From a virus: DNA of 40,088 bases. Of this stretch, positions 1 through 40,088 are shown one piece after another. Position 1 is the first letter of the stretch. Every line of letters begins with the position of its first letter. Below the pieces are notes generated by a model. That model saw nothing but the letters and a program-made list of their open reading frames with translations. It was not told the DNA's origin and made no database searches. The translations under genes and the position numbers were made by a program. Where the stretch lies: positions 1 through 40,088 of the IMG/VR virus record IMGVR_UViG_3300033571_008662; one strand, 5' to 3'.

Positions 1-1
1 A

Positions 2-823
2 AATTATCCGGATCAGTTCTATTTTGAAAGAGAGGATATTAATGATTTAAAATTTTTGTATGAATGTGACTATGTAATTAACACAGCCGCAGAAACTCAT
101 GTAGGAAATTCTATTGCTAATAGTAACGAGTTCGTACATTCAAACATAAATGGAGTACACAACTTATTAGAATTAATTAAGAACTACAGACAAGAGTCTT
201 CAAAGAAACCAATCTTTCTACACTTTAGTACAGATGAAGTCTATGGAGATATAGAAGATGGCGCCCATACAGAAAAAGATTTATTAAAACCTTCTAATCC
301 GTATTCTGCAACTAAAGCTGCTGCAGACATGCTTATATTAGCTTGGGCTAGAACATATAACCTCCCATATATTATAGTAAGACCTACTAACAATTATGGA
401 ATAGGACAATATGTAGAAAAATTAATTCCCAAAGCATGTAAGTTTTTAAATTTAGGAAAAAATATACCTCTACATAATAATGGTACTCCAATCAGAAACT
501 GGTTACATGCATCAGATACTGCAAGTGCGATTATAAAAATAATTGAATCTGAAGTAGAGAATGAAATATACAATATAGCAGGAGGCTTTGAGCAATCTAA
601 TTATGATACAATAAAAAAGTTAATAGAAGCTTACAACTCTAAAGAACAAAGTCATTTAAGTCTAGAAAATTATTTAGATTTATCATATCATAGAGCAGGT
701 CAGGATGTTAGATATGCTTTAGATGATTCTAAATTAAAAGCATTAGGTTGGGAACCACAAGCAGAGTTTGATAAAGAATTAAAAGGCATAGTAGATTATT
801 ACAAACATAAATTTATTTGGTAA
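2..823 (+). CDS. rmlB: dTDP-glucose 4,6-dehydratase, RmlB-like (5' partial)
   Basis: Extended short-chain dehydrogenase that would convert dTDP-glucose to dTDP-4-keto-6-deoxyglucose, the entry step to rhamnose and many other deoxysugars. The frame is open to the left edge, so the Rossmann glycine motif lies outside; 273 residues are visible. Seen here: an INTAAETHVGNSI stretch, the family signature FSTDEVYGD, the catalytic YSATK (YxxxK), the RPTNNYG motif and a C-terminal RNWLHASD segment equivalent to RDWLYVxD in RmlB. The TTG at 56 is internal, not the start. The stop overlaps the next ATG (TAATG), so it is translationally coupled to the methyltransferase. CDP-glucose 4,6-dehydratase is the alternative, but the NNYG signature favours RmlB. 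Confidence 0.88.
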   Translation, partial: NYPDQFYFEREDINDLKFLYECDYVINTAAETHVGNSIANSNEFVHSNINGVHNLLELIKNYRQESSKKPIFLHFSTDEVYGDIEDGAHTEKDLLKPSNPYSATKAAADMLILAWARTYNLPYIIVRPTNNYGIGQYVEKLIPKACKFLNLGKNIPLHNNGTPIRNWLHASDTASAIIKIIESEVENEIYNIAGGFEQSNYDTIKKLIEAYNSKEQSHLSLENYLDLSYHRAGQDVRYALDDSKLKALGWEPQAEFDKELKGIVDYYKHKFIW

Positions 824-1518
824 TGGGATTATTTAGAGTCACGCATACAAACTTTGAGGAAACATTCTCAACAGAACATTTTGATACCGCGCATACTAAT
901 GAATGGGAAGATGCAGGTAGACTTCAAGAATCTGCTTGGCAAGAAAGGTATGAGTATGAAGCTAAATTAGTTAGTGCAGTGATTCAAGAAAATCCGCACA
1001 TTAAAAACATATTAGAGATCGGTAGTGGTCCAGGAATATTGTCTCAGAAGATATTAGAGACACATCCAAACATAAACTATCATTTAGTAGATAAGCCATT
1101 TGCCAAGAAGTACTTTGATGAGAATAAGTTTAAAGGAACTTTTTTCGTTAAGGATCTTTCTAGTAGCTTTGACACGCACGAACTATTACCTAAGTACGAT
1201 TTAGTAATAGCAAATGACTTTATTGAGCACGTATTCAATCCTCACATCATTGTTAGCACCATACACAGATTAACAAATCCAGATTCAGTATTCTTTATTA
1301 GTAATCCTAATTGGAGAATGGCTCATCAATATGTCTACAGAGGTTTGTTTGACTTTGATAATTTCGTATATTTCCTATACACACACGCATTTCAATTAGA
1401 AGGATTTTATGGATCACAATTAAAGACCCCTGCTTATCCAAGAATTAGTAGTGAGAGTTTACTACCAGATGAGAACTTAACAGATTGGAATCACTATATG
1501 ATATTTAAACATAGATAA
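823..1518 (+). CDS. class I SAM-dependent methyltransferase
   Basis: A 231-residue protein with a clear glycine-rich SAM-binding motif I (ILEIGSGPGILSQ, around residues 65-77), a downstream acidic residue in HLVDKPF, and a motif IV-like segment YDLVIANDFIEHVF. This is the usual layout of a class I methyltransferase without a recognisable substrate domain. I chose ATG 823 over the in-frame TTG at 817 because the ATG overlaps the upstream TAA. Its place between RmlB and the transketolase pair suggests it methylates a sugar or sugar-linked product, which is inference. The stop overlaps the next start (TAATG at 1516-1520). Confidence 0.8.
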   Translation: MGLFRVTHTNFEETFSTEHFDTAHTNEWEDAGRLQESAWQERYEYEAKLVSAVIQENPHIKNILEIGSGPGILSQKILETHPNINYHLVDKPFAKKYFDENKFKGTFFVKDLSSSFDTHELLPKYDLVIANDFIEHVFNPHIIVSTIHRLTNPDSVFFISNPNWRMAHQYVYRGLFDFDNFVYFLYTHAFQLEGFYGSQLKTPAYPRISSESLLPDENLTDWNHYMIFKHR

Positions 1519-2141
1519 TGAAAGAGCTTAAAAAAAGATTAGTTGAAATAGCTTACAAGAATAAGTTAGGGCATTTAGGGAGTTACTTCTCCAGTTTACA
1601 GATTATTGATAACATATATTCTAAGATGGATAAAGACGATATTTTTATCCTATCATCAGGACATGCTGCATTAGCACTATATGTTGTATTGGAAAAATAC
1701 AAAGGAGTCGATGCTGAAATGTTATTTGCTAAACATGGTGGCCATCCTCACCGTGATGAAGAGAATCATATCTATTGTTCTACTGGTAGTTTAGGTTTGG
1801 GCATATGTATTGCATTAGGAAGAGCAGTAGCGAAACCAAATAGAAAAGTATGGGTATTAATAAGTGATGGTGAATCTGCTGAAGGAAGTATATGGGAATC
1901 TTTGAAAACTATAGTAGAGCAGAATATAACAAATATAGAAGTGCATGTTAATGTAAATGGATACGCTGCTTATATGGAAGTTGATTCGATATACCTAGAA
2001 CAAAGATTAAAAGCATTCCTTCCCACTATAAACATTGTACATACAACCGTTGAACATTTTCCATTCTTGAAAGGATTGAATGCTCACTACCATGTAATGA
2101 CAGAAGAAAACTATAATGAAGCTTTAAATATACTTAAATGA
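1518..2141 (+). CDS. transketolase-like protein, N-terminal (ThDP diphosphate-binding) subunit
   Basis: 207 residues matching the N-terminal domain of transketolases. KLGHLGSYFSSLQ corresponds to the family's SGHPGxxxS region, a GHAALALY segment follows, and SDGESAEGSIWES is the GDG-type motif that begins the thiamine-diphosphate/Mg site, with an Asn-containing NVNGYAAY segment in place of the motif's closing Asn. The pyrimidine-binding domain is supplied by the next gene, whose start overlaps this stop (ATGA at 2138-2141). Such split transketolases transfer a two-carbon ketol unit. In this cluster a nucleotide-sugar or branched-sugar substrate is plausible but not shown. The first GDG glycine appears as Ser, an oddity worth noting. 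Confidence 0.8.
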   Translation: MKELKKRLVEIAYKNKLGHLGSYFSSLQIIDNIYSKMDKDDIFILSSGHAALALYVVLEKYKGVDAEMLFAKHGGHPHRDEENHIYCSTGSLGLGICIALGRAVAKPNRKVWVLISDGESAEGSIWESLKTIVEQNITNIEVHVNVNGYAAYMEVDSIYLEQRLKAFLPTINIVHTTVEHFPFLKGLNAHYHVMTEENYNEALNILK

Positions 2142-2614
2142 GAAGAGACTTTGCACAATTGCTATTCAATGAAATGGCAAATAATAAAGACATCTACCTT
2201 ATAACAGGAGACCTTGGTTATGGTCTATGGGATCAAGTTAGAGATACATATCCAGATAGATTCTATAACGTGGGATCTTCTGAGATGGCGATGTTAGGAA
2301 TGGGAATAGGTCTTGCTATGGAAGATAAGATACCTTTTGTATATTCTATAACTCCGTTTGCTATATATAGACCATTTGAAATGATTCGTAACTATTTAGA
2401 TCATGAGAATATCTGTGTTAATGTTATTGGTGGAGGAAGAGATCGCGACTACGGATATTTAGGATTTTCCCACTGGTCAGAAGATGATGTTAAAATCATG
2501 TCAAACTTTGATAATATCAAGACGTTTAAGCCTGTTGATCAAGATGAATTAGTGAATGCAATCAACTATAGTTTAACAAAACAATCTGCAGCTTACATTA
2601 ATTTAAAGAGATGA
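2138..2614 (+). CDS. transketolase-like protein, central (pyrimidine-binding) subunit
   Basis: 158 residues resembling the pyrimidine-binding domain of transketolase/DXPS enzymes. ITGDLGYGLW precedes FYNVGSSEMAMLGMGIGLAM, where the Glu in SSEMAM matches the conserved catalytic Glu that activates the ThDP aminopyrimidine ring (GIAEQNM in the family). PFAIYRPFEMIRN follows. It is shorter than usual and lacks the C-terminal transketolase domain (about 120 residues), as in some split forms. It should form a heteromer with the preceding subunit, to which it is coupled by a 4-bp overlap, and it overlaps the next gene in the same way. Confidence 0.8.
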   Translation: MRRDFAQLLFNEMANNKDIYLITGDLGYGLWDQVRDTYPDRFYNVGSSEMAMLGMGIGLAMEDKIPFVYSITPFAIYRPFEMIRNYLDHENICVNVIGGGRDRDYGYLGFSHWSEDDVKIMSNFDNIKTFKPVDQDELVNAINYSLTKQSAAYINLKR

Positions 2615-3405
2615 AGATATTAATTACAGGATCTAATGGAGTGATCGGAAAGTTCTTAACAAAGAAACTTAAAGATCATGATGTGTTTACTCCTAAAAGT
2701 TCTGCCGTTGATTTTAGTAACAAGGAGCAAGTAGATTACTTTTTTAAACACAATAATAATTTTGATTTAATAATTCATTGTGCAGTAAAGGGAGGCAGCA
2801 GACTTGCAAAAGATGACTGGGGTGCTATGGATACTAATATTAAAATGTATCTTAATCTACTTGATCATAGAGATAAGTATGGTAGATTTATAACCTTCGG
2901 ATCTGGTGCTGAAATTTATATGTCAAATGAACCTTATGGACTTAGTAAAAAAGCCATAACAAAATCCATGTCTGATAAAGACAACTTTTATAACATTAGG
3001 ATATATGGTTTGTTTGGAGACGGAGAACTAGAAACTAGATTCATAAGAGCAAGTCTTCAAAATTATATTAATAAGCAACCAATACAAATTAATGAAAACA
3101 AAATCATGGACTTCTTCTATATGGAAGACCTATGGACTTTGGTTAAGTACTACATTAATAATCCTAATCCACCCAAAGAAATAGATTGTTGTTACGGTGA
3201 ATATAAAAAAACTCTTAGAGGAATAGCTAATACAATTAACAGTTTAGGAGATTATGAAGTTGAAGTAGTGGCTCCTCCTCATATGTTTATGCCAACAAAA
3301 GAATATTTCGGTGATTCAACAATCTTAGAAAACTTGGAATTAAAATTAATAGGATTTGAACAAGCATTAAAATTAGAATATGAAAAATATAAGCTTTATA
3401 ATTAA
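2611..3405 (+). CDS. NAD(P)-dependent epimerase/dehydratase or reductase (extended SDR)
   Basis: 264 residues with the N-terminal dinucleotide motif GSNGVIGKF (GxxGxxG, residues 7-15) and the catalytic-type YGLSKK (YxxxK). A TFGSGAEIY segment supplies the usual Ser upstream. This is the fold of GDP-fucose synthase, RmlD and C4-epimerases; I cannot assign the substrate. Its position after RmlB, a methyltransferase and a transketolase pair suggests it reduces or epimerises the keto-sugar they make. The following gene starts 26 bp inside its 3' end. Confidence 0.8.
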   Translation: MKILITGSNGVIGKFLTKKLKDHDVFTPKSSAVDFSNKEQVDYFFKHNNNFDLIIHCAVKGGSRLAKDDWGAMDTNIKMYLNLLDHRDKYGRFITFGSGAEIYMSNEPYGLSKKAITKSMSDKDNFYNIRIYGLFGDGELETRFIRASLQNYINKQPIQINENKIMDFFYMEDLWTLVKYYINNPNPPKEIDCCYGEYKKTLRGIANTINSLGDYEVEVVAPPHMFMPTKEYFGDSTILENLELKLIGFEQALKLEYEKYKLYN

Positions 3406-4666
3406 TACATCTGTAAATACTAGAGATCATATAGAACTCTTAATGAAGTCTCTTCGTGATAACCTAGATGAAAAGGAGCATGAGATACTTGTCTTTATAG
3501 ATTCAGACAATGAAGATGTTTATGGGTATTTAAAGAATCTTAAGAAAGACTTCTTTGATCTTAAAATAATAACTCATAAACTTAATCCTTGTATAGGTTA
3601 TGCTAGAAATAATAATCTACTAGTTGAATTAGCTAAACACGATATCGTAAGCTATCTACAATCAGACATGGTAATTGGACCTCATTATGATACTAACGTA
3701 TTATCTTATTTAGAAGAGAATTGCATCTTATCAGCAACTAGAGTAGAACCACCACTACATGGATATTCAGATTACACTATAACACAAGACTTTGGAACAG
3801 ATCCAACTGTATTTGATATGGAAAGATGGAACAAGTATTCAGAGTCTATAAAATCAAATAGATCTGCAGAATACTTCTTTGCTCCAATAACATTTTATAA
3901 AAAAGTATGGCAAAGTATTGGAGGCTATGACACTAGGTTCAGAAGATCTAGAGAAGACTCTGATTTAGTTCAAAGATGCATACATGCTGGCATTAAGTTA
4001 TTACAAACATGGGAAGCAAATGTTTACCATTTTACTTGTGTAAGTTCTAGAGGAAAGAATTGGTTTGATCCTAATAGTCAGGAAGCTAAAAAGAGAGTGG
4101 AACTTCAGAAGATAGCAGATGGTATTGAACTCAGAAGGTTCATTAAGAAGTGGGGCAACTTTAATCACGGACAAGTTAAGCTCAACAAGTTAGATATTGA
4201 TCTTGTTATAAAGAGCGACATGAAGATTAGTCCAATGTTTCTAGTGCAAATAGAACCGTTCTTTTCCAGAGTCTGGCTTCAAACAAAAGAAGATAAAAAG
4301 CTTGTTGTAGATCTATATTCTACAGAGCATGATGTTGCCAATGAGCTTCTAAAATTCTCTAAGGAAGACTGGGAAGTGTCTAAAAAATTCTTTAGTATAA
4401 CAGACTATAATCAAGTCTATCAAATAGGAGAACCGCAGAATTATAATATAAAAATAGATCTGAACTTTAGTTCTATAGTAGATCCAGGTAAAGATTTATT
4501 CCTATCTAACCTGACGCGCTTGGGCGACATTATAGAGCCTTCTGAACCAGGAATATATGAACTAGGTGCAGCAAGAATTAATGTCCTGAATGTAGTCAGC
4601 CTAGCTCAGGATCAAGTTGTAGTTCAAAACCCACCATTCGATATGAATCTACTCACTATAGAGTAA
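3380..4666 (+). CDS. family 2 glycosyltransferase with C-terminal extension
   Basis: 428 residues. The first 230 or so form a GT-A fold: SFIINTSVNTRDHIELLMKSL near the start, a nucleotide-binding FIDSDN segment, ARNNNLL, and QSDMVIGP as the DxD-like metal/nucleotide motif, then a GGYDTRFRRSREDSDL segment typical of GT2 acceptor sites. The last 170 residues are a separate domain I do not recognise. It closes the left sugar operon and overlaps the SDR gene by 26 bp, so it probably transfers the sugar made upstream. The acceptor is unknown. Confidence 0.78.
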   Translation: MKNISFIINTSVNTRDHIELLMKSLRDNLDEKEHEILVFIDSDNEDVYGYLKNLKKDFFDLKIITHKLNPCIGYARNNNLLVELAKHDIVSYLQSDMVIGPHYDTNVLSYLEENCILSATRVEPPLHGYSDYTITQDFGTDPTVFDMERWNKYSESIKSNRSAEYFFAPITFYKKVWQSIGGYDTRFRRSREDSDLVQRCIHAGIKLLQTWEANVYHFTCVSSRGKNWFDPNSQEAKKRVELQKIADGIELRRFIKKWGNFNHGQVKLNKLDIDLVIKSDMKISPMFLVQIEPFFSRVWLQTKEDKKLVVDLYSTEHDVANELLKFSKEDWEVSKKFFSITDYNQVYQIGEPQNYNIKIDLNFSSIVDPGKDLFLSNLTRLGDIIEPSEPGIYELGAARINVLNVVSLAQDQVVVQNPPFDMNLLTIE

Positions 4667-4678
4667 CATACTTTTACT

Positions 4679-4687
4679 AATATTTAT
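4679..4687 (+). promoter_or_regulatory. late-type promoter motif AATATTTAT
   Basis: AATATTTAT lies 10 bp before ATG 4698. The same ATATTTAT core stands close upstream of at least six other starts in this window (9645, 15521, 17566, 24906, and minus strand 26473 and 26799), several of them virion-like genes. Confidence 0.5.
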
Positions 4688-4697
4688 ATTAAAAACC

Positions 4698-5012
4698 ATG
4701 GCTCAAGCTATTAATCCACTATATACTATTACAATAGAAGGAAAGAAGTATCAACTTCAATTCGATGTAAACGAAAACCCTACAAAGAAGGGAGTTAAAA
4801 TGCAGTTCATTCTTGATCAAGAGTTCGAAGATCCTAGAGACAAACAAGCATTAGCTACTAAAATAAGTGTAGCACTACAAAAAAGATTCGGAGATGCTGG
4901 TATCATGGTTGACTACGACGATAGAAATCCATACAAAAATGTTATAGGATTTATTGTTCCACTTGCATCAATATCAAATATGCTCGTGAAGATCCTTAAG
5001 GGAAGCGCATAA
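4698..5012 (+). CDS. small phage protein of unknown function
   Basis: 104 residues, unrecognised. The N-terminal half is beta-rich (LYTITIEGKKYQLQFDV) and the C-terminal half amphipathic, with a PLASISNMLVKILKG tail. It follows its own AATATTTAT motif after the sugar operon, so it probably starts a new transcription unit with the next three genes. A compact virion or virion-assembly protein is possible but unsupported by any motif. Confidence 0.65.
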   Translation: MAQAINPLYTITIEGKKYQLQFDVNENPTKKGVKMQFILDQEFEDPRDKQALATKISVALQKRFGDAGIMVDYDDRNPYKNVIGFIVPLASISNMLVKILKGSA

Positions 5013-5033
5013 TAAAATTTAAAATAGAGGGTT

Positions 5034-5381
5034 ATGAGAAAGACGGCAAGGGCAATATTCAATAGTCCAGAATTACTTACAGCTAGTGAGGTATCAAAAT
5101 CAGAGATACTAAAAGATCTTTTAAAAAAACATCTTCCGACTGCTATTGAAGATGCTTTAGTTCAAAGCAAGATTTATGCAGCTTTGTTTGAGATCAATGA
5201 TTCAAACAATTACATTGAGATCCATAAAAATAATTGGATACAAGCACTAGAGACTTGCCTTGTTTGGTATGTAGATGACGAAGACTATGAAATGTGTAAT
5301 CACATAAAGAATCTAATCCATTCCATTCATGATAAATTAAAATCTAAATTATCATTAAACAAAAAGAAAACAAATGGATAA
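5034..5381 (+). CDS. small alpha-helical phage protein of unknown function
   Basis: 115 residues, predicted mostly helical, rich in Lys, Asp and Asn, with a KDLLKKHLPTAIEDAL helix and a YVDDEDYEMCNHI acidic stretch. No family recognised. The start is preceded by GAGGGTTATG, the GTTATG start context used across the window plus a rare GAGG. It overlaps the next gene by 8 bp. Confidence 0.65.
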   Translation: MRKTARAIFNSPELLTASEVSKSEILKDLLKKHLPTAIEDALVQSKIYAALFEINDSNNYIEIHKNNWIQALETCLVWYVDDEDYEMCNHIKNLIHSIHDKLKSKLSLNKKKTNG

Positions 5382-5781
5382 AGATTTCAAGCAGATACAG
5401 TTGGGAGTAGACTCTATGTTAGGAACTAAAACTCTAATAAGAAGAAAAAAGAAATCCAATTCAGATAAGAAGAGAGAGCTATTTTTTAGTTTGATTAACA
5501 ATGTAGACGAACTTACTGTTAGACAAAATATATTGTACGCAGATTTGAATTTAGACTTTGCTAATTATGATGAAAAGTTCTTTACAGTAATAGACGCTCT
5601 ACTATATATGCATTTTGGTAAACAGTGTATGGAAGTTATTTCATTTTATCTATATGAAAGAATGAATTCTGATGGTACATTAAATGCTATCATGACTGAT
5701 GATGATAAAGAGATCTTCTTAAATAGTCCATACGATTTGTGGAATTTATTGTGCCAAATAAATCCTAAGTTAAATGACTAA
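5374..5781 (+). CDS. phage protein of unknown function
   Basis: 135 residues with a basic patch (LIRRKKKSNSDKKRE) near the N-terminus followed by helical segments. The basic patch could contact nucleic acid or a protein partner. It is overlapped at both ends by neighbours of the same unit (8 bp each), so it is co-translated with the 115-residue protein and the HTH/zinc protein. No family recognised. Confidence 0.65.
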   Translation: MDKDFKQIQLGVDSMLGTKTLIRRKKKSNSDKKRELFFSLINNVDELTVRQNILYADLNLDFANYDEKFFTVIDALLYMHFGKQCMEVISFYLYERMNSDGTLNAIMTDDDKEIFLNSPYDLWNLLCQINPKLND

Positions 5782-6532
5782 GAAGACTCCGTTTTTTACA
5801 AAAGATAACATGGCCAAAGATAAAAGGCCTGAAAGTTGGTGGCATAGAGGACTACAATTAACAGAAGCTCAATTAAGAGAGGCAATGGCTAATACTCGTA
5901 GTAATAAAGAAGCTGCGAGATGGTTAGGTATTACAGATATCACATACAAAAAGTATTCTAAAAATACTTTTGACGAAGCGTCAGGAAAAAGTCTATTCGA
6001 ACTTCACAAAAACCAGTCTGGAAAAGGAATGCCTAAAAACTGGGCAGGCGGTATTTGGAAAAAAGATTTAGATGAAATGCTAGTCGAGAATCAACCTATC
6101 AATTCTAAAAAAATAGTAAGGCTTAAAGAAGCTTTAATGAAAGATGGAAGACTTGGATATCAGTGTTCTGCTTGTAAATTTGCTGAGAAAAGATTAACCG
6201 ATTTAAAAGTTCCACTACTTCTTAATTTTAAGAACTCAAAGAAAAGCGATTGGAGAATAGAGAACTTACAATGGCTTTGCTATAACTGCTATTTTTTATT
6301 TGTAGAAGATCCTTTTGCTAACAGGATGATACAGAGAGTAGAATCTAATCCTATAGAAACTCCAGAAATAAAAGAGGATGTACAAGAATTCTATCAACTT
6401 GATGATTTTTATTATGATCATCTAAAAAACTTAGGTCTCGAAGGATCCGGGGACATTTTATTTAAAAACCACAATCCTTTAGATGATAAAGAACCTGATG
6501 ACGGAGATGAATTTATTGACATCCGTAAATAA
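5774..6532 (+). CDS. HTH plus degenerate HNH (treble-clef zinc) DNA-binding protein
   Basis: 252 residues. A helix-turn-helix around residues 30-65 (LREAMANTRSNKEAARWLGI, then TYKKYSK) resembles factor-for-inversion-type HTHs. A four-cysteine zinc module follows: C131/C134 in YQCSACKF and C169/C172 in LQWLCYNCYF. The IENLQWLCYNC segment is the zinc end of an HNH nuclease, but the DH of the catalytic strand reads NF (LLLNFKNS) and the final CH reads CY, so nuclease activity is doubtful. It more likely binds DNA as a regulator. The C-terminus is very acidic. Last gene of its unit. Confidence 0.68.
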   Translation: MTKKTPFFTKDNMAKDKRPESWWHRGLQLTEAQLREAMANTRSNKEAARWLGITDITYKKYSKNTFDEASGKSLFELHKNQSGKGMPKNWAGGIWKKDLDEMLVENQPINSKKIVRLKEALMKDGRLGYQCSACKFAEKRLTDLKVPLLLNFKNSKKSDWRIENLQWLCYNCYFLFVEDPFANRMIQRVESNPIETPEIKEDVQEFYQLDDFYYDHLKNLGLEGSGDILFKNHNPLDDKEPDDGDEFIDIRK

Positions 6533-6609
6533 GTGATTGATTTTCAACCATTTATAACTAATTGATTTTCAATAGATTGCATAACTGATTGATTTTCAAT
6601 CAACAATTT
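6533..6609 (+). repeat. three tandem ~25-27 bp repeats with palindromic core (copy A)
   Basis: Three imperfect direct repeats, each containing TGATTGATTTTCAA or a close variant (the middle copy starts TAATTGA), joined by a TATAAC or CATAAC linker. The core TGATTGA..TCAATCA is an inverted repeat. The array ends about 20 bp before the T-tract of promoter A. Similar arrays precede the promoters at 10561 and 21339, and one copy precedes 19602. Likely operator sites. Confidence 0.75.
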
Positions 6610-6629
6610 TCATAAAACACTAAAAAATA

Positions 6630-6661
6630 TTTTTTTATGTCACTGGATTGTTGTAGATTTA
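6630..6661 (+). promoter_or_regulatory. composite promoter A
   Basis: T-tract TTTTTTTATG, then TCACTGGATTG, then TAGATTTA (6654-6661), which resembles the Bacteroidetes -7 element TAnnTTTG. Spacing from the first T to the TA is 24 bp, as in the three sister copies. It drives the gene starting at 6685. Confidence 0.7.
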
Positions 6662-6684
6662 CATATATCAATCAAACAACAGTT

Positions 6685-7032
6685 ATGAATATCAAGATCA
6701 AAGTCACCAACTCCTTTACCAACGAAGTAGAAATCGACAGTCAAATCGAAGTTACTAGCGATTGGAAAACAGTACAAAACAATCATAGCATTTTTAGAGG
6801 CGCATTCCCTAACTGTCAAGTCAATTTCTTTATTGATGATAATAATTTCATCTATAGCCCAGCGCTTAATATGGAACGCGATGAACAGGAGTGCGATAAA
6901 GGTCGTATGACTTGGAATGCATACATAAATAAGTGGTACAAAGAATGTCCCGCTATGTGTAATGAGGAAGAAGAGATCATCGAGAGATATAAAGCCGAAG
7001 ACTTCGCATCACGTGACGCCATTTGCCAATAA
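6685..7032 (+). CDS. hypothetical protein
   Basis: 115 residues, unrecognised. An in-frame upstream ATG at 6637 exists, but its 16 extra codons are promoter sequence that recurs almost unchanged at 10570, so I place the start at ATG 6685 in the CAGTTATG context. The protein has a beta-rich N-terminus (IKIKVTNSFTNEVEI) and an acidic C-terminus. First gene of a long series of small accessory genes under promoter A. Confidence 0.65.
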   Translation: MNIKIKVTNSFTNEVEIDSQIEVTSDWKTVQNNHSIFRGAFPNCQVNFFIDDNNFIYSPALNMERDEQECDKGRMTWNAYINKWYKECPAMCNEEEEIIERYKAEDFASRDAICQ

Positions 7033-7057
7033 TTAATTAACACTAAAAATAAAAGTT

Positions 7058-7423
7058 ATGACAAATCAAGAAGCAAAAGCATTAGCAACAGAGATCGTAG
7101 GCGACGGTAAAACGCCAAACATGTTTTTTGTAACCTCTAGTCCTTACTACAATGAAGTGGATGAGTTCGGAGATCGAGAGTCACAATTGTTAGATGGGTT
7201 CGATAACAATAGTAGCTCAGAGACTCGAGTTTTTGATACCTATGAAGAAGCGGAAGCTTATTACAATGGCGTAGACTTAGACATATATGATGGAGTCGGC
7301 TCTGTTATGATCGAAGATCGTTTAACAGGAACAATAACAGAAAAGTCTTTAGAGAAGATCATTAAAGTGGACTACATACTAACAGAACACAGCGATGCTA
7401 AATTATTTGGTTACAAAAAATAA
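7058..7423 (+). CDS. hypothetical acidic protein
   Basis: 121 residues, strongly acidic (EVDEFGDRES, YDGVGS), no recognised domain. The start has the AAAATAAAAGTTATG context shared by many genes here. It is separated from its upstream neighbour by 25 bp and followed at once by the small membrane protein at 7429. Low charge balance and small size are compatible with a host-takeover protein, but nothing shows that directly. Confidence 0.65.
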   Translation: MTNQEAKALATEIVGDGKTPNMFFVTSSPYYNEVDEFGDRESQLLDGFDNNSSSETRVFDTYEEAEAYYNGVDLDIYDGVGSVMIEDRLTGTITEKSLEKIIKVDYILTEHSDAKLFGYKK

Positions 7424-7428
7424 AAGTT

Positions 7429-7542
7429 ATGAAGACGTTTAAAGAATGGAAAAAAGATCAAACAGAGTCAGAAGTTTCAGATTCTGTAGTAGTATTAATC
7501 TTATTAGTAATAATGTTTGCAGTAGGTGCTATTGCAGCATAA
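7429..7542 (+). CDS. 37-residue single-pass membrane protein
   Basis: A charged N-terminus (MKTFKEWKKDQTESEVSD) is followed by one hydrophobic helix (VVVLILLVIMFAVGAIAA) that runs to the C-terminus. The start uses the shared AAAAGTTATG context, and TAA is followed directly by the next leader, which supports it as a real gene despite its size. Function unknown. Confidence 0.6.
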   Translation: MKTFKEWKKDQTESEVSDSVVVLILLVIMFAVGAIAA

Positions 7543-7554
7543 AAAATAAAAGTT

Positions 7555-7629
7555 ATGCAAGCCACAATAATTCCGATCATAGTATACACTAACTTTCCTA
7601 AAGACATTCAAACAGTTCACTTAAATTAA
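7555..7629 (+). CDS. 24-residue putative micropeptide
   Basis: A very short frame (MQATIIPIIVYTNFPKDIQ to a TAA stop) preceded by AAAAAATAAAAGTTATG, the same leader as the flanking genes. The leader is the main argument that it is translated. No function can be proposed, and it could instead be a decayed gene start. Confidence 0.4.
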   Translation: MQATIIPIIVYTNFPKDIQTVHLN

Positions 7630-7638
7630 AAATCAATT

Positions 7639-7782
7639 ATGAAAAAAATACTAAAACTTTTACTAATCTCAGTTCTATTTAGCAGTTGCTACACATCAGT
7701 ATCTACTGTAGGAAATTGTAAGTATTATTATAGAAGGCCTATAGGTAGTTTAAATAAGGCGCATTCCCCTATAGGATTTTAA
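7639..7782 (+). CDS. 47-residue putative lipoprotein
   Basis: Begins MKKILKLLLISVLFSSC: two lysines, a hydrophobic stretch and a lipobox (LFSSC) with the modifiable Cys at residue 17, so the mature lipopeptide would be about 31 residues. The mature part is basic and contains one more Cys. Small phage lipoproteins often block superinfection by binding a receptor (Llp of T5, Cor of related phages are the known examples), which is a reasonable hypothesis here. Start context AATTATG. Confidence 0.6.
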   Translation: MKKILKLLLISVLFSSCYTSVSTVGNCKYYYRRPIGSLNKAHSPIGF

Positions 7783-7807
7783 AACAATAAACTAAAAAAT
7801 AAAGGTT

Positions 7808-8065
7808 ATGACAACAATTCAATGGTTCGAGCCACAAGCTTACAAGACTCTTAGTAATTCTCACGGTATGGAAATCATGATCAATAATACTGGAGACGAG
7901 GTATCTTATAAGACTTATACTATTTACAGCGAGGATGGATATAATACAGAAGTACATACTTCAGAAATATTATATGATCAAGAAGGAGATTCGTACTTCA
8001 GAGAATGGCATTTAAACAATTCTTCAACAGTTCACTATCTAAATGAATTCATGAAAATAAAATAA
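7808..8065 (+). CDS. hypothetical protein
   Basis: 85 residues, unrecognised, aromatic-rich and beta-prone (YKTYTIYSEDGYNTEVHTS). The start has the AAATAAAGGTTATG leader. Only 2 bp separate its stop from the next start, so they are one unit. Confidence 0.6.
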   Translation: MTTIQWFEPQAYKTLSNSHGMEIMINNTGDEVSYKTYTIYSEDGYNTEVHTSEILYDQEGDSYFREWHLNNSSTVHYLNEFMKIK

Positions 8066-8067
8066 TT

Positions 8068-8295
8068 ATGAGTAAAAAGCTTAAAATCAAAAGTACATAT
8101 ATACCAGAAAAACTAATCGAAACTAACGAGTGGTTCGAGATCTACAAAGTAGGTAGTAGAATAGAAAAATATAGTAATGACAATAGGGCATACTTTATGA
8201 ATTTACAATATGACTTTCAAAAAGTCTTTCGACCTACTAAGAAGGTAAATTTTGTAGACAGAATAAAAAACCTTATATTAGCAGACCTATGGTAA
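8068..8295 (+). CDS. hypothetical basic protein
   Basis: 75 residues, basic, unrecognised. The C-terminal part (KVFRPTKKVNFVDRIKNLI) is a plausible nucleic-acid- or membrane-binding helix. It overlaps the SWIM-domain gene by 7 bp, which suggests coupled translation and perhaps a shared role. Confidence 0.6.
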   Translation: MSKKLKIKSTYIPEKLIETNEWFEIYKVGSRIEKYSNDNRAYFMNLQYDFQKVFRPTKKVNFVDRIKNLILADLW

Positions 8296-8612
8296 TTATA
8301 CACAGCTTCAAGGCACCTTTTTTCTGGATAGATAAGTCGGGCCCGTATGTGATCGACGATAGAGGCCGGACAGATCTTCCAAGTGGAACTACTAGAAACG
8401 ATCTCAAGTGGTTCAGAAGGCCGTATCCTGGTGGAAAGAACGAAGTGTTTAAAATTGACGTGACTTGGGATATAGATGGGTCAGGCGGAAGAAAGTATGA
8501 AGTAGAATTGTATAACGGTAATTGGTTTTGCAATTGCCACTCTTTTAAATTCTCTGGCAACAAAAGATCTTGTAAACATGTAGAGGATATCAAGTCTTCA
8601 TATTTATCATAG
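8289..8612 (+). CDS. SWIM zinc-finger protein
   Basis: 107 residues ending in a SWIM-type zinc finger: C81 and C83 in FCNCHSFKF, C95 and H97 in RSCKHVED, giving CxC-x11-CxH. SWIM modules bind DNA or protein and occur in SWI2/SNF2 helicases, MuDR transposases and small stand-alone proteins. The N-terminal 75 residues carry no recognised domain. It overlaps the upstream basic gene by 7 bp. I infer a nucleic-acid-binding accessory role. Confidence 0.75.
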   Translation: MVIIHSFKAPFFWIDKSGPYVIDDRGRTDLPSGTTRNDLKWFRRPYPGGKNEVFKIDVTWDIDGSGGRKYEVELYNGNWFCNCHSFKFSGNKRSCKHVEDIKSSYLS

Positions 8613-8640
8613 AGATACATTAACCAATAAACCGTATACT

Positions 8641-9234
8641 ATGAATAAAAAATCTAAAGACTTCATAAAATATGTTAAGTCTGAATGTAAAGAATACGGA
8701 GTTAAATGTGATCTACGAAATACAAAGTATGTTAAGCTTTCAGGAAATATAAAGTGTTCCGGATATTTTGATGAGGAAATACCGACTTTAGTATGTTCTA
8801 TGAACAGACCTGACTCACTAGAGATATTAGCCCATGAATTTGGACACTTTACCCAGTGGAAAGAGAATACCGATCTATGGCAATCTGTAGGCGTATCTAT
8901 GCCTTTGGTAGATGCTTGGTTGGGTGGAGAAGAAGTTCCTAATATTAAAAAACATTTAGGTGTATGCAGAAGCCTAGAATTAGACAATGAGAAGAGAGCG
9001 GTTAAGATTATAAAGAAGTTTGATCTGAACATAGATATAGACAACTATATAAAGAAAGCCAATGCCTATGTCTTTTTTTATAGTAGATTATTAGCCACTA
9101 GAAAATGGTGCACTCCAAAAAATAGTCCATATAGTAATATAAAGATTATAGAAAAGATGCCTAGGTATTTCATGAAAGATTACTCTACAATGCCAAAAAG
9201 AATAAAAAAAGTATTTGAACAAGAAGGATTATAG
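8641..9234 (+). CDS. putative HExxH zinc metalloprotease-like protein (first of a pair)
   Basis: 197 residues. LEILAHEFGHFTQW carries the zinc-binding HExxH motif (H65, E66, H69) on a hydrophobic helix, as in gluzincin-type peptidases. A downstream SLELDNEKRA segment could provide the third, acidic ligand. It has no signal peptide, so it would act in the cytoplasm. The next gene, 2 bp away, carries a second HExxH with little other similarity. Substrate unknown; a prohead or virion protease or a host-directed protease are all possible. Confidence 0.7.
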   Translation: MNKKSKDFIKYVKSECKEYGVKCDLRNTKYVKLSGNIKCSGYFDEEIPTLVCSMNRPDSLEILAHEFGHFTQWKENTDLWQSVGVSMPLVDAWLGGEEVPNIKKHLGVCRSLELDNEKRAVKIIKKFDLNIDIDNYIKKANAYVFFYSRLLATRKWCTPKNSPYSNIKIIEKMPRYFMKDYSTMPKRIKKVFEQEGL

Positions 9235-9236
9235 TT

Positions 9237-9626
9237 ATGAATGAACCATTAAAGATTACAAGAGGTCACGCTACTAAGATATTAGACTGGTGTTTGAAAA
9301 CTTACGGTAAATCAAAGTTCAATAGAGAATTCCCGTATCTAGAGTTCAGAAAGTCTGACTATTATACAGAAGATTGCATGGCATACTATGATGAGATTGA
9401 CTCTGTTATATTTATAGATAAAAACCAGCATCAAACGTTATACGAATTAGCCAATAGCATCATACATGAGTATACTCACTATAAACAGAACATGAGGCAT
9501 TACCAGATCTTAGCTTTATATTTATCAGATGATAAAAATCCAATGGAAATAGAAGCTCATAGAGTGGCAAAAAAAGACACTAAAAAATGTCTTAAAGAAG
9601 TCTTCAATATAGAATCTTTTAAGTAA
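9237..9626 (+). CDS. putative HExxH zinc metalloprotease-like protein (second of a pair)
   Basis: 129 residues. ANSIIHEYTHYKQN has HExxH at H77-H81, and NPMEIEAHRVA, 22 residues downstream, matches the NPxExEA segment that supplies the third zinc ligand in compact SprT/DUF-type metallopeptidases. No signal peptide. The start follows ATAGTTATG directly after the stop of the first HExxH protein, so the two are probably co-translated and might work together. Confidence 0.72.
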   Translation: MNEPLKITRGHATKILDWCLKTYGKSKFNREFPYLEFRKSDYYTEDCMAYYDEIDSVIFIDKNQHQTLYELANSIIHEYTHYKQNMRHYQILALYLSDDKNPMEIEAHRVAKKDTKKCLKEVFNIESFK

Positions 9627-9631
9627 ACTAA

Positions 9632-9640
9632 AATATTTAT
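9632..9640 (+). promoter_or_regulatory. late-type promoter motif AATATTTAT
   Basis: AATATTTAT stands 4 bp before ATG 9645. If transcription begins a few bases downstream of this element, as in Bacteroidetes promoters, the mRNA would be essentially leaderless. Confidence 0.45.
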
Positions 9641-9644
9641 TAAC

Positions 9645-9857
9645 ATGTTATACTATGACGTATTAGACGAAGTAGCCGACATAAAAATACCTAGTGGCAT
9701 TCACCCTCTTTTATATGTAAATTCAAGAGAAACCTGGGTTCAGATTATGACTGAGTTATTAGAGTATAAAGTAATAGACTCTAAATATGAGAATTTATTA
9801 ATTTATGCAGAATCATGGGAAGAATTATTATATAAAAGATTTTCAGCGGTAAACTAA
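9645..9857 (+). CDS. hypothetical small protein
   Basis: 70 residues, acidic and helical (ETWVQIMTELLEYKVID), unrecognised. It follows its own AATATTTAT motif and sits 1 bp before the BhlA-like membrane protein. The pairing suggests a late, possibly lysis- or virion-related unit. Confidence 0.6.
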   Translation: MLYYDVLDEVADIKIPSGIHPLLYVNSRETWVQIMTELLEYKVIDSKYENLLIYAESWEELLYKRFSAVN

Positions 9858-9858
9858 G

Positions 9859-10149
9859 ATGGTATTACTACAAGACATAAAAATGGATATATTAGAGTCT
9901 CATGCCATGGAATATGGAATATTAGGATTGCTAGCTTTTTTACTAGGATATTTTGCTTGGATACAATATCAAAGATTAGTAGCAAAGAATGATGCATTAG
10001 AGCAGAAAGTAGATAGAATGCAAGAAGAGATGATGCAATTATTAGTAGAGGAGAGAGATAGGCTTGCTGATCTTATAAAAGAAAACACAGAAGTTTTAAA
10101 TTCATTACAAAAGACTATCTTTACTTACATGATTAAAAACAAGGAGTGA
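9859..10149 (+). CDS. BhlA/UviB-like membrane protein, candidate holin
   Basis: 96 residues: a short N-terminus, one transmembrane helix (YGILGLLAFLLGYFAWIQY), then a long charged coiled coil (LEQKVDRMQEEMMQLLVEE onward). This topology matches the BhlA/UviB bacteriocin-holin family, though coiled-coil anchored spanins or tail-chaperone-like proteins look similar. An internal ATG at 9901 would trim the first 14 residues. Its 3' end overlaps the next ATG. No endolysin was seen nearby in the window. Confidence 0.5.
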   Translation: MVLLQDIKMDILESHAMEYGILGLLAFLLGYFAWIQYQRLVAKNDALEQKVDRMQEEMMQLLVEERDRLADLIKENTEVLNSLQKTIFTYMIKNKE

Positions 10150-10460
10150 TGAGTATCAATAAACTTTCTTTAAACAAAATGGCTGATATGTTAGTAAAAG
10201 CAATGGAACATAAAGAACATTTTGATAAGAAAGCTAAAGATAAAGAAAACAAATCAACAACTCCAGATTACATTAAGAAAGTTCAGATATTAAAAGAAGT
10301 CCTCACTCAAGAATATAAACTAGCAATAGTTAGAAATAGTTCAAATAAGCCTGTAGTAGAAAAGCATATCGAATATATAAAGAAACTACATAGTAGAGGC
10401 TCAATAGATAAGTCAGATCAAGAAATAATCGACAGACTTATTAACAAATACGGTTATTAG
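10149..10460 (+). CDS. hypothetical basic helical protein
   Basis: 103 residues, Lys-rich and helical (HFDKKAKDKENKSTTPDYIKK), unrecognised. I chose ATG 10149, which overlaps the upstream TGA, over GTG 10146. It is the last gene before the repeat array at 10463, so a transcription unit probably ends here. Confidence 0.6.
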   Translation: MSINKLSLNKMADMLVKAMEHKEHFDKKAKDKENKSTTPDYIKKVQILKEVLTQEYKLAIVRNSSNKPVVEKHIEYIKKLHSRGSIDKSDQEIIDRLINKYGY

Positions 10461-10466
10461 TACATA

Positions 10467-10541
10467 ACCTATTGATTTCCAACCACTTATAACTTATTGA
10501 TAATCAATCACTTATAACTGATTGATTTCCAATCGACAACT
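10467..10541 (+). repeat. three tandem ~25 bp repeats with palindromic core (copy B)
   Basis: Three copies of the 25-bp unit: TATTGATTTCCAA, TATTGATAATCAAT and TGATTGATTTCCAATC, spaced exactly 25 bp apart and linked by CACTTATAAC. The array lies about 20 bp upstream of the T-tract of promoter B, the same arrangement as copy A. Confidence 0.75.
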
Positions 10542-10562
10542 TTTAAAAAAGTACTAAAAATA

Positions 10563-10594
10563 TTTTTTTATGTCACTGGATTGTTGTAGATTTA
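10563..10594 (+). promoter_or_regulatory. composite promoter B
   Basis: TTTTTTTATG, TCACTGGATTG and TAGATTTA (10587-10594) with 24-bp T-to-TA spacing, near-identical over more than 40 bp to promoter A. Drives 10618. Confidence 0.7.
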
Positions 10595-10617
10595 CATATA
10601 TCAATCAAATAAAGGTT

Positions 10618-10812
10618 ATGGAATACACAAAAAGACAGTTAGAAAGCCTAGAGACAATCGAACAAGCCTGGGACGGCGATGAACTCAAAATCGAAACAGA
10701 AAAAGTAAAAGTGTGGTTAGTACTTCGTGAAAATAGAGCCTACAATGGCGACTATGTTATCGAAACAAATCGCAACGGTATGTGGAAGCAAAAGAATTGT
10801 TTTTTTCAATAA
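10618..10812 (+). CDS. hypothetical small protein
   Basis: 64 residues, unrecognised, charged (QLESLETIEQAWDGDELKIE). The ATG at 10570 is in frame, but its extra N-terminus is the duplicated promoter, so the start is placed at 10618 in the AAAGGTTATG context. The first gene under promoter B. Confidence 0.6.
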   Translation: MEYTKRQLESLETIEQAWDGDELKIETEKVKVWLVLRENRAYNGDYVIETNRNGMWKQKNCFFQ

Positions 10813-10831
10813 TCAAAATAAAATAAAAGTT

Positions 10832-11719
10832 ATGAGCAACAAAATTATATTAAGCGCATTGAATGCGCAGTTACTAGAAAAGCAAAAGATAGCCTTAGAA
10901 CATAAGGAACAATCTTATTCTCCTAAGAATAATGAGCTAAGACTAAATATTCTAGAGTGGTTCAAAAACAATGTTAGTTCAAAAGTCCCTAACATTAATG
11001 CATCGCAACACTCTATAGAAATATCAAGGAGTGAAAGTCCAAATTCATCGTGGGGTGGATGCACGCTATCTTTAGACATAGACTATAAAACAAGAAATCC
11101 GATATCAGTTAAAATGAATTGGTATGGTTCTAGTGCTAGACTAGAGGACGAAAATACTCTTATAGATGTAGAAATCTTCGGAGCCGTGGCTTCTAAGTTA
11201 GGAATAATCTCTCATGAGTTTATTAATAATTGGTATCCAGCTTTTAAAAATATCAGTGCTAAACTAGAAGAGTTAGAATATGAGATACATAATATCAATA
11301 GAAGTATACATCAAGTAGAATCAGATCTTAGAATGCAAGGTCTAGATAGTTACAAGAAGGAAGGTTTTGCGCTTACTTTAGACGAAAAGACTATTTGTGA
11401 AAGAAATTGGACCTCTGAGGATCCCGAATACAAAATCAAACAATATAATCACGTCATCAAACTTTCTACAGGTAGATCTAACTACAATTACGTATGGGCT
11501 ACTTCATTTAAAATTCTAAAAATAAATAAGTATAAAGTTAGCGTCGAAGTTACGCAAGACAAAGGCGAATCTATAGAAAAAACTACGGTCTATGAAGTAT
11601 CGGCTAAGAAATTTAATGACTTTATTCAAGAAGTATACGATTGGCAAAATGGCGGAAGTCAAAGTGCCAAGAACTCTGCAGCAAAACGTTACGAAACATA
11701 TTCTAAAGTAGAAGCATAA
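10832..11719 (+). CDS. hypothetical protein with central coiled coil
   Basis: 295 residues. The start is put at ATG 10832 (AAATAAAAGTTATG) because the longer frame, beginning at 10727, runs through the upstream gene. A helical, probably coiled-coil segment (ISAKLEELEYEIHNINRSIH) lies near residue 150, flanked by beta-rich parts. No family recognised. Too large to be a random frame and in the same register as the flanking leaders. Confidence 0.68.
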   Translation: MSNKIILSALNAQLLEKQKIALEHKEQSYSPKNNELRLNILEWFKNNVSSKVPNINASQHSIEISRSESPNSSWGGCTLSLDIDYKTRNPISVKMNWYGSSARLEDENTLIDVEIFGAVASKLGIISHEFINNWYPAFKNISAKLEELEYEIHNINRSIHQVESDLRMQGLDSYKKEGFALTLDEKTICERNWTSEDPEYKIKQYNHVIKLSTGRSNYNYVWATSFKILKINKYKVSVEVTQDKGESIEKTTVYEVSAKKFNDFIQEVYDWQNGGSQSAKNSAAKRYETYSKVEA

Positions 11720-11744
11720 TCAAAAACAATTAAAATAAAAAGTT

Positions 11745-12203
11745 ATGGGACTAGACATGTATTTGTACAAGAAGGTGTATATTACCTCGGGAGATTGGGT
11801 TAAGGAAGAATTTAGAGAAGGCATTACAATTACTAGAGGTGGAAATTCCCATCCTACAATAAAGAGCAACCGCATTAAGTATGTGATAGAGGAAGTAGGA
11901 TATTGGAGAAAGGCCAACCACATTCACAAATGGTTCGTGGATAATGTTCAAAACGGCGTGGACGATTGTGGCTATTATCGAGTTACTAAGTCAGAATTGA
12001 AAGATCTATTCGAAATATGTCAAGAGGTTATGGAAGACAATAGTAAAGGTCCTAAATTACTTTCAAGCGAGTCAGGATTTTTCTTTGGCTCAACAGAATA
12101 TGATCCATATTATTATGGAAGTATTATAGAAACTATAGACATTCTAGAAGAATGCCTAGGAGATAAAGATGCAGAAAGTTTTGAGTATCATTCAAGTTGG
12201 TAA
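11745..12203 (+). CDS. conserved phage protein of the MGLDMYLY type
   Basis: 152 residues beginning MGLDMYLYKKVY, with EVGYWRKANHIHKWFV in the middle and GFFFGSTEYDPYYY near the end. I recognise this pattern from a widespread phage and prophage protein family of unknown function, with the His/Trp-rich RKANxIHxWFV segment as its hallmark. It follows an AAAAGTTATG leader. No catalytic motif is apparent. Confidence 0.78.
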   Translation: MGLDMYLYKKVYITSGDWVKEEFREGITITRGGNSHPTIKSNRIKYVIEEVGYWRKANHIHKWFVDNVQNGVDDCGYYRVTKSELKDLFEICQEVMEDNSKGPKLLSSESGFFFGSTEYDPYYYGSIIETIDILEECLGDKDAESFEYHSSW

Positions 12204-12222
12204 TAATAAAAACAAATAAACT

Positions 12223-12435
12223 ATGACAAAGTATTGTAAAGTATGTAATGAGGAAATTCATCCTAAAAGAGTACAACTAGGGTATGGTACGACATGTGTA
12301 AAGCACTCTACTTCAGAGAGGTATACTGGAATCATTGCCGCTGGATCTAAGAGTGACTTTGAAGTTCATATCATCAAGGATCCTGAATTGGGTAAGAAAT
12401 TAGTTCAGATGTCAAATATTTATAATAAAGCATAG
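12223..12435 (+). CDS. small zinc-ribbon-like protein
   Basis: 70 residues with CKVCNEEIHPKR at the N-terminus and CVKHSTSE about 15 residues later, giving CxxC plus C-x2-H, a plausible single zinc site. Stand-alone mini zinc fingers of this sort are common in phages as DNA- or RNA polymerase-binding proteins. The rest (GKKLVQMSNIYNKA) is helical. Exact family unknown. Confidence 0.6.
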   Translation: MTKYCKVCNEEIHPKRVQLGYGTTCVKHSTSERYTGIIAAGSKSDFEVHIIKDPELGKKLVQMSNIYNKA

Positions 12436-12437
12436 AA

Positions 12438-12713
12438 ATGAATTATTTGAATCCAGTAGAATATAGCAAGAAACTCAAAGCCTTAATGGAAATAGAATCA
12501 GAATCTACAGACGAAGTAGTGCAAGTTAAAGGCGAAATGAGTATGAAAGAAAGAATCTCCAATTTATCTCCAGATAAAAAAGAGAAGTTAACGCAATATA
12601 TTGATGCTATAAAAGAAATCAAGAAAGAGATCCACGAACTTCTAAATGAAGATGCATTAGAAGAGACCGGAGGTAACATGTCATCAGGACTAGTGTTACA
12701 ACCAGAAGAATAA
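12438..12713 (+). CDS. hypothetical acidic helical protein
   Basis: 91 residues, Glu/Lys-rich and helical (KEKLTQYIDAIKEIKKEIHE), unrecognised. It starts 2 bp after the zinc-ribbon gene, so the two are likely coupled. Confidence 0.6.
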   Translation: MNYLNPVEYSKKLKALMEIESESTDEVVQVKGEMSMKERISNLSPDKKEKLTQYIDAIKEIKKEIHELLNEDALEETGGNMSSGLVLQPEE

Positions 12714-12735
12714 TAAAAAATAAAGTAAAATGGTT

Positions 12736-13077
12736 ATGCAGAATTTAGTTTTCGGAATATTATATGGGCTCGTAGGACAGATCTTGTCTTTCACCCAATT
12801 ACAAGTAGGCATAAGATATGGATGGAATACAAAACATCAATGGGCCTTACTTCTTTTATCTATCCCGATTAGTTGGATCTTTCTAAGATCAATAGAGAAT
12901 TTAATAGCCGCATTCGATGGTGAACTCTGGCCACAAAGATTGATAGGTTTCGGCCTCGGGATCATAGTATTCTCTTTAATGAGCTGGCTATTATTTGGAG
13001 AACAGTTAACACCTAAAACCATAGTGTCTTTAATATTAGGAGTAATTATAGTGGCAATTCAAGTACTTTGGAGATAG
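12736..13077 (+). CDS. four-helix membrane protein, SMR/DMT-like
   Basis: 113 residues with four hydrophobic segments: LVFGILYGLVGQIL, WALLLLSIPISWIFL, LIGFGLGIIVFSLMSWLLF and IVSLILGVIIVAIQVLW. Size and topology match small multidrug resistance and drug/metabolite transporter family half-units, and FGEQLTPKTIVSLILGV resembles the end of SMR proteins, but the SMR membrane-embedded Glu in helix 1 is missing. ATG 12736 is preferred over 12730 because it gives the GGTTATG start context. Confidence 0.55.
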   Translation: MQNLVFGILYGLVGQILSFTQLQVGIRYGWNTKHQWALLLLSIPISWIFLRSIENLIAAFDGELWPQRLIGFGLGIIVFSLMSWLLFGEQLTPKTIVSLILGVIIVAIQVLWR

Positions 13078-13102
13078 TCTAATTTATTTCATTAAATAGT
13101 CT

Positions 13103-13110
13103 TAAATTTA
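13103..13110 (+). promoter_or_regulatory. promoter -7 element TAAATTTA
   Basis: GTCTTAAATTTA ends only 4 bp before ATG 13115, so transcription would start at or next to the start codon, predicting a leaderless mRNA for the phosphatase. Confidence 0.5.
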
Positions 13111-13114
13111 TATT

Positions 13115-13882
13115 ATGTCAAAAACTATTGTTATAGGAGATTTGCATGGGAGATCAGATTGGAAACTCGCTGTATATAAAGAAAATCCAGATAGGGTTAT
13201 TTTTATGGGCGATTATTTTGACTCATTTGAAATAAGTGGAGTGGAGCAGATACACAATTTTAAAGAAATCATAGAATATAAAGAAACCTCATTTACAAAT
13301 GATAGTAAAGATAATCAACATAAAACTGAAGTAGTATTACTTATAGGTAACCACGATCATCATTATTTTCCTGAGATAGGTTACACAGGCACTAGTGGAT
13401 ATCAATCAGGTGTAGGACATTCAATTACTCAGGTTGTAGATGAGAATAGATATCATTTGCAAATGGCTTATGGATTTGGTGAATATCTATTCACTCATGC
13501 AGGTGTAAGTCCAAGATTTATGGATCAAGTATTTGGTTCTGATGATTGGAGTAAGGAGAGTGTTGTAGTTGATTTGAATGAATTGTTTAGGTATAAACCT
13601 AAATCGTTTGAGTTCAATGGCTTTGATCCTCATGGAGATAGTCAAGAGCAAACGCCAATTTGGATTAGACCAGGTTCACTAATGTCTATAAATAAGAAAC
13701 ACGACAAGGGATTAAAGAAAGACTACATTCAAATTGTCGGGCATACTCGAATGAGAGAAATAGATATAATAGGATCAGACAAATATACAGGAGGTAGATA
13801 CTACTTTATAGATACTATGGAAACATCAGGAGATTATCTTATTATTGAAGATGGAATATTAAAAACTAATTCAGTAAAATAA
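13115..13882 (+). CDS. calcineurin-like metallophosphoesterase
   Basis: 255 residues with the full motif series of the PPP/MPE fold: GDLHGR (8-13), GDYFDS (about 32-37), LIGNHDHH (the GNHD block), FTHAGVS and VGHTRM (GH). These residues bind two metals and hydrolyse phosphoesters. The closest named relatives are lambda PP and ApaH-type enzymes. Substrate may be phosphoproteins, dinucleoside polyphosphates or 2',3'-cyclic phosphates. Its own TAAATTTA element stands 4 bp upstream, so it can be transcribed separately from its neighbours. Confidence 0.85.
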   Translation: MSKTIVIGDLHGRSDWKLAVYKENPDRVIFMGDYFDSFEISGVEQIHNFKEIIEYKETSFTNDSKDNQHKTEVVLLIGNHDHHYFPEIGYTGTSGYQSGVGHSITQVVDENRYHLQMAYGFGEYLFTHAGVSPRFMDQVFGSDDWSKESVVVDLNELFRYKPKSFEFNGFDPHGDSQEQTPIWIRPGSLMSINKKHDKGLKKDYIQIVGHTRMREIDIIGSDKYTGGRYYFIDTMETSGDYLIIEDGILKTNSVK

Positions 13883-13894
13883 AAAACAAAAGTT

Positions 13895-14179
13895 ATGCCA
13901 ACATTTAACAAAGGACCTTTCTCAGCCCTCGCAGAAGACATGGACATCGATGTAGATAAATTTCTTTCAGCCTGTAATCACGAAGATAAAGAAGAATTAA
14001 TCGCTACTCTTATAGAAGATGGATATCTTAAAAAAGATTGTCTAGCTGTATTTGAAGACTATAACTATTCAGCAACAGAAGCAATGTTTGTTGATTCTAT
14101 TGATAAGATTAGAAATAAGTGGAACATATTAACTAAAGAAGAAGAAGAGTTTATTTTGAATTTATCAAAAAGATTTTAA
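13895..14179 (+). CDS. hypothetical acidic protein
   Basis: 94 residues, acidic, helical (LSACNHEDKEELIATLIEDG), unrecognised. Starts 12 bp after the phosphatase with the AAAAGTTATG leader, and its stop TAA overlaps the next ATG (TAATG), so 13895-14343 forms a coupled pair. Confidence 0.6.
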   Translation: MPTFNKGPFSALAEDMDIDVDKFLSACNHEDKEELIATLIEDGYLKKDCLAVFEDYNYSATEAMFVDSIDKIRNKWNILTKEEEEFILNLSKRF

Positions 14180-14343
14180 TGACAAATGTTACAGATTTAG
14201 TTGAAAGAGTAGAGCTACTATTTTCTGATAAACCTGATAAAAGAAAGAAAAAAGAGCACAAAGAATGGGAGATTACTATAAATTTAATTATAGATGAATT
14301 AAATAAATTGTGTAAATTTAAAATGTACAACAAAATTAAATAA
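14179..14343 (+). CDS. 54-residue hypothetical basic protein
   Basis: A short frame beginning MTNVTDLVERVELLFSDKPD, with a strongly basic KRKKKEHKEW segment followed by a hydrophobic/charged helix. Its ATG overlaps the upstream stop and its TAA is 1 bp before the next ATG, so coupling supports it. Unknown function. Confidence 0.55.
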   Translation: MTNVTDLVERVELLFSDKPDKRKKKEHKEWEITINLIIDELNKLCKFKMYNKIK

Positions 14344-14344
14344 T

Positions 14345-14614
14345 ATGGCAGTCAGTGAAAAACCTAGAAAGAAAAAATCGCCTGTAGTTGCAATGCCCGC
14401 GCCTACTCCTCCTGTAGAGTATCTTAATGCTGAAGTTATGCAAATAACAGAAGACCCCATACCTAAATGGTATCCTATAGATTGGAATAAAGTTAGTACA
14501 GTTGGAGATGTTAAATTTATCTTAAGTAACATGGGACTAGGATGCTCAGAAGACGCACCTAATTATCAAGTATTAAAAAGATATTTGTCAGATACTTCTC
14601 AAAAAATTAATTAA
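14345..14614 (+). CDS. hypothetical proline-rich small protein
   Basis: 89 residues. A basic start (KPRKKKSPV) leads into a proline-rich linker (PAPTPPVEYLNAEV) and a helical C-terminus (GDVKFILSNMGLG). Such linkers often join a binding module to a partner. It overlaps neither neighbour but abuts the next gene at TAAATG. Confidence 0.58.
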   Translation: MAVSEKPRKKKSPVVAMPAPTPPVEYLNAEVMQITEDPIPKWYPIDWNKVSTVGDVKFILSNMGLGCSEDAPNYQVLKRYLSDTSQKIN

Positions 14615-14881
14615 ATGGCTGATTTTTCAAAACAATGGGCAGATATAAATGATCCTGAATTTCCTTGGGACTTTGATATAGAAGAAGTAGCAAAGGATCT
14701 TGTACCAGGATATCATATGCCGTGTATATGCGAAGGCTTTGGTTTTATATCAATAGGAAAGGATATGGAAGGAATTATAATTCTATATGTTCCTGATTGG
14801 GAAGATACAGGAATAGAAGAAGTTGGACATTGGATAGAATACGAAAAATTTATTAATTTACAGAAAAAAAGAATGTTATGA
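14615..14881 (+). CDS. hypothetical acidic protein
   Basis: 88 residues, acidic and aromatic (DPEFPWDFDIEEVAKDLV), with one Cys pair (CICEGF) not spaced as a zinc site. Unrecognised. Its stop overlaps the start of the tiny membrane protein at 14878. Confidence 0.58.
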   Translation: MADFSKQWADINDPEFPWDFDIEEVAKDLVPGYHMPCICEGFGFISIGKDMEGIIILYVPDWEDTGIEEVGHWIEYEKFINLQKKRML

Positions 14882-14994
14882 TAGGAGCAATTATCTTTGT
14901 AGTAGTGGTATGTTCTTTAGTATCTAAAATGGTTTACGATCATCAGTTAGCAAAAGATCTTCAAAAAATTAGAGAGTACGGACAAAAAATCTAA
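14878..14994 (+). CDS. 38-residue single-pass membrane protein
   Basis: Starts MIGAIIFVVVVCSLVSKMVYD, a hydrophobic helix right at the N-terminus, then a charged tail (LAKDLQKIREYGQKI). The ATG at 14878 overlaps the upstream TGA. Start context AATGTTATG contains the shared GTTATG. Function unknown. Confidence 0.5.
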   Translation: MIGAIIFVVVVCSLVSKMVYDHQLAKDLQKIREYGQKI

Positions 14995-15014
14995 GAAGAA
15001 ATCATAAACTCACT

Positions 15015-15257
15015 ATGAAAGGAAAACTAATTAAGAAAGAAAATCAGTGGTTCATAGAATATTTAGAAGGATCCGATAAATTTCTGATGCCATTACACCC
15101 TGGTCAACTAAAGACTGAAGGACTTTGGAGACTAAAGAATAAAGAAGTAGAATTTGAAGTAAATAAAGAATACTTAAGTTTTAAAACAGTAGGAAATCCA
15201 GAAGATAGGAATTATGTTAACATCTATCAGAACTACGCAGAGCTAAAAATAAGCTGA
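15015..15257 (+). CDS. hypothetical protein
   Basis: 80 residues, beta-rich (KKENQWFIEYLEGSDKFLM), unrecognised. A single small globular domain. The next gene begins 1 bp after its stop. Confidence 0.58.
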   Translation: MKGKLIKKENQWFIEYLEGSDKFLMPLHPGQLKTEGLWRLKNKEVEFEVNKEYLSFKTVGNPEDRNYVNIYQNYAELKIS

Positions 15258-15258
15258 T

Positions 15259-15555
15259 ATGATAGAAATGATAGGATACTTAGGTGGAATATTTTTAGCG
15301 GTCTGTGGGTTCCCAGAACTCGTTAGAACCATAAAGGACGGAGCGTGTCATCTAGGTTGGCCATTTTTACTACTCTGGTTTTTTGGTGAAGTGTTTATGC
15401 TCACCTATATCCTATTCAGACCTTGGGATTATCCATTGATATTGAATTATACTTTGAACTTAATAATGGTTGGAACAATGGTTTATTATAAAATCCGTAC
15501 TTATATTTATAGTAAAAATCATGGCAAAAAGCAAAAAGCATCAAAAACCTGCTAA
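15259..15555 (+). CDS. PQ-loop (SemiSWEET-like) membrane protein
   Basis: 98 residues with three transmembrane helices: GYLGGIFLAVCGFPELVR, LGWPFLLLWFFGEVFMLTYIL and a YTLNLIMVGTMVYY segment. CGFPELVRTIK matches the PQ-loop signature with PE in place of PQ. A three-helix bundle is a half-transporter that dimerises to move sugars (SemiSWEET) or other small solutes. It sits among unknown small genes, so its substrate cannot be told. The Lys-rich tail is cytoplasmic. Overlaps the next small gene by 35 bp. Confidence 0.6.
   Translation: MIEMIGYLGGIFLAVCGFPELVRTIKDGACHLGWPFLLLWFFGEVFMLTYILFRPWDYPLILNYTLNLIMVGTMVYYKIRTYIYSKNHGKKQKASKTC
15503..15510 (+). promoter_or_regulatory. late-type promoter motif ATATTTAT
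   Basis: TTATATTTATAG is 10 bp before ATG 15521 and lies inside the upstream gene, supporting the small basic gene at 15521 as an independently expressed unit. Confidence 0.4.
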
Positions 15556-15631
15556 TCTTAAAAGTACAAAAAACCACAAAAAACATCAAAAGAGGATAAA
15601 GGCTAATCTAGCCATATTAAATTCACTATAA
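15521..15631 (+). CDS. 36-residue very basic protein
   Basis: Begins MAKSKKHQKPANLKSTKNHK: 13 Lys and several His in 36 residues, with an amphipathic C-terminus (IKANLAILNSL). It overlaps the 3' end of the PQ-loop gene by 35 bp in another frame, and an ATATTTAT motif lies just upstream. The composition suggests binding to nucleic acid or to ribosomes, which is inference from charge alone. Confidence 0.45.
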   Translation: MAKSKKHQKPANLKSTKNHKKHQKRIKANLAILNSL

Positions 15632-15651
15632 AGATAAGTATACGCGACTGA

Positions 15652-15670
15652 CTGGATTTAATTATATTTA
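15652..15670 (+). promoter_or_regulatory. promoter, CTGGATT plus TATATTTA
   Basis: CTGGATT begins 11 bp before TATATTTA, the same spacing as in promoters A-D, but without the T-tract and repeats. It stands ahead of the gene at 15689. Confidence 0.55.
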
Positions 15671-15688
15671 CATATACAACAAAAAGTT

Positions 15689-16318
15689 ATGAAAAAGAAA
15701 AGTAAGTTCGAGTCATTCAAAGATAATAGATCGTTCAAAGTAAAAGCAACTAGTTTTATATGTAGTCTACTATTTTGGAAAGGTAGAAAAAAAGGTATGA
15801 TACATACAAGGGACATTACATGGAAAGACATAAGATCCATATTCTTCCCTAAGAATTTCTATGAGAAGTATCAATATCTCGGCTCAGTACCTTGGGATGA
15901 AGAGGGTGGAATATTTAAAGCAATGGAACCACTAATCATATTCATGGACTACAAAGCAAAACCAAAATGGTGTCCACGTTGTGTACTCAGATTCTTACAC
16001 CTATTTGGAGATGATAACTCAATCGTTAGAGTTAGGAACAGGGCGCTTAGTAACTTAAAGAAAAGGTTAACTAAAAGCTTTATGATATGGGACTATAAAA
16101 CCAAATGGCATCATTATGATCTTAGGATCAGTATAGCCGGAGATAAACAAATGTTGGACTTGTCAGATGCTATAGAAGAGAAGTTTTATACTCAAGGAAG
16201 AAGAGAGGATTTAGCGAGACAGATTAAAGACGTGGATCCAAACACAGTATACCACCAAGGATATACCATTAAAATGCTAGAAGAAGAATTAGAAAGAATT
16301 GTAGGACAAAGACCTTAG
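15689..16318 (+). CDS. hypothetical basic protein with one Cys pair
   Basis: 209 residues, very basic N-terminus (KKKSKFESFKDNRSFKVKA), an aromatic WKDIRSIFFPKNFYEKYQY segment and a CPRC pair (around residue 94) not matched by a second pair, so no complete zinc site is visible. No family recognised. Its own promoter lies 20 bp upstream, and the AAAAGTTATG leader supports the start. Confidence 0.62.
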   Translation: MKKKSKFESFKDNRSFKVKATSFICSLLFWKGRKKGMIHTRDITWKDIRSIFFPKNFYEKYQYLGSVPWDEEGGIFKAMEPLIIFMDYKAKPKWCPRCVLRFLHLFGDDNSIVRVRNRALSNLKKRLTKSFMIWDYKTKWHHYDLRISIAGDKQMLDLSDAIEEKFYTQGRREDLARQIKDVDPNTVYHQGYTIKMLEEELERIVGQRP

Positions 16319-16320
16319 AA

Positions 16321-16355
16321 AGGCCAGGGGGCAGGGGGGCGATCCGAGAGGGCCT
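16321..16355 (+). other. G-rich hairpin element
   Basis: Two G runs (GGGGG and GGGGGG), very unusual for this AT-rich DNA, lie between AGGCC and GGCCT arms that can pair (16321-16325 with 16351-16355). AAAAATCTATA follows, a weak T-poor tail, so it is not a good intrinsic terminator. A structured element between genes. Confidence 0.35.
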
Positions 16356-16377
16356 AAAAATCTATATAAATACAAAT

Positions 16378-16590
16378 ATGCATCCAGAATACAATTGCCA
16401 AGGCAAATCAAGCCTACAAATAGAATCCGAGTTCCTTCAATGGCTAAAACAACATATAGCAAATACCCGAGTCCAAGTCATGGTGGGCAAAAACCCTAAA
16501 GTAAAGGAATGGATAAAAAAAGAAGTAGAAAGGCTTGGACTAAAGATAGTTGAGTGGCACTACGATCCTAAAATAATTTTTGTACTCTAA
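16378..16590 (+). CDS. hypothetical basic protein
   Basis: 70 residues, basic, with a C-terminal VKEWIKKEVERLGLKIVEW stretch predicted to be helix-strand. Unrecognised. It starts 20 bp after the G-rich element, with ACAAATATG before it rather than the usual GTTATG, so the start is less certain than most. Confidence 0.52.
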   Translation: MHPEYNCQGKSSLQIESEFLQWLKQHIANTRVQVMVGKNPKVKEWIKKEVERLGLKIVEWHYDPKIIFVL

Positions 16591-16622
16591 AGAATAACGG
16601 CATAAAAAAGAAAGGAAAGGCT

Positions 16623-16630
16623 TAATTTTA
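16623..16630 (+). promoter_or_regulatory. promoter -7 element TAATTTTA
   Basis: GGCTTAATTTTATATAAATAA upstream of 16646 resembles the -7 part of promoter D (GGCTTAATTTTACTATATAAC), without a T-tract. Confidence 0.45.
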
Positions 16631-16645
16631 TATAAATAAAAGGTT

Positions 16646-16990
16646 ATGAACGCAAGGCAAGAATTAGAAAGAGTCCTCAATTTTTTAGAAAGAGGTATTG
16701 TATGTGCTACTATCCAAAGGCTTGGAGATACAGACTTTTCTGTTAACTGTCTAGAAGAGAAAGAAGGTAGCATTAATCTGAGAGACATACATACCAAGGC
16801 TGAGTATGAGGAATTCATGCAGAAGCTGGACTTTGAATATGATGCAGGCTATGGTTGGCAAGTGCTAGATGGTATTGTGTGGCTAGACAACGGATCATGG
16901 CTTGAGAGAGGAGAGTACGACGGTAGTGAGTGGTGGGCACACAGAGAAACACCAAAAGTGCCGGAATGGTTGAAGACCATTAAAAAATAA
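16646..16990 (+). CDS. hypothetical acidic aromatic-rich protein
   Basis: 114 residues, acidic with many Trp and Gly (GYGWQVLDGIVWLDNGSWLE), unrecognised. AAAAGGTTATG precedes the start and a TAATTTTA element lies 15 bp upstream. The tRNA-like element begins 5 bp after its stop. Confidence 0.6.
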   Translation: MNARQELERVLNFLERGIVCATIQRLGDTDFSVNCLEEKEGSINLRDIHTKAEYEEFMQKLDFEYDAGYGWQVLDGIVWLDNGSWLERGEYDGSEWWAHRETPKVPEWLKTIKK

Positions 16991-16995
16991 AGATT

Positions 16996-17073
16996 AGTCA
17001 GGTGGGCGTAATGAGGAACGGTTCCGAGTCCAGTAATGGTTGCTTATCCGGTTCGAGTCCGGCCCTGACTGCA
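16996..17073 (+). tRNA. tRNA-like element with duplicated T-arm
   Basis: A 7-bp acceptor stem AGTCAGG (16996-17002) pairs exactly with CCTGACT (17064-17070), followed by GCA. A canonical T-arm, CCGG-TTCGAGT-CCGG (17048-17062), sits in the right place. The interior does not fold as a normal anticodon arm: there is a second T-arm-like GGTTCCGAGTCC (17020-17031) and a repeated GTAATG. It may be a degenerate tRNA, a partial tandem duplication, or a tRNA mimic. I assign no amino acid. Confidence 0.42.
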
Positions 17074-17083
17074 AAAATAAATT

Positions 17084-17347
17084 ATGAAACAACAAACAGC
17101 AGTAGAATGGTTGATAAATGAACATTTTGGAGGTTTTGAAAATTGTACTCCTGATTTTAGAAATCATATAGAACAAGCCAAAGCAATGGAGAAAGAGCAA
17201 AGGAATAAAGATTATAACGCAGGATATATGGATGCACAGTGCAACCACGTAAATGATTGTGAGAACTACGGAAACGAACAAGAATACTTAACTAATCAAG
17301 CATTCGAGGACAGCGATCAATTCGGACTAAAGACACCAATGCATTAA
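17084..17347 (+). CDS. hypothetical protein
   Basis: 87 residues, Gln/Asn-rich, with a EWLINEHFGGFENCTPDF start. Unrecognised. Its start has AAATTATG context and it is 10 bp downstream of the tRNA-like element. Confidence 0.58.
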   Translation: MKQQTAVEWLINEHFGGFENCTPDFRNHIEQAKAMEKEQRNKDYNAGYMDAQCNHVNDCENYGNEQEYLTNQAFEDSDQFGLKTPMH

Positions 17348-17381
17348 GAGGTATTTACTCAAAAACCTTTAAAGTAATAGT

Positions 17382-17540
17382 ATGAACCCAGAAGAAATAG
17401 ATGATCTTAATAGTAAACTTGATTCTATTGAAGACAAGATGTACGATATAGATAAACGTTTAAATCAGATATTAGAGATCCTAAATATAGATCAACAAAC
17501 AAAGAAGATACAAATAGACCATACGCCAGAATGGCCTTAG
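17382..17540 (+). CDS. 52-residue coiled-coil protein
   Basis: MNPEEIDDLNSKLDSIEDKM begins a heptad-like helix that runs to about residue 37, then an INHTPEWP-like tail (the visible end is DHTPEWP). Acidic coiled coils of this size often act as oligomerisation tags or chaperones. The TAG stop at 17538 is followed directly by the ATATTTAT motif of the next gene. Confidence 0.55.
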   Translation: MNPEEIDDLNSKLDSIEDKMYDIDKRLNQILEILNIDQQTKKIQIDHTPEWP

Positions 17541-17542
17541 AG

Positions 17543-17550
17543 ATATTTAT
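17543..17550 (+). promoter_or_regulatory. late-type promoter motif ATATTTAT
   Basis: GATATTTATATAG lies 15 bp before ATG 17566. Confidence 0.45.
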
Positions 17551-17565
17551 ATAGAAGTAACCTAA

Positions 17566-18606
17566 ATGAAATTATCCAAGATACTTAAAGAAGTATTAAG
17601 TGAACTAAACGTTCCAAGACCTGAGGATGCTTATAAGTTTGATACCATTACAAAAAAAGACTTAGGCTACGGTACTATGTACACATACATTTATACCAAT
17701 CAAAATGGAGACTCAATGGAAATCTCTAATATGGTTACAAAACATCCAAATGATCCTGGTAAATCAATCTATATTGCTTTTAAGAAGTATGATCCTACTG
17801 AGCCTGATGAGGAAGAGTACGACAGTGATGAGGAACAGGAAAAGAAATACTCTGAAAAGACTGGAGCTCAAGACTTTATTAAAGTGTTAGCAACAGTGGT
17901 ACAAGCTACCAAGAACACTATGAAGAAAGAAGGTGGAGATGAAAATATATATTCCATATTATTTTCTCCGTCAGACAAGAAAAGAAAGAATGTGTATGAT
18001 CACTATATAAACACTCTATTTCCTAATTTTAAAAAGGATCTAAGACAATCTAGTAGTAGCTTCATTAAGTTTATCAACAAGAATTTCAAGGAAAAAGATA
18101 AAATACAAGAGGTAGGAGAAGGTACAGCACAACCTTATGAGTATAGAAAGGTCAAAGCTTCTACCGAATATAAAGCAGAATATGAATTCCAATCAGACTC
18201 AGGAACCAAATATCTTATAGCCATACATAAAGATGATGATCCATATCAAGTAGGATCCAATGAATTTGATTATGACATTAGTTTTGGAGTAGAATTTAAA
18301 ATAGGACCTGACAAAACTACGGTTAGCTTCGATAAAGAAGTTAATAAAGGAGAGATGTACAGAGTGATGTCAACTGTATTAGATGCAACCAAAAAAGAAC
18401 TTGCTGCTGATCAAGCTGAAGGAAAGATCATAAATACTATATTTATAAACCCAACCAAAAGGTCTGATGATGAAGGCGAAGTAGATTACTCTGATAATAG
18501 AAGATCTAAACTCTATCAAGCCTACGTAAAGAAAAATGCTCCTAAAGGATCTGAGGTATATGTAGACAGAACTGGAGATATAGAAATCATACTTCCAAAT
18601 AAATAA
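17566..18606 (+). CDS. probable virion-associated protein of unknown function
   Basis: 346 residues. The N-terminus MKLSKILKEVLSELNVPRP is very like that of the next gene (VKLTKILEGILKENLIQ), while the rest is unrelated; shared short N-terminal peptides of this kind are typical of capsid-targeting sequences removed by the T4-type prohead protease (cuts after L/I-x-E). The body holds two similar halves, each with a stretch of the form FIKVLATVVQATKNTMKKE or YRVMSTVLDATKKELAADQ and an IxSILFxP/IINTIFINP segment, suggesting an internal duplication. Late-type motif upstream. No known function. Confidence 0.6.
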   Translation: MKLSKILKEVLSELNVPRPEDAYKFDTITKKDLGYGTMYTYIYTNQNGDSMEISNMVTKHPNDPGKSIYIAFKKYDPTEPDEEEYDSDEEQEKKYSEKTGAQDFIKVLATVVQATKNTMKKEGGDENIYSILFSPSDKKRKNVYDHYINTLFPNFKKDLRQSSSSFIKFINKNFKEKDKIQEVGEGTAQPYEYRKVKASTEYKAEYEFQSDSGTKYLIAIHKDDDPYQVGSNEFDYDISFGVEFKIGPDKTTVSFDKEVNKGEMYRVMSTVLDATKKELAADQAEGKIINTIFINPTKRSDDEGEVDYSDNRRSKLYQAYVKKNAPKGSEVYVDRTGDIEIILPNK

Positions 18607-18608
18607 TA

Positions 18609-19175
18609 GTGAAACTAACAAAGATACTAGAAGGAATATTAAAAGAGAATCTAATCCAGTTTTACCATGGATCTACAGATAAGAATTTAGCAGGTAAGAA
18701 TGGAATACATGTAGGATCTAAACTTGCAGCAACTCAAGCGCTTCAAGCAAGGATAGGAGTTCCTGCTGAAGGGGAGTGGGATGGTACAAGAGAATACGGT
18801 AAGACTAAAATGGCAGGCAAAAAAACCTTAGATAGAAGAGAAAAAGAATTAGGATACTTCTTGAAAACAGGATATAATATTGGACCTGATATACCTGAAG
18901 AAGATTATTATCCAGAAAAAAGAACAAAACTTCCCACCTATTCTGATGGATCTACTATAGATTTAAATTCTAGACCTATAATATTCCCAGTTAAAATAAA
19001 GGGTTCAATGAATAATACTGTAAGAAACCCGAAGACAGACACGGCTGCAAACTCACTCATGATGAGATCCTTAAGAAAAGGTAATGCTAGGAATGGATTT
19101 TACTATATAAATGATGGAGAAGATGCAGGATCAATTAGTGCTGTGGTTCCAAATAAAGATTGGCTGGACTACTAG
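18609..19175 (+). CDS. putative ADP-ribosyltransferase-like injected protein
   Basis: 188 residues, GTG start, 2 bp after the previous gene. The first 15 residues repeat that gene's N-terminal motif. FYHGSTDKN (H20) resembles the YHGT/YHGS first motif of H-Y-E ADP-ribosyltransferases, followed by GIHVGSKLAATQAL; a late YYINDGEDAGS could hold the catalytic Glu. T4 carries packaged ADP-ribosyltransferases (Alt) with a cleaved N-terminal targeting peptide, so an injected effector is a good hypothesis. I recall a similar protein in marine T4-like phages without a proven function. The ART assignment rests on short motifs only. Confidence 0.5.
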   Translation: MKLTKILEGILKENLIQFYHGSTDKNLAGKNGIHVGSKLAATQALQARIGVPAEGEWDGTREYGKTKMAGKKTLDRREKELGYFLKTGYNIGPDIPEEDYYPEKRTKLPTYSDGSTIDLNSRPIIFPVKIKGSMNNTVRNPKTDTAANSLMMRSLRKGNARNGFYYINDGEDAGSISAVVPNKDWLDY

Positions 19176-19601
19176 GATCCCAAGAAATACATAATATAAT
19201 AAATCCAGTAATAGAAATAGATAATAATACCAGTAATAGAAATGGTACAGATACGCCTACACCAACGTCTATTAATAAGAATTGGGATATAAGGATAATA
19301 AAAGAAACTAGACCTGAACGAGCCCAAACAACCCACAGGCCACCCAAAACTGTATATGGATATAGGAATATAAAGATATACTAGAAAAAACCTATGGGTG
19401 TATAAAATATAAAGTGTTAGAATGTGTTTATTTGTGTTAGTTTGTGTCAATAGTATATAAGGGGATCAATATGCCTAGCAATAGCCGTATTATGCCCGCG
19501 GCACCTAAGTACTTGATTCCCAATAAGTTAGGAATTATAAATAAGAATATACATAAGTGATTGATTACCACTAAAAACTTTTGAAAATAGTTAGCTCCAA
19601 A
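19176..19601 (+). other. long apparently non-coding stretch
   Basis: About 430 bp with no convincing gene. It holds AT-rich low-complexity DNA with two copies of CCAGTAATAGAAAT (19203 and 19230 regions), a TGTGTTTATTTGTGTTAGTTTG segment resembling Bacteroidetes -33 TTTG boxes, and a single TGATTGATTACCA repeat unit just before promoter C. A TTG-started frame at 19160 overlaps the preceding gene and has no leader, so I do not call it. Confidence 0.5.
19471..19560 (+). CDS. possible 29-residue micropeptide
   Basis: ATG 19471 opens MPSNSRIMPAAPKYLIPNK and ends at TGA 19558. There is no GTTATG leader, only AGGGGATCAATATG with a GGGGA that could weakly act as a ribosome site. A real gene is possible but weakly supported. 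Confidence 0.25.
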   Translation: MPSNSRIMPAAPKYLIPNKLGIINKNIHK

Positions 19602-19633
19602 TTTTTTTATATCACTGGATTGTCTTACTTTTA
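19602..19633 (+). promoter_or_regulatory. composite promoter C
   Basis: TTTTTTTAT, ATCACTGGATTG and TACTTTTA (19626-19633) with 24-bp spacing. Only one upstream repeat (TGATTGATTACCA, 19558-19570) is present. Drives 19655. Confidence 0.68.
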
Positions 19634-19654
19634 CTATATAACAAATCAATCAGT

Positions 19655-19891
19655 ATGACAGAATTCAATTTCACCTACCAGACTTGCGAAGACCAGTACG
19701 AAGCAGAAAGAACCGGATATATAGAATCATATGACTGTGTGAGAGTAGAGGTTAGACATCCAGAAGGTGGGATCATAGATTTCCCTGTTAAGAGTAGAGA
19801 ATCTTATATGAAAACAGTAGAAGCCTATGGTGAGAGATTAGTTAAGACTTATCCTACTGTGCATAGTTATGATCTTCAGGATTATCTTTAA
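19655..19891 (+). CDS. hypothetical protein
   Basis: 78 residues, acidic/aromatic with a EFNFTYQTCEDQYEAERTGY start, unrecognised. Start context CAATCAGTATG follows the TATAACAAATCAATCA leader shared with promoter D's transcript. Directly downstream lies the tandem AACCCACGGTCGTTT promoter region. Confidence 0.58.
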   Translation: MTEFNFTYQTCEDQYEAERTGYIESYDCVRVEVRHPEGGIIDFPVKSRESYMKTVEAYGERLVKTYPTVHSYDLQDYL

Positions 19892-19904
19892 ACACTATAA
19901 TCAG

Positions 19905-19938
19905 AACCCACGGTCGTTTCTATCAAAATATATATTTA
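19905..19938 (+). promoter_or_regulatory. promoter with AACCCACGGTCGTTT box, copy 1
   Basis: The 15-bp box (19905-19919) starts exactly 26 bp before TATATTTA (19931-19938). Identical box and spacing occur 56 bp downstream. Confidence 0.65.
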
Positions 19939-19960
19939 CTAGAAATAGATATATGGTATA

Positions 19961-19994
19961 AACCCACGGTCGTTTTAAACAAAAGTTAAATTTA
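19961..19994 (+). promoter_or_regulatory. promoter with AACCCACGGTCGTTT box, copy 2
   Basis: Box at 19961-19975, TAAATTTA at 19987-19994, again exactly 26 bp between starts. The box has inverted ends (AAAC/GTTT). It drives the gene at 20014. Confidence 0.68.
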
Positions 19995-20013
19995 CATAAA
20001 TATATAAATGGTT

Positions 20014-20214
20014 ATGATATACACAGTTAAATTGAAAGATCTAAAAAAACAAGCCGGTCTCTATTACATCGGTGACATTGTAAGCGTAGACGACTCAGGT
20101 TGGGTAGATAAAGACTACGCGGTCCAGTTATTGGATATGATTAATGCAGAAATGAACCAGCCGATCATAGATGATTGGAGTGAGTATGATCTCTTTAGTG
20201 ACAATAGCTTTTAA
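20014..20214 (+). CDS. hypothetical acidic protein
   Basis: 66 residues, acidic (YDLFSDNSF end), unrecognised. ATG 20014 is preferred to 20008 because it follows GGTTATG, as at 12736. Downstream of the two tandem box promoters, so its expression may be strongly controlled. Confidence 0.58.
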   Translation: MIYTVKLKDLKKQAGLYYIGDIVSVDDSGWVDKDYAVQLLDMINAEMNQPIIDDWSEYDLFSDNSF

Positions 20215-20273
20215 AAAAAGTGGATAACTAGAAAGATCTACCATATCAGTATCAAAAATAAGTCTTACTTTTA
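20213..20273 (+). promoter_or_regulatory. promoter, AAAAAAAGTGG type, copy 1
   Basis: AAAAAAAGTGG (20213) is followed by ACTAGA and, 53 bp from its start, by the -7 element TACTTTTA (20266-20273), with AAAAATAAGTCT just before. The second copy at 20820 has the same parts at the same distance. Confidence 0.6.
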
Positions 20274-20291
20274 CTATATAATAAATCAAAT

Positions 20292-20498
20292 ATGACACTA
20301 GAAATCACAGAAAAACAAAGAGCCTTATTACTGGAGTCACTTACTACCAGAATGCAAAGGATAGAGGAGATGATCAGGATCTATGAAGGAGATGAAAAAA
20401 TGGAAGAGGTGTACAGTCAAGAGTTCCTAGATGTAGAATCTCTACGTCATACCATAGCAAATGTACCTGTAGGTGTAAAGGCCACAAATAAAAACTAA
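20292..20498 (+). CDS. small coiled-coil protein (paralogue of 21666)
   Basis: 68 residues, beginning MTLEITEKQRALLLESLTTR, then RMQRIEEMIRIYEGDEKMEE as a helix. The protein at 21666 has the same design (MKLEITAKN, RIERIEQLIEIF, EEDL), so the two arose by duplication. Acidic helical proteins of this kind may oligomerise; function unknown. Confidence 0.6.
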   Translation: MTLEITEKQRALLLESLTTRMQRIEEMIRIYEGDEKMEEVYSQEFLDVESLRHTIANVPVGVKATNKN

Positions 20499-20510
20499 AT
20501 AAACAATAAT

Positions 20511-20711
20511 ATGAAGATGCATGAATTAAAGAGGCTAGCGACAATGACTAGCACACAGTATGAGACAGAGAATCAGGATTACCAACCTATGTTCCCTAAA
20601 GAATGGGATGATGCCAGCCGTTGGCCAGACCTGTCCCTGAATAACTATGATACTTTCAGATCTACACAGATAGAAATTGATTATCAGTTAGAGAAAATGG
20701 CAGGCTGCTAA
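20511..20711 (+). CDS. hypothetical protein
   Basis: 66 residues, acidic and aromatic (DYQPMFPKEWDDASRWPDLS), unrecognised. A second in-frame ATG two codons in (20517) is equally possible. It follows the paralogue at 20292 by 12 bp. Confidence 0.55.
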   Translation: MKMHELKRLATMTSTQYETENQDYQPMFPKEWDDASRWPDLSLNNYDTFRSTQIEIDYQLEKMAGC

Positions 20712-20817
20712 AGATTATTTAGTGAACCTATAGGCGGAGCTAAATGGTTTTTGGACACGCCCTCGATAGGGCTAAATATTATTTAAAGAAATCGGGGCCT
20801 GCTCTAAAGAATCTTTA
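20709..20817 (+). ncRNA. candidate structured RNA element
   Basis: TAAAGATT (20709-20716) pairs exactly with AATCTTTA (20810-20817) and encloses a perfect hairpin GCCCT-CGAT-AGGGC (20759-20772) plus a GC-rich CGGGGCCTGCTC run. No gene fits the interval. It ends 2 bp before the second AAAAAAAGTGG promoter. It might be a terminator-like element, a small RNA or a 3' UTR structure. Confidence 0.4.
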
Positions 20818-20819
20818 AT

Positions 20820-20880
20820 AAAAAAAGTGGTTGACTAGAGGGATTGAGGATAATAGATTGAAAAATAAGTCTTATATTTA
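20820..20880 (+). promoter_or_regulatory. promoter, AAAAAAAGTGG type, copy 2
   Basis: AAAAAAAGTGG at 20820, ACTAGAG, then AAAAATAAGTCT and TATATTTA (20873-20880), 53 bp from the start of the A-tract as in copy 1. Drives the HTH gene at 20916. Confidence 0.6.
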
Positions 20881-20915
20881 ATATATAAACAATTATAAAA
20901 CAAAAACAAGCAGTT

Positions 20916-21161
20916 ATGCAAAATTCAAATCGTCCTACTAGCTACAACAAACTTAGCTACATTCAGAAGGTAAGCCGTGTTAATCGTAAGCTTCGCCTTG
21001 GTGACATTACTAAAGTTGCCGAAACAACAGGTTTTTCTACTACACATGTATCTGACGTCCTGTCAGGTAAGTATTTCAACGGTCGTATCGTTAACGAGGC
21101 CTATGATATGACTCGTGGTAGGTTGTCAAACGTGTTCAAGCTTTCTAACCTTGATGCATAA
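20916..21161 (+). CDS. small helix-turn-helix DNA-binding protein
   Basis: 81 residues. GDITKVAETTGFSTTHVSDVLSGKYFNGRIV reads as an HTH: helix 2 KVAETTG, turn, recognition helix TTHVSDVLSGK, much like XRE/Cro or phage regulators. CAGTTATG precedes the start, and its own AAAAAAAGTGG promoter and strong downstream terminator make it a single-gene unit. Its codons are GC-richer than neighbouring genes. It is a candidate for the protein that binds the nearby repeats, which is inference. Confidence 0.65.
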   Translation: MQNSNRPTSYNKLSYIQKVSRVNRKLRLGDITKVAETTGFSTTHVSDVLSGKYFNGRIVNEAYDMTRGRLSNVFKLSNLDA

Positions 21162-21200
21162 GACCTATTGACAGATTGGTTACATTTGTTATTTATTTCC

Positions 21201-21231
21201 GGCCTGGGCTTTTGCCCGGGCCTTTCTTTTT
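21201..21231 (+). terminator. strong intrinsic terminator
   Basis: GGCCTGGGC (21201-21209), TTTT loop, GCCCGGGCC (21214-21222), one G·U pair, followed by TTTCTTTTT. Ends the HTH gene's transcript and isolates the repeat/promoter D block. Confidence 0.88.
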
Positions 21232-21235
21232 ATAA

Positions 21236-21310
21236 CTGATTGATAATCAACTACTTAGGATCTGGCTAACTGATTGATTCTGAACCACTTATAACTGATT
21301 GGTTGCCAAT
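21236..21310 (+). repeat. three tandem repeats with palindromic core (copy D)
   Basis: Units ACTGATTGATAATCAA, ACTGATTGATTCTGAA and ACTGATTGGTTGCCAA, spaced 34 and 25 bp apart, with CACTTATAAC linkers. TTGATAATCAA is palindromic. Same position relative to promoter D as copies A and B. Confidence 0.72.
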
Positions 21311-21338
21311 AAAAACTTTTGGGAAAAGACTAAAAAGA

Positions 21339-21370
21339 TTTTTTTATGTCGCTGGAATGGCTTAATTTTA
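21339..21370 (+). promoter_or_regulatory. composite promoter D
   Basis: TTTTTTTATG, TCGCTGGAATGG and TAATTTTA (21363-21370), 24-bp spacing from first T to TA. Drives 21394. Confidence 0.68.
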
Positions 21371-21393
21371 CTATATAACAAATCAATAACAGA

Positions 21394-21627
21394 ATGACTA
21401 CAGTATCTACCACGACTATCGACAGGATGAACCTCAGCCAGCTACTAAGAGCCCTTAAAAAGAGAAATCTCAATCAGACAGCCAGTTATTTCTCAGGCTA
21501 TGCTGGAGATGAAAACTATACCGTCGATACAGTATGGATAGATAAGTCTTTTGTTAAGAGGCATATAGGATACGGACAGCTCCTCAAAGATCTTGAGTGC
21601 GAGGTTATTACATGGACGCCTTACTAA
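21394..21627 (+). CDS. hypothetical protein
   Basis: 77 residues starting MTTVSTTTIDRMNLSQLLRALKK, then KRNLNQTASYFSGYAGDENY. Unrecognised, basic and aromatic. Start context AACAGAATG follows the TATATAACAAATCAAT leader shared with promoter C. Confidence 0.58.
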   Translation: MTTVSTTTIDRMNLSQLLRALKKRNLNQTASYFSGYAGDENYTVDTVWIDKSFVKRHIGYGQLLKDLECEVITWTPY

Positions 21628-21665
21628 TTACTAATCAATAAAATTAAAATTAAAAATAAAAAGTT

Positions 21666-21860
21666 ATGAAACTAGAAATTACAGCCAAAAATTACCCGAT
21701 CCCCTCAGCCGCACTTGTGAACAGAATAGAAAGGATAGAACAGCTGATAGAGATCTTTAGTAGAGAAGAAGATCTGACAGCGAAGGAAGCATATCAACAA
21801 GAGCTAAATGATGCCAAGAACCTTCAGATAGATCTTATCAAGTGCTTCATGACACTCTAA
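21666..21860 (+). CDS. small coiled-coil protein (paralogue of 20292)
   Basis: 64 residues with MKLEITAKNYPIPSAALVNR and RIERIEQLIEIFSREEDLT, matching the 20292 product in order and spacing of the helix. Leader AAAAAGTTATG. Duplicated small regulators or chaperones are common in phages; no function is shown. Confidence 0.6.
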   Translation: MKLEITAKNYPIPSAALVNRIERIEQLIEIFSREEDLTAKEAYQQELNDAKNLQIDLIKCFMTL

Positions 21861-21891
21861 AGATAATTTTTCTACTATCAATTAAAAGTCT

Positions 21892-21899
21892 TATATTTA
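21892..21899 (+). promoter_or_regulatory. promoter -7 element TATATTTA
   Basis: AAAAGTCTTATATTTACTTATAC, the same GTCTTATATTTA as at 20870, upstream of the DUF932 gene. Confidence 0.55.
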
Positions 21900-21926
21900 C
21901 TTATACAAACAAAAACAATAAAGGTT

Positions 21927-22739
21927 ATGACAAAAGCAACAGATTTTAAGAACAACATTATCACTTCAATTTCAATGGACTCTGCAAAGACTCTGGCTCC
22001 GGCTATCTTTGCAACTTCACCCGCTCCTACCATTAAGAGTCCCAAGTATCAATTCACCCCGACCTTTGAGGTTATCGAACACATGCAAGACATGGGCTAT
22101 CTATTGACTGGCGTCAAGCAGTCAAAGTCAAACGTCGACCTACGTAAGAATTGGGGTATCCACATCACCCGCTTCCAACACCCGGACCTCTACATTAAGA
22201 ACCCTGAGGGTGGAATCGAAGCAAGGCCTGAGGTTGTACTGATCAACTCACATGATGGCACTAGACCTATCCAATTTGAGATGGGACTGTTCCGCCTAGT
22301 GTGTGAGAATGGCCTGATCGTTAAGTCCCAAGACATGGGAAGCTTTAGAGAAAGACATACTAAGATGAACTTCCAAGAAGTAAAGAACCTTATAGATAGT
22401 AAGGTAGAAGGACTCCAGAGTATTGTAGGTAAGATCAGCCAGTGGAATATGGTTGAGATGAATGATAAGGAGAGATTTGGTTTTGCTGTAGAAGCCTTGG
22501 CCCTAAGAATGGGAACAGACAGACAACCCGAACAGTACGAGATCATGGACATCTTGAGCCCTAAGCGTTCTGCTGATGAAGGAAAGACCTTGTGGAATAC
22601 CTATAATATCTTACAAGAGAACCTAATCAAAGGCGGCTTCCAATTGAACAACCGTCAAGCTAGGGCTATCAAAAACCCTATAGAGGACTTCAATCTAAAC
22701 GGAGACCTTTGGGAATTGGCTGACTCTTACGTAAAATAA
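21927..22739 (+). CDS. DUF932 family phage/plasmid protein
   Basis: 270 residues carrying the family's hallmark: VVLINSHDGTRPIQFEMGLF followed by RLVCENGLIV, i.e. nSHDG...glxRlVCxNGl, near residues 105-135. DUF932 proteins are widespread in phages and plasmids; their role is unproved. The gene has its own GTCTTATATTTA promoter and AAAGGTTATG leader, and a codon composition noticeably more GC-rich than neighbours (ACC, CTG, GTC, GGC codons), perhaps reflecting high expression or recent transfer. Full length for the family. Confidence 0.85.
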   Translation: MTKATDFKNNIITSISMDSAKTLAPAIFATSPAPTIKSPKYQFTPTFEVIEHMQDMGYLLTGVKQSKSNVDLRKNWGIHITRFQHPDLYIKNPEGGIEARPEVVLINSHDGTRPIQFEMGLFRLVCENGLIVKSQDMGSFRERHTKMNFQEVKNLIDSKVEGLQSIVGKISQWNMVEMNDKERFGFAVEALALRMGTDRQPEQYEIMDILSPKRSADEGKTLWNTYNILQENLIKGGFQLNNRQARAIKNPIEDFNLNGDLWELADSYVK

Positions 22740-22740
22740 A

Positions 22741-22905
22741 TTGGTTAGAGAGTTGAGGTACTAGCATCATGCTGGTGCCTTGCTCCTAGTCATTAGCAGC
22801 CAACTAGCATCCTGGTAAAGGGCTAATTGTGGTAGATAGGGGGGCCCTAGCAGGGAGCCTCGCGTTGACTGGTGGTGCACACCGGGAAAATTTCCAAATT
22901 CCTAT
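22741..22905 (+). ncRNA. candidate structured RNA, GC-rich
   Basis: About 165 bp, GC-rich compared with the flanks. A 10-bp hairpin GGTACTAGCA/TGCTGGTGCC (22757-22779, two G·U pairs), an ATTAGC (22792-22797)/GCTAAT (22822-22827) stem, a CCCT-AGC-AGGG hairpin and GGTG/CACC near 22871-22883. The long frame across it (22829 on) has a poor start and no leader, so the gene is placed at 22928. Could be a small RNA or a 5' UTR element. Confidence 0.45.
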
Positions 22906-22924
22906 AAAAAGTAAATACATAAAT
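22906..22924 (+). promoter_or_regulatory. repeated leader AAAAAGTAAATACATAAAT
   Basis: Exact 19-bp sequence found again at 23648-23666. Both stand directly upstream of small genes (ATG 22928 and 23668). It may be a promoter/leader unit. Confidence 0.45.
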
Positions 22925-22927
22925 AAA

Positions 22928-23200
22928 ATGAAGAAGACTATAAAAGAAAAGCTTGTAGATTATATGTTAGAGAATGGAAATGACTTTACTTATACCGACA
23001 TGATCAAGAAGATCTTACAAATAGTTAAAGGTCCAAATTATGAATACAATTATAATTCAGCAGATCGTGGCTTCTATGCTACTAACTTCAATCTTAGGTG
23101 GAGTGGATATATGGTAAATGTTAGAGGTACTTGTGGGGTATTTAAAAACCCAAGTGGTTTATGGAGTGCAAGATATTACAAAAACAATAAAAGTAAATAA
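22928..23200 (+). CDS. hypothetical basic protein
   Basis: 90 residues, basic start (MKKTIKEKLVDYMLENGNDF), unrecognised. I start at ATG 22928 behind the conserved leader rather than at 22829, whose 33 extra codons translate the GC-rich RNA-like region. The fold may resemble a small DNA-binding protein (TDMIKKILQIVKG helix), a weak guess. Confidence 0.58.
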   Translation: MKKTIKEKLVDYMLENGNDFTYTDMIKKILQIVKGPNYEYNYNSADRGFYATNFNLRWSGYMVNVRGTCGVFKNPSGLWSARYYKNNKSK

Positions 23201-23201
23201 T

Positions 23202-23378
23202 ATGACAGCCATAAAAATTTTTATAGACATTATCTTTTGGATGTGCCTTTCAGGTGGAGTATTGATAACATTTGGAATAGTAATAGAATTTCTAATCATT
23301 CCTAAATGTAAAAACACCAGGCTTAAAAAATGGTGGAGAAGAAACATCGTTGATGAAAATCCCTACGATTCTTATTAA
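23202..23378 (+). CDS. 58-residue single-pass membrane protein
   Basis: MTAIKIFIDIIFWMCLSGGV and LITFGIVIEFLIIP form one or two hydrophobic segments, then a basic, tryptophan-bearing tail (RLKKWWRRN). Starts 1 bp after the previous stop (ATATG context), which excludes the longer frame from 23118. Confidence 0.55.
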   Translation: MTAIKIFIDIIFWMCLSGGVLITFGIVIEFLIIPKCKNTRLKKWWRRNIVDENPYDSY

Positions 23379-23389
23379 AAACAAATACT

Positions 23390-23647
23390 ATGGATATACT
23401 AAGCTTATCTAAACAGTTAGACAAACAGCAATTTGAAGAGGCTCTAGATTGCGTAAAGCAAGTTAATAATGTAGGACTTATATTAGAGTTCTTCGAAAAA
23501 GTGGATCTAATACTAAAAGAAGAATGCGACTTGATGAATGCCATATACTTTGCCCATTATGATATGCTATTCGATTCCGAAACCGGGGATTACAAAGAAA
23601 ACTTGAAAACCAAAATCACATGGTCCGGGGAAAGTAGGATTTTCTAA
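23390..23647 (+). CDS. hypothetical acidic helical protein
   Basis: 85 residues, acidic helical protein (LDKQQFEEALDCVKQVNNV), unrecognised. Follows the membrane protein by 11 bp and precedes the second AAAAAGTAAATACATAAAT leader. Confidence 0.56.
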   Translation: MDILSLSKQLDKQQFEEALDCVKQVNNVGLILEFFEKVDLILKEECDLMNAIYFAHYDMLFDSETGDYKENLKTKITWSGESRIF

Positions 23648-23666
23648 AAAAAGTAAATACATAAAT
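23648..23666 (+). promoter_or_regulatory. repeated leader AAAAAGTAAATACATAAAT, second copy
   Basis: Identical to 22906-22924; directly precedes the small gene at 23668. Confidence 0.45.
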
Positions 23667-23667
23667 T

Positions 23668-23775
23668 ATGATATTAAACTTTATAATCCACTACCTAATT
23701 GGTTTTTGTATAGGAAAAATAATCCTACATCATATACGCAAAACAAATTTACGTAAATATGAAAAAGATAACTGA
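23668..23775 (+). CDS. 35-residue putative membrane protein
   Basis: MILNFIIHYLIGFCIGKIIL is a hydrophobic helix, followed by a basic tail (HHIRKTNLRKYEKDN). It sits behind the repeated 19-bp leader and overlaps the next gene by 17 bp in another frame. Function unknown. Confidence 0.5.
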   Translation: MILNFIIHYLIGFCIGKIILHHIRKTNLRKYEKDN

Positions 23776-24259
23776 AAACGAAACTCCCTTTTACATTAAG
23801 TTAGAACACGGAGTAGATAATCTATCCAGAAAGGCTGTTGCCTTCACCTTGACTCCGTCTACCGATACAGGGTTTGAGGGCTGGGAAGATGTCACCTACT
23901 ATGGTGAAGGTATCCTAGATCCTACTATGAGTGTAAGAAAACCAGAGTGGGTATACGTTTTAGTGAATAAGTCTATGCCAGGTATATGTAAAATAGGAAT
24001 GACTACCACTTCGGTTCATCAAAGGATCAAGGAGATCAATTCTGCAACTGGTGTAATAACGCCGTGGTTCGAGGTTTTTAAATACCAATGTATCAATAGC
24101 CATGTGTTAGAGAAAGCGGTCCACGAGTACCTGGCGAGCCGTGGCTATAGAGTAAACGATAGGCGTGAAGGATTCGAGATCTCCTCGAAAGATGCGATTG
24201 ACGTTATTAAAGAGCTAGGAGAAAAATTAACCGTAGTACCTAAAGATTTTAACCAATAA
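23759..24259 (+). CDS. T5orf172/GIY-YIG-related protein
   Basis: 166 residues. After a 55-residue N-terminal part, WVYVLVNKSMPGICKIGMTT begins a T5orf172-type GIY-YIG domain (YVLVNKSMPGICKIG in place of GIYxxYIG), and the C-terminal part (SHVLEKAVHEYLASRGYR, REGFEIS) matches its later motifs, with the Glu of GFEIS family members. Such domains appear in phage KilA/BRO-type and nuclease proteins. The canonical Arg/Glu nuclease residues seem partly conserved (QRIKEIN); activity is uncertain. Codon use is GC-richer than in adjacent genes. Confidence 0.68.
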   Translation: MKKITENETPFYIKLEHGVDNLSRKAVAFTLTPSTDTGFEGWEDVTYYGEGILDPTMSVRKPEWVYVLVNKSMPGICKIGMTTTSVHQRIKEINSATGVITPWFEVFKYQCINSHVLEKAVHEYLASRGYRVNDRREGFEISSKDAIDVIKELGEKLTVVPKDFNQ

Positions 24260-24270
24260 AAAAACAAGTT

Positions 24271-24534
24271 ATGAAAACAAAAAACACGTACGAATTAAAT
24301 CCACTAAGTAAGATTCCTGGAGGTTATCATTTATTCATTAAGCTTAGTAATGGGGCGCTTCAAAATGCGCGTAATATCAAGTCTCCGTTTCACTATGTGA
24401 AAACTATTATCGCTACTGCCGCCCTAGAAGGACTTAGTGTATCTAGGGTTATTACTGCTTCTGACGAAGACGTGTTTGTGGATGGTGAATTTACTCCTGA
24501 GTTTATGAATACTAAGGTAAAAGACTATCTTTAA
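24271..24534 (+). CDS. hypothetical protein
   Basis: 87 residues with KIPGGYHLFIKLSNGALQNAR, unrecognised. Leader AAAACAAGTTATG. It lies 11 bp behind the T5orf172 gene and probably shares its transcript. Confidence 0.57.
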   Translation: MKTKNTYELNPLSKIPGGYHLFIKLSNGALQNARNIKSPFHYVKTIIATAALEGLSVSRVITASDEDVFVDGEFTPEFMNTKVKDYL

Positions 24535-24536
24535 TA

Positions 24537-24544
24537 TAAATTTG
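24537..24544 (+). promoter_or_regulatory. exact Bacteroidetes -7 element TAAATTTG
   Basis: TAAATTTG matches TAnnTTTG perfectly, the only full match I saw outside the TTTA variants. It lies 43 bp upstream of the membrane protein gene at 24588. Confidence 0.5.
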
Positions 24545-24587
24545 TAAATACAATATTTTTAGGCCCCTTCACGAAAAAACGATTTTT

Positions 24588-24872
24588 ATGGCATGGATCA
24601 TGTTTTCAATTTCCTGTATCATAGTTAGTTTTTTAGTAGTCAAGTTTAGTAAGGTATTAACTGCTCTATTTGGAATACTTGTAGCTATTGCAGTTCTAGG
24701 TATTGTTGTAATGCCTATTAATCTAGACCTAGGTATAAAGATGACTATGTATAGTATAGTTTATATGATCGTAGGCTTTATAATCTTTGCTGTGTCTAGC
24801 GTGGTTTCGGCTTTCGTCGTCGCCCCTCTCGTGGTTTTGTGGGCTAGCCTTAAATCCTTATTTATTAAATAA
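24588..24872 (+). CDS. multi-pass membrane protein
   Basis: 94 residues, almost wholly hydrophobic: MFSISCIIVSFLVVKF, LTALFGILVAIAVLGIVVM and YSIVYMIVGFIIFAVSSVVS plus a final hydrophobic AFVVAPLVVLWASL segment, so three or four helices. No charged residues in the helices and no transporter signature. It might be a holin or an accessory membrane protein. A Bacteroidetes-like TAAATTTG is upstream. Confidence 0.6.
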   Translation: MAWIMFSISCIIVSFLVVKFSKVLTALFGILVAIAVLGIVVMPINLDLGIKMTMYSIVYMIVGFIIFAVSSVVSAFVVAPLVVLWASLKSLFIK

Positions 24873-24876
24873 GTAG

Positions 24877-24884
24877 ATATTTAT
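24877..24884 (+). promoter_or_regulatory. late-type promoter motif ATATTTAT
   Basis: GATATTTATTAC lies 21 bp before ATG 24906, with TAAATTTA (24892 region) also nearby. Confidence 0.42.
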
Positions 24885-24905
24885 TACTAGATAAATTTAA
24901 AATAA

Positions 24906-25640
24906 ATGAAAGATTTTAACATTGCAAAGTATTTGAAAGAACATAGCCTAGGATCTCATGGTATCTTAGGTAAATACGTAGATCTCCATCCTCTTAAAGA
25001 AGAGGAGACTAATCTAGGTCAACAAAAAGCTATGAAAGAACCTTATGAAGGTCCTGAAGATCCTATTGACGGTCTTGGTGGTAAACTTAATCGTCACATG
25101 GATGTTAGTATGAATGAAATGGATGGTGATAATGATGAAGCAAAGGTTGAAGAAGCAGAAGAACTTGACATGAATGAATACGATCAACTTCTTGGAGCAA
25201 TTGAAAATCTTTTGCGTCAAGGAGAAACGCCTCAAAATATTCTTAGAGTTGTAAAAGATACACTAGGAATGAACGAGGGTATGGAAGATGATTCTTTTAT
25301 CCAGGCACAAAGAGACGCAGTAGGCGCAAAAGGATCTAGTGTGTATGGTGATTCTGAGAGCGAATATTATAATCGCATGATGGATCTTATAGATACTACG
25401 CTTGAACCCCAATTGCCTAAAGTTAAAAAAGCCGTTGATTTAGCTAGACAAAGGGGATTATCAGATATGGCGGTATTAAAAATGCTTGCTACCAACTCTC
25501 TAACTAGAGGTACGATTAAAAATCTAATTGATGATGGATTTGATCCACAAGACATAGTTGACTTCTTTGCTACTGATTTTAGTATGCAAGAAGATGACAT
25601 CAACTTAGCAGATTTAGATACAGAAGATGTAGGAGCGTAA
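24906..25640 (+). CDS. acidic protein, probable prohead or scaffold component
   Basis: 244 residues, strongly acidic, with a KYLKEHSLGSHGILGKYVDL N-terminus like the targeting peptides of T4-type internal head proteins (an LKE, then HxLGSHG), an acidic middle (DGDNDEAKVEEAEELDMNE) and a helical C-terminus (VLKMLATNSLTRGTIKNLID). The composition is that of prohead core/scaffold proteins. It is followed by a similarly acidic small protein. Function inferred from context only. Confidence 0.5.
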   Translation: MKDFNIAKYLKEHSLGSHGILGKYVDLHPLKEEETNLGQQKAMKEPYEGPEDPIDGLGGKLNRHMDVSMNEMDGDNDEAKVEEAEELDMNEYDQLLGAIENLLRQGETPQNILRVVKDTLGMNEGMEDDSFIQAQRDAVGAKGSSVYGDSESEYYNRMMDLIDTTLEPQLPKVKKAVDLARQRGLSDMAVLKMLATNSLTRGTIKNLIDDGFDPQDIVDFFATDFSMQEDDINLADLDTEDVGA

Positions 25641-25653
25641 TAAAAAACAAACT

Positions 25654-25959
25654 ATGGCATTTAATTTTGAGAAATATAAAACAAACAATCCTCTACTTGA
25701 AGAAATTGAGGAAGAAGTTACGGTGAGTTCATCAGGAGTTGAGATGGGGCAAGTATCTGAAGAGATAGACATTTGGAGAGCTGCTGAAGATCATTTAGAA
25801 GACTTTCGTAGTGAACTTGCCAGCGCTTATGCAATTGCAAGCCAAAACAATGATAAAGATTGGATGCGTGCCCTAAATATAATTGTTCTTAAATTAGACG
25901 CTCTTGAAGGAGCTGTAGCTGATGCAAGCTCTAAACTTGGAGTTCTACCTACAAACTAA
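25654..25959 (+). CDS. acidic protein, probable virion-associated
   Basis: 101 residues. The N-terminus MAFNFEKYKTNNPLLEEIEE has the xFxxxKYxxxNxLL form of T4-like internal-protein signals and is related in style to the preceding gene. A helical C-terminus follows (DWMRALNIIVLKLDALEGAV). Separate 13-bp linker, likely the same operon. Last plus-strand gene before the terminator. Confidence 0.52.
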   Translation: MAFNFEKYKTNNPLLEEIEEEVTVSSSGVEMGQVSEEIDIWRAAEDHLEDFRSELASAYAIASQNNDKDWMRALNIIVLKLDALEGAVADASSKLGVLPTN

Positions 25960-25987
25960 TACACATAAAATCCCATGCTAGAAAATT

Positions 25988-26013
25988 CCCGGCCCCGTAA
26001 GGTCGGGTTTTTT
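25988..26013 (+). terminator. intrinsic terminator at convergence point
   Basis: CCCGGCC (25988-25994), loop CCGTAA, GGTCGGG (26001-26007, one G·U), then TTTTTT. Terminates the plus-strand unit. Read on the minus strand the tail is only AATTTT, so it may also weakly stop the minus-strand unit ending at 26015. Confidence 0.85.
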
Positions 26014-26014
26014 A

Positions 26015-26473
26015 TTATAGATCTTTTCTATAAAACCTACCTTGAATATTATCATTGTAAGAGTTTATGGCAAGCACTTCTAATTTCATTTGCCAATAAA
26101 CTTCATAGTAGGTTAGTTGTTTCTTAGTCTTACAGAATGTCAGGATCTCTCTAGTGAAGCACTTTTCACCCAGATTCTTTAAATCCTCTTTTATGTGCTT
26201 GTTGCTTCCCCAATAAGACTCCCAGTCAGACTCCTTTATCACCTTCTTCTTGCGTGGGACGCGCCCAGGCGATGACCATGCCGCGATCTCTTTCTTGGTT
26301 AATGTCTTTGTTAGATTATTGAAAAGAACCTTCTTTCCCACGTATATGCGGCCGTCACATATATTAGTAACTTTATATACGAATCCAATAGTGTCTTGAG
26401 GAAAATCTTCTAGGGTGTAAAACTCTTTAGTAGAGTCTAATTCTTTATATAACCACTTTTTAATAAAACCCAT
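26015..26473 (-). CDS. GIY-YIG endonuclease-like protein
   Basis: 152 residues. GFVYKVTNICDGRIYVGKKV is a classic GIY-YIG start (Y..Y-x10-12-YVGKK), followed by WESYWGSNKHIKEDL and a late EVYWQMKLEVL with the catalytic-position Glu (TYYEVYWQ). Stand-alone GIY-YIG proteins in T4-like phages are Seg-type homing or repair nucleases. The NUMOD-type DNA-binding tail is absent, so it might be a core nuclease. It ends 2 bp from the convergence terminator. Upstream ATATTTAT motif (26479-26486). Confidence 0.72.
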   Translation of the reverse strand: MGFIKKWLYKELDSTKEFYTLEDFPQDTIGFVYKVTNICDGRIYVGKKVLFNNLTKTLTKKEIAAWSSPGRVPRKKKVIKESDWESYWGSNKHIKEDLKNLGEKCFTREILTFCKTKKQLTYYEVYWQMKLEVLAINSYNDNIQGRFYRKDL

Positions 26474-26478
26474 TTATT

Positions 26479-26486
26479 ATAAATAT
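26479..26486 (-). promoter_or_regulatory. late-type promoter motif (minus strand ATATTTAT)
   Basis: On the minus strand CATATTTATAATAAATG, 5 bp before the GIY-YIG ATG. Confidence 0.45.
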
Positions 26487-26493
26487 GAGAATA

Positions 26494-26799
26494 CTATGAA
26501 TCCCATCTTATAATAAAGGTAACGTCTGTATTCTGTGGTACTGGATATGGCCTAGCTAATTTACCTACGACTAGAAGTTCATCCTTGTCATTATATAATC
26601 CTACCATTGAAGAGTAAGGATGAAAATCAGATCCGGTTACGGCATTTATATATGATCCTGAGGTTCCTAATTGTACGGCAGATGGGTTCTGAGTATAGTT
26701 AAAGTCATTCTCATTAACTAAGCATCTAACCTCATTTTGGTATATAGTACTTTCTGCTACAAAAGAAACTGTGTATGGTCTTGGTGTAATTATTGGCAT
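26494..26799 (-). CDS. small beta-rich virion-like protein
   Basis: 101 residues, beta-rich, starting MPIITPRPYTVSFVAESTIY, with LLVVGKLARPYPVPQNTDVT near the end. I recall proteins with this GLYNDxxELLVVGKLARP signature in marine T4-like phages, where they are carried as small structural or neck/tail accessory proteins; I cannot confirm it. Its late-type motif (26807-26814) overlaps the stop of the next gene upstream. Confidence 0.55.
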   Translation of the reverse strand: MPIITPRPYTVSFVAESTIYQNEVRCLVNENDFNYTQNPSAVQLGTSGSYINAVTGSDFHPYSSMVGLYNDKDELLVVGKLARPYPVPQNTDVTFIIRWDS

Positions 26800-26806
26800 A
26801 TCAAGA

Positions 26807-26814
26807 ATAAATAT
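26807..26814 (-). promoter_or_regulatory. late-type promoter motif (minus strand ATATTTAT)
   Basis: Minus-strand AATATTTATTCTTGATATG, 7 bp before ATG 26799. Confidence 0.45.
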
Positions 26815-29800
26815 TAGTTTTCCCTTCTTTCTTCAGGCTTATAGTGAGCTATTCTATCATGATCTATTGGGCTGGCCAATAATACCGCAGGTTTCAAATT
26901 TCCCTTTTTAGTTTCTTGATACATATAACTCATCCAAGTTTGTTCAAAAGGGCTTTGCCACGTAACATCTAAGAACATTTTCTGGTTTCCCTTCTTACCA
27001 CATATAGTTGGCCAGTTACAATAGTAGATCTCTCCTGTAGCATAACTTAATCCGTCTAATACTTCTATTTCATTGAACTTAGTTCTAGGACAATTTGGAT
27101 CTAAACCTTGCACTGGCAGTTTATCATAGTCAGGCCAAAATTCTGACCTTATATTTTGAGGAACGTTATACCAAGATACTTGGATATTATTGTCCATGTA
27201 AACTTCTGTGTAAGATAGTTTTAAGAAGTCTATATCTGTATCATGAATTATTTTTAAAACCCTATCATATAAGTTCGGAATGTGCCTTCTAAATCCATTT
27301 CTACAAAATGTAGTATCACTAGGAGAGTTTATTCCCATATCGTCTTCTAAGAATATATAGTAATCGCTATCCGATTCTTGAAAGTGTTGAGCCGCTCTAA
27401 ATCTACCGCCATTGATCCCAGTATTTTCATTTGTTATTATATGCTCAAAATTATACTTCTTACAAATTTCTGCATTAGCTATTCTAGCTTCATCGTTTGT
27501 AGAATTATCTATAAGTATATTTCTGGTATTAGTTATCCACTTCTCATGCTTCAACCATTTTTGAATAGTGTGTTCAACTTGATGCGGGAAGTTAAACGTA
27601 AGCATATAAAGACTGACCTTTAAATTATCTACATTTACAAATTTGTGTTTGCTTTTTATCCTATCTTCAGGAATAGGATCTAGTACTGCCGTATTATTTA
27701 TAACGGCTTCTACAAATTCTTGAATATGCCCATTTATATTTATTTTTGAAGTTCTAAATATCTCAGGGTATTTCTTTGCTAGAATAGAAAACAGGCTTTC
27801 CTCTGTTCCCATTAAGTTTTCATTCAGACTATTATCTAGCAAGTGCCAATAGTAACTATTAACATCAGAGATAACTTCTTTTTTTCCTCCAAATAATCCA
27901 CCTCTACTAATCCACTCAACAACTCCACCGGCATATTCATTTAATTTTTCCCAATTAAAACCATGCACTTCTCCGATACCTTTATTATAATATGGATATG
28001 GATATTGAATAAATAAGAATGGATCTAGATATGATGGTAGCTTATCAAAGAAATCAGATTCTATTAATAAATTATAGTTTATAGTATTACTAATTCCAGC
28101 ATCTAACCAAATAAAATTCTCTGTTCTAAATGGATTATAAATGCTAGCATCATGAAGTATCGCAAGTTTAGACATTACAATAGGATTATACCACTCAAGA
28201 GATCCTTGTGGAGAATCAGCTAACCAGTTTGCTTGATTAATCCAGTCTTCAGACTTTCTTATTTCTTGTGTCCTATCCCAAAAAGGCCCATACAGATTTT
28301 TAACATCTTCTAATTCAACTATTTTTATTCTTGTATTACGTTTATTTCTTTTGGTCCATACTAACTCTTCTAATTCTTTAGGTATAAATAAAAACAGATT
28401 TTGATCTATTTCTAGGAATTTTTCAAAGCACATTAAATAATGATCAAATGATCTATTTTGTTTTCCTATATTCCATAATCCAGACACTATCGTTAAATCT
28501 GATTTAGGTCTATTACTTTCCTTTTTAAATTCTGTTAATAAAGATAACTCTCCTCTTTTTGAATTTGTTTTTTTAATAGCTAAAAAATTATTTCCAAAAA
28601 ACCATTCATGATCTTTTATAATATCAATAACGTCTTGTTTTCTATCTGCGTATAAATTGGTTTCATCTCCGCCGCCACCTAAGTCTTCTATAATATAATA
28701 CCCGTCTTTTTTAACTCTATCAAAAAAGTTTTTTAAAGTTTGAAGTTGTGCACTTGCTTTATGCAATCCGTCATCAATTATAATATCATAAGTGTTTTCT
28801 TTTAGATACGAATCGCATTCGCTTTTATCTCGAGAATCACAAATGAATGTTGAAATTCTATCTTCTGAAAATTTACAATCGTCGGCGATATCGATGCCAT
28901 GTATTTCTGCTTTTGGAAAATAATCTTTCCAGACCCTTAAAGATCCACCTTGTATATAGTGATCATAGTAAATTGATTTCGTTTGTATAAAATTTCCTAT
29001 TACATGATTATCTAAACTACCTATTCCTATTTCTAATAAAGCTAATCTTTCAGATCTAAGATCATCAAATATGTATTCATACATTGGAGTATATCCACTT
29101 ATAGATTTATCTGTGCCATATTTTTTTATATAATAGTCCAAAGATTCTTCTGATTCTATATTTGCTCTATCATATTTTTCTATACTTAAAGATACTATTT
29201 TTTCATTTTTTTTGATTATAGCTAATTGATCACATACTTTTAGTATTTCATAGTTAATAGACCTTTCTGAGAAGAAGTCTACTATAGCAGCTTTCACTCC
29301 TGGTAAATCGTTTCTATCATAATCATGAAAACAAATGTATCCGCCGTTTTCTACTCTATCATATATTTTAATTAGACTGTCATATATTGAATTATAAAAA
29401 TCTCCATCAAGAAAAGCAAATGATATTTTTTCTGGGAGTCTTTCATTTGGTATATCTTTAAACCAAGATTTAGTAATAATTGGAAGCTCTAAGCCATTCT
29501 GTACAAAATTCTTTGTTAATATATCTTCCGTAGTATTTAAAGTACCCTCTCTCCAACCAGTGCCCTCTTCATATTTTGTTAACTCTGGAAGTCCTTCAAA
29601 TGAATCATACACATATAGCTTCTTACTAGATTCTGATTGTTCAATTGATTTTCTTAAATACTTACTAGACTCTCCTACAAAGCAACCTAGTTCTACAACA
29701 TCGCCGTCTATATTATTATCTATACAATCTAATAAATAAAGAACAAGATAATCTAATTGATCATCATTTATTATAGTAGGCTCTAATTTTATATTCTCAA

Positions 29801-29834
29801 AACCCCTTACTTTTTTGAATAGCTTTTTTTTCAT
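26814..29834 (-). CDS. four-domain methyltransferase/glycosyltransferase fusion
   Basis: 1006 residues with four separable domains. About 1-215: TylF/MycF-type O-methyltransferase (VELGCFVGESS, FLDGDFYNS). About 230-430: a second class I SAM methyltransferase (LLEIGIGS, IDDGLHKA). About 445-735: HtrL/YibB (WlaTC) family glycosyltransferase-like (TIVSGLWNIG, YNPIVMSKLAILHDA). About 740-1006: family 2 glycosyltransferase (VSLYMLTFNFPHQ, FLEDDMGINSP holding the DxD). Two transferases and two methyltransferases on one chain could build and cap a glycan. Last gene of the large minus-strand glycan operon, 9 bp after the upstream gene. Confidence 0.8.
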   Translation of the reverse strand: MKKKLFKKVRGFENIKLEPTIINDDQLDYLVLYLLDCIDNNIDGDVVELGCFVGESSKYLRKSIEQSESSKKLYVYDSFEGLPELTKYEEGTGWREGTLNTTEDILTKNFVQNGLELPIITKSWFKDIPNERLPEKISFAFLDGDFYNSIYDSLIKIYDRVENGGYICFHDYDRNDLPGVKAAIVDFFSERSINYEILKVCDQLAIIKKNEKIVSLSIEKYDRANIESEESLDYYIKKYGTDKSISGYTPMYEYIFDDLRSERLALLEIGIGSLDNHVIGNFIQTKSIYYDHYIQGGSLRVWKDYFPKAEIHGIDIADDCKFSEDRISTFICDSRDKSECDSYLKENTYDIIIDDGLHKASAQLQTLKNFFDRVKKDGYYIIEDLGGGGDETNLYADRKQDVIDIIKDHEWFFGNNFLAIKKTNSKRGELSLLTEFKKESNRPKSDLTIVSGLWNIGKQNRSFDHYLMCFEKFLEIDQNLFLFIPKELEELVWTKRNKRNTRIKIVELEDVKNLYGPFWDRTQEIRKSEDWINQANWLADSPQGSLEWYNPIVMSKLAILHDASIYNPFRTENFIWLDAGISNTINYNLLIESDFFDKLPSYLDPFLFIQYPYPYYNKGIGEVHGFNWEKLNEYAGGVVEWISRGGLFGGKKEVISDVNSYYWHLLDNSLNENLMGTEESLFSILAKKYPEIFRTSKININGHIQEFVEAVINNTAVLDPIPEDRIKSKHKFVNVDNLKVSLYMLTFNFPHQVEHTIQKWLKHEKWITNTRNILIDNSTNDEARIANAEICKKYNFEHIITNENTGINGGRFRAAQHFQESDSDYYIFLEDDMGINSPSDTTFCRNGFRRHIPNLYDRVLKIIHDTDIDFLKLSYTEVYMDNNIQVSWYNVPQNIRSEFWPDYDKLPVQGLDPNCPRTKFNEIEVLDGLSYATGEIYYCNWPTICGKKGNQKMFLDVTWQSPFEQTWMSYMYQETKKGNLKPAVLLASPIDHDRIAHYKPEERREN

Positions 29835-29843
29835 ATTAATATT

Positions 29844-30860
29844 TTAAAATATCGGCCATCTATTTTCTGACTTTAAAATTTGTATTTTTTCTTTATTTAT
29901 TTCATAAAACTGTTCTATAGTATCTGCTGGTATGAACCCACTCCCATCTGCGAAGTTCATAGACTTTGGAATAAAGTATCTATCTGTAAAATATATTTTT
30001 ATGTCATAATATTTTTTACTAAAGTCTAAAACTTTAATGTCACAGTACTTGTTAGCTACTCCTACAGGAATATAATCACAAAGCATATACCCACCACATT
30101 CAGAACACCCTCTAAAAATGTTATTTGAATAACTAATTTTACAACATTTATTCCAAACATCAAAATATTTTTTAACAGTGTCTACAGAATCAAAATTATA
30201 ATATCTAAAAGGACCTTCTGTTATTGGTAGATTACGTATTATAGGATCTGTATTATGCGTATCATATTTATTATTTAGCCTATCCATTATAATAGATGCT
30301 AATTGTAAACCAGAGTAACTTGCAGATCCCATTGCTGCGGTATCATGAAATTTTCCTAACTCTATTTTTAATTCTTCTTTATGACATGCCTTCATTGAAT
30401 TTATTGGAGTATCAAATTCACTCCAGAATTCTTCTTCAGATATTTCTCCAGAAACTATTTTATCATATTTTAAATTTGCATCTGGATCATGCATTATAAA
30501 CTTAGTGTATCCTAGTTCTGCTATTCTTGGTAAAGAGAATCTATTTAAAGAATAAGAAAAAAAGTTTTTATTATATAAATTATCTCTATAATCTTTTCCA
30601 TAAGTTTCTTGATTAGTAGGTATATATTCTATATCTATAGACCATGGATAATCTTTTCTTACTTCATGAATATTAATGACACCTATTATTTTATTTGTGC
30701 TACTTCTTAATTCATCAAAATCAGACGGTAAGTCAGTTAAAATAATATAATCCATGGTATCACTATATCCCATAGAAATACTTTCTAAAAAATTTTGTTT
30801 GACCCTATCTCTATAACTAGGTCCTAATCCCCAAGTAACAACTACAGGTTTATTTTTCAT
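29844..30860 (-). CDS. putative GT-A glycosyltransferase (paralogue of 32528)
   Basis: 338 residues. FSYSLNRFSLPRIAELGYTKFI leads to HDPDANLKY, a DxD-like metal motif (residues 125-129), the usual geometry of a GT-A enzyme. A C-terminal FRGCSECGGYMLCDY cysteine segment could be a zinc site. The gene at 32528 has the same order with TDTNINF at nearly the same residue number, so they look like diverged duplicates. Overlaps the carbamoyltransferase gene by 11 bp. Confidence 0.55.
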   Translation of the reverse strand: MKNKPVVVTWGLGPSYRDRVKQNFLESISMGYSDTMDYIILTDLPSDFDELRSSTNKIIGVINIHEVRKDYPWSIDIEYIPTNQETYGKDYRDNLYNKNFFSYSLNRFSLPRIAELGYTKFIMHDPDANLKYDKIVSGEISEEEFWSEFDTPINSMKACHKEELKIELGKFHDTAAMGSASYSGLQLASIIMDRLNNKYDTHNTDPIIRNLPITEGPFRYYNFDSVDTVKKYFDVWNKCCKISYSNNIFRGCSECGGYMLCDYIPVGVANKYCDIKVLDFSKKYYDIKIYFTDRYFIPKSMNFADGSGFIPADTIEQFYEINKEKIQILKSENRWPIF

Positions 30861-32535
30861 ATCTTTTATAATCTTCTTTTCTTATATAATAATCTTCTAA
30901 TAATAAACAATCTAACTGTGTCTTGGTATAAATTTCAAATGCGTCTGCATATGTAGATAGTATAGGTTTTCCATTAACATTAAAAGACGTATTTAGTAAA
31001 ACTCCTACGCCTGTTAATTTTTCAAATTCAGTAAGTAGGTTATATAAAAATTCATTTTGATCTTTTGTTACTGTTTGTACTCTAGCAGTTCCATCAACAT
31101 GAGTAATAGCGGCTAACTTTTCTCTCCACTCTTCTCTAACTGTCGGGCAGAAACTCATCCACCTAGATTCTCCTTCCCATTCAAAATATTTACTTACGTC
31201 TTCTAATCTAACAACCGGTGCAAATGGTCTATACCACTCTCTATTTTTAACTTTAGTATTTAATACATCTTTCATTTCTGGTATGGATGGGTTACATAAT
31301 ATACTTCTATGTCCTAATGCTCTAGGACCATGCTCTGATTGTCCTTTAACTACGCCAATTATTTTACCACTTAATAAATCTTGAACTACTATCGAAGGAT
31401 CATATTGTTCAACCGGATGATATGCCTCGTCTCTTTCCATTAATCTCCTAACATTATTATGCTCACAAACTCTTTGGACTAGTAAATTTTTATCTAATAT
31501 AGGAAGCCCTTTATAAGTTATATCAATAGCATTTTCAGGCTTTAAATGTTTTAACATTAATCCTAAAGCTATTCCGCAATCATTTGGATTAGGTCCTACA
31601 AAAACTTCTTTATTAAACTCTTGTTTTATTCTAGTATTCAATATAATATTTAAAGCACAACCTCCAGTTATACAAATAGGAAGATCTGGATACTCTTCGA
31701 AATATGGTTTTGCTACTTCTATAAAGCACTCTTCAAAAGCTCTTTGTGCTGTAGCCGCAACATCATAAGCTAACTGTCCTTCAAATCTATTATTTATATC
31801 AAATGAGATTCCTATTTTTTCACCTAGAGTATTTAATTTACCAACATAATCATTTTCATGCCCGTCTGGATCATCTTTAAAAAATGTTATGAATGCATCT
31901 AACCACTCTTCTTTCCATTTACCGTAGGAAACTAATCCCATTATTTTTCCTGGCCATACTAAGTTACCATCTGAAACATTATCTATGGTTATGTCTTTTA
32001 GATATTGCCCGAATATCATATACGCAAATCCTAAGTTATAATATAGGTGAGGTCTATTATATGTTGGATTTAAAAGTTGAGCTAATCTATTAAGCTCTTG
32101 ACCTCTTACGGCATGGTATACATTAAACTCTCCGTCATCTCCGCCTCCATCGAAAGAGAATACTATAGCTTCTTTAAATGGCGATTGATAAAAACAACCA
32201 GCCGCATGAGATTCGTGATGAGTTCCATGAATATAGTTTTTAGCTTTTATCATGTTGTAAGTTTGAAAAAGCTGATAGGGACCTGTAAAAGATTCTCCTA
32301 TAAAATCTGTAGATGAAAAATAACAATTTTCAAATTCTTCTATTCCATACTCTTTATAAACCCAATCTAATATCTGCTCAAGACAAATTATAATATGTCT
32401 AGGCATTTTATATTGAGACATCCCAACATTTTTACTATTGATGAATCTTTCAAATTCTACAACACATAGGATTTCACCATTATTTTCTATAACCAAACCT
32501 CCATTATGAGATCCGTGATAACTTATATTAGCCAT
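30850..32535 (-). CDS. carbamoyltransferase, NodU/CmcH/TobZ-like
   Basis: 561 residues. N-terminal ASKHA-type domain with HGTHHESHAAGC (metal-binding His residues) and VFSFDGGGDDGEF; C-terminal GVVKGQSEHGPRALGHRSIL and LLNTSFNVNGKPIL, the hallmarks of the family. Uses carbamoyl phosphate (via carbamoyl-AMP) to carbamoylate a hydroxyl, often of a sugar. Full length for the family. Overlaps its neighbours on both sides, so it belongs to the glycan operon. Carbamoylation of the glycan, or of modified DNA as suspected in other phages, are both open. Confidence 0.87.
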   Translation of the reverse strand: MANISYHGSHNGGLVIENNGEILCVVEFERFINSKNVGMSQYKMPRHIIICLEQILDWVYKEYGIEEFENCYFSSTDFIGESFTGPYQLFQTYNMIKAKNYIHGTHHESHAAGCFYQSPFKEAIVFSFDGGGDDGEFNVYHAVRGQELNRLAQLLNPTYNRPHLYYNLGFAYMIFGQYLKDITIDNVSDGNLVWPGKIMGLVSYGKWKEEWLDAFITFFKDDPDGHENDYVGKLNTLGEKIGISFDINNRFEGQLAYDVAATAQRAFEECFIEVAKPYFEEYPDLPICITGGCALNIILNTRIKQEFNKEVFVGPNPNDCGIALGLMLKHLKPENAIDITYKGLPILDKNLLVQRVCEHNNVRRLMERDEAYHPVEQYDPSIVVQDLLSGKIIGVVKGQSEHGPRALGHRSILCNPSIPEMKDVLNTKVKNREWYRPFAPVVRLEDVSKYFEWEGESRWMSFCPTVREEWREKLAAITHVDGTARVQTVTKDQNEFLYNLLTEFEKLTGVGVLLNTSFNVNGKPILSTYADAFEIYTKTQLDCLLLEDYYIRKEDYKRYEK

Positions 32536-33406
32536 TAGATAAATTGTTTATTTTTAAAAATTCGTTATAATTAATGTGATCCATAATACCATCAACAGAT
32601 CCTCCTGCTTTCCAAAACCTTTCATGAATTTGGTTATGTATAACAGTAAATATTCTACTTGTTGAATGATGATCTCTTTCAGTAAGTTTAAATACATTAT
32701 AGATAGGAGCTAATATATATTCATCGTGGTATACGTATGATCCGGCGAATCTTTTCATATAATCGTTTTCATACAAGTGCAGGATTACATTATCCCAAAC
32801 AGTAAAAAACTTATATAGATTATCTAAATCACTAAAAACAAAAAACCTTGCCGCTGCGTCTAAAACACGTACGAGTTCTGAAGGTACTAGATCATATTTT
32901 TCTTTTAGGTAGTTCTTAACTAGACCCATGTCCTTTTCATTAATGCTTGTATCCCATTCTGATACTGCATTATAAATTGTATTTTTAGTATCAAATAAAT
33001 TATTATTAAATAATTCAAAATTTATATTAGTATCTGTACACATTATAGATACATTAGGTATTCCATGTTTATAAGCTTGTAATAAATGAAATCTCATCAA
33101 TGAAAAAGAATATAAATACCCCGATTCTACAAACTGTTTAGCATAATCATTTTTATCTACGGATTCTAATAAAGCCTCATATTTTTCTATGTGAGGAAAC
33201 TCTTCATAAAAGTCTTTTAATTCATTGACAATTAGGTTTTTCCTTTTTATATTATCAAAATACTTTTTATCATCTGTTATTATAAAGTAAAATAAATTGT
33301 CATCATCGAAGTAGTGCTCTGTTAATTGACGGACCGCACTCTCTCGATAACTTTCTCCGGCACACGAATAGCAAATTGCTAATTTTTCTTTAATTATTGA
33401 GTTCAT
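32528..33406 (-). CDS. putative GT-A glycosyltransferase (paralogue of 29844)
   Basis: 292 residues. YSFSLMRFHLLQAYKHGIPNVS leads to MCTDTNINFELF, in the same place as HDPDANLKY of the 29844 product (around residue 125). It lacks a strict DxD, having DTN, so activity is uncertain. Overlaps the carbamoyltransferase by 8 bp and the GT-B gene by 17 bp. Confidence 0.5.
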   Translation of the reverse strand: MNSIIKEKLAICYSCAGESYRESAVRQLTEHYFDDDNLFYFIITDDKKYFDNIKRKNLIVNELKDFYEEFPHIEKYEALLESVDKNDYAKQFVESGYLYSFSLMRFHLLQAYKHGIPNVSIMCTDTNINFELFNNNLFDTKNTIYNAVSEWDTSINEKDMGLVKNYLKEKYDLVPSELVRVLDAAARFFVFSDLDNLYKFFTVWDNVILHLYENDYMKRFAGSYVYHDEYILAPIYNVFKLTERDHHSTSRIFTVIHNQIHERFWKAGGSVDGIMDHINYNEFLKINNLSNG

Positions 33407-34322
33407 GTATTTTAACTAGTTTAAAAAATAAATCAATTATATAATCAGGTTTAGAATAAGAATCAAAATACTGCTGCCCATTAGAAGAGATATTTTTTAA
33501 TTTATCATAATCGTCTATAATAAGTTCTAATGCATTTATATATTCATCTGCGATATCTTCTATTTTAGAATCAGAATATGTAAACCAAGCATTTGAACAA
33601 ACTCGTCCTCCATTAATATAATGGTAGTCTTGTATAAGTGGATTATAAAACTGCGTCTTTAACTCAGATCTTAGGCATGGTATTCCTAACCCCATAGATT
33701 CTAAATCTCGTAAACAAAATTCACCATTTCCATTAAAAGATAACGATACTCTATATTCATTTATCTTTTTATAATATTCCAAACCGTGATACCCTGTTGA
33801 GTTATCTAGTACTTCAAATAATTCATGTTTTGATAGTAGCTCTGACAGTGGAGTTCTTGTTCCATATATAGCGCCTATAAAAATAGCTTTTCTTATCTTT
33901 TGTTCTGGATTATATTCTACTCTTACTTGATCTAGATAATCATAACTATTAGGAACTCCTAATGGATATTGGAAATTAGAATGGTCTATTCCATAAGTTT
34001 CTTTTATCTGGTTAGAATTTAAGTTCATTCCTAGACCTCCTATATATTGAACTATTTTATATTTTTCCCATCCTAAACCAGGTAAAAATGTATTCATTCC
34101 TCTGTCCCAAAAAGACATTAAAATAGTTTTATTATTTTCATCATTTATAATTTGAAAATTAGACATCCCACCAGGAGAACTTTGATATGATCCTTCTGGT
34201 TGTCGGTGCTTTATAGAGTGCTCAGGAAATTTTAAATTAAATAAATCAAATATAGTATTGTAGATATATTTAAAATAAGGATTCCCGGCTCCTTCTTTAT
34301 CAAAGAAAAAAGTTAAATTCAT
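33390..34322 (-). CDS. GT-B glycosyltransferase-like protein
   Basis: 310 residues. KAIFIGAIYGTRTPLSELL marks the start of a C-terminal Rossmann half, and NGEFCLRDLESMGLGIPCLRSE matches the family 4/GT1 ExxxxxxxE/G-P donor site motif (E..LESMGLG.P). The N-terminal half is short, as in many phage GT-Bs. Overlaps the RmlD-like gene by 4 bp. Acts with the other transferases of the operon. Confidence 0.68.
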   Translation of the reverse strand: MNLTFFFDKEGAGNPYFKYIYNTIFDLFNLKFPEHSIKHRQPEGSYQSSPGGMSNFQIINDENNKTILMSFWDRGMNTFLPGLGWEKYKIVQYIGGLGMNLNSNQIKETYGIDHSNFQYPLGVPNSYDYLDQVRVEYNPEQKIRKAIFIGAIYGTRTPLSELLSKHELFEVLDNSTGYHGLEYYKKINEYRVSLSFNGNGEFCLRDLESMGLGIPCLRSELKTQFYNPLIQDYHYINGGRVCSNAWFTYSDSKIEDIADEYINALELIIDDYDKLKNISSNGQQYFDSYSKPDYIIDLFFKLVKIHELNN

Positions 34323-34996
34323 AAAATAGAATTTAGTTTATCTAAGTTCATTGTTATATCACTAGGTACATTATTTGGTCTATAACCTGGCATGATATCT
34401 GGATTTGTTTGTTTAGCTAATTGATATATTGTTTTTTTCTCTGTTCCTACATTATAAACTCCATTAGCATTTTTATTTATTAATTGTATAATTAAATTAG
34501 CTATAACATCAACATAATCAAAATTTCCATATTGATCAACCCAACCTTTATTATATGGAAATGGTTTTGGTTTAAATGAACATCTACATATTAAATGATC
34601 ATTATTATTAAACATAACATATTCATCTGCTAATAATTTTGAATATGAATAAAAATTTGGAGCCGGTATAGCTAAACCATTTTCATCAATATCAGAATCT
34701 GAATCAGCATAAACATGATCTGTAGATATGTGAATTAATTTTTTATTTAATATTTTACAAAGATTTGATAACTTAATAATAAAATGATAATTGATAGAAT
34801 ATATACTCTCTCTATCTGTTGAGTATGTATCTGTATTAGCTAAACAATTTAGTATAATATCATAATGTCCTAAATAAAAAGATAGTGAGTCATTAATAAA
34901 ATCAATATTGTCTTTTTTTCTAGAAATATAATCCCACCCTGTTTGCCTTACAATCTCACTTCCTAATAAACCATCTCCTAGTACTAATATTTTCAT
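34319..34996 (-). CDS. RmlD-like sugar nucleotide reductase (SDR)
   Basis: 225 residues. GDGLLGSEIVR (GxxGxxG), HISTDHVYAD and YSYSKLLAD (YxxxK) are all present in the right order, as in dTDP-4-dehydrorhamnose reductase. It is shorter than RmlD (about 300), with a truncated C-terminal sugar domain. With the E1-like dehydrase next to it, it would reduce the 4-keto group of a (di)deoxysugar. 4-bp overlap with both neighbours. Confidence 0.78.
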   Translation of the reverse strand: MKILVLGDGLLGSEIVRQTGWDYISRKKDNIDFINDSLSFYLGHYDIILNCLANTDTYSTDRESIYSINYHFIIKLSNLCKILNKKLIHISTDHVYADSDSDIDENGLAIPAPNFYSYSKLLADEYVMFNNNDHLICRCSFKPKPFPYNKGWVDQYGNFDYVDVIANLIIQLINKNANGVYNVGTEKKTIYQLAKQTNPDIMPGYRPNNVPSDITMNLDKLNSIL

Positions 34997-36279
34997 TTAA
35001 ATTTAGTTATAATATCATTTATATAATCAAATACCGGTTCTGTATAATGTGGAGCCGCTCCTATAAAAAATACCTTGTCAAGTACTTTATTTGCTTCCGG
35101 ATATAAAGTATAGTCATCAAGTTTAGAATAACCTGGGTGTAATAAGATATTGCCTGCAAAATAATTTCTAGTTTGTATTTTATTTGCCTCTAGATATTCT
35201 ACTAGTCTATGTTTTAATCCTGGTTCGTCACATATAAATGGAGTACCAAACCAACATGGATCCGCTTTAGGTAATACGTCTGGTATTCTTAGACCGGGTA
35301 TATTATCAGTGAATATTTTAGATAAAGTATTTCTAGAAACTTTTCTATTAGCTTCAATTTCATCTAATTTATCAAGTTGGACTAAACCAATCGCACCTTG
35401 TAAATCTAATGGTTTTAAATTATATCCCATTTCACTAAACACATACTTATGATCAATAATGCCATCATAGTTTTCTAACCATTTATCAAATCTATTTCCG
35501 CATGTTCCACATGAAAGTAAATTAGCAGATCCTATACAATAACAATCTCTTCCCCACCATGAAAGGCTTACGAATAAAGACTTTAGCTCATCGTCATTAG
35601 TGCATATCATTCCACCTTCACCAGTAGAAATATGATGAGCTGGATAAAATGAATTAGAAAAAGCTACATAGTAGTCTGTTATATAATTACCATTCCATGC
35701 ACTCCCTAAACTATCACAATTATCTCCTATAAGTTTAAGATCATATTTGTCTGCTAAAGCTTTAAGCTTATCCATATCAGGAGGATTTCCCAATACCGGT
35801 GATACGAAAATACCTTTTGTTCTAGAAGTTATTTTCTCTTCTATTCTACTTACATCAAAGTTAAGCGTTTGCCATTCAATATCAACAAAAACAGCTTTTA
35901 GTTTATTTTGATATAGAACAGAAACTGTTGTAGCAAACCCTACCGGAGACACTATAATCTCATCATCATCTGCCCAGTTAAATCTTTTCTTTAAAGCCGC
36001 TATTAAAACTAGATTAGCAGAACTTCCAGAATTAACCATGTGAGAATGCTTAACATTAAACTTTTTACTAAAAGCATTTTCAAACTTGTAAACTTTTTCT
36101 CCTGCAGTTATCCACTTTCCATTTAGAAATGTATCTATTGCGGCTTCTACTTCTTTATTATCCCAATAAGGTCCGGAATAGTAAATAGGAGTTTTTCCTG
36201 GTTCAAATACTTTTGAATTATAAATGTAGGGCGCTACATGATTTCCTACTAAACTTTGTATATCGTTTTTATTTATCAC
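34993..36279 (-). CDS. rfbH: CDP-4-keto-6-deoxyglucose-3-dehydrase (E1/RfbH-like)
   Basis: 428 residues of the DegT/DnrJ/StrS fold. SNSFYPAHHISTGEGGMI has His216 where aminotransferases have the PLP-lysine, the feature of E1/RfbH and ColD dehydrases. Cysteines C188, C246, C248 and C257 or C260 match the [2Fe-2S] ligand spacing of E1 (C-x57-C-x1-C-x7-C; here x57, x1, then x8 or x11). Removes the C3 hydroxyl, leading to 3,6-dideoxyhexoses. The family length (about 437) agrees. Flanked by RmlD-like and GT60-like genes. The matching E3 reductase was not seen. Confidence 0.85.
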   Translation of the reverse strand: MINKNDIQSLVGNHVAPYIYNSKVFEPGKTPIYYSGPYWDNKEVEAAIDTFLNGKWITAGEKVYKFENAFSKKFNVKHSHMVNSGSSANLVLIAALKKRFNWADDDEIIVSPVGFATTVSVLYQNKLKAVFVDIEWQTLNFDVSRIEEKITSRTKGIFVSPVLGNPPDMDKLKALADKYDLKLIGDNCDSLGSAWNGNYITDYYVAFSNSFYPAHHISTGEGGMICTNDDELKSLFVSLSWWGRDCYCIGSANLLSCGTCGNRFDKWLENYDGIIDHKYVFSEMGYNLKPLDLQGAIGLVQLDKLDEIEANRKVSRNTLSKIFTDNIPGLRIPDVLPKADPCWFGTPFICDEPGLKHRLVEYLEANKIQTRNYFAGNILLHPGYSKLDDYTLYPEANKVLDKVFFIGAAPHYTEPVFDYINDIITKFK

Positions 36280-37550
36280 TAGTCTATTTTGTGTTCTATT
36301 CTTTCTACCCAGCCGTCTTCTTCTGTGTATCCCCAGAATACTACTCTAGCAGGCGTTTTGTCTGTTAAGAAATACTCTTCATAATGAATGTGGTTTCCAT
36401 TAGTCATGAAATTCTGCAATTCATAATCTGTTATAAACTTACTATTTAGTGAATTACCTTGATCATCATCAAAGGCGACTAATATGTGCTTATAATTATT
36501 CCTAGGGAAATCGTGTCTATATATTGTTACTAAGTGATAAAATGATTCCATGAATGATTTTTCCCAAAGTTGATCATCTTGAATATGTGGATTAGGAGGA
36601 TATTGATTATCTAGAGTATACTTTTGAACAGATCTTGTTTTAAAATTAACGCCTGCGTACTTCTCGTAGTCCCTAACTGTTCTGACTGTTCCCAGGCCGT
36701 ATCCAGTCAAATCCACCGAGCTATCCTGTTCAGACCCTAGTAAGACTCTTATTCTTTTCCTAGCGGTCTCTTGCTTGTTATACCAATCATTGCCTAGTTT
36801 AACATCATCATCCCACTTTAATTTTCCAGCTCTTTCTTCACGCATAGTTGAATGCCACACTACTATTTTATTCGGGTGAAACATATCATAGCCATGAGTG
36901 TATGATCTGACTGTTAGATTAATCTCTTCACCTGAGAAATATATATTAGGATCATGTCTTACATCTCTTGCCCATTCTGATCTTGCGAAGTCAAAATGTC
37001 CACATAAGAATCTAGACATCGGAGGTTCAGTCATATTCTCGTAGCCATGTAATAAACCAGGTCTAATGAATATAGTTCCATGAGGATAGAAACAAACAAA
37101 TTGAGATTGCCATGGTTCCATTGATCTACCACCAGGTTCATTGAATGGATCATATAGAGGAGAGTATCCTGCTATGATTGGCTTATATCCTTTAGCTTCT
37201 AAATCAAGATGCATTTGTATTAATGTCTCATCCCAATCCTGAGCAAATCTATGATGCGAATCTAGTTGGCATACATAGTCTTCATCAGTTAATAACTGCT
37301 CATTAATTATAGCTCTTGCCCAAGGAAGACCTTTAGCTTCACTATATAAGCACTCATAAATTTTAAATCTTTTATCTGTTTTATATTCTGTTAGATCATC
37401 AAATCCGTCTTCTGGATGGTACTGCCTACATATACCGAAGTGTATACGATTAGGATACTTTGCTTTGTCTAATGCGTCTTTAATTGTTGGAATTAATTCA
37501 GGATCACGGTATGCCGGTAAGTGAACTAATATTGTAGGTTTCTTATTCAT
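36279..37550 (-). CDS. GT60-type polypeptide GlcNAc-transferase homologue (copy 1)
   Basis: 423 residues. N-terminal PTILVHLPAYRDPELIPTI, then QLDSHHRFAQDWDETLI (DSHHRF with the metal/nucleotide Asp), GHFDFARSEW, and HDPNIYFSGEEINLTVRSYT (GEE), the order of Skp1/mucin-type GlcNAc-transferases of the PF11397 (GlcNAc) family. A 100-residue C-terminal extension (RVVFWGYTEEDGWVERIEHK) is shared with copy 2. Such enzymes add GlcNAc to Ser/Thr or hydroxyproline of proteins. Overlaps copy 2 by 8 bp. Confidence 0.82.
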   Translation of the reverse strand: MNKKPTILVHLPAYRDPELIPTIKDALDKAKYPNRIHFGICRQYHPEDGFDDLTEYKTDKRFKIYECLYSEAKGLPWARAIINEQLLTDEDYVCQLDSHHRFAQDWDETLIQMHLDLEAKGYKPIIAGYSPLYDPFNEPGGRSMEPWQSQFVCFYPHGTIFIRPGLLHGYENMTEPPMSRFLCGHFDFARSEWARDVRHDPNIYFSGEEINLTVRSYTHGYDMFHPNKIVVWHSTMREERAGKLKWDDDVKLGNDWYNKQETARKRIRVLLGSEQDSSVDLTGYGLGTVRTVRDYEKYAGVNFKTRSVQKYTLDNQYPPNPHIQDDQLWEKSFMESFYHLVTIYRHDFPRNNYKHILVAFDDDQGNSLNSKFITDYELQNFMTNGNHIHYEEYFLTDKTPARVVFWGYTEEDGWVERIEHKID

Positions 37551-38802
37551 ATGATATAACTTGTTCTATTCTTTCCATCCACCCTTTAGATTCGGTGTGA
37601 GGCCAAACTCTCCATGAGTATGGCTTATCTGGATGTTCAAATGTTCTCCAAATATGGATAAATTGATCATCTTTATTTTCTGTAAATAGTGCTAATACTT
37701 CACTCTTTTCTGCATCTTTTCTATAAATATCATTTCCTTTATCATCTAGAAATGCTATAGCAAAAAAGTCGTAGTCTTGCTCAATAAGTGATCCTTTATA
37801 AATATCTATGCAATATTTTCTTATGTGAGCTAAACCAGATTCATAGTCATTTTTGATTGGAGGAAACTCACCATTCTTTGCCTCTATATGTATTTGTTGT
37901 GTAGAGAATTTTAAACCTGCGTACTTTTCATATTCTTCGAATGTTCTCTCTTCACCAAAATAATTTTCTACTCCCAATGATTTTCTTGTACAAGGACTGC
38001 AAGTACCTTCTACACCCATTAACTTTCTATATCTTGCATAAGATGCTTGATCTCTTTGTGCCCAGTCTTGACTATCGTCCCAATGTTTTTTCTTGCCATC
38101 TCTAGTATATTCATGCCAAACTATAGCTCTATGAGGAGAGAACAAATCATAACCAAATGTAAATGCTCTAGCAGCTAAAGAAGATTCTTCGCCATGAAAA
38201 TATAAATGCTCATCGTAAGGTACTTCTTCAACAAACTTACCTAAAGTAAATATAAAGTGTGCCGATATAAATCTAGTAGGAAAAGGCTCTGTTAATTCTT
38301 TCCATTCAGTTACTCCATGAGGCTCTAAGAATATAACTCCTGAAGGCATAAACCTTTGTATGTTTAAACTCCACACTTCTTCATTTCTACCTTCTGGATC
38401 GTTCTTTGGAAAGTATCCTGGTATATATGCTGATAGCAAAGGCTTTTTGTTTCCTTTAGACTGAAAATAGTGAATATAATCTTTTAGTGTAGTATCCCAA
38501 CCTTTACTAAATCTATGGTGAGAATCTAACTGAAAGTAATAATCCTCTCCTTTATATTGTTCTTGAATTCTTTTTCTAATCCAACAAACACCTTTAGCAT
38601 CTTTATAGTTATAGTCTAAGATAGTAAATCTAGAATCATTTTTATATTCATCTAAATTATCCCAAGTATCTTCTTCAGAGTGCTGCCAACCGATACAAAC
38701 GTATAGATTATCAGGTTCAGAACAATTATTTAAGAGATCTTTTAAAGTAGGAAGAAGTTCGGGATCTCTGTATGCTGCGATCGAAACGAATATTTTAGCC
38801 AT
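37543..38802 (-). CDS. GT60-type polypeptide GlcNAc-transferase homologue (copy 2)
   Basis: 419 residues, same architecture as copy 1: KIFVSIAAYRDPELLPTLKD, FQLDSHHRFSKGWDTTLKD, SAHFIFTLGKF and HLYFHGEESSLAARAFTFG. C-terminal WRVWPHTESKGWMERIEQ aligns with copy 1's end. First gene of the minus-strand glycan operon; its start is in AAGTTATGGC, the GTTATG context of plus-strand genes. It lies 49 bp from the stop of the repeat-rich protein, its probable acceptor. Confidence 0.83.
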   Translation of the reverse strand: MAKIFVSIAAYRDPELLPTLKDLLNNCSEPDNLYVCIGWQHSEEDTWDNLDEYKNDSRFTILDYNYKDAKGVCWIRKRIQEQYKGEDYYFQLDSHHRFSKGWDTTLKDYIHYFQSKGNKKPLLSAYIPGYFPKNDPEGRNEEVWSLNIQRFMPSGVIFLEPHGVTEWKELTEPFPTRFISAHFIFTLGKFVEEVPYDEHLYFHGEESSLAARAFTFGYDLFSPHRAIVWHEYTRDGKKKHWDDSQDWAQRDQASYARYRKLMGVEGTCSPCTRKSLGVENYFGEERTFEEYEKYAGLKFSTQQIHIEAKNGEFPPIKNDYESGLAHIRKYCIDIYKGSLIEQDYDFFAIAFLDDKGNDIYRKDAEKSEVLALFTENKDDQFIHIWRTFEHPDKPYSWRVWPHTESKGWMERIEQVISYE

Positions 38803-38851
38803 AACTTAATATACAAAATTTATTTCAAATAAAAAAATTTATTTTTAATTA
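38803..38851 (-). promoter_or_regulatory. possible promoter of the glycan operon
   Basis: Minus strand TTTGAAATAAATTTTGTATATT: an AT-rich tract with a TTTG-like box and TAAATTTTG, 15-20 bp before ATG 38802. Weak match to the Bacteroidetes pattern (one extra base in the -7). Confidence 0.35.
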
Positions 38852-40087
38852 TTAACAAGTAGTATAAGCACCTGCTGATACGTTTAGTTTTAATTCTATA
38901 GTAATATTAGAGTTTACTGTTACTTGATAAGGAGTTGTATCATATCCACAATTGGTAGTTGATCCACCGGCACATCCAGCTACACCAAATGTTTGATCTG
39001 TGGCACCTGCAATTTGAGCTCCTATAGTAAGTTCGGTTCCTGCTGTTACATTAGTAATAGTTCCTGTTAAAGCAGTTGTACCACAATCTGGTCCTGTTAT
39101 ACCTGACGCTAATGTAGTCTTAGTATGGGGGCCGCTACCTAACCTATAAACTACAGATGTAACACCCCCAACACTTCTTGTAGCAGAGTTTCCATGTCTA
39201 ACTGTTACTGTGTATTTAGCAGTATTACTTGGAGTAACAGAGACGCTAGGAGTAACACTACGAGTTACAGATATGCTAGGTGTTACAGATATACTAGGAG
39301 TTACAGATACGCTAGGAGTTACAGATATACTAGGAGTTACAGATACGCTAGGTGTAACTGATATCGATGGAGTTACAGATACACTAGGAGTAACAGAGAC
39401 GCTAGGAGTTACACTTCTAGTTACTGAAATACTAGGAGTAACAGATACACTAGGAGTTACAGATACGCTAGGAGTTACTGAAGGAACAACTGTACAATCT
39501 AGAACATCTATTATTAATCCATTAGAGTTAACTTGAACTGCCCAATTACTACTAGATCTATTAAATTTAAACCATCCTTCTGAACTTATAGTTGGAGCCC
39601 AATGATTAGCAAGAATCAAATTAGGATTTGAATATAATTGCTGACCAACTGTAGGAACAGAATATACCGGGCTTTGATATATAGTAGCTCCAGTTGGAGT
39701 TCCAGATGCGCAAGCTTCAAAGAATCCTACGAAATCGCTAGTAGATGTAGTAAATGCTATAGCAGGTACTGATGTACTAGGAGTTACAGTTGGAGTTACA
39801 CTAGGAGTTTTTGATATACTAGGTGTTACGCTAGGAGTTCTAGACACGCTAGGAGTTCTAGATATACTAGGCGTTACAGAAATACTAGGAGTTACACTTG
39901 GAGTTACAGATATACTAGGAGTTCTAGATATAGAAGGTGTAACCGATACGCTAGGAGTTACACTTGGAGTTACGGATATGCTTGGAGTTACAGATACACT
40001 AGGCGTTACAGAAATACTAGGAGTTACACTAGAAGTAACAGATACGCTAGGAGTTCTAGATATACTAGGTGTAACTGAAATGCTAGG
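38852..40087 (-). CDS. Ser/Thr/Pro-repeat fibre-like or surface protein (5' partial)
   Basis: 411 residues visible, open to the right edge; the GTG at 39847 is internal. Two repeat blocks of degenerate TPSVSVTPSISVTPS units (about residues 1-103 and 205-290 of the visible part) flank a globular domain (FEACASGTPTG to SNWAVQVNSNGLIIDVLDC). A C-terminal domain of about 120 residues begins KYTVTVRHGNSATRSVGG and is Cys-containing, ending AGAYTTC. The mucin-like repeats are ideal O-glycosylation substrates, and two polypeptide GlcNAc-transferase genes follow. Probably a virion fibre or decoration protein; similar repeats occur in uncultured marine phages. Confidence 0.75.
   Translation of the reverse strand, partial: PSISVTPSISRTPSVSVTSSVTPSISVTPSVSVTPSISVTPSVTPSVSVTPSISRTPSISVTPSVTPSISVTPSISRTPSVSRTPSVTPSISKTPSVTPTVTPSTSVPAIAFTTSTSDFVGFFEACASGTPTGATIYQSPVYSVPTVGQQLYSNPNLILANHWAPTISSEGWFKFNRSSSNWAVQVNSNGLIIDVLDCTVVPSVTPSVSVTPSVSVTPSISVTRSVTPSVSVTPSVSVTPSISVTPSVSVTPSISVTPSVSVTPSISVTPSISVTRSVTPSVSVTPSNTAKYTVTVRHGNSATRSVGGVTSVVYRLGSGPHTKTTLASGITGPDCGTTALTGTITNVTAGTELTIGAQIAGATDQTFGVAGCAGGSTTNCGYDTTPYQVTVNSNITIELKLNVSAGAYTTC
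39225..39480 (-). repeat. mucin-like repeat block in coding DNA
   Basis: Tandem degenerate units coding PSVSVTPS/PSISVTPS, with GAGTTACAGATACGCTAG-like DNA on the plus strand. Codon variation (TCT/AGT, GTA/GTT) shows the repeat is kept at protein level, not by simple DNA slippage. Confidence 0.8.
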
Positions 40088-40088
40088 A
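39770..40088 (-). repeat. second mucin-like repeat block, reaching the window edge
   Basis: Same TPSVSVTPS, TPSISRTPS and TSSVTP type units, with Arg-containing variants (SRTPS). It continues beyond the right edge. Confidence 0.75.

Follow-up and report, generated by a model that had tools for sequence, protein, structure and literature searches.

A putative phage-encoded mucin-type O-glycosylation system built around GT60-like enzymes and Ser/Thr-Pro repeat proteins of the tail-fibre region

Introduction

The GT27 polypeptide GalNAc-transferases, of which human GalNAc-T2 is an example, are the starters of mucin O-glycans. A comparable task is performed by the polypeptide alpha-GlcNAc-transferases of CAZy family GT60, which share the Pfam domain PF11397 and which, in T. 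cruzi and Dictyostelium, start the mucin-type O-glycan chains of domains rich in Ser and Thr (PMC8724618). These are eukaryotic enzymes whose sugar and acceptor are known, whereas for the phage homologues described below we can only infer both; unlike their eukaryotic counterparts, the phage GT60s mostly occur as tandem pairs within a tail-gene operon.

Virus-encoded machinery for protein glycosylation has been described in Paramecium bursaria Chlorella virus 1 (cited in PMC5852040), but this is a eukaryotic virus and the modified protein is the major capsid protein Vp54, not Ser/Thr-Pro tail repeats. Among bacteriophages, Xanthomonas phage XacN1 is reported to possess at least two virion glycoproteins, which the main text of that paper does not name and for which its authors suggest phage-encoded transferases (PMC5852040). 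We find that XacN1 ORF334 is a GT60 protein (37% identical). Both XacN1 and Stenotrophomonas phage RAS14 resemble the system described here in encoding a GT60 (36–37% identical), a carbamoyltransferase and YibB/GT2 homologues, but differ in having a single GT60, a short Ser/Thr-Pro stretch confined to a giant neighbouring protein, and no E1 or RmlD. In XacN1 a short Ser/Thr-Pro stretch is found in ORF325, which adjoins the baseplate wedge genes. Pairing of GT60 with repeat proteins is undescribed in either phage, and full-text searches of open-licence papers found no description of such pairing, none of PF11397 or GT60 together with phage, and none of VgrG glycosylation. Mucin-type initiation by GT60-like enzymes is already known; what would be new is the phage-tail setting and perhaps the spikes of type VI secretion systems (T6SS).

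The sugar operon

The window, that is, the whole stretch of DNA analysed, is a linear 40-kb (40,088-nucleotide) fragment from IMG/VR. The part missing from it is available from L005, a near-identical contig of 162 kb whose GT60a is 99% identical. A tightly packed series of minus-strand genes runs from 40087 down to 26494 and is followed by a gene for a GIY-YIG protein. The initial annotation had placed the system at 34319–40088; its core does lie there, but the operon reaches beyond, down to 26494. The features, with the genes of the series in their order, are as follows.

38852..40087, minus strand: TPS-repeat mucin-like protein, C-terminal 411 aa, 5' end lost at the contig end (PHROG 15511)
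39824..40075, minus strand: TPSxSx repeat block, proposed glycan acceptor (repeat count, tandem-repeat detection)
39251..39478, minus strand: second TPSxSx repeat block, proposed glycan acceptor (repeat count, tandem-repeat detection)
38855..39223, minus strand: Cys-containing C-terminal domain, approximate limits (identity with the second L005 repeat protein)
37543..38802, minus strand: GT60a, polypeptide-glycosyltransferase-like, with DSH and GEE motifs (PF11397)
36279..37550, minus strand: GT60b, tandem homologue of GT60a, 37% identical (PF11397)
34993..36279, minus strand: E1/RfbH-like 3-dehydrase, DegT family, His for Lys, Cys cluster
34319..34996, minus strand: RmlD-like short SDR, 225 aa (profile match)
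33390..34322, minus strand: 310-aa putative glycosyltransferase (no family match)
32528..33406, minus strand: 292-aa protein, possible GT-A (no family match)
30850..32535, minus strand: NodU/CmcH-type carbamoyltransferase (profile match)
29844..30860, minus strand: 338-aa protein, possible GT-A (no family match)
26814..29834, minus strand: 1006-aa enzyme with TylF methyltransferase, second methyltransferase, HtrL_YibB and GT2-like parts
26494..26799, minus strand: 101-aa protein homologous to the C-terminal part of gp105-type proteins
26015..26473, minus strand: GIY-YIG protein, homologue of immuto gp100, marking the far edge of the tail-fibre slot, outside the system
2..4666, plus strand: end of a second sugar cluster (4,6-dehydratase, methyltransferase, split transketolase, SDR, GT2-like), of which further parts lie at L284:5304-19960 and L285:1-7526
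L005:7801-9951: full-length repeat protein, 716 aa, on the near-identical contig

The GT60 proteins

That the operon encodes two tandem homologues of polypeptide GlcNAc-transferases was proposed in the initial annotation and is borne out by profile searches: GT60a matches PF11397 with 233 bits (E=8.6e-69) and GT60b with 178 bits (E=4.5e-52), both above the Pfam curated cut-off of 21 bits, and the two genes overlap by 8 bp. In an alignment of 28 phage homologues, residues D93-S94-H95, R97, G204 and E206 are among those that are invariant.

The expectation of a polypeptide-glycosyltransferase fold was likewise upheld. The AlphaFold model of GT60a (mean pLDDT 92.5) has as its best 36 PDB matches GT27 polypeptide GalNAc-transferases exclusively, with E values from 6.6e-11, the next match after these being S. 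aureus TarS. The alignments to GT27 are long and gapped, with TM-scores of only ~0.5 and 12–16% identity, and the relation is therefore one of kinship of fold. Sequence searches of the PDB with GT60 (phmmer, profile) gave no match, and membership of GT27 is undetectable at that level. The model thus predicts for GT60a the fold of the GalNAc-transferase catalytic domain (at TM ~0.5), and both proteins can be classed, on the predicted fold and the DSH found in 28 homologues, as GT-A enzymes with a DxH metal motif.

In contig G011 (109634-111787, around locus L051), both GT60 genes are read as a single 856-aa open frame, which hints that the tandem pair has become naturally fused there. Hydroxyproline, also considered as an acceptor, is unlikely, because prolyl hydroxylases are usually missing (one was found in only 1 of 14 contigs).

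Repeat proteins and their pairing with GT60 in phages

The long TPS-repeat protein is indeed encoded directly upstream of the GT60 pair. Its reading frame in the window is open at the contig end and contains 30 TPS motifs with a dominant spacing of six residues, whilst the full-length L005 protein has 67 TPS motifs and a combined Ser, Thr and Pro content of 51%. A second repeat protein of 409 aa is encoded upstream in L005, and the two share a Cys-containing C-terminal domain of ~122 aa (43% identity). With its long Ser/Thr/Pro-rich tandem repeats, the 716-aa protein has, as judged from its sequence, the make-up of a mucin-type acceptor. The possibility that the TPS repeats are mere low-complexity sequence was ruled out by lineage-matched and same-genome controls.

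The pairing of repeat and GT60 genes recurs widely. In clade I, defined as GT60 loci with at least 64% identity (L005–L020), a strict repeat ORF is found 28–238 bp upstream on the same strand; in L021 the contig ends 121 codons upstream and only PTPT repeats are visible. Repeat ORFs also lie directly upstream of GT60 genes in L045, L057 and L072, where the enzymes are only 38–47% identical to GT60a, and in L074, L109 and L170 the genes alternate (repeat-GT60-repeat-GT60), an arrangement that would fit one substrate gene per enzyme. GT60s that directly adjoin repeats fall into 18 clusters at 95% identity and five at 60%.

In several GT60-positive phages the repeat gene is far from GT60. All seven GT60-positive contigs of at least 66 kb that lack an adjacent repeat gene carry Ser/Thr-Pro repeat ORFs (10 or more tandem [ST]P motifs) elsewhere, compared with none of six GT60-negative contigs of 79–173 kb (p ~0.0006, exact count), the latter having been picked by a shared structural gene and all belonging to one lineage, which weakens the comparison. 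Adding two shorter repeat-less GT60-positive contigs and that of L005 gives 8/10 against 0/6 (p ~0.0035). When contigs were gathered by their repeats, 12 of 40 encoded PF11397; the 12 are a floor, as off-target matches and many fragments are included, and most of the 28 contigs that lacked PF11397 are fragments. A scan seeded with the structural gene found PF11397 in 2 of 29 contigs, both of which carry repeat proteins. The initial annotation had suggested a search for the same gene order in other phages: the GT60/repeat pairing does recur, but the set of tailoring enzymes around it varies.

Bacterial loci and VgrG

Relatives of PF11397 are found in many bacterial genomes. Most bacterial GT60 loci (61 of 80) have no repeat gene nearby. 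Using a criterion of six or more motifs, a repeat ORF was nevertheless found within ~8 kb of GT60 in 7 of 22 bacterial loci but in none of 40 control stretches from the same genomes (p=3e-4). VgrG, which forms the T6SS spike, is the repeat protein concerned in Burkholderiaceae; Pfam identified it in five genomes, and homology did so at seven more loci. All 12 GT60-linked VgrGs have repetitive C-terminal tails, mostly rich in Ser/Thr and Pro. In the five genomes, the VgrGs adjacent to GT60 have long Ser/Thr-Pro tails, with repeats such as TPTPTP, PPPSETP, PEPSTPE and TPDETPD, whilst 12 other readable VgrGs do not, although for some of these the very end of the C-terminus lies outside the short locus. 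The VgrG genes lie ~4 kb from GT60, as follows.

L391:13075-15564
L401:13281-16541
L406:13114-15489
L390:14616-16964
L409:13072-15714

On this sequence evidence, VgrG is an independent setting in which GT60 is coupled to Ser/Thr-Pro repeats on a phage-tail-like spike. Because the pairing recurs in divergent phages and in bacteria, chance can be excluded.

A Thr/Pro-repeat protein with a Crassvirus muzzle C-terminal domain (PF25729) is encoded near a GT60 gene at L350:7502-9265; the contig is labelled as a Planctomycetaceae MAG but may be phage.

Core and tailoring enzymes

Across 66 loci, the YibB/GT2 half of the 1006-aa enzyme accompanies GT60 in 40, including XacN1 and RAS14, with 36–67% identity outside L005. 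The carbamoyltransferase is present in 14, an E1-like protein in five and an RmlD-like protein in one. By gene content, then, the conserved core comprises GT60, the YibB/GT2 enzyme and the repeat protein, with E1, RmlD and the carbamoyltransferase as variable tailoring functions. The idea that the full set of sugar enzymes forms one conserved system does not survive this comparison: E1, RmlD and TylF occur in hardly any other genome and the carbamoyltransferase is occasional.

Several of the individual assignments in the initial annotation hold. The E1-like dehydrase has 3bcx and 3bb8 as its best PDB matches. His stands where the PLP-binding lysine would be (YPAHHIST), and the Cys residues that ligate the [2Fe-2S] cluster are conserved, so that it keeps the PMP/[2Fe-2S] dehydrase signature of E1/RfbH, the CDP-4-keto-6-deoxyglucose-3-dehydrase. 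Unlike E1/RfbH, however, it scores 361 bits against the NCBIfam RfbH equivalog, short of the 423-bit cut-off, and its pathway partners on the contig most closely resemble dehydratases of dTDP-glucose. The carbamoyltransferase and RmlD-like assignments are likewise upheld, the latter protein matching only the first half of the profile. For the 1006-aa protein, described as having four domains, a TylF-type methyltransferase and HtrL_YibB are matched, and the second methyltransferase and GT2 matches are weak. The labels ‘GT-B’ and ‘GT-A-like’ had been given by eye to three further proteins (33390-34322, 32528-33406 and 29844-30860), which in profile searches match no curated family above cut-off.

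A second sugar cluster lies on the same phage contig at ~85–108 kb, its end being visible in the window. It encodes a 4,6-dehydratase closest to dTDP-glucose dehydratases, a split transketolase, a GT2-GT10 fusion, a C-methyltransferase-like protein, a nucleotidyltransferase, UDP-galactopyranose mutase, a second E1 that passes the RfbH cut-off (458 bits) and several glycosyltransferases. This cluster could supply unusual sugars to the operon; possibly it serves to modify surface polysaccharide.

The last suggestion can be extended to the operon itself, which might modify host LPS or capsule, for example to block superinfection, with the repeat protein a chance neighbour or a bare flexible stalk. 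Such is the published reading of other jumbo-phage sugar clusters (PMC7824862), and E1, the carbamoyltransferase, UDP-galactopyranose mutase and dehydratases are the kind of enzyme characteristically encoded in loci for surface polysaccharides. It explains neither the GT27-like fold nor the way in which GT60 tracks Ser/Thr-Pro repeats across divergent phages and VgrG tails, however, and we consider it unlikely.

The tail-fibre slot

The L005 genes upstream of the repeat proteins match, in order, gp110, gp109, gp107 (74%) and gp106 (46%) of Flavobacterium phage immuto, and the GIY-YIG gene of the window matches immuto gp100 (43%). Between these flanks immuto has gp105, one annotated tail fibre and two tail spikes. 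Judged by gene order, the repeat proteins and sugar operon occupy an immuto-type tail-fibre/spike slot. The GIY-YIG protein belongs to PHROG 447, which, like immuto gp100, is labelled ‘NAD synthetase’; this looks like a misannotation.

Proteins of the gp105 type are matched in their N-terminal part by residues 1–190 of the 409-aa repeat protein, and in their C-terminal part by the 101-aa protein at the other end of the operon. The simplest reading of these matches is that one structural gene has been split, its N-terminal half gaining repeats and its C-terminal half being left beyond the operon. Synteny suggests that gp105-type proteins are virion proteins with a structural role; their predicted structure is poor (pLDDT 65), and this low-confidence model has no PDB match. 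The GT60s of L057–L062 are only 34–38% identical to GT60a, and these loci still carry a homologue (48–52%) of the 101-aa piece.

The initial annotation had the phage glycosylating its own fibre, perhaps to mask or bind receptors. The repeat genes do lie in a tail-fibre slot and are coupled to GT60 in many genomes, the fibre glycan itself being the part that is deduced. GT60 might instead glycosylate some other virion protein, leaving the TPS repeats as an unmodified, Pro-rich extended stalk, as the distant location of the repeat gene in some GT60-positive contigs would allow; the immediate adjacency and alternating arrays seen in several clusters, together with the VgrG-tail coupling, make this quite improbable.

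A proposed pathway

We think it probable that the locus directs mucin-type O-glycosylation of tail proteins made by the phage itself. GT60a and GT60b, acting in the host cytoplasm as retaining GT-A enzymes that bind metal via DSH, would place the first sugar, taken from a nucleotide sugar, on Ser/Thr of the TPSxSx repeats in tail proteins that have just been synthesized. Lengthening of the glycan would then fall to the YibB/GT2 enzyme together with a variable complement of transferases, E1, the reductase and the methyl- and carbamoyltransferases providing unusual, capped sugars. The tail-fibre apparatus would thereby carry a rigid stalk or brush covered in glycan, with receptor contact, protease shielding and evasion of host surface defences as candidate roles. 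We infer the transfer reaction, the acceptor residues, the identity of the sugar, the division of labour between GT60a and GT60b, and the biological role. An experimental hint in favour of the pathway comes from XacN1, whose GT60 is 37% identical and whose virions reportedly contain glycoproteins.

The chances seem evenly balanced that GT60 forms part of a general prokaryotic ‘tail mucin’ system, in which dedicated mucin-type transferases dress Ser/Thr-Pro repeats on phage and T6SS VgrG spikes and fibres, the phage copies being modular cassettes in which the core that initiates the glycan is conserved and the tailoring enzymes are exchangeable.

If the proposed pathway is correct, phages have enzymes of their own for producing mucin-type glycoproteins and deploy these on the tail, with which they contact the host. 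A function could then be assigned to a PHROG whose sole annotation is ‘glycosyltransferase’ and to a repeat family that at present has none. The pathway would also tie the HtrL_YibB domain to protein glycosylation and help to explain the glycoproteins reported from phage virions, XacN1 being one example, and T6SS spikes would be expected to be glycosylated.

That the sugar genes serve hypermodification of phage DNA is scarcely credible: large phage sugar clusters can glycosylate DNA, phage YerA41 is reported to carry a ~1-kDa substitution on thymidine (PMC9023294), and the near-identical contig has a weak thymidylate-synthase-like match, but such genes are missing from 7 of 10 GT60-positive contigs and DNA hypermodification would predict no tie to repeat proteins. 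In contig G001, the weak thymidylate-synthase-like match at 126227-126865 contains internal stop codons and represents a divergent or interrupted gene.
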